From: a virus
IMG/VR virus record: IMGVR_UViG_3300025120_000162
Span: 1 to 40,146 of that record
Length of the DNA stretch: 40,146 nucleotides
Reading direction: 5' to 3' (one strand)
The position numbers and the translations under genes were made by a program. Positions 1 to 40,146 of the stretch are shown in pieces. The notes beneath the pieces are model-generated. The model did no database searches. It saw nothing but the letters and a program-made list of their open reading frames with translations, and was not told where the DNA came from. Every line of letters starts with the position of its first letter. Positions within the stretch are counted from its first letter, which is position 1.

Positions 1-1
1 G

Positions 2-256
2 GATGATAGTCGAAATCCACTCAGTAATATTCCAGATCTTCAAGTACGACATCTAGTTATGCAAGTGTTAGCTTGGATGTGGTGTATCGTATTTGCATTT
101 ATAGTTGGTAGTTGGACTGCATTTGGTGTAAGTGTTATCGGACACGTTATTCTACTTGCAGCTATTGCAATTACTGTAGGAACTTTTGAAACAGCCAAAC
201 GATCTCCACAATACTTTGGTGGACTTGGTAGAGGCGCAGGTGGAGAACACGAATGA
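2..256 (+). CDS. Small membrane protein, 5' end cut by the window edge
   Basis: The frame is open from base 2 with no stop, so the product is at least 84 residues and begins upstream. Base 1 is G, so an ATG could straddle the window edge; the first visible residues would then be DDSRNPLSNIPDL. The ATG at 59 lies inside the frame and has no good ribosome-binding site, so it is probably internal. Residues of about 25-65 form one or two hydrophobic segments (WMWCIVFAFIVGSWTAFGVS, then GHVILLAAIAITVG), followed by a soluble tail GGLGRGAGGEHE. This suggests a small inner-membrane protein. I recognise it only as a type of short protein seen in marine T4-like phages. Its stop overlaps the next start by ATGA, so the two are translationally coupled. 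Function unknown. Confidence 0.7.
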   Translation, partial: DDSRNPLSNIPDLQVRHLVMQVLAWMWCIVFAFIVGSWTAFGVSVIGHVILLAAIAITVGTFETAKRSPQYFGGLGRGAGGEHE

Positions 257-486
257 GAAGTGTAGATAGAGATGTAAAGGCTATGGCGCAAGGTATGGAT
301 GCTATAGATAAACAAATAGATATTTTAAGTGGTAATATTAAGCTACATAAAGCGGAACGTATGAGACTAGCAAGGTTATCTGCAGTCAAAAGTCAATTAA
401 TAGATAATCCTAAAGACTGTGCAAAATTGGTGAAACGATACAAGGAAATGCAAAATGAACGACGGTCCTCTGAAATCAGCGCTTGA
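253..486 (+). CDS. Hypothetical 77-residue helical protein
   Basis: The product is charged and predicted mostly helical, with heptad-like spacing across residues 5-70 and no membrane segment or catalytic motif. Its ATG overlaps the stop of the upstream membrane-protein gene by four bases, and its 3' end overlaps the following gene by 32 bases. It therefore belongs to a tightly packed four-gene group that ends at the terminator at 818. No homologous family is recognised; coupling to the membrane protein is the only functional hint. Confidence 0.7.
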   Translation: MRSVDRDVKAMAQGMDAIDKQIDILSGNIKLHKAERMRLARLSAVKSQLIDNPKDCAKLVKRYKEMQNERRSSEISA

Positions 487-646
487 CAACTTATCGAGTC
501 AAGGTGTAATTAGACGTGAATTAGTTACGTATAAAATGAAAAGCGGTAAGATGATTCGTGAAATTATTTGTAGAGAATATCGATCAGATGGAGATTATAC
601 TGATCATTCTATTTCTACTCCTCTTAGCGGAGGGAGCACTGTATGA
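455..646 (+). CDS. Hypothetical 63-residue protein
   Basis: The ATG at 455 lies inside the 3' end of the previous gene in another frame, a 32-base overlap typical of compact phage operons. The product is polar and has no membrane segment. Residues 16-45 (GVIRRELVTYKMKSGKMIRE) look like a short beta-hairpin followed by a basic helix. Its stop overlaps the next ATG (ATGA at 643). A purine-rich stretch (AAGGAAATG at 444-452) lies just before the start and could serve as the ribosome-binding site. Function unknown; the reality of the gene rests on packing and overlaps. Confidence 0.6.
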   Translation: MNDGPLKSALDNLSSQGVIRRELVTYKMKSGKMIREIICREYRSDGDYTDHSISTPLSGGSTV

Positions 647-801
647 AAGCACATAGTATAGAACAAACTGCGGCATGGGCTAAAAGCTGGAACATGAAAG
701 GGTATGAACACATATATCCTGAGAATCGTGAGAAAGCTCGACAGCAAGGCATTAAACAATACAATGATCGAAAGAGAAACAATACTAAGGTTACATCATA
801 A
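643..801 (+). CDS. Short 52-residue hypothetical protein
   Basis: This is a 52-codon frame starting MKAHSIEQTAAWAKSW and ending NNTKVTS. The ATG overlaps the preceding stop by four bases, and GGAGGGAGC at 630-638 gives a strong ribosome-binding site at good spacing. The composition is basic and polar, with several Trp and Tyr residues (WAKSW, YEHIYPENREKARQQG). The middle reads as one amphipathic helix. The gene is directly followed by the terminator at 818-845, which makes it the last gene of its unit. No family is recognised. Confidence 0.65.
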   Translation: MKAHSIEQTAAWAKSWNMKGYEHIYPENREKARQQGIKQYNDRKRNNTKVTS

Positions 802-817
802 TCCTACATCTCAGTAG

Positions 818-845
818 AAAAAGACGGTTAACGCCGTCTTTTTTT
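818..845 (+). terminator. Rho-independent terminator
   Basis: The stem AAAAAGACGG pairs with CCGTCTTTTT around a TTAACG loop and runs into an uninterrupted T tract. It closes the four-gene group before it and insulates the late promoter at 859. Confidence 0.93.
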
Positions 846-858
846 GTTTACTTTCTTG

Positions 859-866
859 TATAAATA
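859..866 (+). promoter_or_regulatory. T4-type late promoter (TATAAATA)
   Basis: This is an exact TATAAATA box between the terminator at 818-845 and the gene at 896. By the T4 rule, transcription would start about six bases after the box, near 872, leaving a leader of about 24 bases that includes GGAG at 886. It probably drives the whole 896-7762 run of leader-bearing genes. Confidence 0.85.
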
Positions 867-895
867 GGGTATAATAAGTCAAAGTGGAGAAGTAT

Positions 896-1696
896 ATGTT
901 ACGATTTCGAACATTTGATATGATAAGGGAAATGTCAATGGGTGCAGAATTAGAAATGGATATGGATTTTCTTCGGAGAGCTGAAAGAGTATCATCGTTT
1001 AATTTAATTGAAAAAGACTTTCAGTCAAATACATATCAAAAAGAAATTAGATACTTATATACAAAAAACTTTTTTCCTAATTTTGATCAAAAGTTTTTTG
1101 TTAAGGCTCCTACTAAAGATGGACTTAACAAAGCTATCACTGCTTTAAAACAAGAAAGCCGAAGAAGCTTTGAAGCATTACATAATTTTCGTCCGGGTGG
1201 AACGGGGCCGGCTGAAGTACTTCTTTTCTTTTTAATTGATGGTGCTCAACTAGGTGGTGCCGGTTCTGCAGGAATGGATTTATTTGTTAATCGAAAAGGT
1301 TATGAGATGAAATCTGTGCATGTATCTACTGATGGATTTATAAAAGATTTTAAGCTAGGTGGTACTGCTAACTTATCTGGAATAATAAATGAAAGTATAG
1401 CTTTAAAAAGAAAAGCTGATCCTAGAGCATCAAACAAACCGGGTGAAATTAATAAGACACAACAAGACAAGATTGCTAGAATGTTTCCAACACAATGGAA
1501 AAATATACAAAAGAAATTTCGAAAAGAAGCTGCAGATTATTTTGGAGACACAAATATAATTTTTACTCGTAGTAAATCAAATAAAGCTCAAATGGGGAAT
1601 GTTTTAGGAATAGGAACTGTTCCGGAACGGGCTATAGAAATTGATATGTTTACTAGTGGAACTATTAAACCTCTTATTAGAGTGAGCGATATGTAA
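896..1696 (+). CDS. PD-(D/E)XK nuclease-like protein with capsid-targeting-like N-terminus
   Basis: I chose ATG 896 over the in-frame GTG at 884 because GGAG at 886-889 lies six bases before 896. The product has 266 residues. The N-terminus MLRFRTFDMIREMSM resembles the leader shared by downstream genes, with a possible gp21 site after MIRE. The core carries a PD-(D/E)XK-like constellation: Glu107 in GPAEVLLFFL, Asp128 in GMDLF, and E137-x-K139 in YEMKSV. The glycine-rich GGAGSAG before Asp128 and the strand-turn-strand spacing agree with that fold. The C-terminal third is basic and may bind DNA. The first gene after a late promoter, it shares its stop base with the next start (TAATG). The nuclease assignment is by motif only; a non-catalytic virion protein is the main alternative. 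Confidence 0.6.
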   Translation: MLRFRTFDMIREMSMGAELEMDMDFLRRAERVSSFNLIEKDFQSNTYQKEIRYLYTKNFFPNFDQKFFVKAPTKDGLNKAITALKQESRRSFEALHNFRPGGTGPAEVLLFFLIDGAQLGGAGSAGMDLFVNRKGYEMKSVHVSTDGFIKDFKLGGTANLSGIINESIALKRKADPRASNKPGEINKTQQDKIARMFPTQWKNIQKKFRKEAADYFGDTNIIFTRSKSNKAQMGNVLGIGTVPERAIEIDMFTSGTIKPLIRVSDM

Positions 1697-2922
1697 TGAA
1701 GTTTGTTGAATATATAACTGAACAAAAGAATACTCATATGACTCATATAGAAGACAAGGTAGTCTATGGTGGAGTCAAAGGAACTAGAGACGCGATCATG
1801 GCATTGCGTTCTCTCAGAGATATGCTAGGAGGCGTACATGATGGAAATGTTAGTGTCAAATGGGATGGTGCTCCTGCTGTGTTTGCTGGGATCGACCCTA
1901 GTGATGGTAGATTCTTCGTGGCGAAAAAGGGGATCTTTAACAAATCTCCCAAAGTATACAAGAGTAATGCTGATATTGATGCTGATACTAGCGGCGATCT
2001 CAGTACAAAGCTTAAGCTCGCTTTACAGTATCTACCCGAGCTAGGAATCAAAGGAGTAGTCCAAGGTGATTTTCTGTATAGTAAAGCGGATCTTAAAACA
2101 CAAAAAATCAAAAATAAATCGTATGTTACGTTCCACCCCAATACAATCTTATATGCAGTACCGGCTGGCACGGACATGGCCGGGGAAATTAAGGCAGCAA
2201 AGATTGGAATCGTGTGGCATACGAGCTACACAGGAAACTCATTCGAAGGAATGAAGCAAAGCTTTGGTGTAGATATATCTAAATTTAAAAAATCAAAGAA
2301 TGTATGGTCACAAGATGCTATGCTTCGAGATTTGACTCGATATACTATGACACAAAAAGATACAGAAGAAGTAAATGAACACCTAAGGAATGCAGGATTT
2401 ATATTCAATAAGATTGCAGGCAACACGCTTAGGCAATTAGAAAAGAATAAAATCCTTACACAATTGATTGAGCAACATACAAATTCATATGTACGGTTGC
2501 AGGCAATGCCACCTGATCCAGCCAAAAGAGTAGATGCTCTTATAAAGTTTATTCAACAGAAGTATAAAAAAGAAATTGATAAAAGATCTACTGATCAAGG
2601 TAAAGATTCACAACGATTAAAACTTGGTGAGATACTAAATTTCTTTTCAAGTAAAAATAAAACAGCACTAAAAAATATATTTGAATTACAAAGATCTATA
2701 ATTCTAGCAAAACTAAAACTTATAAATATACTTAATCAGCTACAGTCTGTAAGGGCTTTCTTAAAAACTAAACGAGGGTTTAGAACTACGGGCCAAGAAG
2801 GATATGTAGCAATTGACAAACTTGGTAGTGATGCAGTGAAAATTGTGGACCGTATGGAGTTCTCATACGCAAACTTTTCACCCAATATATTAAAAGGATG
2901 GGATACACCAGGAAGGAACTAA
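1696..2922 (+). CDS. DNA/RNA ligase-like nucleotidyltransferase (DUF6267-like) with capsid-targeting-like leader
   Basis: The 408-residue product opens MKFVEYITEQKN, matching the local leader with a potential gp21 cut after YITE. Residues 53-64 (SVKWDGAPAVFA) contain K55-W-D-G58, the motif I lysine signature of covalent nucleotidyltransferases (DNA/RNA ligases, capping enzymes). The other expected blocks follow in order: GDF near 124-126 (motif III-like), YVTFHPNTI at 143-151 (IIIa-like), IGIVWHT at 170-176 (IV-like) and a lysine-rich KFKKSK at 196-201 (V-like). The C-terminal half is helical, Lys-rich and unassigned. I recall such phage proteins as the uncharacterised family DUF6267. Adenylation or ligation is inferred from the motifs. 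The first 550 bases use more GC-rich codons than the remainder. Confidence 0.7.
   Translation: MKFVEYITEQKNTHMTHIEDKVVYGGVKGTRDAIMALRSLRDMLGGVHDGNVSVKWDGAPAVFAGIDPSDGRFFVAKKGIFNKSPKVYKSNADIDADTSGDLSTKLKLALQYLPELGIKGVVQGDFLYSKADLKTQKIKNKSYVTFHPNTILYAVPAGTDMAGEIKAAKIGIVWHTSYTGNSFEGMKQSFGVDISKFKKSKNVWSQDAMLRDLTRYTMTQKDTEEVNEHLRNAGFIFNKIAGNTLRQLEKNKILTQLIEQHTNSYVRLQAMPPDPAKRVDALIKFIQQKYKKEIDKRSTDQGKDSQRLKLGEILNFFSSKNKTALKNIFELQRSIILAKLKLINILNQLQSVRAFLKTKRGFRTTGQEGYVAIDKLGSDAVKIVDRMEFSYANFSPNILKGWDTPGRN
2721..2728 (+). promoter_or_regulatory. Possible internal late promoter (TATAAATA)
   Basis: An exact TATAAATA box lies inside the ligase-like gene, about 200 bases before the next start at 2925. 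It could raise late expression of the following basic proteins. In AT-rich coding sequence a chance match is also possible, so support is weaker than for the intergenic boxes. Confidence 0.4.
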
Positions 2923-2924
2923 CG

Positions 2925-3479
2925 ATGGCAGAAAAACTGCTGCGCTTTAAAGATTTATACATGGCTGAATACCGGCCGGGTGAAGATGAGCTTACAAATT
3001 ATCGTGCATATAAACGTAAGAGACATATGTACGAAGCTACAAAAATGATATGTAAAGATTGTGGTGATGAACAAGGTAAGCCAACGACTGATTGTCCACA
3101 CGATTGTAGTGGTGGTCCACACTTTGCTCCACAAGATGACGATGGTAAATCTACTGTTGAAGCATTAACTCTTCAACAACGAATGGCTAAATCCCGACAG
3201 CTTAAGCGAATGAAAGCCAAGATCAAAATTGGCCGTGATCGCGCTAAACGAAAAATGGCTGACACTAAAAAATTAAGAAGTAGAGCACGTAAACAAGCTC
3301 GTACATTTATTCTTAAGAAACTTACTAAGGGTAAAGGTAAGAGTGAGTTATCATTTGCCCGTAGAGCAGAACTAGAAAAACGTATGGCTGCTCCTGCTGT
3401 AAAGAAAAGAATAGATATGTTTGCTAAACGTATGTTTAAAGATGTTCGTAAAAAAGAAGTTGAGAGAAAAAAGGGTTAA
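2925..3479 (+). CDS. Basic internal-protein-like protein with cysteine cluster
   Basis: The frame is open from an ATG at 2898, but GGAAGGA at 2911-2917 is correctly spaced for ATG 2925, giving 184 residues. The N-terminus MAEKLLRFKDLYMAEYRPGE carries the local leader slightly inset, with YMAE as possible gp21 site. Residues of about 35-55 hold a cysteine cluster (CKDCGDE, then CPHDCSGGPH) that could bind zinc. From about residue 70 onward the protein is extremely rich in Lys and Arg (LTLQQRMAKSRQLKRMKAKI; KRKMADTKKLRSRARKQAR) and predicted helical, like a DNA-condensing core protein. This basic region recurs in marine T4-like phages in my memory, without known function. It shares its last base with the next start. 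Confidence 0.7.
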   Translation: MAEKLLRFKDLYMAEYRPGEDELTNYRAYKRKRHMYEATKMICKDCGDEQGKPTTDCPHDCSGGPHFAPQDDDGKSTVEALTLQQRMAKSRQLKRMKAKIKIGRDRAKRKMADTKKLRSRARKQARTFILKKLTKGKGKSELSFARRAELEKRMAAPAVKKRIDMFAKRMFKDVRKKEVERKKG

Positions 3480-4702
3480 TGAGTTATTCGTTTAAAACTT
3501 TTCTAGCTGAAGAAGAAAAGCGGGTTTATTTTACCTTTGGTAGAATGAATCCACCTACTATTGGTCATGGAAAACTTCTAGAGAAGTTAGCAACATTAGC
3601 CGGTAATAATCAATATCGAGTTTATCTGTCTCAATCACAAGATAGTAAAGATAATCCATTACAATATAATGATAAGATAAAGATTGCACGGAAAATGTTT
3701 CCTCGTTATGCACGTCGAATCATGTTAAACAAAAAAATTAAAACAGTATTCGATGCTCTACAATCATTATATGATGAAGGTTTTGTTAATGTGGTTATGG
3801 TTGTAGGTTCTGATCGTGTTAACGAATTTGATATTCTTATCAAAAAGTATAATGGCAAAAAAGCTAAACATGGTCTTTATAACTTTCGAAGAATAGATGT
3901 TGTTTCTGCAGGTCAAAGAGATCCTGATGCTAAGGGAGCTGAAGGAGCATCTGCAACAAAACAAAGAGATGCTGCAAGAGCAAATGACTTTACAACATTT
4001 AGCCAAGGATTACCTAGAGTTGTAAATAACTTTGATGCTAAGAAGATCTTCAATAGTGTCCGTAAAGGCATGGGACTTAAAGAACAAAAAGAATTCAAGA
4101 ATCATATACAATTAGAATCAGTGAATGAAACAAGAGAATCATATGTAAGTGGTGAATTATACAAAGTTGGTGATCAAGTAATTATAAAAAATACCGAAGA
4201 GATAGCTGAAGTCAAAGTATGTGGCGCAAACTATGTTATTGTAGAAACGGCTAATGGTCAATACCGAAAATGGTTGGAGGCAATTGAACCTATGGAAGAA
4301 GGACTATGGGCAAACATCCGTGCACGTCGTGCAGCAGGTAAGCCAAAGAAAAAACCTGGGCAAAAAGGTTATCCTAAAACTCTTGATATTGAAAGTGCTG
4401 CTTATCATAAAGGTGTATCTAAATCTACATCTGATAAAAGGAAAGCACACTTTAGCAAGAATGCTAAAAAGGCTGATAACGATGCTTCTGCATATAAACC
4501 AGCACCTGGTGATAAGACAGCTAAAACAAAAACAAGTGTACATACTAAAAGATTCAAACAAATGTTTGGTGAATCTGAAATGCAAGCTATAGCAAAAAAG
4601 AAAATTGACCGCGAAAAAGAAATCGATAAAATTAAACACGATCGAATGTTAGACCGTGCTCGAACAAGAGATACCACAAAGAAAAATAAGGAAACAAAAT
4701 GA
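3479..4702 (+). CDS. NMN-adenylyltransferase-like nucleotidyltransferase fused to a basic tail, with capsid-targeting-like leader
   Basis: The 407-residue product starts MSYSFKTFLAEEEKR, a leader with a gp21-type site FLAE. Directly after it comes a HIGH-superfamily nucleotidyltransferase: FTFGRMNPPTIGH at residues 18-30, with T27-x-G-H30 as nucleotide-binding signature, VMVVGSDR near 106-113, and SATKQRDAA near 158-166 in the place of the ISSTxxR motif. This is the layout of nicotinamide-nucleotide adenylyltransferases, which join NMN and ATP to make NAD+. Residues of about 222-272 form a small beta-rich KOW/SH3-like segment (YKVGDQVIIKN; KVCGANYVIVETANG). The rest is Lys/Arg-rich (WANIRARRAAGKPKKKPGQK). 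Related cytidylyltransferase activity cannot be excluded. Start and stop are tightly coupled to both neighbours (TAATG, ATGA). Confidence 0.75.
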   Translation: MSYSFKTFLAEEEKRVYFTFGRMNPPTIGHGKLLEKLATLAGNNQYRVYLSQSQDSKDNPLQYNDKIKIARKMFPRYARRIMLNKKIKTVFDALQSLYDEGFVNVVMVVGSDRVNEFDILIKKYNGKKAKHGLYNFRRIDVVSAGQRDPDAKGAEGASATKQRDAARANDFTTFSQGLPRVVNNFDAKKIFNSVRKGMGLKEQKEFKNHIQLESVNETRESYVSGELYKVGDQVIIKNTEEIAEVKVCGANYVIVETANGQYRKWLEAIEPMEEGLWANIRARRAAGKPKKKPGQKGYPKTLDIESAAYHKGVSKSTSDKRKAHFSKNAKKADNDASAYKPAPGDKTAKTKTSVHTKRFKQMFGESEMQAIAKKKIDREKEIDKIKHDRMLDRARTRDTTKKNKETK

Positions 4703-4950
4703 TTAGATTTAGTCAATATCTTTCGGAAGAAGAAAAGAAAGGTTTAGCAGCTAAGGCTGAAAAATCAGGTATGCCGATTGGTATACTACGTAAAGTCTAT
4801 AATCGTGGTATGGCAGCATGGAAAACTGGTCATAGGCCAGGGACAACACCACAACAATGGGCTATGGCTCGAGTCAATTCGTTTACAACTAAATCCTCAG
4901 GCACTTGGGGAAAGGCAGATAAAGATCTGGCCGCAAAGGTAAGAGGATAA
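4699..4950 (+). CDS. DUF5824-like small basic protein with capsid-targeting-like leader
   Basis: The product has 83 residues: leader MIRFSQYLSEEEKK with a gp21-type site YLSE, then a compact domain beginning KGLAAKAEKSGMPIGIL and continuing VYNRGMAAWKTGHRPG and QQWAMARVNSF. These blocks match a small domain found in many phage proteins that I recall as DUF5824; its function is not established. A terminal acidic/basic segment WGKADKDLAAKVRG completes it. The gene overlaps the upstream stop by four bases and is followed one base later by the next start. The clean join of leader and domain suggests a cargo domain that has acquired a targeting signal. Confidence 0.75.
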   Translation: MIRFSQYLSEEEKKGLAAKAEKSGMPIGILRKVYNRGMAAWKTGHRPGTTPQQWAMARVNSFTTKSSGTWGKADKDLAAKVRG

Positions 4951-4951
4951 A

Positions 4952-5785
4952 ATGAAAAAATTCAAACAAATACGAGAAGAAGCAAATCATCTATTTGAAA
5001 TGGAAATGCTTACTCATAAGAAAAAGATAGCTGCAACAGGTGCAAAACTAAAAGCCGTACAACAGAAGCATACTGATGCGACCAAAAAACATTTTGATCT
5101 TGCAAATAAAGCGATAGAAAGTTTGGAAAAAACTCATAAAAACCTTACTCATTCTGAACGTTCAGATCATAACTCTGTTAGAGCGCATGTAATTCGTGCT
5201 AGATATCACAAAGATGCGGCAAAATCCGATTATCACGATCATCGCCACGCACCGACCTATGGCAATGACAACTGGCAGAAAAAACATATATCAAGCAAGG
5301 ACGTCAAACATTCAGAAAGGCTACATAAAGAATTAGCAAGTGCTCATGCTGCTCATGATGCTGCTAAGAAAAATAGCCCTGCAGGGAAACTGAAATCTCT
5401 TGGTAATAAGATAAAAAGTAAGTTAACAAGCGAACAGAATGAGCTAGATGAATTAAGTAACAAAACGCTAGATTCATATTCTGATAAAGCTGATAGACAA
5501 TATGCATTGTCTAGAAAAAGACATAATGATGATGATTATACAGCTAAAAAGCAAGCTATGCATAAAAATCGTTTAAGAAAACGTCATAAAGGTCTTGGTT
5601 CATTTTACAAAAGGGATGATGCTCGTCAAAATCCAGATGGTAGCCACGCAGCAAAATATATGCATAAGTATAGTGCGGGTAAAAGAATTAGCACTGGTAA
5701 GGGAGGTATGTTTGGTGGAGATACACTAAGAAATAAACCTTCTTCAGCATTACCTAAAACTTACAGAGATCCAAATAGGAAGTAA
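4952..5785 (+). CDS. Lys/His-rich coiled-coil internal-protein-like protein
   Basis: The 277-residue product starts MKKFKQIREEANHLFEMEM, with QIRE as a possible gp21 site. Residues of about 25-150 are a long helical, Lys/His/Ala-rich region (HTDATKKHFDLANKAIESLE) with coiled-coil character. Residues of about 164-230 carry a module LDELSNKTLDSYSDKADRQ followed by a basic region, which recurs twice in the next gene. The C-terminus is basic and glycine-containing, ending PKTYRDPNRK. It lies one base after the upstream stop. The composition fits a prohead core or internal protein packaged with DNA; no enzyme motif is visible. Confidence 0.7.
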   Translation: MKKFKQIREEANHLFEMEMLTHKKKIAATGAKLKAVQQKHTDATKKHFDLANKAIESLEKTHKNLTHSERSDHNSVRAHVIRARYHKDAAKSDYHDHRHAPTYGNDNWQKKHISSKDVKHSERLHKELASAHAAHDAAKKNSPAGKLKSLGNKIKSKLTSEQNELDELSNKTLDSYSDKADRQYALSRKRHNDDDYTAKKQAMHKNRLRKRHKGLGSFYKRDDARQNPDGSHAAKYMHKYSAGKRISTGKGGMFGGDTLRNKPSSALPKTYRDPNRK

Positions 5786-5787
5786 AA

Positions 5788-6789
5788 ATGAAAACATTCG
5801 ATCAAATTAGAGAAGGTTATGCATCTATGGCTCAACAACGAGCTGTATGGGCTACTCGTAAAGATGGTGGTAAAGGTCATCCGGATAATAAAAGAAAAAG
5901 AAAAAAAGAAGATATGGATGAAGTCAAGTCTGCTGACAAAAAACCTGAAAAGTATATTGCAGCTGATGGTAAAACAAAAATCCGTATGGTTCCAGTTGTT
6001 AAAGAACAAGATGAAGTCAATGAATTAGACACCTCTACTTTAGTTTCTTATAGAAAAAAAGCTAATAAGCAAAGATATAGCAATAACATTTCAAAGAGAA
6101 CTCAGAGAACTGCCGGTGTTGATGCTGCTGATAAAAAGTTGAGAAAACGCAATATCGATAAATTTGGTAAACACTCTCCAAAGGGTGTTGATAAAATGGG
6201 TAATCCTAAAGAAGATACTTCCGATGCAGTAAAAGCATTCCTTGCTAAAGGCGGTAAGATTAAAAAGCTTCCACCAGCAAAAGCTCAAGGTTACCATGGT
6301 AAAGATGATCCGGGTAAAGATGTGCACGGTGTAATGGATAAACCTGACACAAAGCGAATGGGTACTCGTAAAAAAGTCAAGTCCATGGAAGCAATGATAC
6401 CAACTGATAAAGGACCATTTGGTATTCAACCAAAGGCAGCTGTCAAAGTAATTAAAAAAGGAAAAGAAGTCAAGGAAATCTCTAGAGATACTAAAAAGAA
6501 TTACATCAAAAAAGCTGCAGATGATATGAGTAAACAGGCAGACAAAATGGCTCGAGCTCAACGCGGCGATGGCAAAATGGACAAGGCAGTTAATAAGTTT
6601 GTTAATCGTCGTAAAGGCATTGCACGTGCTGTAGAAGCTAAAGAGACAGATCCGCCATTCGATGATGCTAAAAAAATATCTACAACTCCAGCTAAAGATC
6701 AGTTCGGCAATATCATTAAGAACCGAGCAAAGCATCTTGCAAGGCAAGCCGCTAAGAAAGCTGGTGGCGATATGGGAGACAAGAAATGA
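5788..6789 (+). CDS. Highly basic internal-protein-like protein with two copies of the SYxxKA module
   Basis: The 333-residue product starts MKTFDQIREGYASMAQQ, with QIRE as possible gp21 site. It is extremely Lys-rich (GHPDNKRKRKKEDMDEVK) and has no membrane segment. Two related helical modules are visible: VNELDTSTLVSYRKKANKQ near residues 76-95, and VKEISRDTKKNYIKKAADDM near 227-246, the latter followed by KFVNRRKGIARAVEAKE. Both match the module in the upstream gene. A further block KPEKYIAADGKTKIRMVPV near residues 51-69 recalls small segments in other marine phage proteins. Repeated basic helices imply nucleic-acid contact. The gene overlaps the next start by four bases. A DNA-associated core or injected protein is inferred, not shown. 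Confidence 0.7.
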   Translation: MKTFDQIREGYASMAQQRAVWATRKDGGKGHPDNKRKRKKEDMDEVKSADKKPEKYIAADGKTKIRMVPVVKEQDEVNELDTSTLVSYRKKANKQRYSNNISKRTQRTAGVDAADKKLRKRNIDKFGKHSPKGVDKMGNPKEDTSDAVKAFLAKGGKIKKLPPAKAQGYHGKDDPGKDVHGVMDKPDTKRMGTRKKVKSMEAMIPTDKGPFGIQPKAAVKVIKKGKEVKEISRDTKKNYIKKAADDMSKQADKMARAQRGDGKMDKAVNKFVNRRKGIARAVEAKETDPPFDDAKKISTTPAKDQFGNIIKNRAKHLARQAAKKAGGDMGDKK

Positions 6790-7475
6790 AATCGTTTAAA
6801 TCTTTTTACGAAGATCTAACATTTAAGGTAGAGGTTGAAGGGCTGCCGGCTATGTGGATGTCTGGTAATTCGCCAGGTCAAGTAAAGAACCATCTTCGTA
6901 AATTGGTTAAGCAACCATCAATGATTAAGTCTGTAAAACGGCAGACTAAATTTGATGTAAAGAAAATGTACCGCGATAAAGCTCAGGGCAAAGAAGTTGA
7001 TGAAATGACTCAACAGAGTAAGACTCATCCTAATCTTAAGATTGCTATAGGTAAATCTGCGCAATCAGCAAAAGATACAAAAGCTCGGACAGATAAAAGA
7101 AAAGCAAATAAGCAGGGTACATCCTTAGCTGCTGGTACTGCATGTGAAGCTACATCTGGTGAAGTTGATTATGGATCTGATAAGTCAGTTAAGATGATGA
7201 AGAAAGTTACACCTAACGAAGCATGTTGGGATAGTCATAAGCAAGTTGGTATGAAGAAGAAAGGTAACCGAATGGTTCCTAATTGTGTACCAAAGAATGA
7301 AGATGTAAAAGAAAAACTTACAATTGGTAAGATTCGTAAAGCAGCATATAAAACTGCAAAAGTTCTTGGTGATGTTAATGCTGTTAAAAAAGGTAAAGTA
7401 GCTAGACGAGTAAAAAATAGAGTTGTCGGTAAGATGCTCGGTAAAGCAGTTAGCAAATTAGGATTGTTCAGGTAA
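6786..7475 (+). CDS. Basic internal-protein-like protein with CW...NCVP motif
   Basis: The 229-residue product starts MKSFKSFYEDLTFKVEVEG. The leader resembles its neighbours but reads FYED instead of [I/L]-x-E, so cleavage is less certain. Residues of about 10-60 form a small mixed alpha/beta region (VEGLPAMWMSGNSPGQVKNH). Residues of about 144-170 hold the block ACWDSHKQVGMKKKGNRMV followed by PNCVPKNE, a short cysteine-containing element I have seen repeatedly in marine phage proteins of unknown role. The last 60 residues are strongly basic (KKGKVARRVKNRVVGKMLGK). It shares its last base with the next ATG (TAATG). Function unknown; context suggests packaged cargo. Confidence 0.65.
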   Translation: MKSFKSFYEDLTFKVEVEGLPAMWMSGNSPGQVKNHLRKLVKQPSMIKSVKRQTKFDVKKMYRDKAQGKEVDEMTQQSKTHPNLKIAIGKSAQSAKDTKARTDKRKANKQGTSLAAGTACEATSGEVDYGSDKSVKMMKKVTPNEACWDSHKQVGMKKKGNRMVPNCVPKNEDVKEKLTIGKIRKAAYKTAKVLGDVNAVKKGKVARRVKNRVVGKMLGKAVSKLGLFR

Positions 7476-7762
7476 TGGAAAGATTCAAAACGTTTATAGA
7501 AGCTCGTGGTGAAGATTCAAAGGGTCATAAAAGATCTACTGCATCAGGCGCTGGTCTTACACAAAAAGGTGTAGATGCCTATAATAGAAAAACTGGTGGC
7601 AATCTAAAAACTGCGGTGACTGGTAAAGTTAAGCGTGGTAGTAAAGCTGCAGGTAGAAGGAAATCATTTTGTGCTCGCATGGGTGGCATGCCGGGACCAA
7701 TGAAAGATGAGAAAGGTAGACCTACACGTAAGGCAATGTCTTTACGTCGATGGAAATGTTAG
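7475..7762 (+). CDS. DUF6321-like small basic protein with leader
   Basis: The 95-residue product starts MERFKTFIEARGEDSKGHK; the leader FKTFIEA is close to the consensus but lacks Glu in the last position. The remainder is one compact basic domain: GAGLTQKGVDAYNRKTGGNL, then RRKSFCARMGGMPGPMKDE, GRPTRKAMSLRRWKC. I recall this arrangement as the uncharacterised phage family DUF6321. Its two cysteines (FCAR and final WKC) could pair or bind metal. This is the last gene of the leader-bearing run. The next gene begins five bases later with a membrane-type N-terminus and no leader. Confidence 0.75.
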   Translation: MERFKTFIEARGEDSKGHKRSTASGAGLTQKGVDAYNRKTGGNLKTAVTGKVKRGSKAAGRRKSFCARMGGMPGPMKDEKGRPTRKAMSLRRWKC

Positions 7763-7766
7763 ATAG

Positions 7767-8171
7767 ATGGCGACTAAACTGAATGAAGGAACTGAAGTAG
7801 CGCTTCCACTTCGCAATATTGTTAGTATGATTGCGTTTACATCATTAGCTACTTGGGCATATTTTGGAGTTGTTGAAAGATTAAATCAAATTGAAACAAG
7901 TCAGACTATGATGAAAACTGATTTAGAACAAAATACTGAGTTTAGAATTAAATGGCCACGCGGTGAAATGGGAAGTTTGCCGGCAGACAACGAACAGTTT
8001 TTAATGATCGAGCATTTAGCAAGTGAACTTGAAAAATTAACAGATGAGATAGAAGAAGGTAGAGCGCCTTATGACCAACAACAAAAACTAACACTTGAAT
8101 TTTATGAAAAACGAATTAATAACCTTGAAGACAAGATAGAGCAACTAAGAGCTAACGGACATAGCAAATGA
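7767..8171 (+). CDS. Membrane-anchored coiled-coil protein, unknown function
   Basis: The 134-residue product has one hydrophobic segment near residues 18-35 (IVSMIAFTSLATWAYFGV). A long helical, charged region follows, with coiled-coil heptads around residues 36-56 and 85-130 (FYEKRINNLEDKIEQLRAN). This indicates an N-terminal membrane anchor with the helix projecting to one side. Topology resembles small membrane effectors or i-spanin-like proteins, but a clear spanin pair exists downstream at 35641, so that role is less likely. The last four bases overlap the next start (ATGA). Function unknown. Confidence 0.7.
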   Translation: MATKLNEGTEVALPLRNIVSMIAFTSLATWAYFGVVERLNQIETSQTMMKTDLEQNTEFRIKWPRGEMGSLPADNEQFLMIEHLASELEKLTDEIEEGRAPYDQQQKLTLEFYEKRINNLEDKIEQLRANGHSK

Positions 8172-8383
8172 CCACGGTAGAGTTTGTTTTATTACTGTTT
8201 ATGAATGGCACAGAGCTTAAGGAGTATACATTGCGAGATGGCATGTCAGAATGTTTAAAAGCTAAACGTATGGCATCTCGGCAATTAACTAGAGCAAATA
8301 AGTCTACTCGATATGCGTGTCAAAAAATGGAAGTTATACTTGACGACAGTGGTAAAATACTAGAAATTGTAGCAAAGCAGTAG
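8168..8383 (+). CDS. Hypothetical 71-residue protein
   Basis: The product begins MTTVEFVLLLFMNGTELKEY, a short hydrophobic strand followed by a small alpha/beta domain. It has two cysteines (MSECLKAKRMA and YACQKMEV) spaced to permit a disulfide. The N-terminus is too short and irregular to be a convincing signal peptide. The gene overlaps the upstream coiled-coil membrane gene by four bases and is followed by an 87-base gap with hairpins. No family recognised; the residue pattern looks like a compact folded domain rather than a spurious frame. Confidence 0.65.
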   Translation: MTTVEFVLLLFMNGTELKEYTLRDGMSECLKAKRMASRQLTRANKSTRYACQKMEVILDDSGKILEIVAKQ

Positions 8384-8395
8384 GTGTTAAAAACC

Positions 8396-8441
8396 TGACA
8401 GAAAGGGATGTCAAATTATTATAGGTGTCATTTTTTTGACA
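8396..8441 (+). other. Four-arm TGACA/TGTCA inverted repeats (possible alternative hairpins)
   Basis: Arms TGACA 8396, TGTCA 8409, TGTCA 8426 and TGACA 8437 can pair as two neighbouring hairpins, the second with a six-T loop, or in mutually exclusive longer-range pairs. The 87-base gap between genes also holds an AATAAATA box just after. A weak terminator or an RNA processing site is possible. Confidence 0.4.
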
Positions 8442-8444
8442 ACC

Positions 8445-8452
8445 AATAAATA
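8445..8452 (+). promoter_or_regulatory. Variant late promoter box (AATAAATA)
   Basis: AATAAATA differs from the T4 late box at one base and lies 18 bases before the start at 8471. The same variant precedes gp20 and gp23, which supports its use in this phage. Confidence 0.5.
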
Positions 8453-8470
8453 TATATTTGGCAAAAGCAG

Positions 8471-8758
8471 ATGAAAGAAGATCATATGGAGTCCCATTCA
8501 AGGTTAGATAGGATCGAGTTAAAACTCGACAAGCTTACGGAAGCGATGGTTTTAATGGCTCGGACTGACGAAAAAGTAACTGCATTGAAAGATGATCATG
8601 ATAATATGTATGAACGTATTAATCGATTATCTATGAAATTAGATGATATTGAAAAGAAGGTTGACGATAATCACCGCACGGTGTGCCTTATAAATAAACT
8701 AGTATATGCTGCTCTAATCGCAGCGGTTGGAGCGTATGTGGCTCAATTTTTAACTTAG
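8471..8758 (+). CDS. Coiled-coil protein with C-terminal membrane anchor
   Basis: The 95-residue product has a long helical region with heptads (RLDRIELKLDKLTEAMVL; INRLSMKLDDIEKKVDD) and a single C-terminal membrane segment near residues 75-93 (KLVYAALIAAVGAYVAQF). This is the architecture of XhlA-like and other tail-anchored phage membrane proteins associated with lysis or superinfection, but the match is structural only. ATG 8486 is an alternative start with AGAAG five to six bases upstream; ATG 8471 has a weak site. An exact late promoter box lies inside its 3' end at 8689. Confidence 0.7.
   Translation: MKEDHMESHSRLDRIELKLDKLTEAMVLMARTDEKVTALKDDHDNMYERINRLSMKLDDIEKKVDDNHRTVCLINKLVYAALIAAVGAYVAQFLT
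8689..8696 (+). promoter_or_regulatory. T4-type late promoter (TATAAATA)
   Basis: This exact box lies in the 3' end of the coiled-coil gene, about 70 bases before the GTG start at 8769. The expected start near 8702 gives a leader of about 67 bases for the next gene. Confidence 0.65.
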
Positions 8759-8768
8759 GAGAAGACAA

Positions 8769-9737
8769 GTGGATTATAATCCTTTTAAGAGTGGGGCCAC
8801 TCAAACGGTCCAAGAAAACAAATTTGTAATACCGGAAGAAGTACCAGCCACAGAGCGTACAGCATTCCATGGTGCGGCAGCAGCTGCTCATAAAGCAGGC
8901 AAATCTCATTTCAGTTTTGCTGGTAAGAAACATCCAGTAACAATGAAAAAAGATACAGCCAATGCAATTGCCGACCAAAAAGAAGGCTATTACAAAGATA
9001 TGGAAATCAAAAAACAAGATAAAGAAATGGGTGCCAAGCCAGTTCCTTCGAAGAAAAAGAAAGAAGCAAAAGGCGGTGGTAAAGAAGGTGATGTAGAAAT
9101 GAATCCAAAAATGGAAAAAGATTCGAAGTCAACTCCGGTTGAAGCAAAAGAGTCAAAAATTCGGAGTGCACTAAGGTCAGTACTTTCAGAAAAGTCTAAT
9201 AGAGATGATCATTACAAATCTTCGACTGATCCTGAAATGATGAAGGATAAGATTAAAGGTAAAGGTGCCGAAGACATGATGAAAGGTGCTGATGATGAGA
9301 TTGCTAAAGGACCTGATGCTCATCTTGACGAGCCAGCAATGGTTAATAAAGATGCAGCTAAGATGACTTCAAATGTACCAAAGGGCAAAGCTCGCAGTAA
9401 TGATAACATGAAGGGTGATACTAAAATCAAACCCGGTGGTACACCAATGAAAGATCCTGCTGCAATGAAAGCAGAATCATTTGGTTCTCAAGTATCAAAT
9501 ATGGCATCAGCTTATGCTTCAATGCAACCAATTAAAATTGATGAGTTGGACGAGTCTATGTTAGGCCATAAAGGTGCAAGTGCTGTTAATGGTGGTAAAT
9601 CAAAAGATCCTCGTTTCAAATCATCTGCTTCTCACATTGACTATCATCATAGACGAAGTGATGGTCATATGAAATCAGGCGGTGATGAAGATCAGCACCG
9701 GTATCAAGTTGCTAAAAAACTTGGATATAAAGTATAG
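8769..9737 (+). CDS. Lys-rich, low-complexity structural-type protein, unknown function
   Basis: It starts with GTG at 8769, ten bases after a strong TAGGAG, giving 322 residues. Residues of about 33-70 hold the best-defined block, FHGAAAAAHKAGKSHFSFAG then KKHPVTMKKDTANAIAD, which I recall from other marine phage proteins. The middle is a mixed-charge, Lys/Asp/Met-rich region with little order (KKKKEAKGGGKEGDVEMNPK). The C-terminus has a His-rich segment (SHIDYHHRRSDGHMK) and ends VAKKLGYKV. There is no membrane segment. It lies nine bases before the next gene. It may be a virion or prohead-associated disordered protein; no function is established. Confidence 0.65.
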   Translation: MDYNPFKSGATQTVQENKFVIPEEVPATERTAFHGAAAAAHKAGKSHFSFAGKKHPVTMKKDTANAIADQKEGYYKDMEIKKQDKEMGAKPVPSKKKKEAKGGGKEGDVEMNPKMEKDSKSTPVEAKESKIRSALRSVLSEKSNRDDHYKSSTDPEMMKDKIKGKGAEDMMKGADDEIAKGPDAHLDEPAMVNKDAAKMTSNVPKGKARSNDNMKGDTKIKPGGTPMKDPAAMKAESFGSQVSNMASAYASMQPIKIDELDESMLGHKGASAVNGGKSKDPRFKSSASHIDYHHRRSDGHMKSGGDEDQHRYQVAKKLGYKV

Positions 9738-9746
9738 GAGAGAAGA

Positions 9747-10052
9747 ATGGCTATCAAAGGACCTAAAGGTGCGCACCCAACTACACGTGGTTGGGAAAGC
9801 GCTAAAGGCGAATTATTAAAATCGCAAAGGATTAGTGAAGATCAAATTGCAGAATGGAATGGTGAAATGAATCCAAAGCCTCAAGTGTTACGTGAAGCAC
9901 CGGTAACAGAAGAAGAAGTAATTGAAGAACATATTGGAGATCCCTTAGAACATACTCATGAAGATGGTACTACTCATTCTCATGAAGGTGGAGATGTGGA
10001 TCATACACATGACAAGCCTAAGAAGAGTATGATGGGCAAGTTGTTTTCATAA
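9747..10052 (+). CDS. Small protein with His-rich, potentially metal-binding tail
   Basis: The 101-residue product begins MAIKGPKGAHPTTRGWESAK, a basic block recognisable in other marine phages, followed by GELLKSQRISEDQIAEWN. The acidic middle (TEEEVIEEHIGD) leads into a histidine cluster, EHTHEDGTTHSHEGGDVDHT then HD, with seven His in about 22 residues alternating with Asp, Glu and Thr. The tail ends KKSMMGKLFS. Such clusters can coordinate Ni, Zn or Cu, and structured versions occur in tail tips, but here the region looks unstructured. GGAGAGAAG upstream is a clear ribosome-binding site. Function unknown. Confidence 0.7.
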   Translation: MAIKGPKGAHPTTRGWESAKGELLKSQRISEDQIAEWNGEMNPKPQVLREAPVTEEEVIEEHIGDPLEHTHEDGTTHSHEGGDVDHTHDKPKKSMMGKLFS

Positions 10053-10054
10053 TA

Positions 10055-10077
10055 TATAAGAGGTAACTACTCTTATA
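10055..10077 (+). other. Perfect 8-bp hairpin in the intergenic leader
   Basis: TATAAGAG pairs perfectly with CTCTTATA around the 7-base loop GTAACTA. It lies between the stop at 10052 and the start at 10086 and has no T tract, so it is not a standard terminator. It may be an RNA processing or stability element. Confidence 0.55.
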
Positions 10078-10085
10078 GGATCATT

Positions 10086-10448
10086 ATGATTAACCAATTA
10101 ACTGAAGATACTTTATTTTTCTATGCGGCTCAAAATTATTATAAGCCTCAGTTTTCTGATGTTGAAGAATTCTTTGAAGATTTGAAACGATTTAAATATA
10201 TCAAAAGATTAGTCAATCGATATATTGAAACCGGAAACTTTCCGCATAGATTATTACTGAATCATATAATTATTATCTTCAATGTTTTTGGTATTGAAGC
10301 CGCAAATAACATATTGAATTTGCGATTAGATGATAGACACTGGCCAGTAATAAAGCCTATATTGTTATATCTGAACTATATTACTGAAAAGGATAAAGAA
10401 CATATTGAGTCCGATCCATACGTTGTAAAATTTTTAGGAACTATCTAA
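10086..10448 (+). CDS. Conserved T4-like phage protein, unknown function
   Basis: The 120-residue product is helical and compact. Recognisable blocks are NYYKPQFSDVEEFFEDLKRF near the start, RLVNRYIETGNFPHRLLLNH in the middle and IFNVFGIEAANNIL before a C-terminal helix with WPVIKPILLYLNY. These resemble a short protein often found next to the following gene in marine T4-like phages. There are no catalytic or metal motifs. Its stop shares its last base with the next ATG. The pairing with the next gene suggests a joint role, not known. Confidence 0.7.
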   Translation: MINQLTEDTLFFYAAQNYYKPQFSDVEEFFEDLKRFKYIKRLVNRYIETGNFPHRLLLNHIIIIFNVFGIEAANNILNLRLDDRHWPVIKPILLYLNYITEKDKEHIESDPYVVKFLGTI

Positions 10449-11035
10449 TGGGACTAGTAAAACGAGCTGCTGATTTAGCATATACATTTAGATTCATTCG
10501 AATGCTCGTATTGGATTGGAAGGAATGGGATGCTTACAAACTTGGCCTCATTGATGAAGAAGGCAAGCGAAACCGAAAAACAAAAATTCAATCAGACGAA
10601 CAAAAGTCAGCCTACACACCGTTCATCAGACTCTGTGCAAACATCAAACGTTTGGTATCGAAGCTTCCGGGTGGCGGTAGTAAGCTTGGTTCTTTTGCTT
10701 CTGCTCTTTATCTTATAAAAGAAAAATACAATCTTAAAGATCGCGATCTCGAAAAAATCATAGAAAAATGTGGTGCAGACGTGCTTGACATTATCAATGA
10801 AGGTAATGAATGGTTCCTTCTTGATGACGGTACGATTGCGCCTGGTGTATATAAAATTCGAGAAAATAAATTATTAACTCGCAACTGCGGTGAAATGGTA
10901 TGGGCTAAAGATCAAATAAGAATAAGAGAAGAATGTCATTCTATTGGTGACGTATTTGGTATACCGATTTATGAGGCAATCCATATAAATACTAATCAAA
11001 GCATTTATATAACCACAAACGAGATTTATAAATGA
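10448..11035 (+). CDS. Conserved T4-like phage protein, unknown function
   Basis: The 195-residue product begins MGLVKRAADLAYTFRFIRML, then DWKEWDAYKLGLIDEEGKRN and SAYTPFIRLCANIKRLVSKL. The Gly-rich PGGGSKLGSFASALYLIKEK is the best-conserved element of this family as I recall it in marine T4-like phages. The C-terminal part is beta-rich (TIAPGVYKIRENKLL; GIPIYEAIHINTNQSIYITT) and looks like a separate small domain. Its N-terminal two thirds are helical and basic. The stop overlaps the first adhesin gene by four bases. A structural or assembly role is plausible; no activity can be assigned. Confidence 0.7.
   Translation: MGLVKRAADLAYTFRFIRMLVLDWKEWDAYKLGLIDEEGKRNRKTKIQSDEQKSAYTPFIRLCANIKRLVSKLPGGGSKLGSFASALYLIKEKYNLKDRDLEKIIEKCGADVLDIINEGNEWFLLDDGTIAPGVYKIRENKLLTRNCGEMVWAKDQIRIREECHSIGDVFGIPIYEAIHINTNQSIYITTNEIYK
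10984..10991 (+). promoter_or_regulatory. T4-type late promoter (TATAAATA)
   Basis: This exact box lies inside the 3' end of the preceding gene, 40 bases before the adhesin start at 11032. Expected transcription start is near 10997. It would drive the first adhesin gene. Confidence 0.6.
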
Positions 11036-12711
11036 GTAAGCCAAGAGACGTTGCACGAATATTAGGTAGAACCGAAGCAGCTAATCCAAGCAACTTTGCG
11101 CTAGCGCTTGATGGTTCAACAGAACCGACAACACAATATGACTCTATTGGCCTTTTACCTGTTACTAGTTTAATAGCTGGAACTCAGGCTTTCGTAACTT
11201 CAACCAATAGACTTTATGTATCAAATGGATCTGGCTGGTATAACACTGCACTAATCAATGCCACGCCAGCATTATCTCTTAGTGCATCCGGTACTATTGC
11301 TTTGACACCTGGATCAGCTACTACTATTACAATGACTGCTACAGATTCAGATAATGCTGATGCTAATTTAGTGCTATCACTCGAATCTGGTGGAGATCTA
11401 TTTAAATTTGCAACAATATCTCAAGATTCAAGTGTGGTAACCATTACACCAAGAACCGAAGATTCAGCTACCGCATTAGGATCTGACGGATCCGCTACGT
11501 TAACATTTAAAGCAAGTGATGGTATTAGTCAAGCTACGGTACAAAATACTTTCACGCTATCATTTGGTCCTGACTGGTCTGCTGCACCTACAAAAACAAA
11601 AATTATAACAGGTGCAGCGGCATCTCGTTTGTATGGTTTAGGTACTGTATGTACAAATAGTGATGGTACTTATCTAGGTTCCAGAGACCATAATAACGGT
11701 GTTGCTGATTATGATGTATGGTATAAGTCAGGTGGATCTTGGTCTAAACAAGCAACTTTAATTCCTACTGGTGGAAATTCACCTGCAAGTAATTATCAAT
11801 CAGCTGGTATGAGTGATAATGGTGACTATTTAGTATTAGGAGATCAAAATGCTGCTAAAGCTTTTGTTTATTATCGTACCGGTACAAGTTGGGCATTGCA
11901 GGCAACAATAACATGTCCGATTGCTAATGAAGCTGATTTTGGATGGTCATGTGATATGAGTGGCGATGGCAACTACTTTATTGTTTCAGACAGATCGTCC
12001 ACTAGTTCTGATTATGGCGGTCAAGCGTGGGTCTATAAAAGATCAGGAACAAGCTGGTCAGTTGAACAACAACTTACGCAACCATCAAGTTCTTCTAATT
12101 ATGGTTATTCAGTTTGTATTGATAAGACAGGAACATATGCTTTTGTTGGTGATTGGGCGTATAGCAGTGATACAGGTAGAGGATATATTTGGACAAGATC
12201 AGGTACTACATGGACATTACAACAAACCATTGCCGGATCTACTACTGCAAGTGGTGATAGATTTGGCTCAGTATCTGCTATTAGTGGAAATGGCGAACAC
12301 CTTGCGGTTAATGCCCCATATGACGATGATGGCGCAACTAGCTCGGGTACTGTCTTCATGTTTTCGAGATCTGGAACAACTTGGACACAAAGAGCTGCTA
12401 TTACGCCCGGAGCAAATGCAAGTGGTGTGACTGGTGAATATGGAATAGCAATTGACGACGCTGGAGAAAACGTTGTATTTTCACATACAATATCAAGTGT
12501 TAAGACTATGTTTGTTTATAGTAGAAGTGGTAATACTTGGTCACAAACTCGGCAATTAGATGGTATCGATGGTACAGAGCAATATACAAACGGCATGACT
12601 GGTGGTAGAGCAATGAGTGGTGATGGTAAGGTTATATTTAGTGGCGCGTATTATAACAACGATGGTAGTAATCAAGGCGCCGGCGGCGTATATGAATTTG
12701 TATCAGGGTAA
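11032..12711 (+). CDS. Modular fibre/adhesin protein: anchor, cadherin-like domain, beta-propeller-like repeats
   Basis: The 559-residue product starts with an anchor-like segment MSKPRDVARILGRTEAANP (residues 1-19). A short module follows (LPVTSLIAGTQAFV then RLYVSNGSGWYN, residues 42-71), then a cadherin/Ig-like domain near residues 79-178 (LSLSASGTIALTPGSATTIT; TATDSDNADANLVLSLESGG). From about residue 180 come repeats ending WTLQQTIAG or WALQATITC and containing MSGDGNYFIVS, GNGEHLAVNAPYDDDG, SGTVFMFSRSGTTWTQ. These are FG-GAP/kelch-like beta-propeller blades. Propeller C-termini bind surface ligands, so receptor recognition is likely. Four relatives with the same N-terminal plan occur in the window. 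No signal peptide; a distal virion fibre is the best reading. Confidence 0.75.
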   Translation: MSKPRDVARILGRTEAANPSNFALALDGSTEPTTQYDSIGLLPVTSLIAGTQAFVTSTNRLYVSNGSGWYNTALINATPALSLSASGTIALTPGSATTITMTATDSDNADANLVLSLESGGDLFKFATISQDSSVVTITPRTEDSATALGSDGSATLTFKASDGISQATVQNTFTLSFGPDWSAAPTKTKIITGAAASRLYGLGTVCTNSDGTYLGSRDHNNGVADYDVWYKSGGSWSKQATLIPTGGNSPASNYQSAGMSDNGDYLVLGDQNAAKAFVYYRTGTSWALQATITCPIANEADFGWSCDMSGDGNYFIVSDRSSTSSDYGGQAWVYKRSGTSWSVEQQLTQPSSSSNYGYSVCIDKTGTYAFVGDWAYSSDTGRGYIWTRSGTTWTLQQTIAGSTTASGDRFGSVSAISGNGEHLAVNAPYDDDGATSSGTVFMFSRSGTTWTQRAAITPGANASGVTGEYGIAIDDAGENVVFSHTISSVKTMFVYSRSGNTWSQTRQLDGIDGTEQYTNGMTGGRAMSGDGKVIFSGAYYNNDGSNQGAGGVYEFVSG

Positions 12712-12759
12712 AGTATACATTTATGAAGCATAATAAAGATAAAACAAAGAGGATAAAAA

Positions 12760-14580
12760 ATGAGTAGTAGAAATAGAGATATAGCACGAATCCTTGGCAA
12801 GACTGAGGCAGCTAATCCAAATAATACAAGCTTAAAAGCAACCGGTGGATCAACAGCTATAGCAGTATATTCCTCACTAGATAGTTTACCTACTACTAGT
12901 TTAACTGCTGGCGATCAAGCATATGTATCTGCAAATAGCCGGCTTTATGTATCAAACGGATCTGGTTGGTATAACGTAGCAGTAGTTAATGCTACTCCTA
13001 CATTATCCCTTAGCGCATCCGGCACTATTGCACTTGCATCAGATGGTAGTACCACAACTGTAATAAGACTAACAGGCACTGATTCAGATAACGCAGATGC
13101 AAACTTAGTGTATTCAATTGAATCTGGTGGTGACTTCTTTAAGTTAGCTACAATTGTTCAAGATTCTGCAAAGCAATATACAATAACACCTCGAACTGAA
13201 GCAGCAGCCACAGCATTAGGATTTGATGGATCAGCTACATTAACATTTAAAGCATCAGATGGTGTTAACCAAGCTACAGTACAGAATACGTTTACATTAT
13301 CATTTGTATCAGATGCCGATTGGACAGGAACTGTAGGACTCACCGAAGTCAATTATGACTATATTATTAGTAATACTATTACTTACGCACAATTTTCAAA
13401 AGATGGTATGGCCACAAGCCGAGACGGAAACTATATAGGTATAACTTACAACAAAGGAATTGGACCTACCTCCGGCGGTGGCGTAGAGGATATTGGTGCT
13501 GTTTTTGTTTATCAAAATAATAATGGCACAGTTACAAATCAAACAATAGTTCAACCAGATGGCCATGCTGCGCAAGAAACATCATTTGGTGACAATGCGC
13601 AATTTGGATGGGATGTAGATTTTGACAACGACGCTTCAAGAATGATTGTTGGCGGCGCGAAATGGTCTTCAACTGGCGTAGCTCAACATGGTCAAGCATT
13701 TGTTTTTACTAGGTCAGGGTCTAATACTTGGACACAAGAAGCTGCGATAACTGCTGAAGGCGGTAATGTTGCTAGTATGTATTTTGGTAGTTCAGTTGCA
13801 ATGAGTAAAGATGGTGATACAGTTGCAATTGGAGCCAGAAATAGAACACACTCTGGTATAACTGGTGCAGGTTCTATTTTCATTTATACAAGATCTGGCA
13901 CTACTTGGTCATATCAAGCAACACTTGCACCAAGCGATTCAGGTATCTATTATGCAGGAAATCATGTAAGCATAGATGATGATGGAGATAGAGTAGCGTT
14001 TGGTACAAATTATTCTGACTTTAACGGAGTTGCTAATAATGGTGGATTCTTTGTCTTTAAAAGAACAGGTAGTAGTTGGGCTGAAGAAGCACATGTAGTC
14101 GGCGGCGCAGCTGGCCGTCAAATGGGTGTTGATACAATGATAAGCGGAGATGGCGAAACAGTTGTAGTTGGTCACGGCGATTATCAATATATTATGATTT
14201 ATACTAGATCTGGTTCTACTTGGTCTAACCAAGCAACTTTTACTTCCTCAACATATGCTTCAAATGATAAATTTGGTGAATCTGTTGCAATAAGTAAAAG
14301 TGGTAATATAGCAATAGCTACTGCGTGGGGAGATGATGATGATGGTACTAGTTCAGGAAATGTGTTTATATTTAAGCGAACTGGTACTAACTGGGCTCAA
14401 GTAACTAAGAAGGGCCCGGGCGTCGCCGGATCACAAATGGGCAGAAAAAATACAGGTCAAGGCGGTATAGGTTGTGATGCTGGAGGTAATAATATTATAG
14501 TAGGCGCTCAAGAACATAACTCATCATCATTTAGCGGTAGTCCACATCACGGTTCTTGTTTCTTGGTTTATGTTTCTTAG
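12760..14580 (+). CDS. Modular fibre/adhesin protein, paralogue of the preceding gene
   Basis: The 606-residue product repeats the plan of its upstream neighbour: anchor MSSRNRDIARILGKTEAANP, module LPTTSLTAGDQAYVSANSRL then YVSNGSGWYNVAVVNATP, and cadherin-like domain near residues 83-185 (LSLSASGTIALASDGSTTTV). Propeller-like repeats occupy the rest (GSSVAMSKDGDTVAIGARNR; GESVAISKSGNIAIATAWGD). The repeats differ from those of the first gene, while the N-terminal third is closely similar, so the C-terminus appears diversified or exchanged. GAGGATAAAAAATG gives a good start. Likely role: an alternative or additional distal receptor-binding protein. Confidence 0.75.
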   Translation: MSSRNRDIARILGKTEAANPNNTSLKATGGSTAIAVYSSLDSLPTTSLTAGDQAYVSANSRLYVSNGSGWYNVAVVNATPTLSLSASGTIALASDGSTTTVIRLTGTDSDNADANLVYSIESGGDFFKLATIVQDSAKQYTITPRTEAAATALGFDGSATLTFKASDGVNQATVQNTFTLSFVSDADWTGTVGLTEVNYDYIISNTITYAQFSKDGMATSRDGNYIGITYNKGIGPTSGGGVEDIGAVFVYQNNNGTVTNQTIVQPDGHAAQETSFGDNAQFGWDVDFDNDASRMIVGGAKWSSTGVAQHGQAFVFTRSGSNTWTQEAAITAEGGNVASMYFGSSVAMSKDGDTVAIGARNRTHSGITGAGSIFIYTRSGTTWSYQATLAPSDSGIYYAGNHVSIDDDGDRVAFGTNYSDFNGVANNGGFFVFKRTGSSWAEEAHVVGGAAGRQMGVDTMISGDGETVVVGHGDYQYIMIYTRSGSTWSNQATFTSSTYASNDKFGESVAISKSGNIAIATAWGDDDDGTSSGNVFIFKRTGTNWAQVTKKGPGVAGSQMGRKNTGQGGIGCDAGGNNIIVGAQEHNSSSFSGSPHHGSCFLVYVS

Positions 14581-14593
14581 AGAATAAAAAACA

Positions 14594-14601
14594 TATAAAT
14601 A
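14594..14601 (+). promoter_or_regulatory. T4-type late promoter (TATAAATA)
   Basis: This exact box follows the adhesin stop and lies 31 bases before the gp13 start. Expected transcription start is near 14607, with GGAG at 14621 as ribosome-binding site. It would drive the neck/terminase group. Confidence 0.85.
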
Positions 14602-14632
14602 GTCAAAAGATTTTTATGTCGGAGACTATTTT

Positions 14633-15388
14633 ATGGCTGCACCTAATTCCAGAGATACATTAATAGATTACTGCAAGCGCCGCCTCGGTGACCCTGTCAT
14701 TGAGATTAACGTTGATGACGAACAGATTGAAGACCGTGTAGACGAAGCTATTCAGTATTATCAAGAATACCATACAGACGCTACATATAGAACATACTTA
14801 CAACATCTTATTACTTCTACAGACGTAACTAATAAGTATATTTCTATTCCATCAGATGTTCTTTACATTTCAAAAGTATTCCCACTTAGTAGAACATTCG
14901 GCGATAACATGAATTTCTTTGATATTAAATATCAAATGATGCTTAATGATATTGCTGATCTTCAAAACTTTGCGGGCGACCTAGCATACTATAGACAATT
15001 AAATCAGTATTTAAGTATGCTCGACCAGACTCTTAATGGTCATCCACAAACTACATTTTCACGGCACCAAGATAGGCTATATATTCATGGTGAATTTGAA
15101 ACACAAGATCTTATTGAAGGCGAGTATCTTGTTGCAGAAATATACAAACAAGTAGATCCGGATACTAATACTTCGGTCTATAACGATATGTGGCTTAAAG
15201 AATATACAACTTCACTCATTAAACAACAATGGGGTTCGAACTTACTTAAATTTGAAGGTGTGCAATTGCCGGGTGGAGTAACATTTAATGGAAGACAGAT
15301 TTACGATGATTCACTTACCGAAATACAATCACTAAGGGAACGAATTCGAGAAGAGCACGATCTACCACCTGACTTTTTTGTAGGATAA
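14633..15388 (+). CDS. 13: Neck protein gp13 (head completion)
   Basis: The 251-residue product begins MAAPNSRDTLIDYCKRRLGD and continues PVIEINVDDEQIEDRVDEAI and QYYQEYHTDAT, the signature start of gp13 in T4-like phages of marine bacteria (T4 gp13 itself is about 309 residues). gp13 joins gp14 in the neck, closing the filled head and connecting it to the tail. Further blocks are DVLYISKVFPLSRTFGDNMN and FEGVQLPGGVTFNGRQIYDD near the C-terminus. It lies at the head of the 13-14-15-16-17 order characteristic of T4, after a late promoter. No unusual features. Confidence 0.93.
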   Translation: MAAPNSRDTLIDYCKRRLGDPVIEINVDDEQIEDRVDEAIQYYQEYHTDATYRTYLQHLITSTDVTNKYISIPSDVLYISKVFPLSRTFGDNMNFFDIKYQMMLNDIADLQNFAGDLAYYRQLNQYLSMLDQTLNGHPQTTFSRHQDRLYIHGEFETQDLIEGEYLVAEIYKQVDPDTNTSVYNDMWLKEYTTSLIKQQWGSNLLKFEGVQLPGGVTFNGRQIYDDSLTEIQSLRERIREEHDLPPDFFVG

Positions 15389-15391
15389 ACT

Positions 15392-16567
15392 ATGGCCAGA
15401 AATTTCTATTTCACTGAAAAGGTCAGATCTGAACAATTACTTTATGAAGATTTAGTGATTGAAGCTTTGAAGATCTATGGCAGTGACGTATATTATCTTC
15501 CACGTACAATCGTAAACGAAGATGTATTATTTGGTGAGGATCCAGCCTCATCATTCGATAACGCGTTTAAGATCGAAATGTACATTGATAATATAGAAGG
15601 CTTTGACGGTGAAGGAGATCTGTTTACAAAGTTTGGAGTAGAAATACGAGATGAAGCTACGTTTGTAGTTTCTAGGGCGAGATGGAAGAAACAAGTAGTA
15701 AGAGCTTCTGACGCTGAGCAAGGAGACCGGCCAACTGAAGGAGATCTTATTTATCTTCCATTAACTAAATCTATTTTTCAAATTAATCATGTTGAACATG
15801 AACAACCATTTTATCAATTAGCAAATGTTCCAGTATTTAAAATGCGGTGTACTCTCTTTGAGTATAGCAACGAGGATATGGAAACGGGTGTTGATGTTAT
15901 TGATCAAATCGATCGTGATTTTGCATATCAATATAAGCTACAATTAGCTTCACCTAAAGCCGCAACTGTTTCTGTTACAATGGATAGCGGTTCTTTAAGT
16001 ACTATTAGCATATTACAAAGTGGAAGATATTACACAGCAGCACCTACTATTCTTATTAGTGGTGGAATGGATTCAAGTGCTGTACCTACAGACAGTGCAA
16101 CTGCGATAGCAACTATCGACTCAGCGGCCGGAGTATTATCAACTATATCAATTACCAATGCTGGATCCGGTTATGATTCATCAGTAGTCATAAATCTTAT
16201 CGGTGGAAATATAGTTGATAGTTCATATATAATTGGTGATTCAGCATTCCAGACTCTTGCTAATAATGTAATTATGTCTGGTGAAATTATGCATTATGCA
16301 ATGGATTCAGATTTAGATTCAAATAGGTATTTGTATCTTGGTCTTGCCGGTGCTAATGATGGTAAGTTCCACACCTTTACTTCAGGTGCATATCCAAATG
16401 GAACAGTTGTTAAAACAACTGGAGCAGCATCAGGACTTCAGGTTATAGGTGTTACAGAACCTAACAACCTTTCAGAGAATGAACAAAATGACGTATTTAG
16501 TTCATTTTCTACAGACTTCTTAGACTTTAGTGAAAATAACCCATTTGGTGATCCGGAGAATCAATAA
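15392..16567 (+). CDS. 14: Neck protein gp14 with an internal beta-rich insertion
   Basis: The 391-residue product starts MARNFYFTEKVRSEQLLYED and contains DVYYLPRTIVNEDVLFGEDP, diagnostic for gp14, which with gp13 forms the neck that joins the head to the tail. T4 gp14 is about 256 residues, so this version is clearly longer. Residues of about 190-275 hold an apparent insertion with two similar units, STISILQSGRYYTAAPTILI and STISITNAGSGYDSSVVINL. This type of Gly/Tyr-rich beta repeat recurs in phage structural proteins. The conserved part resumes in the C-terminal region. The gene lies three bases after gp13 and shares its last base with gp15. Confidence 0.92.
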   Translation: MARNFYFTEKVRSEQLLYEDLVIEALKIYGSDVYYLPRTIVNEDVLFGEDPASSFDNAFKIEMYIDNIEGFDGEGDLFTKFGVEIRDEATFVVSRARWKKQVVRASDAEQGDRPTEGDLIYLPLTKSIFQINHVEHEQPFYQLANVPVFKMRCTLFEYSNEDMETGVDVIDQIDRDFAYQYKLQLASPKAATVSVTMDSGSLSTISILQSGRYYTAAPTILISGGMDSSAVPTDSATAIATIDSAAGVLSTISITNAGSGYDSSVVINLIGGNIVDSSYIIGDSAFQTLANNVIMSGEIMHYAMDSDLDSNRYLYLGLAGANDGKFHTFTSGAYPNGTVVKTTGAASGLQVIGVTEPNNLSENEQNDVFSSFSTDFLDFSENNPFGDPENQ

Positions 16568-17358
16568 TGTTTGGTGGACACTTCTATCATGAAAAAATGA
16601 GAAAGTCAGTCTCCATATTTGGTAGACTGTTCAATAACATTTATATTTTAAGAAAAGATAAATCCGGTGCTGTATTGAACCAATTAAAGGTTCCACTTGC
16701 TTATGCACCTAAAATGAAATATTTAGAAAGAATAAGAGAAAATCCAGACTTAGTTAATGATACTCGAGTAGCGCTTAAGTTACCACGCATGTCATTTGAG
16801 ATTGTTAATATAACTTATGATTTGACTAGACAGTTATCGAAAGTAAGTAACTTTTCTACACTAGGTGCAACTAATTCAAATAGACAAAAGTTCTATTCAC
16901 CTGTACCTTATAACTTGGATTTTCAATTAAACATATTTGCAAAGAATCAAGACGATGCTTTGCAGATCGTTGAGCAAATACTGCCAACGTTTAATCCACA
17001 ATACACATTAACAATTAAACCTTTTCCAACGGAATATCCAAACTTTGTTGAAGATATACCAATTGTGATTCAGGGAGTTACATTCGCTGATGACTACGAA
17101 GGCGCTTTAGAACAAAGACGCACGATCATCTACACGATAAACTTTGAAATGAAAACACAATTTTATGGTGATATCGCCGATAAAGCTATTATCCGTTCTG
17201 CAATTAATAATATATACGATATTAATGCGGGTTTACTTGATTCTGATGTAAAACTAGAAACTATAACTACTAAACCGAATCCTCTTGCAACATTTGGCAC
17301 GGCAGATAGTGATTTTGGATTTACCAATACTATAGAAATGACAGGTGATAGTTCATGA
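16567..17358 (+). CDS. 15: Tail completion and sheath stabiliser gp15
   Basis: The 263-residue product (T4 gp15: 272) starts MFGGHFYHEKMRKSVSIFGR then LFNNIYILRKD, the typical gp15 opening. Further conserved blocks include PRMSFEIVNITYDLTRQLSK, PVPYNLDFQLNIFAKNQDDA and EQRRTIIYTINFEMKTQFYG. gp15 forms a hexamer at the head-proximal end of the tail, holding the last gp18/gp19 rings and docking on the neck. Its C-terminal tail (about residues 222-263) is less conserved and polar. Overlaps: one base with gp14, four with gp16. Confidence 0.94.
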   Translation: MFGGHFYHEKMRKSVSIFGRLFNNIYILRKDKSGAVLNQLKVPLAYAPKMKYLERIRENPDLVNDTRVALKLPRMSFEIVNITYDLTRQLSKVSNFSTLGATNSNRQKFYSPVPYNLDFQLNIFAKNQDDALQIVEQILPTFNPQYTLTIKPFPTEYPNFVEDIPIVIQGVTFADDYEGALEQRRTIIYTINFEMKTQFYGDIADKAIIRSAINNIYDINAGLLDSDVKLETITTKPNPLATFGTADSDFGFTNTIEMTGDSS

Positions 17359-17696
17359 GTGATAATGTAAAAAGTGATTATGATTATTCTAGACAAACAT
17401 ATTATGACTTAATTGAAAAAGGCCGTGAAAGTTTAGAAGACATGATTGAAGTTGCTCGGCAATCCGAGCATCCAAGAGCATATGAAGTCTTATCTGGTAT
17501 GATAAAAAATATATCAGATGTAAATGACAAGCTTATGGATTTAAACAAGAAACAAAAAGATATAGATAAAAAGGATGAAGCACCTCAAATAGCAGGTGGT
17601 ACTACTAATAACTTATTTTTGACAACAGCTGATCTTCAAAAAATGATGGTTACTAAAGATGATGAAAAACTGGTAGATGTCACTCCTACAGAATGA
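17355..17696 (+). CDS. 16: Terminase small subunit gp16
   Basis: The 113-residue product starts in a four-base overlap with gp15 and ends 20 bases inside gp17. The central segment YYDLIEKGRESLEDMIEVAR then EHPRAYEVLSGMIKNISDVN and KLMDLNKKQKDIDKK forms the helical, coiled-coil core expected for gp16, whose ring regulates the packaging ATPase and helps recognise DNA to be cut. T4 gp16 is about 164 residues; this is the shorter form seen in marine T4-like phages. The C-terminal part is polar. Identification rests on position directly before gp17 and the coiled-coil core. Confidence 0.9.
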   Translation: MSDNVKSDYDYSRQTYYDLIEKGRESLEDMIEVARQSEHPRAYEVLSGMIKNISDVNDKLMDLNKKQKDIDKKDEAPQIAGGTTNNLFLTTADLQKMMVTKDDEKLVDVTPTE

Positions 17697-19317
17697 AGCA
17701 TATCTAGGAAATCCAAATGTTAAAAGAGATGGAGTACTTCAAGTATGGACTCCGCAACTTTTACAAATATACAAAAAATGTATGGATGATCCTATTTACT
17801 TTGCAGAAGAATACGTAAAAGTTATTTCTTTAGACCAAGGTCTAGTTCCGTTTAAACTATATCCTTACCAAAAAGAAATGTTTGGACACTTTAATGACAA
17901 TCGCTTCTCAATTATTCTTGCTTGTCGCCAATCTGGAAAATCCATCTCAGCATGCGCATATCTCCTCTGGTACGCGCTCTTCCATCCGGAAAAAACAATT
18001 GCGATTCTTGCGAATAAAGGGGCGACTGCTCGGGAAATGTTATCTCGTATTACGCTCATGCTGGAAAACATTCCGTTCTTTTTACAGCCGGGTTCGAAAG
18101 CTCTTAACAAAGGAAGCTTGGAATTCAGTAATAACTCGCGGATCCTTGCGGCTGCAACTAGCGGTAGCTCTATTCGTGGTATGTCAGTTAATCTATTATA
18201 CTTGGATGAGTTTGCTTTCGTAGAAAGAGCATCTGAGTTTTATACTTCCACATATCCAGTTGTATCTGCGGGTACAGGCACGAAAGTAATTGTTACTTCT
18301 ACAGCAAATGGTATTGGCAATCAGTTTCATAAAATATGGGAAGGATCTGTACAAGGAATAAACGAGTTCCGTAATTTTCGTGTAGATTGGTGGGACGTCC
18401 CGGGTCGTAATGAAGAATGGAAAACTCAAACAATTTCCAATACGAGTCAATTACAATTTGACCAAGAGTTTGGGAATACATTCTTTGGGACAGGTGATAC
18501 ACTCATAAGTGCTGATTGTTTATTATCATTAAGATCTAAACTATATAAACGTGAAATGGAAGGCGGTTCCTTACGTATATATGAAGAGCCTGTAGAAAAA
18601 CATGACTATATAATGACAGTTGATGTAAGTAAGGGAAGAGGGCAGGATTATTCTACTTTTACTTTAATCGATATTAGCGTTCGCCCATTTGCACAGGTGG
18701 CTGTTTATCGGAACAACACTATCTCTCCTATTCTCTTCCCTAATATTATATATAAGTATGCAAAAGTCTACAACGAAGCTTACGTAGTAATTGAAGCAAA
18801 TGATCAGGGTGGTGTAGTTTGTAATGGTTTATATCATGATTTAGAATATGAAAATGTACATGTTGAATCATCTGTAAAAGCCAATGCTATTGGCATTGAA
18901 ATCACAAGAAAAACTAAAAGACTTGGTTGTTCTGCTATTAAAGATATACTTGAAACACATAAGCTAGAAATTGTTGATGATCAAACTATCTTAGAAATAT
19001 CTACATTTGAAGCACGAGGTCAATCATACGAAGCCAGTGATGGTAACCATGATGATCTTATGATGAATCTTGTTATGTTCGGTTATTTTTGTTCCACTCA
19101 GTATTTTGGTGATATGACAGATATCAACTTAAAGCAAATGTTATTTGATCAACGAATGAAAGAAATAGAAGAAGACATTGTGCCATTCGGGTTTATCCAA
19201 AATGGCCAGGATGATGTAGATTTAGATATAAGAAATGATCCGGATAACTGGCAAGTACAAGGATATGAGCCAGATCTTAGCACTACTGACGGAATCTTCG
19301 ATAGAATTAAAGATTAG
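17677..19317 (+). CDS. 17: Terminase large subunit gp17 (packaging ATPase and nuclease)
   Basis: The 546-residue product packages DNA into the prohead and cuts the concatemer. The ATPase domain has Walker A ACRQSGKS at residues 82-89 (Lys88), Walker B LLYLDE at 173-178 with catalytic Glu178, and the coupling motif TSTANG near 207-212. The C-terminal RNase H-like nuclease has acidic residues Asp316 in TVDVSKGRGQDYSTF, Glu373 in VVIEANDQGG and Asp459/460 in GNHDDLMM, matching the gp17 catalytic triad by order and spacing. It overlaps gp16 by 20 bases. Bases near 17,890-18,180, coding for the ATPase core, use noticeably more GC-rich codons than flanking parts. Confidence 0.97.
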   Translation: MSLLQNEAYLGNPNVKRDGVLQVWTPQLLQIYKKCMDDPIYFAEEYVKVISLDQGLVPFKLYPYQKEMFGHFNDNRFSIILACRQSGKSISACAYLLWYALFHPEKTIAILANKGATAREMLSRITLMLENIPFFLQPGSKALNKGSLEFSNNSRILAAATSGSSIRGMSVNLLYLDEFAFVERASEFYTSTYPVVSAGTGTKVIVTSTANGIGNQFHKIWEGSVQGINEFRNFRVDWWDVPGRNEEWKTQTISNTSQLQFDQEFGNTFFGTGDTLISADCLLSLRSKLYKREMEGGSLRIYEEPVEKHDYIMTVDVSKGRGQDYSTFTLIDISVRPFAQVAVYRNNTISPILFPNIIYKYAKVYNEAYVVIEANDQGGVVCNGLYHDLEYENVHVESSVKANAIGIEITRKTKRLGCSAIKDILETHKLEIVDDQTILEISTFEARGQSYEASDGNHDDLMMNLVMFGYFCSTQYFGDMTDINLKQMLFDQRMKEIEEDIVPFGFIQNGQDDVDLDIRNDPDNWQVQGYEPDLSTTDGIFDRIKD

Positions 19318-19323
19318 TAATAT

Positions 19324-19331
19324 TATAAATA
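19324..19331 (+). promoter_or_regulatory. T4-type late promoter (TATAAATA)
   Basis: This exact box lies between the gp17 stop and gp18, 62 bases before the ATG. Expected start is near 19337, leaving a leader of about 57 bases. It drives the tail sheath/tube genes. Confidence 0.85.
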
Positions 19332-19393
19332 ATGGTATATTGAACAATAACCGTATTATGAAATCATATAATTAGTTAAAAGGAAACAAAGCT

Positions 19394-21154
19394 ATGGCAC
19401 TCGGCACACCGTCAGAAAGTCCAGCGGTTGTTGTAAAGGAAATAGATCTGACAGGTGGCGTTCCTAACGTCCAGTCAACTACCGGAGCAATCGTAGGTAA
19501 CTTTCGCTGGGGTCCTGTTGAACAAAGAGTTTTAGTTGACAATGAGGCAACTCTAGTCGACAACTTTGCAACACCAGACTCAGCAAATACCATAGACTTC
19601 CACTCAGCACAATACTTCTTGCGCTATTCAAGTGCACTGCAAGTAGTGAGGGAAGTTACTAGTGCAGCTAAGAATTCTCGTTCTATTATCGGTCAAACTG
19701 CCGTTGATTCAGATGGTGGATTACCGACACCAACTGTAAAGAACGAAGCAAATTTTAATACTCAGCTGTCAACACTAACATCTAATTCACACACATTTGT
19801 TGCGAAATACCCAGGTGATCTTGGTAACTCAATTCGTGTGTCAATTTGTCCTGCAGACTCAGGAACTGCAACATTTACCGGATGGGCTTATCAAAACGAA
19901 TTTGATAAAGCACCACAAACTTCAACCTATGCTTCTAATCGTGCAGCTTTATTTGATGAAATGCATGCAGTAGTAATTGACCAAGAAGGTAAGTTTACTG
20001 GAACAAAAGGTACAGTTCTAGAAACATTCCCATTTGTGTCTGTAGGTAAAGATGCTAAGAATCCAGATGGAACCAATAACTTCGCAAAAGATGTTATTAA
20101 CGAGCGTTCCGAATATATTTGGATGGCCGGATTTGATTCTGCATTTAATGCTGCAGGGGCAGGCACAGACATCGATAGTGGAGATAACTTTAAGTTAACT
20201 TCTCCATCACCGGTTGATCACACATTCACAAAAGGTGTTAACTCAGAAGCGCTAACAACTTCAGAGTTTCTTTCTGGATTTGATCTTTTTGAAGATGAAA
20301 ACCAAGTAGAAGTAGACTTCTTAATTGCACCGGGAATGACAAACAGCACTGATCAGGCCACAGTCGTAAATGACTTGGTATCAACTGCTCAGTCACTTCG
20401 CAAAGACTGTATAGTAAATGCATCTCCAGCAAGAGATGACGTAGTAAATGTGCCAGCAGCCGCAATTGCAGTAACTAATGTAGTAGCAACTGCCAATGCA
20501 TTTACAAACTCATCTTACCTTGTTGCAGATAATAACTACTTAAAAGTCTATGATAAGTATAATGATCAGTACATCCATATTCCAGCAGCATCATCTACTG
20601 CCGGTATTTGTGCAGCCACAGACCTTGAAAGAGCACCTTGGTTCTCTCCAGCAGGTCAAAGGCGTGGTAATTATTTAGGAATTACAGGTCTTGCCTATAC
20701 TCCTAATAAGTCACAAAGGGATACACTGTATAAAGCAGATGTAAATCCAATTGCCAATATTCCTGGGCAAGGAACAATTCTTTACGGTGATAAGACAATG
20801 CTTGGTCGACCATCAGCATTTGATCGAGTCAATGTACGGAGACTCTTCCTTGTACTCGAAAGAGCAATTGGCCGAGCCGCTCAACAGGTACTCTTTGAAT
20901 TCAATGATGAATTCACAAGAGCAGAGTTTGTCAACATTGTAGAGCCAGTTCTTCGAGAAGTCAAAGGCCGGCGTGGTATTACAGACTTTAGAGTAGTCTG
21001 TGATGAGACAAACAATACACCAGCTATTGTTGATCGTAATGAATTCATCGCAAACATCTTCATCAAACCAGCACGTTCTATTAACTACGTCACTCTGAAT
21101 TTTGTGGCAGTTAGAACAGGTGTTGACTTTGAAGAAGTAGTTGGCACGGTTTAA
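19394..21154 (+). CDS. 18: Tail sheath protein gp18
   Basis: The 586-residue product begins MALGTPSESPAVVVKEIDLT then GGVPNVQSTTGAIVGNFRWG, the standard gp18 start; T4 gp18 is 659 residues. The sheath contracts to drive the tube through the host envelope. The conserved C-terminal core holds ERAPWFSPAGQRRGNYLGIT, LYKADVNPIANIPGQGTILY, RPSAFDRVNVRRLFLVLERA and ends DFRVVCDETNNTPAIVDRNE before KPARSINYVTLNFVAVRTG. The middle surface domain, which varies between phages, is shorter than in T4. AAAAGGAAAC upstream is the ribosome-binding site. gp19 follows after 14 bases with a strong AAGGAGG. Confidence 0.96.
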   Translation: MALGTPSESPAVVVKEIDLTGGVPNVQSTTGAIVGNFRWGPVEQRVLVDNEATLVDNFATPDSANTIDFHSAQYFLRYSSALQVVREVTSAAKNSRSIIGQTAVDSDGGLPTPTVKNEANFNTQLSTLTSNSHTFVAKYPGDLGNSIRVSICPADSGTATFTGWAYQNEFDKAPQTSTYASNRAALFDEMHAVVIDQEGKFTGTKGTVLETFPFVSVGKDAKNPDGTNNFAKDVINERSEYIWMAGFDSAFNAAGAGTDIDSGDNFKLTSPSPVDHTFTKGVNSEALTTSEFLSGFDLFEDENQVEVDFLIAPGMTNSTDQATVVNDLVSTAQSLRKDCIVNASPARDDVVNVPAAAIAVTNVVATANAFTNSSYLVADNNYLKVYDKYNDQYIHIPAASSTAGICAATDLERAPWFSPAGQRRGNYLGITGLAYTPNKSQRDTLYKADVNPIANIPGQGTILYGDKTMLGRPSAFDRVNVRRLFLVLERAIGRAAQQVLFEFNDEFTRAEFVNIVEPVLREVKGRRGITDFRVVCDETNNTPAIVDRNEFIANIFIKPARSINYVTLNFVAVRTGVDFEEVVGTV

Positions 21155-21168
21155 GGAGGTAATGTAAA

Positions 21169-21696
21169 ATGGCTGTTCTCGGAGTAGACGATTTTAAGTC
21201 GAAACTTAGAGGCGGTGGGGCACGTCCCAACCTCTTTAAAGTAACTATTAACTATCCGGGTTTTGCAAATGGTGATGCTGAATTAACATCATTCCTTTGT
21301 GAAGCTGCATCATTGCCCGGTTCAACTTTCGGAATCATTCCAGTTGCATTTAGAGGACGTATCCTCAAAATGGCTGGTGATAGGACATTCGCTGAATGGA
21401 ATACTACTATCATTAATGACACCGACTTTTCAGTTCGTGATGCAATTGAAAGATGGATGAATGGTATCAATGCACATAGTGCTAATACCGGACTCACATC
21501 TCCGATTGCTTACGAGGCTGATCTAAAAGTTGAACAGCTTGATCGTGATTCATCGGTATTGAAGACATACACATTCCGTGGTGCTTATCCGCAGGATTTG
21601 TCAGAAATAGCTTTGAGTTATGGCGATAATGATAATATTGAAAGATTCAATTGTATCTGGGCATACCAGTACTATGAGTCTAATACCACTTCATAA
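21169..21696 (+). CDS. 19: Tail tube protein gp19
   Basis: The 175-residue product (T4 gp19: 163) starts MAVLGVDDFKSKLRGGGARP then NLFKVTINYPGF, a clear gp19 start. Further conserved blocks are CEAASLPGSTFGIIPVAFRG, FAEWNTTIINDTDFSVRDAI, ERWMNGINAHSA and the C-terminal TFRGAYPQDLSEIALSYGD. It forms the stacked hexameric tube through which DNA, and any packaged proteins, would pass. AAGGAGG at 21153-21159 overlaps the gp18 stop and gives strong translation. It is followed by an AATAAATA box and a terminator. A second gp19-like gene occurs at 27146. Confidence 0.96.
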   Translation: MAVLGVDDFKSKLRGGGARPNLFKVTINYPGFANGDAELTSFLCEAASLPGSTFGIIPVAFRGRILKMAGDRTFAEWNTTIINDTDFSVRDAIERWMNGINAHSANTGLTSPIAYEADLKVEQLDRDSSVLKTYTFRGAYPQDLSEIALSYGDNDNIERFNCIWAYQYYESNTTS

Positions 21697-21698
21697 GT

Positions 21699-21706
21699 AA
21701 TAAATA
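21699..21706 (+). promoter_or_regulatory. Variant late promoter box (AATAAATA)
   Basis: A one-base variant of the late box follows the gp19 stop by two bases and precedes gp20. The terminator at 21712 lies directly on its expected transcript start, so any transcript begun here would meet it at once. Confidence 0.4.
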
Positions 21707-21711
21707 GAGAG

Positions 21712-21740
21712 GAGCCGGCAACGGTCGGCTCTTCTTCTTT
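21712..21740 (+). terminator. Rho-independent terminator between gp19 and gp20
   Basis: The stem GAGCCGGC pairs with GTCGGCTC (one G-T pair) around loop AACG, followed by the pyrimidine run TTCTTCTTT. It closes the sheath/tube unit. The interrupted T tract may allow partial read-through to gp20. Confidence 0.8.
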
Positions 21741-21757
21741 AATGTAAGGTAATTATA

Positions 21758-23323
21758 ATGGCAGAACAATCAGGACAAGACGGCGTTAAACTATTTGGTT
21801 TTGAAATAAAGCGCGCAAAAAAGAAAGATGAGATGAAGTTACCATCTGTCGTTCCTCCTAGGGATGATGAAGGTGGTAGTTATGCAACTGCATCTGGTTC
21901 GCACTATGGTCAGTACCTGAATCTAGGTGATGACGATTCAAAAGACAACTATCAATTGATAATGAAATATCGCGGTAATGCAATGCATCCTGAAGTTGAT
22001 GCTGCTATTGAAGATATTGTAAACGAGTCAATTACTGGTAGCCAGTTAGAACAAACTTTAGAATTGAATATGGAGGAAGTAAAAGCTCCTGATTCTATTA
22101 AAAAGAAAATTACAGAAGAATTTGATAACATATATGGAATGCTTAACTTTAAAGAGTTAGGTCATGATATTTTCCGTAGGTGGTATGTGGATGGAAGAAT
22201 CTATCACCATCTTGTTTTAAATGAAGCAAATCCTAAAGAAGGTATTCAAGAAATACGACCTATTGATGCTGCTAAAATGCGCAAGGTCAAAAAGATTAAG
22301 AAGAAAAAAGATCCGGTAACCGGTGCAGATATTATTGAGAATACCGAAGAGTTTTATATCTTCCAAGAAAAGCCAGGGTCATCTACATCCGGTGTAAAAA
22401 TGACAAATGATGCAGTAAGTTATGTTACATCTGGTTTGCTTAGTGAAGATCGTAAAAAAATTATTTCATTTTTGCATAAAGCTTTAAAGCCTATTAATCA
22501 ATTGCGAATGATGGAAGACTCATTAGTTATCTATCGCCTCGCACGTGCACCCGAGCGAAGAATCTTTTATGTAGATGTTGGTAGCTTACCACGTGGTAAA
22601 GCTGAACAATATATGAAAGATATTATGACTAAGTATCGTAATAAGCTTGTGTATGATGCAGCAACTGGTCAAATTAAAGATGACCGTAAACATATGTCAA
22701 TGCTAGAAGACTTCTGGTTGCCTCGCCGTGAAGGTGGTAAAGGCACAGAGATATCTACACTTCCGGGTGGAGAAAACCTTGGACAAATTGATGATGTAAT
22801 TTTCTTTCAAAAGAAAGTTTACCGTTCATTAAATGTACCACTTAATCGATTAGAACAAGAAAATCAATTTAATCTTGGTAGATCTACTGAGGTAAATAGA
22901 GATGAATTAAAATTCCAAAAGTTTATCGATAGATTACGTATGAGGTTTGCTCATCTATTCTATGGTATTCTAAAAACTCAACTTATTCTAAAAGGTATTA
23001 TTACTGAAGAAGATTGGGAAGATTGGAAAAATGATATTACCGTTGACTATGTAAGGGATAACCACTTTACAGAATTACGGGATATGGAAGTATTGAGAGA
23101 AAGAGTACAAACACTCGATCAAATCAATAACTATGCTGGAGAGTATTTCTCTAAAGAGTGGATTCAAAAGAATGTACTTATGCTTTCTGATGAAGACGTA
23201 GAAAAGATGAATAAAGAAATCAATGGTGAACAAGAAGAAAAGCCTGAGGAAGAGCCACAGGATCAAGAAGCACCATCACAAAAATTTGAATTGAAACCTG
23301 TACAAGGAGATGACAGTGAGTGA
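21758..23323 (+). CDS. 20: Portal protein gp20
   Basis: The 521-residue product (T4 gp20: 524) forms the dodecameric portal at the DNA-entry vertex, the start point for prohead assembly and the dock for the terminase and neck. Diagnostic blocks are GNAMHPEVDAAIEDIVNESI near residue 72, LGHDIFRRWYVDGRIYHHLV, RMMEDSLVIYRLARAPERRI then FYVDVGSLPRGKAEQYM near residue 248, and LNVPLNRLEQENQFNLGRST near 365. The C-terminal 50 residues are acidic and disordered. The stop overlaps the gp67 start region. Length and all central motifs are ordinary. Confidence 0.97.
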   Translation: MAEQSGQDGVKLFGFEIKRAKKKDEMKLPSVVPPRDDEGGSYATASGSHYGQYLNLGDDDSKDNYQLIMKYRGNAMHPEVDAAIEDIVNESITGSQLEQTLELNMEEVKAPDSIKKKITEEFDNIYGMLNFKELGHDIFRRWYVDGRIYHHLVLNEANPKEGIQEIRPIDAAKMRKVKKIKKKKDPVTGADIIENTEEFYIFQEKPGSSTSGVKMTNDAVSYVTSGLLSEDRKKIISFLHKALKPINQLRMMEDSLVIYRLARAPERRIFYVDVGSLPRGKAEQYMKDIMTKYRNKLVYDAATGQIKDDRKHMSMLEDFWLPRREGGKGTEISTLPGGENLGQIDDVIFFQKKVYRSLNVPLNRLEQENQFNLGRSTEVNRDELKFQKFIDRLRMRFAHLFYGILKTQLILKGIITEEDWEDWKNDITVDYVRDNHFTELRDMEVLRERVQTLDQINNYAGEYFSKEWIQKNVLMLSDEDVEKMNKEINGEQEEKPEEEPQDQEAPSQKFELKPVQGDDSE

Positions 23324-23669
23324 AGTAGACGCGCAAGAAGCTGAGAATGCAGTTTCAGAACCTAATGACTATATTAAAGATTTGATTGCAAATGCTCTAG
23401 AGCAAGATTATAACGGTGCCAATAAGATCTTTGGTGATGTCATGACAGTTAGGCAAAACGATTTATTAGATCAAGAAAAAATTAAATTGGCTGATCAACT
23501 TTTCAACGGAGCAGAAGAAGATGACGATGTTGATGAAGATGACGAGTTGGGGGATGAGGATGACGATCAGCTCGAACTTGAGCTTGACACAGAAGATGGC
23601 GATGAAGAGGAAGATGATGAAGAAGAATCTGATGACGAAGCCACCGAAGATGATCAAGAAGAAGAATAA
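23316..23669 (+). CDS. 67: Prohead core protein gp67
   Basis: I chose GTG 23316 (117 residues) over ATG 23310 because AAGGAG at 23304-23309 touches the ATG but lies six bases before the GTG. The N-terminal helix region YIKDLIANALEQDYNGANKI then FGDVMTVRQNDLLDQEKIKL resembles T4 gp67 (80 residues), and the second half is an almost pure Asp/Glu run, as in gp67. In T4 this small core protein is needed for correct prohead shape and is degraded by gp21. The position between 20 and 21 is the T4 one. It overlaps the end of gp20. The acidic tail (about 50 residues) is longer than in T4. Confidence 0.87.
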   Translation: MSEVDAQEAENAVSEPNDYIKDLIANALEQDYNGANKIFGDVMTVRQNDLLDQEKIKLADQLFNGAEEDDDVDEDDELGDEDDDQLELELDTEDGDEEEDDEEESDDEATEDDQEEE

Positions 23670-23695
23670 TTCTTTTAAGTAAAAAGTAATAAAAG

Positions 23696-23703
23696 TATAA
23701 ATA
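23696..23703 (+). promoter_or_regulatory. T4-type late promoter (TATAAATA)
   Basis: This exact box lies between gp67 and the next start, 18 bases before ATG 23722. Expected transcription start is near 23709. It would drive the gp68-position gene, gp21 and gp22. Confidence 0.85.
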
Positions 23704-23721
23704 AAGCTAAAGGATTGTAAA

Positions 23722-23937
23722 ATGTTAACATTTACTCAACTAAGAGAAAAGATGGAGAAGGGCATGCCGCCTGGTGAACATGTTTTCGATAAAAAAGTTG
23801 ATGGTAAAACTTTAATGATCCACAAAGAAAAAGGCAAATTTTGTGTATACATTGATATGGAAAAACTAGATACGTATCCTACTTTAGGTATGGCAAAAAA
23901 AGCCGGCCAAGAATTTATAAAGGCAGCAAAGAAATGA
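23722..23937 (+). CDS. Prohead core protein at the gp68 position, with capsid-targeting-like leader
   Basis: The 71-residue product starts MLTFTQLREKMEKGMPPGEH, matching the leader of the genes at 896-7762 with a gp21-type site QLRE. The remainder is a small basic beta-alpha domain: HVFDKKVDGKTLMIHKEKGK, FCVYIDMEKLDTYPTL, AKKAGQEFIKAAKK. In T4 the slot between 67 and 21 holds gp68, a prohead core protein of 141 residues; this product is half as long, and similarity cannot be claimed from sequence alone. The overlap with gp21 (ATGA) and the leader support a core component processed by gp21. Confidence 0.7.
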   Translation: MLTFTQLREKMEKGMPPGEHVFDKKVDGKTLMIHKEKGKFCVYIDMEKLDTYPTLGMAKKAGQEFIKAAKK

Positions 23938-24584
23938 AACTGATTGCAGAATATACAGATCAAAGTTTAGAGATTCTCACCGAAGAAAAAGAAGGTGGTG
24001 GGAAAAGTTATTCTATTGAAGGCGTGTTCATGCAAGCAGAACAAAAGAATCGTAACGGTCGAATATATCCAAAGCCTATCATGGAAAAAGCACTCGGTAA
24101 ATATAATACAGAGCAAGTTTCAAAAGGTAGAGCAGTCGGTGAGTTAAACCACCCTGAAGGACCGACCGTTAATTTAGACAAAGTTTCTCACAAGATCGAA
24201 TCCCTTGATTGGAAAGGTAATGATGTTGTGGGCAAAGCGACTATTTTGGAAACTCCTATGGGACAAATTGTAAAAGGTTTGCTCGATGGTGGTGTCAGAT
24301 TAGGCGTTTCAACTCGTGGTATGGGAAGCTTGCAGAACAATGGTAACGCAATGGTCGTCAAAGACGACTTTATTCTTAATGCGGTAGACATCGTTCAAGA
24401 TCCATCTGCACCTAGCGCTTTTGTTAATGGAGTTATGGAAGGTGTTGAATGGGTTTGGAATAACGGAATCATTGAACCACAAGCAATTGAAATAATGGAG
24501 ACTGAAATTAAGAAAGCTCCTCGTGCGGATCTCTATGAGACACAAGTTCGTGAGTTTAAGAATTTCCTCTCGTTGCTCAAATAG
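23934..24584 (+). CDS. 21: Prohead core scaffold protein and protease gp21
   Basis: The 216-residue product (T4 gp21: 212) is the serine protease of the herpesvirus-assemblin fold that digests the scaffold and trims gp23 and internal proteins after [L/I]-x-E. Catalytic-type residues are His73 in GELNHPEGP and Ser126 in GVSTRGMGSL. A conserved Asp-rich block KDDFILNAVDIVQDPSAP occupies residues 143-160. The N-terminus reads EYTDQSLEILTEEKEG and may be self-cleaved. It is coupled to the preceding gene by ATGA and followed by gp22 after 18 bases. This enzyme is the expected processor of the leader-bearing proteins at 896-7762. Confidence 0.95.
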   Translation: MKLIAEYTDQSLEILTEEKEGGGKSYSIEGVFMQAEQKNRNGRIYPKPIMEKALGKYNTEQVSKGRAVGELNHPEGPTVNLDKVSHKIESLDWKGNDVVGKATILETPMGQIVKGLLDGGVRLGVSTRGMGSLQNNGNAMVVKDDFILNAVDIVQDPSAPSAFVNGVMEGVEWVWNNGIIEPQAIEIMETEIKKAPRADLYETQVREFKNFLSLLK

Positions 24585-24602
24585 TAAATAAAGGAGTCAA
24601 TT

Positions 24603-25655
24603 ATGACTGAAGATCAAAATCAAGATCAAGAGATTGACCTCCATGATGACAACGATGTCGTGGAAGAAGCTCACGATCCTAAAAATGCTGAGGCTCAGTC
24701 TGTAGCATCTGTTGATAAAGCAGGTGAAGCTACAGGTAAAGCGCCAACGCGTAAGGGTGATCAAACTAAACAAGATCCAATGATCAAAACTAAAGCAGGA
24801 CTAATTACTGCTATGGTTGGAAAAATGCAAAAAATGGGCAAGACTGATTTACAGGCAATGTACCATAAAGACGACTTTGATGTAGAGAATTTTGAAGGTG
24901 AAGCAATTGCTGAATCTCCAGAGCTCGATTATCAAGTTGATTTTTCTGAGGATCTAAACGCACTCGTCGAATCAGAGGCAACTCTGTCAGATGAATTCAA
25001 GGCAAAAGCAGAGACAATCTTTGAAGCAGCTATTAAGTCTAAGCTGGGTGAAGAGATCGATCGCCTTGAAGAGAAGTACAACGAAGAGTTGGCAGAAGAA
25101 GTAGAATCTACTAAAGCTGACTTAGTTGAAAAAGTCGACAATTATCTTAACTACGTAGTTGAGAGCTGGATGGAAGAGAATAAGCTTGCAGTCCAGTCAG
25201 GCCTAAGAACAGAAATTGCTGAGAACTTCATGTCAAGTCTGAAAGATTTGTTTGAAGAGTCTTACATCGAAGTTCCGGAAGCTAAGGTTGACTTAGTTGA
25301 CGAAATGGCAGATCAAGTATCAGAACTCGAAGAGTCACTAAATGATACAACTGCTAAAAACATTGAGATGATGGGAGTACTCGAAGAGCTAATGCGGGAA
25401 AAGATTATCCGTGAAGCATCTGAAGGTCTTGCAGAAACTCAAGTTGAAAAACTAAAGTCACTGGTAAGTGATATCGATTTTGATTCAGAAGAAACTTTCG
25501 CAGAGAAAGTAGAGACTGTTAAAGAATCATACTTTACCAAAAAGGTTACTGAAACAGCTTCTATCGAAGAAGATGTGTCGGATGACGATGGTGTTCAAGT
25601 AGCATCGGGTTCTATGGCTCAGTATCTAACAGCAATCCAAAAAACAAATAAATAA
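24603..25655 (+). CDS. 22: Major prohead scaffold protein gp22
   Basis: The 350-residue product (T4 gp22: 269) is acidic and almost wholly helical, with extended coiled coil from about residue 120 to 300 (EEIDRLEEKYNEELAEEVES; MADQVSELEESLNDTTAKNI). The block KTKAGLITAMVGKMQKMGKT near residues 62-81 is typical of marine T4-like gp22. gp22 forms the core around which gp23 assembles and is then destroyed by gp21, making room for DNA. Several [I/L]-x-E sites are present. The N-terminal 60 residues are acidic and disordered. Location between gp21 and gp23 is canonical. AAAGGAG is the ribosome-binding site. Confidence 0.93.
   Translation: MTEDQNQDQEIDLHDDNDVVEEAHDPKNAEAQSVASVDKAGEATGKAPTRKGDQTKQDPMIKTKAGLITAMVGKMQKMGKTDLQAMYHKDDFDVENFEGEAIAESPELDYQVDFSEDLNALVESEATLSDEFKAKAETIFEAAIKSKLGEEIDRLEEKYNEELAEEVESTKADLVEKVDNYLNYVVESWMEENKLAVQSGLRTEIAENFMSSLKDLFEESYIEVPEAKVDLVDEMADQVSELEESLNDTTAKNIEMMGVLEELMREKIIREASEGLAETQVEKLKSLVSDIDFDSEETFAEKVETVKESYFTKKVTETASIEEDVSDDDGVQVASGSMAQYLTAIQKTNK
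25647..25654 (+). promoter_or_regulatory. Variant late promoter box (AATAAATA)
   Basis: It overlaps the last codons of gp22 and lies 19 bases before the gp23 start. Expected start near 25660 leaves a short leader with GGGAG. In T4 gene 23 has its own strong late promoter, which supports use of this one-base variant. Confidence 0.55.
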
Positions 25656-25673
25656 TTTGGGAGTCCAAAAAAA

Positions 25674-27011
25674 ATGCAAACCGTATCATACGATCGACTG
25701 ATCGAGAAATGGGCACCGGTACTGAACGAAGAGTCTGCCGGCACTATTAAAGATCATCACCGGAAAGCAGTTACTGCTGCTATTCTAGAAAACCAAGAGC
25801 GTGCATTCGCAGAAGAAGCGGCCCAAGGCCAATTCATGACAGAAGCAGCTCCAACAAACAACACAGGCAATGCTGCTAACTGGAATCCAGTTCTTATTGC
25901 TCTTGTCCGCCGTGCTATGCCAAACCTTATGGCATATGACATGTGTGGAGTCCAGCCAATGTCCGGACCAACAGGCTTGATCTTCGCAATGAAGTCAACC
26001 TTTGAAAAGACAAAGGCAGGTGTATCAGACGGTGCAGAAGCACTCTTCAATGAAGCAGCAATTGGCTTCTCCGGAGATTCTGCAACAACTGCAAACGGTT
26101 CATCCTCTGGTTTGGCTGATTCTTCATCCTCTGGTGTAGGATCAATTGATGATGAGCGTACTGATCCTCTAGCAGCTAATGATCCATACTCAACAGCCGA
26201 AGCTGAAGCTTTGGGTGACGGTGTTGGTGAGAGCTTTGCTGAAATGGGTTTCACCATCGAAAAAGCAACTGTGACTGCCAAGTCACGGGCACTGAAAGCA
26301 GAATATAGCTTGGAACTTGCTCAGGATCTTAAAGCCATTCATGGCCTGGATGCTGAAACAGAACTGGCTAACATTCTGTCAACTGAGATCATGGCTGAAA
26401 TTAACCGTGAAGTTATTCGCACAGTTAACTCACAAGCTAAGACAGGTGCACTAACTGCTAACACAGCAATTAACGGTATCTTCAACCTCTCAACAGATGC
26501 AGATGGTCGTTGGTCAGTGGAGAAATTCAAAGGCCTGATCGTACAAATCGAGCGTGAAGCTAACACAATTGCTAAAGAAACACGTCGGGGTAAAGGTAAC
26601 TTTATGATCTGTTCATCAGATGTTGCTTCTGCTCTCTCAGCTTCTGGCATGCTTGACTATACTCCAGCAATGTCAACCAACTTGCAAGTAGATGATACTG
26701 GCAATACTTTTGCCGGTGTTATGAATGGTCGCACACGGGTCTACATTGATCCATATGCAACTCAGGACTATGTCAATGTTGGTTATAAGGGAACTAACCC
26801 TTATGATGCAGGTCTCTTCTATTGCCCATACGTACCACTAACAATGGTCCGTGCAGTAGGTGAGCAAAGCTTCCAGCCAAAAATTGGATTTAAGACACGT
26901 TACGGTATGGTATCAAACCCATTCGTAGGTGCTGCTCCATCTAATGGCCTAGCTACTGCTAAGACTAACCAGTACTACCGGATCTTCCGTGTAGACAATA
27001 TTCTTGCATAA
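25674..27011 (+). CDS. 23: Major capsid protein gp23
   Basis: The 445-residue precursor forms the hexamers of the head shell. The N-terminal region ends QGQFMTE|AAPTNN, and Glu57 is the likely gp21 cleavage point, comparable to Glu65 of T4 gp23. The HK97-type fold follows: WNPVLIALVRRAMPNLMAYD near residue 70, CGVQPMSGPTGLIFAMKSTF near 89, and C-terminal YKGTNPYDAGLFYCPYVPLT before RTRYG-like IGFKTRYGMVSNPFVGAAP. The segment of about residues 135-178 is Ser/Gly/Asp-rich and may be a surface insertion; it contains a 13-base direct repeat. T4 gp23 is 521 residues, so this is the shorter marine form. No separate vertex protein gp24 is seen next to it. Confidence 0.97.
   Translation: MQTVSYDRLIEKWAPVLNEESAGTIKDHHRKAVTAAILENQERAFAEEAAQGQFMTEAAPTNNTGNAANWNPVLIALVRRAMPNLMAYDMCGVQPMSGPTGLIFAMKSTFEKTKAGVSDGAEALFNEAAIGFSGDSATTANGSSSGLADSSSSGVGSIDDERTDPLAANDPYSTAEAEALGDGVGESFAEMGFTIEKATVTAKSRALKAEYSLELAQDLKAIHGLDAETELANILSTEIMAEINREVIRTVNSQAKTGALTANTAINGIFNLSTDADGRWSVEKFKGLIVQIEREANTIAKETRRGKGNFMICSSDVASALSASGMLDYTPAMSTNLQVDDTGNTFAGVMNGRTRVYIDPYATQDYVNVGYKGTNPYDAGLFYCPYVPLTMVRAVGEQSFQPKIGFKTRYGMVSNPFVGAAPSNGLATAKTNQYYRIFRVDNILA
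26099..26135 (+). repeat. In-frame 13-base direct repeat inside gp23
   Basis: TTCATCCTCTGGT occurs at 26099-26111 and 26123-26135, a 24-base period that keeps frame. It codes for SSSGLADSSSSGVG in the presumed surface insertion of gp23. Confidence 0.8.
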
Positions 27012-27036
27012 AGAATAAAAAAATAGAATATAGACT

Positions 27037-27062
27037 GGACCGGCGAAAGCCGGTCCTTTTTT
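27037..27062 (+). terminator. Strong rho-independent terminator after gp23
   Basis: The perfect 8-bp stem GGACCGGC/GCCGGTCC closes a GAAA tetraloop and is followed by six T. It ends the core/capsid unit. Confidence 0.95.
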
Positions 27063-27132
27063 ATAGGTATCCTCCCTCTCCAAACCACAGTTTATTATAC
27101 CATAGTTTGTTGAGTTTGTAAAGGAAAAAACA

Positions 27133-27140
27133 TATAAATA
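27133..27140 (+). promoter_or_regulatory. T4-type late promoter (TATAAATA) abutting a start codon
   Basis: This exact box ends only five bases before ATG 27146. By the T4 spacing (+1 six bases after the box) transcription would start on the A of the ATG, giving a leaderless message. It follows the gp23 terminator and heads the fibre locus. Confidence 0.75.
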
Positions 27141-27145
27141 AGAGT

Positions 27146-27655
27146 ATGGCAACACTAACTGAAAATTTTAATTACCTACAACCGACTAGCTTTAAGCTGG
27201 TTATTGACAGACGTAACTTTCCTAACCTTGAATTCTTTTGTCAAAATATTACACATCCCGGAATGATATTTAATCCAGTTGAACTTCCATATTCTCGAAT
27301 TGCAGGTGTACCACTTCCGGGTGATGCACTTACTTTTAACGAGCTAGCATGTAATATTATATTGGATGAAGACCTTAAAGGTTATGATGAGATGTATCAA
27401 TGGATACGTAGATTACTTGAAACACCTATGACAAAGCGTACAGCATTTCAAGCATCTGCTGGTCAACCTGGGACTTATGCTGATATTACTCTATCTATTT
27501 TATCGAGTCATAATAACCAGACAAAGCGAGTAAGGTATGTTGATTGTGTACCTACATCATTAGGTGACATTGCATTTGAATCAACTGCAAGTGGAAACGA
27601 ATTTATTACCTTTGCCGCATCATTTAGATTTAACTATTTTGAATTAACCAAGTAA
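27146..27655 (+). CDS. Second gp19-like tail tube family protein
   Basis: The 169-residue product starts MATLTENFNYLQPTSFKLVI then DRRNFPNLEFFCQNITHPGM, with SRIAGVPLPGDALTFNELAC and a C-terminal SLGDIAFESTASGNEFITF before FRFNYFELTK. The order (tube strand, CQNITHPG turn, FNELACNIILDEDLKGYDEM, then C-terminal beta strands) is that of the gp19/tail-tube fold, and its length is close to gp19 (175 here). Sequence identity with the main gp19 looks low. T4-like phages also use the related fold in gp54 (tube initiator), so a specialised tube or baseplate role is possible. It is headed by a late promoter that would make a leaderless message. Role not proven. Confidence 0.75.
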   Translation: MATLTENFNYLQPTSFKLVIDRRNFPNLEFFCQNITHPGMIFNPVELPYSRIAGVPLPGDALTFNELACNIILDEDLKGYDEMYQWIRRLLETPMTKRTAFQASAGQPGTYADITLSILSSHNNQTKRVRYVDCVPTSLGDIAFESTASGNEFITFAASFRFNYFELTK

Positions 27656-27664
27656 GGACCCACT

Positions 27665-27961
27665 ATGGCAGAATCAAAAGCGAGGAATATAAACAAATCA
27701 TTTAGTCCTACTGGAGGAATAGAAGCTACTGCTGTCGTAACTGCTGCTGGAGCTCCGGCCATGCCAGCAGGAAATGTTTTAGATTCCGCCGGTGTTATTT
27801 CACTAGCTGCTCACGTAGAAGCAGGTGTTTTTAGAGTTAATCCACAATCTATATCTGTAAATCATACAATTGATAGCGCTGATAACGCAATGTCGGCTGG
27901 ACCAATCAGTATAGATAGTGGTGTAACAATAACAATTAATGGAAATTGGAGTGTTGTATAA
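27665..27961 (+). CDS. Short fibre-type protein
   Basis: The 98-residue product is Ala/Gly/Ser-rich with beta character: SFSPTGGIEATAVVTAAGAP, NVLDSAGVISLAAHVEAGVF. Its end, SAGPISIDSGVTITINGNWS then VV, is the common C-terminal motif of phage fibre-like proteins, where it closes a beta-structured trimer. It has no signal peptide. AGGACCCACTATGG gives the start, and the stop shares its last base with the next ATG (TAATG). A small structural or fibre-associated protein is likely. The first 25 residues (ESKARNINKSF) may anchor it. Confidence 0.65.
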   Translation: MAESKARNINKSFSPTGGIEATAVVTAAGAPAMPAGNVLDSAGVISLAAHVEAGVFRVNPQSISVNHTIDSADNAMSAGPISIDSGVTITINGNWSVV

Positions 27962-28494
27962 TGGCTTCAATATTAAATGTAGACCAGATAAACAATGCGG
28001 CAGGTACGTCTGCTGTTACGATTAATAGCAGTGGTTTGGTTATGGCTAAAAAAGTAGCATTTCAAGTAAATGCTACTGATACAGAGCAAAGTTATACAGC
28101 AAGTGCTTATGCAAAAATCACATGGGAGTCTGTTGAGCTTGATACTGCTAGTTATTGGGATTCAACAAATCATAGATATACACCACAAGTTGCTGGTTGG
28201 TATTTGTTTGGTGGTCAGGTGCGAATTAAAACGCTCTCTGGTAGTGTAACCCTTGTTGCTTTTAACGTAGCAAAAAATGGACAAACCACCACACAGTCCG
28301 ACATTATGCTGTCACAATTCCAAGTGGATGCAGATGCTTTTACAAACGGTGAATATCCTCTTCCTACTGGAATGCTGCAGATGAACGGCTCAAGCGATTA
28401 TGTTGAGGCATATTTTCAATCTGAAGAAAATTGTGAAATCCATGATAATGCTAGGCGATCATTTTTCTGGGGTATGTTGGTACACCCAACTTAA
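27961..28494 (+). CDS. C1q-like short fibre protein
   Basis: An ATG at 27946 exists, but TAATG overlap and the recurring start MASILNVDQINNAAGTSAVT favour ATG 27961, giving 177 residues. After this anchor comes a compact beta domain: SYTASAYAKITWESVELDTA, YTPQVAGWYLFGGQVRIKTL, CEIHDNARRSFFWGMLVHP. The pattern (aromatic strand pairs, Gly-Trp-Tyr turn, final FFWGMLV) is that of the C1q/TNF-like jelly roll, often a trimeric ligand-binding fibre tip. The gene at 29041 has the same plan and a related start. Receptor contact or fibre-tip function is inferred. Confidence 0.7.
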   Translation: MASILNVDQINNAAGTSAVTINSSGLVMAKKVAFQVNATDTEQSYTASAYAKITWESVELDTASYWDSTNHRYTPQVAGWYLFGGQVRIKTLSGSVTLVAFNVAKNGQTTTQSDIMLSQFQVDADAFTNGEYPLPTGMLQMNGSSDYVEAYFQSEENCEIHDNARRSFFWGMLVHPT

Positions 28495-28505
28495 TAGGAG
28501 ACTAC

Positions 28506-28577
28506 ATGGCTAGTATATTAAAAGTACAAGATATTAAACATACTAATGACACTACAGTTATGGAGATTGCCGGATGA
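28506..28577 (+). CDS. 23-residue anchor-only minigene or remnant
   Basis: The frame MASILKVQDIKHTNDTTVME then IAG ends in a TGA that overlaps the next ATG (ATGA at 28574). It closely resembles the first 20 residues of the C1q-like protein at 27961, but has no following domain. TAGGAG at 28495-28500 is a good ribosome-binding site. It may be a true minigene, a remnant of a deleted fibre gene, or only a translation-coupling device for the next gene. Confidence 0.5.
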   Translation: MASILKVQDIKHTNDTTVMEIAG

Positions 28578-29044
28578 GTCAACTATACGTTAATACAATC
28601 ACCGAAAAGACTAGCGGCAACGGTGTGCAGATTGCGGGTCACATGGTTCAGATTGTACAAGGAATAAGCACTACTTATACTTCTCTTGGCTCTACTGGCA
28701 CATATGTAGACACTAATTTAGCAGCAACAATAACTCCTAAATTTGCTAGTAGTAAAATCTTAGCTACACTTCATGCGCCAATTGTTTATCGAAATACTGA
28801 AGACGCTATTTTAAGGCTTCTCAGAGGTAGTACAAACGTATATCAGATGAATCTTTGGTCAGGGTCTACTAACGCTGGTTATGGCATGGTAACTGGTTCG
28901 TTTCAATTTCTTGATAGTCCCTCAACAGCTAGTGCTACTACTTACAAAGTGCAAATGTTTAAAGACGGGGGAGATTTTTTGTTTAGCTATAGCAATCTTG
29001 TAGTCTCAACATCAACTCTTACTCTTATGGAGATTGCACAATGA
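28574..29044 (+). CDS. Short fibre-type protein with related N-terminal anchor
   Basis: The 156-residue product starts MSQLYVNTITEKTSGNGVQI, a common anchor form in marine phage fibres, then has a beta-rich domain (YTSLGSTGTYVDTNLAATIT; FASSKILATLHAPIVYRNTE; MFKDGGDFLFSYSNLV). It ends STLTLMEIAQ. The ending LMEIAQ echoes VMEIAG of the minigene immediately upstream, as if a shared segment was shuffled. Both ends overlap neighbours by four bases. It is a likely fibre or adhesin tip protein; the ligand is unknown. Confidence 0.65.
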   Translation: MSQLYVNTITEKTSGNGVQIAGHMVQIVQGISTTYTSLGSTGTYVDTNLAATITPKFASSKILATLHAPIVYRNTEDAILRLLRGSTNVYQMNLWSGSTNAGYGMVTGSFQFLDSPSTASATTYKVQMFKDGGDFLFSYSNLVVSTSTLTLMEIAQ

Positions 29045-29565
29045 CAAGTACTCTAAAGGTCAATCAAATTCAAAATTTGGCGGGTACTACTGCGCTGACT
29101 GTTGATAGTAGTGGTTATACGTTTCTGAAACTGCCTCATTTCCTTATAAGAAATACAACTGCGCAATCAATTTTGACTTCCACATATACTAGAGCTGAAT
29201 TTAACAATACTGTTTTAGATACTCATAATTTTGCCGATCTTACTAATAATAAAATTGTTTTTAATTCAACAACGGCTGGTGTATACCAAATTAATTTTGG
29301 TGGTAAATTACAAGATGCAACTGCTAATAGAATTGGTTATTGGATACGTAAAGAAGGCAGCATGAGTACTGGCCCTTATATTGGCTACTTTGAAATTGGT
29401 AAAACAACTAGCACTTATGCTTACCCAACATTTAATTTTATATACCAATTTAACAGTGGTGATTTTCTTGAGTTAGATATGTATCACGATCAAGGTTCAA
29501 CAATGGCTACGTATCCACCATCTCAAGCTATAGGCTTTTTCATGAGCGGATTTAGAATAGGATAG
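29041..29565 (+). CDS. C1q-like short fibre protein
   Basis: The 174-residue product starts MTSTLKVNQIQNLAGTTALT, the same anchor plan as at 27961 and 28506, then has a jelly-roll-like domain: RAEFNNTVLDTHNFADLTNN, KIVFNSTTAGVYQINFGGKL, DFLELDMYHDQGSTMATY and final FFMSGFRIG. The VLDT, GVYQI and FFMSG stations line up with VELDT, GWYLF and FFWGM in the protein at 27961, supporting homology by duplication. It overlaps the upstream stop by four bases. A fibre-tip role is inferred. Confidence 0.68.
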   Translation: MTSTLKVNQIQNLAGTTALTVDSSGYTFLKLPHFLIRNTTAQSILTSTYTRAEFNNTVLDTHNFADLTNNKIVFNSTTAGVYQINFGGKLQDATANRIGYWIRKEGSMSTGPYIGYFEIGKTTSTYAYPTFNFIYQFNSGDFLELDMYHDQGSTMATYPPSQAIGFFMSGFRIG

Positions 29566-29574
29566 GAGAATAAA

Positions 29575-29958
29575 ATGAGTATATCACAAGCACTACAAGA
29601 ACTAGGCATTAAAGAATGGGTACTTCGTGGTGAGCCAACCACAGAGGCTGAGTTTAACGAAATGTTCCGCAAAGTCACAGGCGTTGATGCAGCATCAGCA
29701 GCTATTGAAAGCAGCAACCCAAGTGACTGGGGTACAACTTGGTCAGCGGTCAAAGCAAAGTCTGATGAGCTAAAGGCAGCAGAGCCTATGAAGCTACTCC
29801 GTGCAGAGCGTGATAAACGCCTTGCAGAAGTAGACTGGTGGGCTTCAAGCGACCTTACAATGAATTCAGCTCGTACAACTTATCGTCAAGCATTACGTGA
29901 CATTACTAGTAGTGCAACCAGCTTAGACGATGTAACTTGGCCTACGAAGCCGGCATAA
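29575..29958 (+). CDS. Tail-fibre assembly chaperone-like protein
   Basis: The 127-residue product has an N-terminal part SISQALQELGIKEWVLRGEP then EAEFNEMFRKVTG and a C-terminal part KLLRAERDKRLAEVDWWASS then YRQALRDITSSATSL, VTWPTKPA. The C-terminal pattern R-x-x-R-x-x-x-L-x-x-x-D-W, followed by Y-R-Q-x-L-R and W-P, is that of the phage tail assembly chaperone family (PF16778-like). Such proteins help fold or join fibres and are encoded beside them. Its codons are more regular and GC-richer than its neighbours. It sits between short fibre genes and the large adhesins. Confidence 0.75.
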   Translation: MSISQALQELGIKEWVLRGEPTTEAEFNEMFRKVTGVDAASAAIESSNPSDWGTTWSAVKAKSDELKAAEPMKLLRAERDKRLAEVDWWASSDLTMNSARTTYRQALRDITSSATSLDDVTWPTKPA

Positions 29959-29977
29959 GAAAACTAAGGAAGATATA

Positions 29978-31717
29978 ATGAGTAGAGTACGAGACATAAC
30001 GAAATTCTTAGAAGAAACACGTAAGACTAATACTAATTTAAAAGCGTTACGTCCTTCTACTACTTCTACTATTGATTCAGCTGCGGTTCTTGTAATGAAG
30101 TCTGCATCTGGAATGTCAGTGTTTTCTACACTTGATTCATTACCTGTAACAAGTTTAACTACCGGCCAACAAGCATATGTAACTGAAAACTCAAGAATAT
30201 ACATTTCAAATGGAAATGGTTGGTATAACGTAGCAGTAGTTAATGCCACACCATCACTCACACTAAGCTCATCCGGTACTATTGCTTTGACTGCTGGAGC
30301 TGCTACAACTATTACAATGACAGCTACCGATTCTGATAATGATAACGCTAATCTAGTTTTATCACTCGAATCTGGCGGAGATCTATTTAAATTTGCTACG
30401 GTATCTCAGGATTCGTCGGTTGTAACAATAACACCAAGAACACAAGATTCCGCAACAGCACTAGGATCAGATGGATCGGCAACGTTGACATTTAAAGCCA
30501 GTGACGGTGTTAACCAAGCCACAGTGCAGAATACGTTTACACTAACGTTTACATTAGATTGGTCTTCTGTTACATCTTTAACTGGTGTGGGTTCAGACGC
30601 TGCACAGGGTAATCAATTTGGAAATAATCACAAAATTCCAGTCAATTCAGATGGTACGGTTTTTGCTGTAGGAGGAGCAGAAGGCTGGACAGTTGTTAGA
30701 AGGACTGGGTCAAGTTTAGCTTTTGATACGAGTTCTGGTAGTAACAGCAGTTATTCAGGACTTATGTACTGGGGAAGTAGAGCAGCTGACCCGGAAAGCT
30801 GCTGCGGAATAAATTCTGCTGGTAATAGATTGCTAATCGGAAATCCTCTCGATAATACAGCTGGTACCAGCTTCGGATCATTCGCTATATTTACAGAAAG
30901 TAGTGGTACATGGACTCAGGCTCAAACAGTAAACGGATCGGCTGAAAACTATTTTGCTAATGGCGGCGACATGTCTGCCGATGGTAATTATGTGGCCATA
31001 GGACAGAGTAAACAAGGAGTCGAAAGTGGAATAATTGTGTATAAGTGGGGTGGCTCAAGTTATTCATCTGAAGCAACAGTAAGTAGGCCTACGAACTATT
31101 CCGGCGGGGGCAGAAATTTTGGTCAACACATTGTATTATCTTCTGATGGATCATACATGTTAGTTTCAGATCCGGCTTACGGTAATACTTCTTACGGTAG
31201 AGTTTATGTTTACAAAAGAACAGGCACAAGCTGGAGTTTAGATGCTACAATTGGTACTGGTTCTAATAACTATGAAAATTTTGGTAAATTCATCGCTGCT
31301 AACTCAGATGTGACAGTCATAGCTGCTACATCATCTTCTTTTAATACAAATACAGGATATTGTAAAGTATACTCTAGACCGAGTAACACAAGCAGCAGCT
31401 GGTCACTTCAAGCTACAGTAACACAACCAACACCTTCAACTAGTTCATATTTTGGTAGTATTTGTACTTTAGACAGTACCGGTACCATATTAGTTGTTGG
31501 AGGTAGACCTTGGCATGTAGGTACTCACCCACTGAAATACAAGACTAGATTATACACTTATCAATATGCAGATGGTTCATGGACCAATAAAAATACTATA
31601 ATATCTGCTACTACAGCACAAGGTCCATTTGACGGCGTTGGTATTTCTTCAGACGGTAAATATATTGCCGGTGGTGATATGGATCATGAAAAATTTCAAG
31701 TCTTTACACCGAGTTAA
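29978..31717 (+). CDS. Modular fibre/adhesin protein, third member
   Basis: The 579-residue product follows the family plan: N-terminus MSRVRDITKFLEETRKTNTN (a divergent anchor), LPVTSLTTGQQAYVTENSRI then YISNGNGWYNVAVVNATP (residues 55-92), cadherin-like domain near residues 93-192 (LTLSSSGTIALTAGAATTIT; ATDSDNDNANLVLSLESGGD), then propeller-like repeats (GDMSADGNYVAIGQSKQGVE; GRVYVYKRTGTSWSLDATIG; DGVGISSDGKYIAGGDMDHE). Nucleotides coding for the cadherin-like domain are very close to those at 11032, more so than the repeats are. A likely receptor-binding distal fibre protein. AAGGAAG provides the start. Confidence 0.73.
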   Translation: MSRVRDITKFLEETRKTNTNLKALRPSTTSTIDSAAVLVMKSASGMSVFSTLDSLPVTSLTTGQQAYVTENSRIYISNGNGWYNVAVVNATPSLTLSSSGTIALTAGAATTITMTATDSDNDNANLVLSLESGGDLFKFATVSQDSSVVTITPRTQDSATALGSDGSATLTFKASDGVNQATVQNTFTLTFTLDWSSVTSLTGVGSDAAQGNQFGNNHKIPVNSDGTVFAVGGAEGWTVVRRTGSSLAFDTSSGSNSSYSGLMYWGSRAADPESCCGINSAGNRLLIGNPLDNTAGTSFGSFAIFTESSGTWTQAQTVNGSAENYFANGGDMSADGNYVAIGQSKQGVESGIIVYKWGGSSYSSEATVSRPTNYSGGGRNFGQHIVLSSDGSYMLVSDPAYGNTSYGRVYVYKRTGTSWSLDATIGTGSNNYENFGKFIAANSDVTVIAATSSSFNTNTGYCKVYSRPSNTSSSWSLQATVTQPTPSTSSYFGSICTLDSTGTILVVGGRPWHVGTHPLKYKTRLYTYQYADGSWTNKNTIISATTAQGPFDGVGISSDGKYIAGGDMDHEKFQVFTPS

Positions 31718-31721
31718 GAAT

Positions 31722-31729
31722 TATAAATA
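31722..31729 (+). promoter_or_regulatory. T4-type late promoter (TATAAATA)
   Basis: This exact box follows the previous stop and lies 17 bases before ATG 31747, with AAAAAGGAAAAGG as ribosome-binding site. It gives the LamG-type adhesin its own late start. Confidence 0.8.
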
Positions 31730-31746
31730 GGTAAAAAGGAAAAGGC

Positions 31747-34230
31747 ATGTCTTCTATTAATAGAAAATTAGCAAATCTCATAACGAGTACTGGAGATGTT
31801 ACAAGTGCTGCTTTAGACAATGCCGCTAGTATGCAAGTATTTAATTCCGTTGACTCACTTCCTACTACTGGTTTGTCATCAGGAGATCAAGCATTTGTAG
31901 AATCAGCCGGCAATGCAGGAACAAGTAGATTATATATTTCAAATGGATCTGGTTGGTTTAATGTAGCATTAGTCAATGCCACACCTAGATTAACACTAAG
32001 TAGTGATGGTACAATTGCATTGTCTTCTGATGGTACACCTACTACCATCACAATGACTGCTCTAGACTCTGATAATGCAAGTGCTAATTTAACACTATCA
32101 TTAGAATCCGGTGGTGATCTATTCAAGTTTGCCACAGTATCTCGGGATTCAAGTGTAGTAACCATTACTGCACGATCAGAAGATTCCGCAACAACACTAG
32201 GATCTGACGGATCTGCAACACTTACTTTTAAAGCGACCGATGGTATAAGTATTGCATCTGTACAGAATACATTTACAGTAGCATTCTCAGTTGCTAATTC
32301 TCGATATTCTACTCTATTAGCAAAAGCAGATACAGGAGGTACAGATAATCAGGTCGATGCCTCGACTAGTACACATGCTCTTACCGAAACTGGTCCCATA
32401 ACTTCAGCAGCTTTTTCACCATATCATCCCGGTGGTTATAGTGCATACTTTGATGGTAATGGTGATTATCTTGGAATTCCTGATGATAATGGATTTGAAC
32501 TTGACGGCGACTTTACCATTGAATGTTGGTTCTATAGAAGTGCTGTGGTATCTGGAACATATTGTTCAATAATTGGTGGTAATGGAAGCAGTAGTAATGG
32601 ATGGGCTATTTACATTACCAATTCGAATGGAACAATATCATTTTTCCATAGTAGTTTTTTATTAACTTATGCAGAAAACGTAGCAAGTAATACTTGGTAC
32701 CATGTAGCAGTAACACGATCTGGCACAAGTTTAAAACTATTTGTTAATGGTGCTGAAAGACATGCAGTAACAAATAGCACTACATTCAATCAAAACGATG
32801 CAAATACTGGAACAAGGATAGGTTATGACATTGGAGCGAATGGTTATTTCAATGGTTATATAAGAGATGTAAGAGTTGTTAAGGGAACAGCAGTTTATAC
32901 ATCTGCATTTACACCACCAACTTCATCTCTTACAGCAATAACAAATACATCATTATTAGCATGTCATCTCCCTTATATTGCTGATGGATCAACTAATTCA
33001 CATACTTTAACTGTTGCAGGTAATACTCAAACACGAAGATTTAGCCCATATAATTATCTCGGTTATACAAAAGCAGATCATGGTGGTTCTGTATACTTTG
33101 ATGATGCTGCTAATACTTATATGGTCACTGGGCCCAATAATCACGCTGACTTTGGATTTGGTACCGGTGATTGGACAGTTGAGATGTGGATCTGGGTTCC
33201 ATCTGGTTATACACAAGCAAATAATTATATTGTTGATATTGGCGTGAATGGACTAATTTTCCGTATAATAAATAATAAATTTACTTATACAAACTCAACT
33301 TTAGGATATTCTGGTGATCTAATTAGTACAGGTGCTGACTTTATAAATAATACGTGGCATCACATGGCTGTATGTAGAATTAGTGGCACAACAAAAATGT
33401 ACATGAATGGAAAAGAAACTGCTAGTGTAGCAGATACTCACAATTCTTCTTCAACAAAGGTTTGGTTTGGTCGATACGGCGGAAGCGTTTCCTATCAGTA
33501 TACTGGTTATGTAAGTGACGTGAGACTTGTTAAGGGAACTGGCGTTTATACAGATAACTTTACACCACCAACTCAACCTTTGACTGCAATTACAAATACT
33601 GTATTACTTACATGTACAAATAAAAATAGCATTTGGGAAACTGTAAATGGCAAGCAATTTACTATAGTAGGTACTGGACCAACAGTAAGTGATACTCAAA
33701 GAAAATTTACTACTTCTTCCGCTTTACATTTTAATAGTAGTAGTGGTAATTACCTTTTAAAAGATCTTGGTGAAACAATAGGAACAAGAGATTTTACCGT
33801 TGAAGCTTGGGTTTATCCTACGTCAACCGGCGCGCAGCATGTGTTTCAGATTTCAAACCAAACTGCTGGACATCAAGCCATAACTTCACAAAACACGCAA
33901 ATTGGAATTGGATTAAACAACGGTAAATGGCGATATGGGACTACGGGTGGGAATGCTGGTTATCAGCATACAACAGCTGATGTAGTCACTAATACATGGC
34001 ATCACGTTGCTTATGTTAGAACTGGTGGTTATTCAAAACTATATCTAAATGGAACTGAAATTCATTCTAATGCTGATACAGCTAATTATAGTGCCAGATA
34101 TTTAGCATATGGTGTTGGACATCAATCTAATAATATGTGGTCCGGTTATACACAAGATCTTAGAATTTCTTTAGATTATGCTAGGTACACGAGTAACTTT
34201 ACACCGCCTGATTCAACGTTTGAAGGATAA
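31747..34230 (+). CDS. Modular fibre/adhesin with three LamG-like domains
   Basis: The 827-residue product keeps the family N-terminus: MSSINRKLANLITSTGDVTS, LPTTGLSSGDQAFVE, RLYISNGSGWFNVALVNATP and a cadherin-like domain near residues 81-181 (LTLSSDGTIALSSDGTPTTI). The propeller is replaced by three concanavalin/LamG-like domains, each with YFDGNGDYL-like start, DFTIECWFYRS/DWTVEMWIWVP/DFTVEAWVYPT, TWYHVAVTRSGTSLKLFVNG/TWHHMAVCRISGTTKMYMNG/TWHHVAYVRTGGYSKLYLNG, then RIGYDIGANGYFNGYIRDVR and VKGTAVYT-like ends. LamG domains commonly bind carbohydrate or peptide. A receptor-binding fibre with different ligand choice is likely. Confidence 0.78.
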   Translation: MSSINRKLANLITSTGDVTSAALDNAASMQVFNSVDSLPTTGLSSGDQAFVESAGNAGTSRLYISNGSGWFNVALVNATPRLTLSSDGTIALSSDGTPTTITMTALDSDNASANLTLSLESGGDLFKFATVSRDSSVVTITARSEDSATTLGSDGSATLTFKATDGISIASVQNTFTVAFSVANSRYSTLLAKADTGGTDNQVDASTSTHALTETGPITSAAFSPYHPGGYSAYFDGNGDYLGIPDDNGFELDGDFTIECWFYRSAVVSGTYCSIIGGNGSSSNGWAIYITNSNGTISFFHSSFLLTYAENVASNTWYHVAVTRSGTSLKLFVNGAERHAVTNSTTFNQNDANTGTRIGYDIGANGYFNGYIRDVRVVKGTAVYTSAFTPPTSSLTAITNTSLLACHLPYIADGSTNSHTLTVAGNTQTRRFSPYNYLGYTKADHGGSVYFDDAANTYMVTGPNNHADFGFGTGDWTVEMWIWVPSGYTQANNYIVDIGVNGLIFRIINNKFTYTNSTLGYSGDLISTGADFINNTWHHMAVCRISGTTKMYMNGKETASVADTHNSSSTKVWFGRYGGSVSYQYTGYVSDVRLVKGTGVYTDNFTPPTQPLTAITNTVLLTCTNKNSIWETVNGKQFTIVGTGPTVSDTQRKFTTSSALHFNSSSGNYLLKDLGETIGTRDFTVEAWVYPTSTGAQHVFQISNQTAGHQAITSQNTQIGIGLNNGKWRYGTTGGNAGYQHTTADVVTNTWHHVAYVRTGGYSKLYLNGTEIHSNADTANYSARYLAYGVGHQSNNMWSGYTQDLRISLDYARYTSNFTPPDSTFEG

Positions 34231-34235
34231 AAAAA

Positions 34236-35333
34236 ATGAGTAGATCAAGAGACATAGCATCAATACTCGGCGCAACTGAAGCAGAAAATACCACTAACAT
34301 TTCTCTTGGTGCTGGAGGCGGCGGTGGAAGTGTAAAGCTATATCCTTTAGTTGATAGTGCTGAAGGGTTGGCATTAGTTGATTCCTCTGCATTATCATCT
34401 GGAAATTTAGCATATGCAGAAAAATCAAACACATTAGCAGTATGGAATGATTCTGATGGAGGTTGGTATAAAATTACAACCGGAGGAAATTTAATTGGTG
34501 GTCCTGTAGCTGCGTCAGGCGGAGACACTGTTGTAGAAAGCAATGGATATAAAATTCACACGTTTACCCAAACCGGCACATTTGTAGTTACAGCTGGCGG
34601 TGATATAGAATATGTTGTTATTGGCGGCGGTGGCGGCGGTGGAGGTAAAGGCGGTGGAGGCGGCGGAGCTGGCGGATATCGTTCGAACGTTGTAGGAGAA
34701 AAAAGTGGAGCTAATTCTGCAGTAGAATCTACAAGAACTATGGTCGAAGGTTCATTTTCAGTTATAGTTGGTGCTGGTGGCGCCGGCGGTACAAGTGGAA
34801 ATCCTGGTGTTACTGGACAAAATACAGTATTTGATACTATAACATCATTAGGCGGCGGAGGAGGTGCAGATCAAGGTGGTGGTAACACAGGCCTTTCTGG
34901 CGGATCTGGTGGTGGAGGTGGTAAAGATGGAGGTACTGGTGGTGCCGGCACAGCTGGACAAGGACGCGCAGGAGGAACATCACAGGGCGGTAGCGGATTT
35001 GCTGCAGGTGGAGGAGGAGGAGCTGATTCTGTCGGTGAAGTTGGCTTGACTAGCGAAGTTGCGGGTGATGGTGGAATTGGTATACAGTCGGCAATTTCTG
35101 GTACTTTAGTATATAGAGCCGGCGGAGGTGGTGGTGGTACTAACTCAACCGATGCTGCTAAACGAGGTTTAGGCGGATCTGGTGGCGGTGGCAATGGTGG
35201 ATTAAACAATTCAGCACCAGTTGCTGGAACAGTAAACACTGGAGGTGGTGGAGGAGGCGGTTCTTGGTCTACCAATGATACCGGCGCTGCTGGTGGTTCA
35301 GGCATAGTTATAATTAGATATCCGACTAGTTAA
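34236..35333 (+). CDS. Glycine-rich fibre tip/adhesin
   Basis: The 365-residue product starts MSRSRDIASILGATEAENTT, the family anchor, but has no cadherin-like domain. A linker YKIHTFTQTGTFVVTAGGDI then EYVVIGGGGGGGGKGG leads to a long polyglycine region with GGAGGYRS and GGGGADQGGG blocks and ends GGSGIVIIRYPTS. This is the glycine-rich domain family of phage fibres. In T-even-type phages, glycine-rich gp38 adhesins use polyglycine-II helices to hold variable receptor loops. The intervening non-glycine segments may be the variable loops. AGGATAAAAAAAATG gives the start five bases after the LamG gene. Confidence 0.78.
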   Translation: MSRSRDIASILGATEAENTTNISLGAGGGGGSVKLYPLVDSAEGLALVDSSALSSGNLAYAEKSNTLAVWNDSDGGWYKITTGGNLIGGPVAASGGDTVVESNGYKIHTFTQTGTFVVTAGGDIEYVVIGGGGGGGGKGGGGGGAGGYRSNVVGEKSGANSAVESTRTMVEGSFSVIVGAGGAGGTSGNPGVTGQNTVFDTITSLGGGGGADQGGGNTGLSGGSGGGGGKDGGTGGAGTAGQGRAGGTSQGGSGFAAGGGGGADSVGEVGLTSEVAGDGGIGIQSAISGTLVYRAGGGGGGTNSTDAAKRGLGGSGGGGNGGLNNSAPVAGTVNTGGGGGGGSWSTNDTGAAGGSGIVIIRYPTS

Positions 35334-35341
35334 GGAGTAAC

Positions 35342-35623
35342 ATGGGACATTTTGCTAAAGTATTAAATAATAAAGTTACAGACGTAATTGTTGCTGAGCC
35401 AGAGTTTATCGATAATTATGTAGATAACTCGCCTGGGCAGTGGATTCAAACATCTTATAATACTCATAACGGTGTGCATGATTTAGGTGGTATTCCGTTA
35501 AGACAAAATTTTGCAGGAGTGGGTTGGAACTATAATGATAGTGCAGATGTTTTTTATGCACCTAAGCCAGATAGCGATTGGACTCTAAATAAAACTAGTT
35601 GGGTTTGGGAAGCTAATGATTAA
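35342..35623 (+). CDS. Conserved small phage protein, probably virion- or fibre-associated
   Basis: The 93-residue product is MGHFAKVLNNKVTDVIVAEP then FIDNYVDNSPGQWIQTSYNT, LRQNFAGVGWNYNDSADVFY and ending LNKTSWVWEAND. This compact beta-rich protein, with conserved W, Y and N positions, is familiar from many marine T4-like and other phages next to fibre or structural genes. No function is established. TAAGGAG at 35332-35338 overlaps the upstream stop and gives the ribosome-binding site. Confidence 0.75.
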   Translation: MGHFAKVLNNKVTDVIVAEPEFIDNYVDNSPGQWIQTSYNTHNGVHDLGGIPLRQNFAGVGWNYNDSADVFYAPKPDSDWTLNKTSWVWEAND

Positions 35624-35640
35624 AGAAGATAAAACTTCTA

Positions 35641-36144
35641 ATGCTTAGAATTTATGCTTTAATATTTGTCATAGCAATCTTAGGTGGTGTAGCATATAGC
35701 GCTAAATACTATTATGACACTACACAAAATAAGATTGCAATCCTTACTGAAAACAATGCACAACTCGAAGTTGCAGTACAAACTGCATCTGCGAGTTTAG
35801 ATGCAGCAATCGAAAATCAAGAAAAATTAGGAGCACTCAATAAATCTCTACAAGTAGATTTACAAAAGGCTGAACAATATGGAGATAGTCTCCGTGATAA
35901 ATTACAACAACTGAATCTAGTCAAAGATGCACTGACTGATGCAAAAGACTTAGAAGGTAGAATGAATGGTGCAACTGCTAAAATTTGGCGTGAAATTACT
36001 ACCGATACCGGTGGCGATGGTGGCCGTCCTATTCCTAACTGGCTGCAGCAGTCTAAGGCTGCCAGCGGAAGTGAAGACAGTAACCAAGATCGAAAAAGTA
36101 GTAATACCGACAGTAGCACGACCGAAGCCAGTACAACTCAATGA
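35641..36144 (+). CDS. i-spanin (Rz-like) protein
   Basis: The 167-residue product has an N-terminal membrane segment near residues 3-22 (RIYALIFVIAILGGVAYSAK) followed by a coiled-coil periplasmic region (AILTENNAQLEVAVQTASAS; EKLGALNKSLQVDLQKAEQY) and a polar C-terminus rich in Ser and Thr. With the overlapping lipoprotein gene at 35966 in another frame this is the Rz/Rz1 arrangement: Rz in the inner membrane pairs with an outer-membrane Rz1 to fuse the membranes in the last step of lysis. AGAAG and CTTCT just before the ATG could form a small hairpin. Identification rests on architecture and on the overlapping partner. Confidence 0.8.
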   Translation: MLRIYALIFVIAILGGVAYSAKYYYDTTQNKIAILTENNAQLEVAVQTASASLDAAIENQEKLGALNKSLQVDLQKAEQYGDSLRDKLQQLNLVKDALTDAKDLEGRMNGATAKIWREITTDTGGDGGRPIPNWLQQSKAASGSEDSNQDRKSSNTDSSTTEASTTQ

Positions 36145-36358
36145 TGTCCGAGTTTACGTAGTAAACAAAGAGATCTATGAAGAATTCGTACAAGAGTTTA
36201 CCGAAGAAAACGGTGAACTTGCCTTTGTTGCATTATCAATGAAAGACTATGAAAACTTAGCTCTTAATATTGCAGAGCTTCGAAGATATATTAATCAACA
36301 AAAAAATATTATTGTATATTACGAAGAAGCTGTAACAGATAAGGAGAAAGAAGAATGA
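35966..36358 (+). CDS. o-spanin (Rz1-like) lipoprotein, overlapping Rz
   Basis: This 130-residue frame starts inside Rz, overlapping it by 179 bases. Its N-terminus MVQLLKFGVKLLPIPVAMVA then VLFLTGCSS is a lipoprotein signal with lipobox LTGC, so Cys27 would be lipidated and anchored to the outer membrane. A proline/valine stretch follows (KVVIPTVARPKPVQLNDV), typical of Rz1. Unlike lambda Rz1, it carries a C-terminal helical extension (EIYEEFVQEFTEENGELAFV; NIAELRRYINQQKNIIVYYE). It overlaps the next gene by four bases. Confidence 0.85.
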   Translation: MVQLLKFGVKLLPIPVAMVAVLFLTGCSSLRLPAEVKTVTKIEKVVIPTVARPKPVQLNDVRVYVVNKEIYEEFVQEFTEENGELAFVALSMKDYENLALNIAELRRYINQQKNIIVYYEEAVTDKEKEE

Positions 36359-36981
36359 TGTCTTTCATTATAGATCAACTTATAACATGGTGGCAGTTTA
36401 CCGTAGTCGGTATTCTTATTATTATTGGTTGGCTCATCAATAAACTTGGTGTAGACCAAGACGAAGAGCTTATTGGATTCGAATATAATGTGATGCCAAA
36501 GCTAAGACCGATTCCTATAGCAACAGCCGGTAAAGGTTTCTGGGGTGCAATATGGATGTGGTTGATGGGTACACGTCATTGGGAAGTTGCTGATGATTGG
36601 GCATTTAAGATTGCAGGAGAAGGATATATAATACCACAAGGATTCCAATTTGATGGTGCATCAATTCCAAAATTTTTACATACATGGTTATCACCAACAG
36701 GAGTTTTGTTAATGGGTGGTCTTGTGCATGACTATGCATATAAGTATGAAACTCTATTACGATCTGGTCAAAAAGAAACAATGGGAGTAATTGATCAGAA
36801 GAAGGCCGATGAAATATTTAGAGATATTAACATCGAGCAAAATGGTTTCCATTTCCTTAATAACCTTGCTTATTGGGCACTACGTATTGGTGGCTTTATG
36901 GCATGGAATGGACACCGTAAACGTAACTGTAAAATCGAAGGACTCAATGAGTTTAACGAAAAAAAATTGTTAGGAGAGTAG
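36355..36981 (+). CDS. DUF1353-like protein with N-terminal membrane anchor
   Basis: The 208-residue product has a membrane segment near residues 13-29 (WQFTVVGILIIIGWLIN). A domain follows with WAFKIAGEGYIIPQGFQFDG then ASIPKFLHTWLSP, GVLLMGGLVHDYAYKYETLL, and KADEIFRDINIEQN. The sequence V/IPxGFxxDGASIPxxL plus HDYxY is the signature of DUF1353, small phage proteins frequently encoded near lysis and tail genes; their activity is unknown. Conserved Asp in FDGAS and His-Asp in HDY resemble a metal or catalytic site. Second ATG at 36358 is possible. Its position between spanins and a holin-like gene suggests a lysis-related membrane role. Confidence 0.75.
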   Translation: MMSFIIDQLITWWQFTVVGILIIIGWLINKLGVDQDEELIGFEYNVMPKLRPIPIATAGKGFWGAIWMWLMGTRHWEVADDWAFKIAGEGYIIPQGFQFDGASIPKFLHTWLSPTGVLLMGGLVHDYAYKYETLLRSGQKETMGVIDQKKADEIFRDINIEQNGFHFLNNLAYWALRIGGFMAWNGHRKRNCKIEGLNEFNEKKLLGE

Positions 36982-36982
36982 C

Positions 36983-37144
36983 ATGACAAGTTGGATAAAT
37001 AATAGAGTAGCAGAAAGAACATCGTGGGACGGCGCAGCACTTATTGCTGTAGGTGTTGTAATTTTATTTGCCGGACCCTTTGCAAAAATCGCAGCATACG
37101 CAGCTATAGCTTATGGTGCATGGACAGTATGGAAATCGGAGTAG
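36983..37144 (+). CDS. Small 53-residue membrane protein, holin candidate
   Basis: The 53-codon frame reads MTSWINNRVAERTSWDGAAL and then a hydrophobic stretch IAVGVVILFAGPFAKIAAYA before AIAYGAWTVWKSE. It has one long or two short transmembrane helices separated by GPFAK, and the N-terminus is charged. GGAGAG at 36972-36977 is the ribosome-binding site, and the start lies one base after the DUF1353 stop. A small membrane protein beside a spanin pair is a natural holin candidate, but no endolysin is visible in the window, and no family match can be claimed. Confidence 0.7.
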   Translation: MTSWINNRVAERTSWDGAALIAVGVVILFAGPFAKIAAYAAIAYGAWTVWKSE

Positions 37145-37153
37145 AACTTAAAA

Positions 37154-37381
37154 ATGGATAGAATTGAAACACAAAGAGATGAAATGTTACACGCAGTTGA
37201 GCATTATGCAGCTGGTAATATTGCGATTCATAAAATGAATGTTGAAGTATACCTTGCTAATCCAGCTGGTATCGGTGAACACTCAGATGTTACTGAAGCC
37301 GTAGTAGCAGAAATGGAAAAGATTGCTCGTTGGCAAGATGTAATAGATACGATTAATCATCATTTTCGCTTTTACGATTAA
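37154..37381 (+). CDS. Small conserved phage protein, unknown function
   Basis: The 75-residue product is helical: IETQRDEMLHAVEHYAAGNI, then HKMNVEVYLANPAGIGEHSD and VTEAVVAEMEKIARWQDVID. The block NVEVYLANPAGIGEHSD is conserved among marine phages as I remember it, always in a short protein of this size, with no known role. It ends TINHHFRFYD. It is the last gene before the dyad and sigma70-like promoter upstream of nrdJ, so it is the final gene of the late, lysis-type unit. Confidence 0.7.
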   Translation: MDRIETQRDEMLHAVEHYAAGNIAIHKMNVEVYLANPAGIGEHSDVTEAVVAEMEKIARWQDVIDTINHHFRFYD

Positions 37382-37399
37382 AAAGAAAATATTTTTACC

Positions 37400-37448
37400 A
37401 AAACGCAGTCTTTACAGCCATTTTAGGGGTTTACAAAGATTGCGTTTT
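37400..37448. repeat. 14-bp inverted repeat over the nrdJ promoter
   Basis: AAAACGCAGTCTTT (37400-37413) and AAAGATTGCGTTTT (37435-37448) are inverted copies; the one mismatch becomes a G-U pair in RNA. The loop is 21 bases. The right arm covers the last base of the -35 box and most of the spacer of the sigma70-like promoter. It could be a repressor operator, or an upstream terminator ending in TTTT. Confidence 0.75.
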
Positions 37449-37458
37449 GATATATAAT
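37430..37458 (+). promoter_or_regulatory. Sigma70-type promoter for nrdJ
   Basis: TTTACA at 37430-37435 and TATAAT at 37453-37458 are spaced by exactly 17 bases. The -10 box is perfect and the -35 differs at one base. This host-type promoter, rather than a late box, suggests early expression of ribonucleotide reductase. A second TTTACA lies at 37411. Confidence 0.8.
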
Positions 37459-37499
37459 AGTACCAATAAATTAAATCAGCTATATGTTAGGACAGAGGT

Positions 37500-39719
37500 A
37501 TGCAAACACCGTTTGTAGACACCAGAGAGTTTTTATCGCAAACTAAATTTTACGAAGGATACTCTCGGTTTAAAGAGACCGGTAACGGCGGTTATGAGTC
37601 ATGGGATGAATCGGTAGATCGAGTTATTACCATGCATGAAGAAAATTATAATGAAGCCGCAGATAAATTGGGCCCGTATTTGCAAGAAGCTCGTACTGCT
37701 TATAAAGAGCAAAGGGTACTAGGCGCACAACGAGCTTTACAGTTTGGTGGTGAACAACTACTTAAACATCAAATGCGCATGTATAATTGCACATCATCTT
37801 ATGCTGATCGCGCAGAATTCTTTGGTGAGTTCTTTTATATTCTATTATGTGGTGCTGGTGCTGGATTTTCTGTACAACAACATCACGTAGCTAAATTTCC
37901 ACAAATTCAAGGAAGGACTAAGCAAGCTAAGGGTTATATTGTAGAAGACTCTATTGAAGGTTGGGCTTCAGCCCTCGACGTGTTGATGTCTTCTTACTTT
38001 GTATCTGGTGGTAAGTTCCCAGAGTATGAAGGCCGTAGAGTATTCTTTGATCTAACTAATATTAGACCAAAGGGTGCTAAAATTTCAGGTGGATTTAAAG
38101 CTCCTGGGCCAGAAGGTTTACGTAAAGCATTGGATAAGATTGAACTCTTATTGCAAAATCAAGTTATTGATTCAAAAGAACCTGTTAAACTAAAACCAAT
38201 TACTGTATACGACATCTGCATGCATGCGGCTGATGCAGTATTATCTGGTGGTGTTCGTCGTTCAGCTACTATTTGTTTGTTCTCACCAGAAGATGATGAG
38301 ATGATGAATGCAAAAACCGGTAACTGGTTTATGGATAACGCTCAACGCGGTAGATCTAATAACTCAGCAGTGATTGTTCGTGATGAGGCAACACCTGAAA
38401 TGTTTGCTAAGATTATGGAATCAGTGAAATCATTTGGTGAGCCAGGATTCTACTTTACAACTTCAAAAGAACATACAACTAATCCTTGTGTTGAGATTGG
38501 AATGTATCCACAATACGAAGGTGAGTCTGGATGGCAAGGTTGTAACCTTACAGAAATCAATGGTGGCATGTGTAAAACACCAGAAGATTTTTATCTAGCA
38601 TGTAAAGCTGGTGCTATACTTGGTACACTACAAGCAGGTTATACAGACTTTAAGTTTCTTTCTCCAGTATCTAAAAAGATCTTTGATCGTGAAGCATTAT
38701 TGGGTGTATCAGTTACTGGTTGGATGAACAATCCTGAAGTACTCTTTGATGCTAAGGTTCTTGAAAAAGGAGCTAAAATTGTTAAGAAAATTAATAGAGA
38801 GGTTGCTGCTATCATTGGCATTAATCCTGCTGCTCGGACTACATGTGTTAAACCAAGCGGTAACGCAAGCGTCCTCTTACAAACAGCAAGTGGTATCCAC
38901 GCCGAACATTCCCCAATGTACATCCGTAACATCCAAATGAATAAAGAATCTGAAATTACGCAATCGATTATCAAATCAAATCCGTATATGGTTGAAGAAT
39001 CAGTATGGTCTGCTAATGGTACTGATGTAGTAATTTCGTATCCTATTGTACCACATAAAGGTTCAATGTATAAGGATGATCTTATTGGTGTTAAACATCT
39101 TGAGCTCGTTAAGAAAGCTCAAAAGCATTGGGTTATTGCTGGTACAAATGAAGAGCTATGTGCTGATGAAGGTATCCGTCATAATGTATCAAATACAATT
39201 ATTGTAGATGATTGGGATGAAGTAGAAAAATATGTATTTGAGAATCGGTATTCTTTCTCAGGTATTTCATTCCTTAGTATGTCAGGTGATAAAGATTACA
39301 ACCAAGCACCAAACACTGCAGTGATTGATGAAAAGCAAATGGTAAAGCTATATGGAGCCGCATCAATCTTTGCATCAGGCTTAGTAGTAGATGCTATGAA
39401 AGTATTCCCTAACTTGTGGGATGCTTGTTCTACTGCTCAAGGTATGGGAATGGACATTAGTCTAGAATCATCAGAAAACTCAGCACGGCAAGATTGGGTA
39501 CGCCGGTTTGAAAACTTTGCAAATAACTATCTAGACGGCGATATTAAGAAAACAGAATATTGTTTAAAAGATGCTTACCTTATGCACAAATGGAATAAGA
39601 TTCAGCAATATTTGCAAATGCCAAATTGGAATCATGATTTGACAGAACAAGTATTTACTGATGTAGATACTATGGGTGCTGCTGCCTGTGCAGGCGGAGC
39701 CTGTGAAATTGACTTCTAG
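37500..39719 (+). CDS. nrdJ: Class II (adenosylcobalamin-dependent) ribonucleotide reductase, monomeric NrdJ type
   Basis: The 739-residue product reduces ribonucleoside triphosphates to deoxy forms, supplying dNTPs for phage replication. It matches the monomeric class II enzyme (Lactobacillus leichmannii RTPR, also 739 residues). The likely redox cysteine is Cys97 in MYNCTSSYADR; the radical site is N328-P-C330-V-E332; the partner cysteine is probably Cys348 in GWQGCNLTEING; and the C-terminal shuttle pair is Cys730/Cys735 in AACAGGACEIDF. VLSGGVRRSATICLFS near 248-263 and NPAARTTCVKPSGNASVLLQ further on are typical reductase blocks. Class II enzymes need vitamin B12 but no oxygen or second subunit, and are common in marine phages. 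It has its own sigma70-type promoter. GAGGT at 37495-37499 is the ribosome-binding site. Confidence 0.94.
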   Translation: MQTPFVDTREFLSQTKFYEGYSRFKETGNGGYESWDESVDRVITMHEENYNEAADKLGPYLQEARTAYKEQRVLGAQRALQFGGEQLLKHQMRMYNCTSSYADRAEFFGEFFYILLCGAGAGFSVQQHHVAKFPQIQGRTKQAKGYIVEDSIEGWASALDVLMSSYFVSGGKFPEYEGRRVFFDLTNIRPKGAKISGGFKAPGPEGLRKALDKIELLLQNQVIDSKEPVKLKPITVYDICMHAADAVLSGGVRRSATICLFSPEDDEMMNAKTGNWFMDNAQRGRSNNSAVIVRDEATPEMFAKIMESVKSFGEPGFYFTTSKEHTTNPCVEIGMYPQYEGESGWQGCNLTEINGGMCKTPEDFYLACKAGAILGTLQAGYTDFKFLSPVSKKIFDREALLGVSVTGWMNNPEVLFDAKVLEKGAKIVKKINREVAAIIGINPAARTTCVKPSGNASVLLQTASGIHAEHSPMYIRNIQMNKESEITQSIIKSNPYMVEESVWSANGTDVVISYPIVPHKGSMYKDDLIGVKHLELVKKAQKHWVIAGTNEELCADEGIRHNVSNTIIVDDWDEVEKYVFENRYSFSGISFLSMSGDKDYNQAPNTAVIDEKQMVKLYGAASIFASGLVVDAMKVFPNLWDACSTAQGMGMDISLESSENSARQDWVRRFENFANNYLDGDIKKTEYCLKDAYLMHKWNKIQQYLQMPNWNHDLTEQVFTDVDTMGAAACAGGACEIDF

Positions 39720-39867
39720 TCCGTGTATTCAAGTCTGTACTATTATAGATGAATATTGTATTGGTTGTGGTAGACATTCTGAAGAAATAACAGAATGGCT
39801 TACTGCAACCAACGAAAGAAAAACACAAATCCTAGAAAGGATTGAGAGTGATAGATCACAGAATTGA
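39703..39867 (+). CDS. DUF1289-like small cysteine protein
   Basis: The product from GTG 39703 has 54 residues: MKLTSSPCIQVCTIIDEYCI then GCGRHSEEITEWLTATNERK. The pattern S-P-C-x-x-x-C ... Y-C-x-G-C-x-R-x-x-E-E-I-x-x-W is that of the DUF1289 family (small bacterial proteins, four cysteines, possibly metal-binding, no defined activity). The frame stays open back to GTG 39676 and GTG 39688, so the start is uncertain; GGAG at 39696 lies close to GTG 39703, and TTG 39709 is another option. It overlaps nrdJ by 17 bases and the next gene by 20. Confidence 0.75.
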   Translation: MKLTSSPCIQVCTIIDEYCIGCGRHSEEITEWLTATNERKTQILERIESDRSQN

Positions 39868-39997
39868 ATGCGAGGAATGTGAAAATACATCTTTTGTAGG
39901 AAGCTTTGAAGAACCAATGTATTGTCCGATTTGCGGTAGAAGAGCAGTAATTCAGCTAGTAAAAGAAGAAGATGACTACTGGCAAGACGATGAATAA
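39848..39997 (+). CDS. Zinc-ribbon-like 49-residue protein
   Basis: From GTG 39848, preceded by AAAGG at 39836-39840, the frame reads MIDHRIECEECENTSFVGSF then EEPMYCPICGRRAVIQLVKE and ends DDYWQDDE. The two knuckles C-E-E-C and C-P-I-C, 17 residues apart, form a zinc ribbon, used in small DNA- or protein-binding factors. It is too short for the usual length cutoffs. It overlaps the DUF1289-like gene by 20 bases. This sits in an early-type unit with nrdJ. Function unknown. Confidence 0.75.
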   Translation: MIDHRIECEECENTSFVGSFEEPMYCPICGRRAVIQLVKEEDDYWQDDE

Positions 39998-40000
39998 ATA
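39993..40000 (+). promoter_or_regulatory. Possible variant late promoter box (AATAAATA)
   Basis: The box overlaps the zinc-ribbon stop and ends five bases before ATG 40006, the same spacing seen at 27133/27146. It is a one-base variant and may be chance. Confidence 0.3.
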
Positions 40001-40005
40001 CATGT

Positions 40006-40146
40006 ATGTGGTATTATAAAAATGAACAATATGAATATACACCCGAAGAGTTCCAAGGATTTGTTTATCTCATCACAGAACTGGATACAGATAAGAAATA
40101 TATCGGTAAAAAGAACTTCTGGAGGCCTAAGACATTACCAAAGAAT
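40006..40146 (+). CDS. GIY-YIG nuclease-like protein, 3' end cut by the window edge
   Basis: The first 47 residues are visible: MWYYKNEQYEYTPEEFQGFV then YLITELDTDKKYIGKKNFWR and PKTLPKN. The two-part signature G-F-V-Y-L-I ... K-Y-I-G-K-K is the N-terminal GIY-YIG catalytic element, in which the two tyrosines and a following Arg/Lys act in DNA cleavage. The MWYYKNE start with an acidic segment is typical of short nuclease-like proteins in T4-like phages. The Glu that completes the active site lies beyond the window. It may be a homing-type or a DNA-repair/degradation nuclease. The start lies nine bases after the preceding stop. Confidence 0.78.
   Translation, partial: MWYYKNEQYEYTPEEFQGFVYLITELDTDKKYIGKKNFWRPKTLPKN

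Follow-up and report, generated by a model that had tools for sequence, protein, structure and literature searches.

Alt of bacteriophage T4 is an ADP-ribosyltransferase that is packaged into the head, has its propeptide cut by gp21 and is injected. The T4 internal proteins IPI, IPII and IPIII carry a short N-terminal leader, with aromatic residues spaced i,i+3 and a glutamate at the cut site, in front of basic and unrelated mature parts, and belong to the gp21/gp22 head system. In IPIII, positions 4 and 7 serve targeting and positions 8 and 10 processing, and the protein also has a role in head assembly (PMC9026906). Many proteins are packaged into the heads of phiKZ and SPN3US as well (inner-body and ejection proteins), where the prohead protease cuts at a Glu site, S/A-x-E in phiKZ (PMC9026906); these phages form another group with other propeptides. 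In a literature search, "capsid targeting sequence" was found together with "cyanophage" only in a T4 review.

The DNA analysed here (the window) is a 40 kb metagenomic fragment of 40,146 nucleotides from a marine bacterial virus, for which megablast found no close isolate. A preliminary description had pointed to a run of nine genes at 896–7762 whose products carry T4-type capsid-targeting leaders. The run itself is borne out, as all nine ORFs exist, lie on the plus strand and follow each other almost without gaps, forming a tight operon. It is preceded directly by a terminator-like hairpin read in the sequence (AAAAGACGGTTAACGCCGTCTTTTTTT, 823..850, plus strand) and by a T4-type late promoter element (TATAAATA, 859..866, plus strand) about 30 nt 5′ of gene 1. 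This element occurs 10 times on the plus strand and 0 times on the minus strand, versus 4.5 expected for both strands together, and the other copies lie ahead of the gp13-, gp18- and gp68-position genes and further late genes.

Very probably, in our view, this is capsid targeting of the T4 type, enlarged here so that an entire late operon encodes cargo for the prohead core. It shares with IPI–III the leader architecture, the basic and unrelated mature parts and the gp21/gp22 head system, but differs in having at least eight cargo genes in a single late operon and enzyme-like bodies, between which and the bodies of IPI–III no sequence homology was seen. Enzymes as head cargo, here predicted, recall Alt; however, they are nuclease-, ligase- and NMNAT-like, no ADP-ribosyltransferase was found, and the Alt leader (MELITELFDE) resembles those of the operon more weakly.

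The N-terminal leader

In eight of the nine proteins the N-terminus is a leader with an aromatic pair and, behind it, a hydrophobic-x-Glu site, resembling T4 IPII and IPIII (MKTYQEFIAE), gene 3 being the poor case. Aromatic or hydrophobic residues occupy positions 4 and 7 in these eight (offset by one residue in genes 2 and 4), in agreement with the targeting and processing positions mapped in IPIII. The eight N-termini stand as first described, whereas the ninth, "LLRFKDLYMAE" of gene 3, begins with the codons CTG CTG and not with a start codon; the likely start, ATG at 2925 after AAGGAA, gives MAEKLLRFKDLYMAEYRP. The leader ends, originally given as [I/L/M]-x-E, hold as L/I-x-E in six genes (IRE, ITE, LAE, LSE, IRE, IRE); F is found at P3 in genes 8 and 9, and the M of gene 3 belongs to the doubtful leader. 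Among 213 matched ortholog leaders, 203 (95%) have I or L at P3, using a pattern that also permitted M, F, Y and V, and such a bias is what gp21 as the cutting enzyme predicts.

Loose regular expressions proved to be poor detectors of the leader, with 24–47 background matches in T4, and a profile with family leave-one-out was therefore adopted, trained on IMG/VR metagenomic relatives only. When the 49 window ORFs were ranked by this profile, the best eight were eight of the nine operon genes (scores 8.4–20.1; next 3.7). With its own family removed, each of seven genes still scored at least 6.4, gene 1 falling to 1.8 and gene 3 to −4.1; since 11 of 257 T4 genes reach a score of 6 or more, seven of nine passing has a binomial probability of ~9e-9. 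The comparison with other phages that the preliminary description had proposed points the same way: IPII and IPIII rank 3 and 4 and IPI ranks 6 among the 257 T4 genes, and in phage C48C1 the best 8 of 188 consist of the cluster homologous to the operon together with the gene at the gp68 position. The leader is kept in 87–98% of metagenomic orthologs of genes 1, 2, 4 and 5, while in ten control ortholog families from downstream (7767–15388) the profile was passed in 0% (eight families), 2% (one) and 12% (one).

The leader might instead be a late-gene N-terminal trait of a translational, membrane-binding or degron kind, retained through common ancestry of the gene starts, and adjacent genes might indeed have swapped 5′ ends. 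We regard this as very improbable: other late structural genes of these phages lack the leader, its closest resemblance is to the T4 internal proteins, both the I/L-x-E bias and the persistence of the two leader halves through changes in length fit gp21, and homologs of gene 4 are virion proteins.

Capsid targeting is the reading followed below, and the leader appears, from the sequences, to be portable on unrelated bodies. Domain matches in the operon proteins start after it, it is disordered (pLDDT < 50) in both predicted structure models, and it is missing from three of three DUF6321 homologs from non-T4-like phages, a small sample in which the absence of gp21 is taxonomy-based. The claim that kinship is limited to the leader is in keeping with this. 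Internal tag copies at the junctions of fused multi-domain versions showed no overall enrichment versus shuffled sequence.

Predicted enzymes and basic proteins

Gene 1 (896..1696) joins the leader MLRFRTFDMIRE/M (a slash marks the putative cut here and below) to a PD-(D/E)XK nuclease-like domain, in which E107, D115, D128, E137 and K139 are invariant across 20 orthologs. The orthologs differ in leader length, yet the aromatic pair and the xE/M site persist, F4 and E12 being kept in at least 90%. The predicted model has a pLDDT of 86, with the leader below 50, and nearly all of its best PDB fold matches are restriction endonucleases, although weak ones (Foldseek E 0.019, best Z 4.7). Gene 2 (1696..2922) has the leader MKFVEYITE/Q, with F3 and E9 invariant in orthologs, and a DUF6267 domain (PF19782, residues 12–396, E=9e-100). 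The ligase motifs I (KxDG; K55, D57, G58), IV (EGxV; E368, G369, V371) and V (K382) are invariant in 12 diverse homologs, and the fold gives Z 7.0 to 1xdn and 6.6 to T4 Rnl2, both RNA ligases, from a model with a pLDDT of only 69; the model had no significant match in Foldseek, and a PDB sequence search found nothing. Gene 2 is thus predicted to be an RNA-ligase-like nucleotidyltransferase from VIA-align rows and conserved motifs, and the models weakly support both the nuclease fold of gene 1 and the ligase fold of gene 2.

Gene 4 (3479..4702) begins with MSYSFKTFLAE/E, and its orthologs have the leader in 96%. Its body is NMNAT/cytidylyltransferase-like (FGRMNPPTIGH, SATKQR; PF01467 at E=1e-4, above the cut-off; PHROG 3041/395), and it carries the (H/T)xGH and ISSTxxR-like motifs; among 131 orthologs, FGRxNPPTxGH is found in 110 and S-A-S/T-x-x-R in 109. 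A PDB sequence search returned lysozyme matches only, due to chance.

In the remaining genes (3 and 5–9) no catalytic domain is evident. Gene 5 (4699..4950; MIRFSQYLSE/E, leader in 98% of orthologs) contains DUF5824 (PF19141, residues 18–76), and gene 9 (7475..7762; MERFKTFIE/A, pI 11.2) contains DUF6321 (PF19846, residues 26–93); no papers on DUF6267, DUF5824 or DUF6321 were found in a literature search. Gene 8 (6786..7475; MKSFKSFYE/D, FYE/A or FYE/D in orthologs, leave-one-out score 15.1) encodes a basic protein with a CWD...PNCV module (PHROG 9737/727). Net charge is positive in all nine operon proteins, from +10 to +42.

Such strongly basic proteins could be leader-tethered components of the prohead core, or DNA-condensing proteins, for head assembly, size or DNA packing rather than delivered effectors. 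The head-assembly role of IPIII (PMC9026906), the place of a DUF6321 gene between the scaffold and capsid genes of the T7-like phage HTVC031P and the six genes with no evident catalytic domain all fit such a structural role; on the other hand, the catalytic-type motifs of genes 1, 2 and 4, kept in nearly all orthologs, would be needless in it, and we consider it possible, though less likely than not.

Three basic proteins raise the question of how far packaging extends. Gene 3 (2925..3479), with its doubtful leader, has orthologs that mostly read ...FKDhhxxDYRP and lack a Glu cut site; 1% of them have the leader pattern and half pass the profile. Gene 6 (4952..5785; MKKFKQIRE/E, pI 10.1) has the leader in three of three orthologs, and gene 7 (5788..6789; MKTFDQIRE/G, pI 10.1, net +42) passes the profile in only 42% of orthologs. 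Packaging may accordingly be partial, with genes 1, 2, 4, 5 and perhaps 8 and 9 providing the cargo and the products of 3, 6 and 7 being cytoplasmic or binding the others. The leave-one-out scores of the window's genes 6 and 7 (16.4 and 6.4) speak against this; we see it as a serious possibility, if somewhat short of an even chance.

Head genes and proposed delivery

Returning to the capsid-targeting reading as such, gp21, gp22, gp67 and gp23 are all encoded within the window, on the plus strand. A gp67-like acidic core protein (23310..23669, net −47; PF17634 E=4e-5, slightly below the curated cut-off) is followed by the gp68-position protein (23722..23937), whose identity as gp68 comes from position only. 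The tag MLTFTQLRE/K noted for it is real (profile score 9.9) and has a counterpart in C48C1, MRTFKELREAKDK. Next come the gp21 prohead protease (S77; 23934..24584; PF03420 E=7e-40), expected to cut the leaders, the gp22 scaffold (24603..25655, net −53; PF25623 E=2e-67), their expected receptor, and the gp23 major capsid protein (25674..27011; PF07068 E=5e-145), with a likely cut site GQFMTE/A (compare SFLTE/A in T4). The very acidic gp22/gp67 core and the basic operon proteins are opposite in charge. These head genes, the P3 bias, the IPIII positions and the virion homologs of gene 4 together support capsid targeting as originally proposed.

As the tag resembles the head-loading tag of T4, at least eight of the operon proteins are likely to be packed in the particle and probably delivered with the DNA. 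The first 9–12 residues of each would act as a capsid-targeting sequence of the T4 type, the aromatic/hydrophobic pair (i,i+3) binding the acidic gp22/gp67 core during prohead assembly; gp21 would then cut after the Glu of (I/L)-x-E, so that the mature, basic form is set free within the head. DNA would be packed around this cargo (a predicted PD-(D/E)XK nuclease, an enzyme predicted to resemble RNA ligases, an NMNAT-like nucleotidyltransferase and a number of small basic proteins), some or all of which would exit with it at infection and would most likely be active during the first minutes, ahead of phage gene expression, on incoming or host DNA, damaged RNA and the NAD/nucleotide pool. Early repair, counter-defence or takeover as its purpose is speculative. 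That marine T4-like phages preload their particles with a multi-enzyme kit from a dedicated late operon by one portable leader, for DNA, RNA and NAD repair or counter-defence from DNA entry onwards, falls in our view only a little short of an even chance. The earlier term "arsenal" overreaches the data, the cargo looking more like repair and nucleotide enzymes with DNA-binding basic proteins. DUF6267 (a predicted RNA ligase) and the PD-(D/E)XK-like nuclease can be named as probable delivered enzymes.

Virion proteins of related cyanophages

Gene 4 is homologous to NMNAT-like/cytidylyltransferase proteins of four cyanophages, with the same leader and a common syntenic neighbourhood ahead of primase/nrdA. 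These homologs were detected in purified virions of S-SM1 (T4-GC190, MKKFSAFLNE/A; PMC3037559), S-SZBM1 (S-SZBM1_140, MRFRQFIIE/A; PMC9146016), S-CREM2 (gp154, MKNFSSFLTE/A; PMC10665884) and S-SCSM1 (S-SCSM1_91, MKSFLQFLKE/A, together with its neighbours _89, _90, _92 and _93; PMC9602691). As far as these texts describe it, detection was by mass spectrometry without N-terminal mapping, two of them mention possible carry-over in CsCl preparations, and their authors were unable to separate true NMNAT-like cargo from carry-over; the portions available propose no targeting leader for these proteins. The leader offers a mechanism for the repeated appearance of this enzyme in cyanophage virion proteomes and, being recognisable, would make virion cargo predictable from sequence in one of the ocean's most abundant virus groups.

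The gene 4 family is the only one both virion-detected and clearly leader-bearing. S-SZBM1_141 (DUF6267) is without a leader and missing from the published virion list. In S-SCSM1, the virion proteins _90, _92 and _93 lack a leader at the N-terminus, so proteins must also be able to enter the particle by another route. The two best-scoring leaders among 69 in S-CREM2 both belong to virion-detected proteins, which is suggestive only. As a separate observation, individual internal tag matches in the fused multi-domain versions look convincing.

The leader-bearing late operon

The complete virus record of 40,146 bases, for which megablast returned no close isolate, contains a block of T4-type head and tail genes: Pfam identifies gp20, gp67, gp21, gp22, gp23 and the large terminase, and further T4 homologs are assigned by gene order. 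For gene 2, the nearest isolate is phage C48C1 (Kyanoviridae, 61% identity), followed by Stenotrophomonas phage DLP6 and Methylophilales phage Melnitz, and more distantly by Pelagibacter phage HTVC008M and cyanophages. Nine plus-strand ORFs (genes 1–9), with ends that overlap or nearly touch, tile positions 896–7762, gene 1 starting at ATG 896. Upstream lie, by sequence, a hairpin with a T run behind it (~823–850) and, at 859–866, TATAAATA, the late promoter element of T4-like phages (PMC2984593); its ten copies in the window are all on the plus strand, and several directly precede late genes of the head or tail. Elsewhere, 37500–39719 weakly matches a B12-dependent ribonucleotide reductase.

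Ortholog starts, mainly from 149 IMG/VR loci, were picked by codon, ribosome-binding site and alignment, i.e., the motif was not used, and leader percentages were counted over distinct N-termini. The leader was found in 87% of the orthologs of gene 1, 87% of gene 2, 96% of gene 4, 98% of gene 5, 3/3 of gene 6, 42% of gene 7, 67% of gene 8 and 71% of gene 9, and in 0% of the neighbouring families at 7767, 8471, 9747, 10448, 11032 and 12760. The small conserved family at 10086–10448 (T4-GC198 type, N-terminus [IF]xELTEDNLFLYAAKxYYNP) was rejected as superficially alike: 41% passed the loose pattern, but only 2% the profile.

This position profile was trained on the IMG/VR loci only, and a leave-one-out control was used because training demanded an aromatic residue near the start. 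Eight of the nine operon genes rank highest in the window (8.4–20.1; next gene 3.7), and with their own families removed genes 1–9 score 1.8, 11.0, −4.1, 14.3, 17.3, 16.4, 6.4, 15.1 and 14.6. The run of nine leaders put forward in the preliminary description stands for eight genes and is doubtful for gene 3 (1% of orthologs, −4.1), whose implied start consisted of CTG codons; from ATG 2925, where the start was placed instead, its leader would read MAEKLLRFKDLYMAE. The gp68-position gene (23722–23937) does carry the tag ascribed to it, scoring 9.9 with its own family removed. Six of the top eight among the 188 genes of C48C1 belong to the homologous cluster, the other two being a gene shortly upstream (57,287) and, again, the gp68-position gene. 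Among 257 T4 genes, the profile places the internal proteins IPIII, IPII and IPI, which were absent from its training, at ranks 3, 4 and 6. The capsid-targeting set is real, supported by leader, conservation and these ranks, and its reading as an expanded T4-type set is well supported; the principle was already known from T4, while the scale and the cargo are new.

The deposited start of the C48C1 cytidyltransferase lies too far downstream (13619–13684 of the locus; 63448–63513 of the C48C1 record), and the leader MIKNFSQYLLEEE was thereby lost from the annotation.

Leader anatomy and the T4-type head

In T4 IPIII, ten residues are enough for targeting, which depends on residues 4 and 7, whereas processing depends on residues 8 and 10 and is blocked by Asp at position 10 with targeting unaffected (PMC9026906). 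The gp21 protease cleaves after L/I-x-E. In most window-type leaders the aromatic pair is spaced i,i+3, and 203/213 matched ortholog leaders have I or L at P3, where the pattern allowed six residues. Among gene 1 orthologs the stretch from the pair to the Glu differs by a few residues with both ends kept, a variable spacing that would, as expected, fit two separate functional sites. The window's gp23 reads GQFMTE/A at the position of SFLTE/A in T4. The leader has a pLDDT below 50 in both AlphaFold models, and Pfam domains start downstream of it in the cargo proteins. Net charge ranges from about +10 to +42 among the nine operon proteins and is −53 for gp22 and −47 for gp67 in the acidic core.

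DUF6321, the gene 9 domain, is also found outside the T4-like group in HTVC031P, S-RIP1 and C75C1, and the leader is absent from all three sampled proteins. In the T7-like HTVC031P its gene (2992–3237 of the locus) comes after one and before the other of the scaffold and capsid genes, a position that suggests a head role there too.

A second common N-terminal segment, MS-x-x-RDIARILGKTEA, is seen in large proteins that are tail- or fiber-like by position (11032, 12760, 29978, 34236; weakly 31747).

Probable cargo and a proposed pathway

In gene 1, E107, D115, D128, E137 and K139 are invariant in 20 orthologs, and its fold matches are weak (best Z 4.7), most of them to restriction endonucleases or Holliday junction resolvases. 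In gene 2 (DUF6267), K55-W-D-G, E368-G-x-V and K382 are retained from the window through cyanophages, the residues K, D, G, E, G, V and K being invariant. VIA-align matched it to RNA editing ligase (1xdn, Z 7.0), T4 Rnl2 (6.6) and several RNA, tRNA and DNA ligases (Z 5–6); K55 would fall on the catalytic lysines named in the entries, for example 92 (8uch, K92A), 170 (5cou, K170M) and 99 (5tt6, K99M), assuming gap-free first residues, as the match was taken from alignment start offsets. Since model confidence is moderate (pLDDT 69) and equally high scores are reached by unrelated helical proteins, the product is termed only RNA-ligase-like.

Nucleotidyltransferase motifs occur in >80% of gene 4 orthologs. 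PHROG profiles show that genes 2+4, 4+5 and 8+9 each align to successive parts of one profile and are therefore fused in relatives, suggesting that the partners may work together. A second, internal FKxMFxE-like stretch (HTKRFKQMFGESE) recurs in gene 4 proteins, close to their C-terminal module (window ~4570–4620, C48C1 gene 4, and two other loci, L005 gp130 and L004 14631–16583). In ACG-2014f (3643–6192 of the locus), an 849-aa basic fused protein has three FS[NS]WRD segments, one directly before DUF6321, the window equivalent being a separate gene with a leader.

In the proposed pathway, whose first steps are modelled on T4, late transcription of the operon would be followed by docking of the leader on the acidic core, its cleavage by gp21, retention of the cargo in the head and its exit with the DNA. 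Judging from their kinds, one may guess that the enzymes do their work as the DNA enters: the ligase-like product could repair RNA cut by a host defence, the NMNAT-like gene 4 product could replenish NAD, and the predicted gene 1 nuclease could attack host DNA. Genes 3 and 5–9 encode basic proteins with no known activity, and for the small basic proteins a structural role in DNA condensation or head size is a live alternative.

Relatives in purified virions

Relatives of gene 4 do occur in virions. The published virion proteins include T4-GC190 in S-SM1 (PMC3037559), cytidylyltransferase 140 and the adjoining 139 in S-SZBM1 (PMC9146016), gp154, 155, 156 and 160 in S-CREM2 (PMC10665884) and NMNAT 91 in S-SCSM1 (PMC9602691). 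The N-termini read MKKFSAFLNE/A (T4-GC190, i.e., SSM1_190), MRFRQFIIE/A (140), MKNFSSFLTE/A (gp154, the best leader among 69 proteins checked) and MKSFLQFLKE/A (91, the best among 57). Two of the papers warn of possible carry-over in CsCl preparations; the leader makes true packaging of these proteins more likely. For the operon proteins themselves, packaging in the virion is likely.

S-SCSM1 89, 90, 92 and 93, which adjoin gene 91, are likewise annotated virion proteins. No N-terminal leader was found in 90, 92 and 93, and the leader is therefore not the sole entry route. By blastp, these neighbours have no homology to window genes except for gene 91, and their likeness is one of position only. 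The C-terminus of the 69-aa virion protein SSCSM1_93 (31627–31836 of the locus) is leader-like, KKRTFKEFLEYIE; T4 Alt is a protein with a cut at its C-terminus.

Follow-up and report, generated by a model that had tools for sequence, protein, structure and literature searches.

What does the gene at 1696-2922 encode, given that its family, DUF6267, has no known function in either Pfam or PHROGs and is named in no paper found by literature search? The window, i.e., the whole stretch of DNA that was analysed (40,146 nucleotides), covers part of a T4-type phage genome; among its recognised products are the head maturation protease, portal, terminase, sheath, scaffold and major head protein. A ribonucleotide reductase gene lies past the block of structural genes, at 37500-39719 (phrog_367, E 1.4e-92). 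The gene in question is an unbroken open reading frame on the plus strand with an ATG start, and the N-terminus of its product is MKFVEYITEQKNTHMTH. The parts of the gene that bear on the question are as follows.

1696..2922, plus strand: DUF6267 protein of 408 amino acids, a predicted ligase-like covalent nucleotidyltransferase (open reading frame, Pfam match, AlphaFold2 model)
1696..1722, plus strand: capsid-targeting-type leader MKFVEYITE, with a predicted gp21 cut after E9 (conservation pattern; residues 1-12 disordered in the model)
1858..1878, plus strand: motif I, K55-W-D57-G58-A-P60-A (K, D, G and P each in 217/217 sequences)
2062..2070, plus strand: motif III equivalent, Q123-G-D125 (alignment; strand at residues 121-129 in the model)
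2203..2229, plus strand: motif IIIa candidate, IGIVWH175T176SY178 (H175 in 217/217 sequences, T176 in 216/217)
2317..2745, plus strand: helical insertion (about residues 208-350) that separates motif IIIa from motif IV (modelled secondary structure)
2797..2808, plus strand: motif IV, E368-G-Y-V371 (E and G in 215/215 ungapped rows)
2839..2853, plus strand: motif V equivalent, K382-I-V-D-R386 (K382 in 215/215 ungapped rows)

The Pfam family DUF6267 (PF19782) is matched by the protein over its full length (residues 12-396, E 8.6e-100), with a score of 335 bits against a curated cut-off of 27, which confirms the family name given in a preliminary description of this DNA. The protein also matches phrog_455, a group of unknown function. 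Among the phage records searched, 468 contain a relative; most of these are from marine Synechococcus and Prochlorococcus phages, and DUF6267 is also found in a few phages of Vibrio, Xanthomonas, Pelagibacter and others; a search of viral contigs from the Vibrio member gave no matches. A CbiA match of the protein and its matches to helical DnaK-like proteins were judged to be due to chance or to helical bundles.

Conservation was followed in an alignment of 217 DUF6267 sequences, taken from named phages and from viral and genome contigs. There are 27 columns in this alignment that are at least 98.5% conserved, and these include K55, D57, G58, D125, H175-T176, E368-G369 and K382. Residue 125 is acidic in all 217 homologues, being Glu in one of them; Asp stands here where Glu is usual in the ligase superfamily. 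The position of the second motif V lysine is V384 (V in 212/217, I in 3), giving K-x-V-x-R, whereas most ligases have K-x-K. Along the chain, motifs I, III and IIIa come first in the family, then the helical insertion, which is shorter in compact relatives, and then motifs IV and V; the assignment of motif IIIa is that of a candidate. The preliminary description had placed KWDG in the context of motif I, and this is borne out at residues 55-58 by the invariance of K, D and G. It had also listed motifs III, IIIa, IV and V in order within 150 residues; of these, the acidic residue of motif III and the motif IIIa candidate with its invariant histidine stand, but motifs IV and V had been placed too early, as their conserved equivalents, E368GYV and K382IVDR, are beyond the helical insertion. 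The early candidates for motifs IV and V (residues 183-202, with FEG at 183-185 and KFK at 196-198) are unconserved: Gly is seldom found in the column of G185, K196 is present in 119/217 sequences and K198 in 103/217. Thus, the KxDG, the motif III acid, the E-G of motif IV, the motif V lysine and the core fold (see below) of the covalent nucleotidyltransferase superfamily, i.e., ligases and capping enzymes, are all found in the protein, and the residues conserved in DUF6267 correspond, as judged from the alignment, to the catalytic residues of the ligase-type members.

An AlphaFold2 model of the protein, built with 92 sequences, has a pLDDT of 91.3 and a pTM of 0.87. When VIA-align was run on Foldseek's top 1000, the best structural matches of this model were RNA editing ligase 1 (Z 8.7 over 192 residues) and the Naegleria RNA ligase (Z 8.0), followed by T4 Rnl2 (Z 7.8), the entries for these three enzymes near the top of the list spanning Z 8.7-7.7; DNA ligase I and tRNA ligases came next. 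DnaK-type chaperones made up the other group of matches, in which only about 70-86 helical residues matched. The list given by Foldseek alone for the full-length model was uninformative, because the helical part dominated it; this problem was overcome by a compact relative (297 amino acids, record L265, 31% identical to the window protein), which was modelled separately with a pLDDT of 93.4. The best 21 Foldseek matches of the compact model are all ligases, with weak E-values, no Foldseek E-value being below 0.001, and all 50 VIA matches listed for it are RNA or DNA ligases. The first of these is the Naegleria RNA ligase (Z 8.7, rmsd 3.8, 174 residues, 12% identity), and after it come T4 Rnl1, T4 Rnl2 and RNA editing ligase 1. 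Z-scores of 8-9 are moderate and pertain to predicted models, which is offset by two separate models pointing to one superfamily and by the conservation of the catalytic residues. As both models match the ligase-type nucleotidyltransferase core, and not an unrelated fold, the ligase-like interpretation of the preliminary description is supported, apart from its placement of motifs IV and V. The fold and active site of DUF6267 are, at the level of these models, very probably those of a ligase-type covalent nucleotidyltransferase. Nothing follows the core: there are only 22 residues after R386, with one helix at 386-394, and therefore no OB-fold or RNA-binding domain downstream.

Sequence comparison does not extend as far. 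A PDB sequence search with the protein and two family profiles returned chance matches only, profile-profile comparison (hhalign) with seven T4 Rnl2-type sequences gave no match, and Pfam searches of 31 DUF6267 members, together with NCBIfam, found no ligase family. In these 31 members there is no profile similarity to the Rnl1/Rnl2 families (PF09511, PF09414) and no match to the NAD+-dependent DNA ligases (PF01653). The K-x-K of motif V in the Rnl1/Rnl2 families is replaced by K382-x-V384, and the OB-fold with motif VI that follows the core of ATP-dependent DNA ligases (PF01068) is lacking in the window protein. Since sequence methods reach no ligase family, DUF6267 is a remote one, and the models predict that it is a new family among the covalent nucleotidyltransferases of the ligase type.

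T4 Rnl2, a fold match to the window model as is the trypanosome RNA editing ligase 1, has K-x-H-G as motif I, whereas DUF6267 has KxDG and is without the Rnl2-type C-terminal domain. The RNA ligase of Naegleria gruberi, to which the compact model has its best fold match, shares with DUF6267 a core that is located C-terminally; unlike it, DUF6267 has no separate N-terminal domain and no second motif V lysine, and has the helical insertion. RLIG1 (human C12orf29 and its viral relatives) is a 5'-3' RNA ligase that consists of the core without an RNA-binding domain and has a KxDG motif I; the viral RLIG1 has a His in motif IIIa, one Lys is named in motif V, and the top Dali match is the Naegleria RNA ligase (PMC11494293). 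The bare core, KxDG, motif IIIa His, single motif V Lys and closeness to the Naegleria ligase are thus common to RLIG1 and DUF6267, a comparison drawn from published motifs and not from superposition. DUF6267 differs in that no sequence similarity to RLIG1 was found, in its large helical insertion, and in being encoded by phages together with a capsid leader and partner genes; RLIG1 is absent from the structural matches listed for the DUF6267 models.

The N-terminus of the protein resembles those of T4 proteins that are packaged into the head. The T4 internal proteins IPIII and IPII begin with MKTYQEFIAE, the reference leader, of which the first 10 residues are enough for targeting, positions 4 and 7 being important for targeting and positions 8 and 10 for cleavage (PMC9026906). 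The spacing in the window protein (F3, Y6, I7, E9) is that of T4. Among 145 relatives that are 50-85% identical to the window protein, F3 is identical in 92%, E9 in 94% and I7 in 70%, whereas residues 2 and 4-6 drift (3-37% identical, against 66% for the body of the protein). Residue 7 is kept as I or L in DUF6267 leaders; conservation resumes at K11-N12, just past the predicted cut, and the linker from the Glu to KNTH is variable in length. The element [LI]-x-E is in the leader of 159 of the 183 long-type members, and cyanophage-type members are without a leader. Of the 46 genes in the window, 3 match a strict leader pattern (aromatic-xx-aromatic-[LIV]-x-E close to the start), compared with 0.03 expected from shuffled N-termini (1/5000 shuffles), and 9 match a looser pattern, compared with 1.2 expected. 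The window also encodes a gp21-type protease (listed below), so that both the leader pattern and the protease of T4-type capsid-targeted proteins are present. The capsid-targeting leader with a gp21 cut at YITE, which the preliminary description had predicted, therefore gains from family-wide conservation, from shuffling and from the gp21 gene, and it is likely, judging by these sequence patterns, that the protein is targeted to the capsid in the clade of the window. T4 IPII, IPIII and Alt have the same type of short leader (aromatic-xx-aromatic-[LI]-x-E); however, unlike the protein predicted here, none of them is a ligase: the T4 internal proteins are small and basic, and Alt is an ADP-ribosyltransferase.

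Similar leaders are carried by the products of several genes around DUF6267, which are listed here together with a further neighbour and the protease gene.

896..1696, plus strand: candidate PD-(D/E)XK nuclease (invariant D and E-x-K; motif level only)
2898..3479, plus strand: gene between those of the two transferases, for a small basic protein of 193 amino acids that has a Cys/His cluster, CKDC...CPHDC (sequence)
3479..4702, plus strand: HIGH-superfamily nucleotidyltransferase of the T4-GC190 type (motifs GRMNPPTIGH and SATKQR; leader MSYSFKTFLAE)
4699..4950, plus strand: small protein whose leader is MIRFSQYLSE (match to phrog_3041, in its C-terminal part)
4952..7762, plus strand: four more genes whose products begin in a looser leader-like way, with MKKFKQIREE, MKTFDQIREG, MKSFKSFYED and MERFKTFIEA (loose pattern)
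23934..24584, plus strand: gp21-type head maturation protease, candidate leader-cutting enzyme (phrog_207, E 2.7e-78)

New here are the similar leaders, recognised as sequence patterns, on the downstream HIGH-type nucleotidyltransferase and on the upstream gene with the PD-(D/E)XK signature. Small genes at 4699-7762 and at 23722-23937 have leader-like N-termini as well, and possibly encode further packaged proteins.

The association of DUF6267 with the HIGH-type nucleotidyltransferase (G-R-F/M-N-P-P-T-x-G-H), relatives of which are annotated as cytidyltransferase, is widespread: of 248 loci that could be tested, 220 have the latter at most 3.5 kb downstream. Fusions of the two occur in phages metaG-MbCM1 (728 amino acids) and S-PM2 (591 amino acids), and in the Vibrio T4-type phage EniLVp02 the nucleotidyltransferase is the gene next to DUF6267 and is joined to a UvsW.1 domain. 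The metaG-MbCM1 fusion (L089 4007-6193) is annotated as a ribonucleotide reductase subunit, apparently a misannotation, and its junction bears the leader-like MKKFSAFLSEAE. The T4-GC190 cyanophage cytidyltransferase is thus both neighbour and fusion partner of DUF6267, but has a different enzyme fold; purified S-SM1 virions contain the T4-GC190 cyanophage protein (PMC3037559). When the PDB was searched with the sequence of the partner nucleotidyltransferase, the only matches were spurious ones to lysozyme.

The upstream open reading frame was listed from a GTG at 884, and its likely start is the ATG at 896, which gives the leader MLRFRTFDMIRE. In ten relatives of its product, GPxE, D and ExK are invariant (D131, E140 and K142 in A6 numbering), which makes it a candidate PD-(D/E)XK nuclease, and most of the aligned relatives begin with a leader (e.g. 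MQRFRTYLKE). Across loci, the slot upstream of DUF6267 is filled by many sequence clusters without BLAST links to each other; an invariant D...[E/S]-x-K is found in 7 of the 10 upstream clusters with enough members, compared with 3 of 22 control clusters, and the strict leader in 45 of 141 upstream open reading frames of long-type loci, compared with 0.3 by shuffling. Sequence searches with the upstream protein gave no matches, nor did a PADLOC search for a role in defence.

The explanation that we consider probable is that the protein is an ATP-dependent ligase-type enzyme, which is packaged and injected with its partners in order to process the ends of nucleic acids. The leader would load the protein into the core of the prohead, gp21 would trim it after E9, and the protein would be injected with the DNA. 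K55 would attack ATP to form lysyl-AMP, with D57, D125, E368 and K382 positioning the nucleotide and metal; the AMP would then move to a 5'-phosphate end and the strand would be sealed. Joining of polynucleotides is a reasonable expectation, held a little less firmly, and the substrate could be a DNA nick, an RNA nick or a tRNA end; sealing of nicks in incoming DNA, which the preliminary description had suggested, is a hypothesised role. The downstream nucleotidyltransferase, and probably the upstream nuclease, would be partners in a set for end-processing and joining from the first moments of infection, and a joint role of the three may be supposed.

The top structural matches are RNA ligases, and RLIG1 is likewise a core without an RNA-binding domain that has KxDG and the motif IIIa His (PMC11494293), so the protein could specifically be an RNA ligase for the repair of tRNA, or of other RNA, that host defences have cut, in the way of T4 Rnl1/Rnl2 or RLIG1. 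This narrower reading is doubtful: the upstream partner resembles PD-(D/E)XK enzymes, which usually act on DNA, two DUF6267 phages already have ligases of the Rnl1 and Rnl2 types, and the cyanophage copies are among genes for DNA replication, where uvsX and gp41 precede them by a few genes. That location, and the gp41-type helicase and primase which adjoin DUF6267 in the Vibrio phage, would suit instead the DNA ligase of these phages, standing in for T4 gp30 in replication and repair. In 11 of 13 DUF6267 phage genomes tested, none of PF01068, PF09414, PF01653 and PF09511 was matched (PF01653 in none of the 13), although the same profiles detected all three ligases of T4, the positive control. 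However, the Vibrio phage EniLVp02 and the Xanthomonas phage XaC1 have DUF6267 as well as ordinary ligases, including an ATP DNA ligase, and therefore DUF6267 does not simply take the place of one known ligase. Together with the missing OB-fold, and a leader that suggests action at injection in the clade of the window, this renders a stand-in for gp30 unlikely.

Two readings depart further from nucleic acid joining. The very tight link to the HIGH-type enzyme, from a superfamily that acts mostly on small molecules, and the injection of Alt, a protein-modifying enzyme of T4, by the same capsid-targeting route (PMC9026906) would be in keeping with adenylation of a protein, cofactor or small molecule, e.g. 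in NAD/cofactor metabolism or host takeover; but every structural neighbour in the list for the compact model is a polynucleotide ligase and no more cofactor-pathway genes are recognised beside DUF6267 in the window, so that such a target seems improbable. That the protein is a structural component of the head which merely keeps a ligase-like fold, as its leader and its proximity to head genes in the window might suggest, is hard to reconcile with catalytic residues that stay invariant even in highly diverged members, leaderless ones among them, and we regard it as very unlikely.

For the packaged ligase-type enzyme, then, the leader tags on the ligase-like protein, on the neighbouring nucleotidyltransferase and on the probable nuclease imply that the virus may deliver an end-joining kit. 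Perhaps, and this is put forward tentatively, marine T4-type phages load a kit of three enzymes (a fast-diversifying PD-(D/E)XK nuclease, a single-core ligase and a HIGH-type nucleotidyltransferase) into the head by means of capsid-targeting leaders and inject it together with the genome, such that cutting and joining would precede expression of phage genes. The assignment to the ligase type gives an abundant gene of marine phages a testable activity and makes DUF6267 a candidate for the ligase that these phages otherwise seem to be without. It also points to enzymes delivered from the phage head beyond the Alt and IP proteins of T4.
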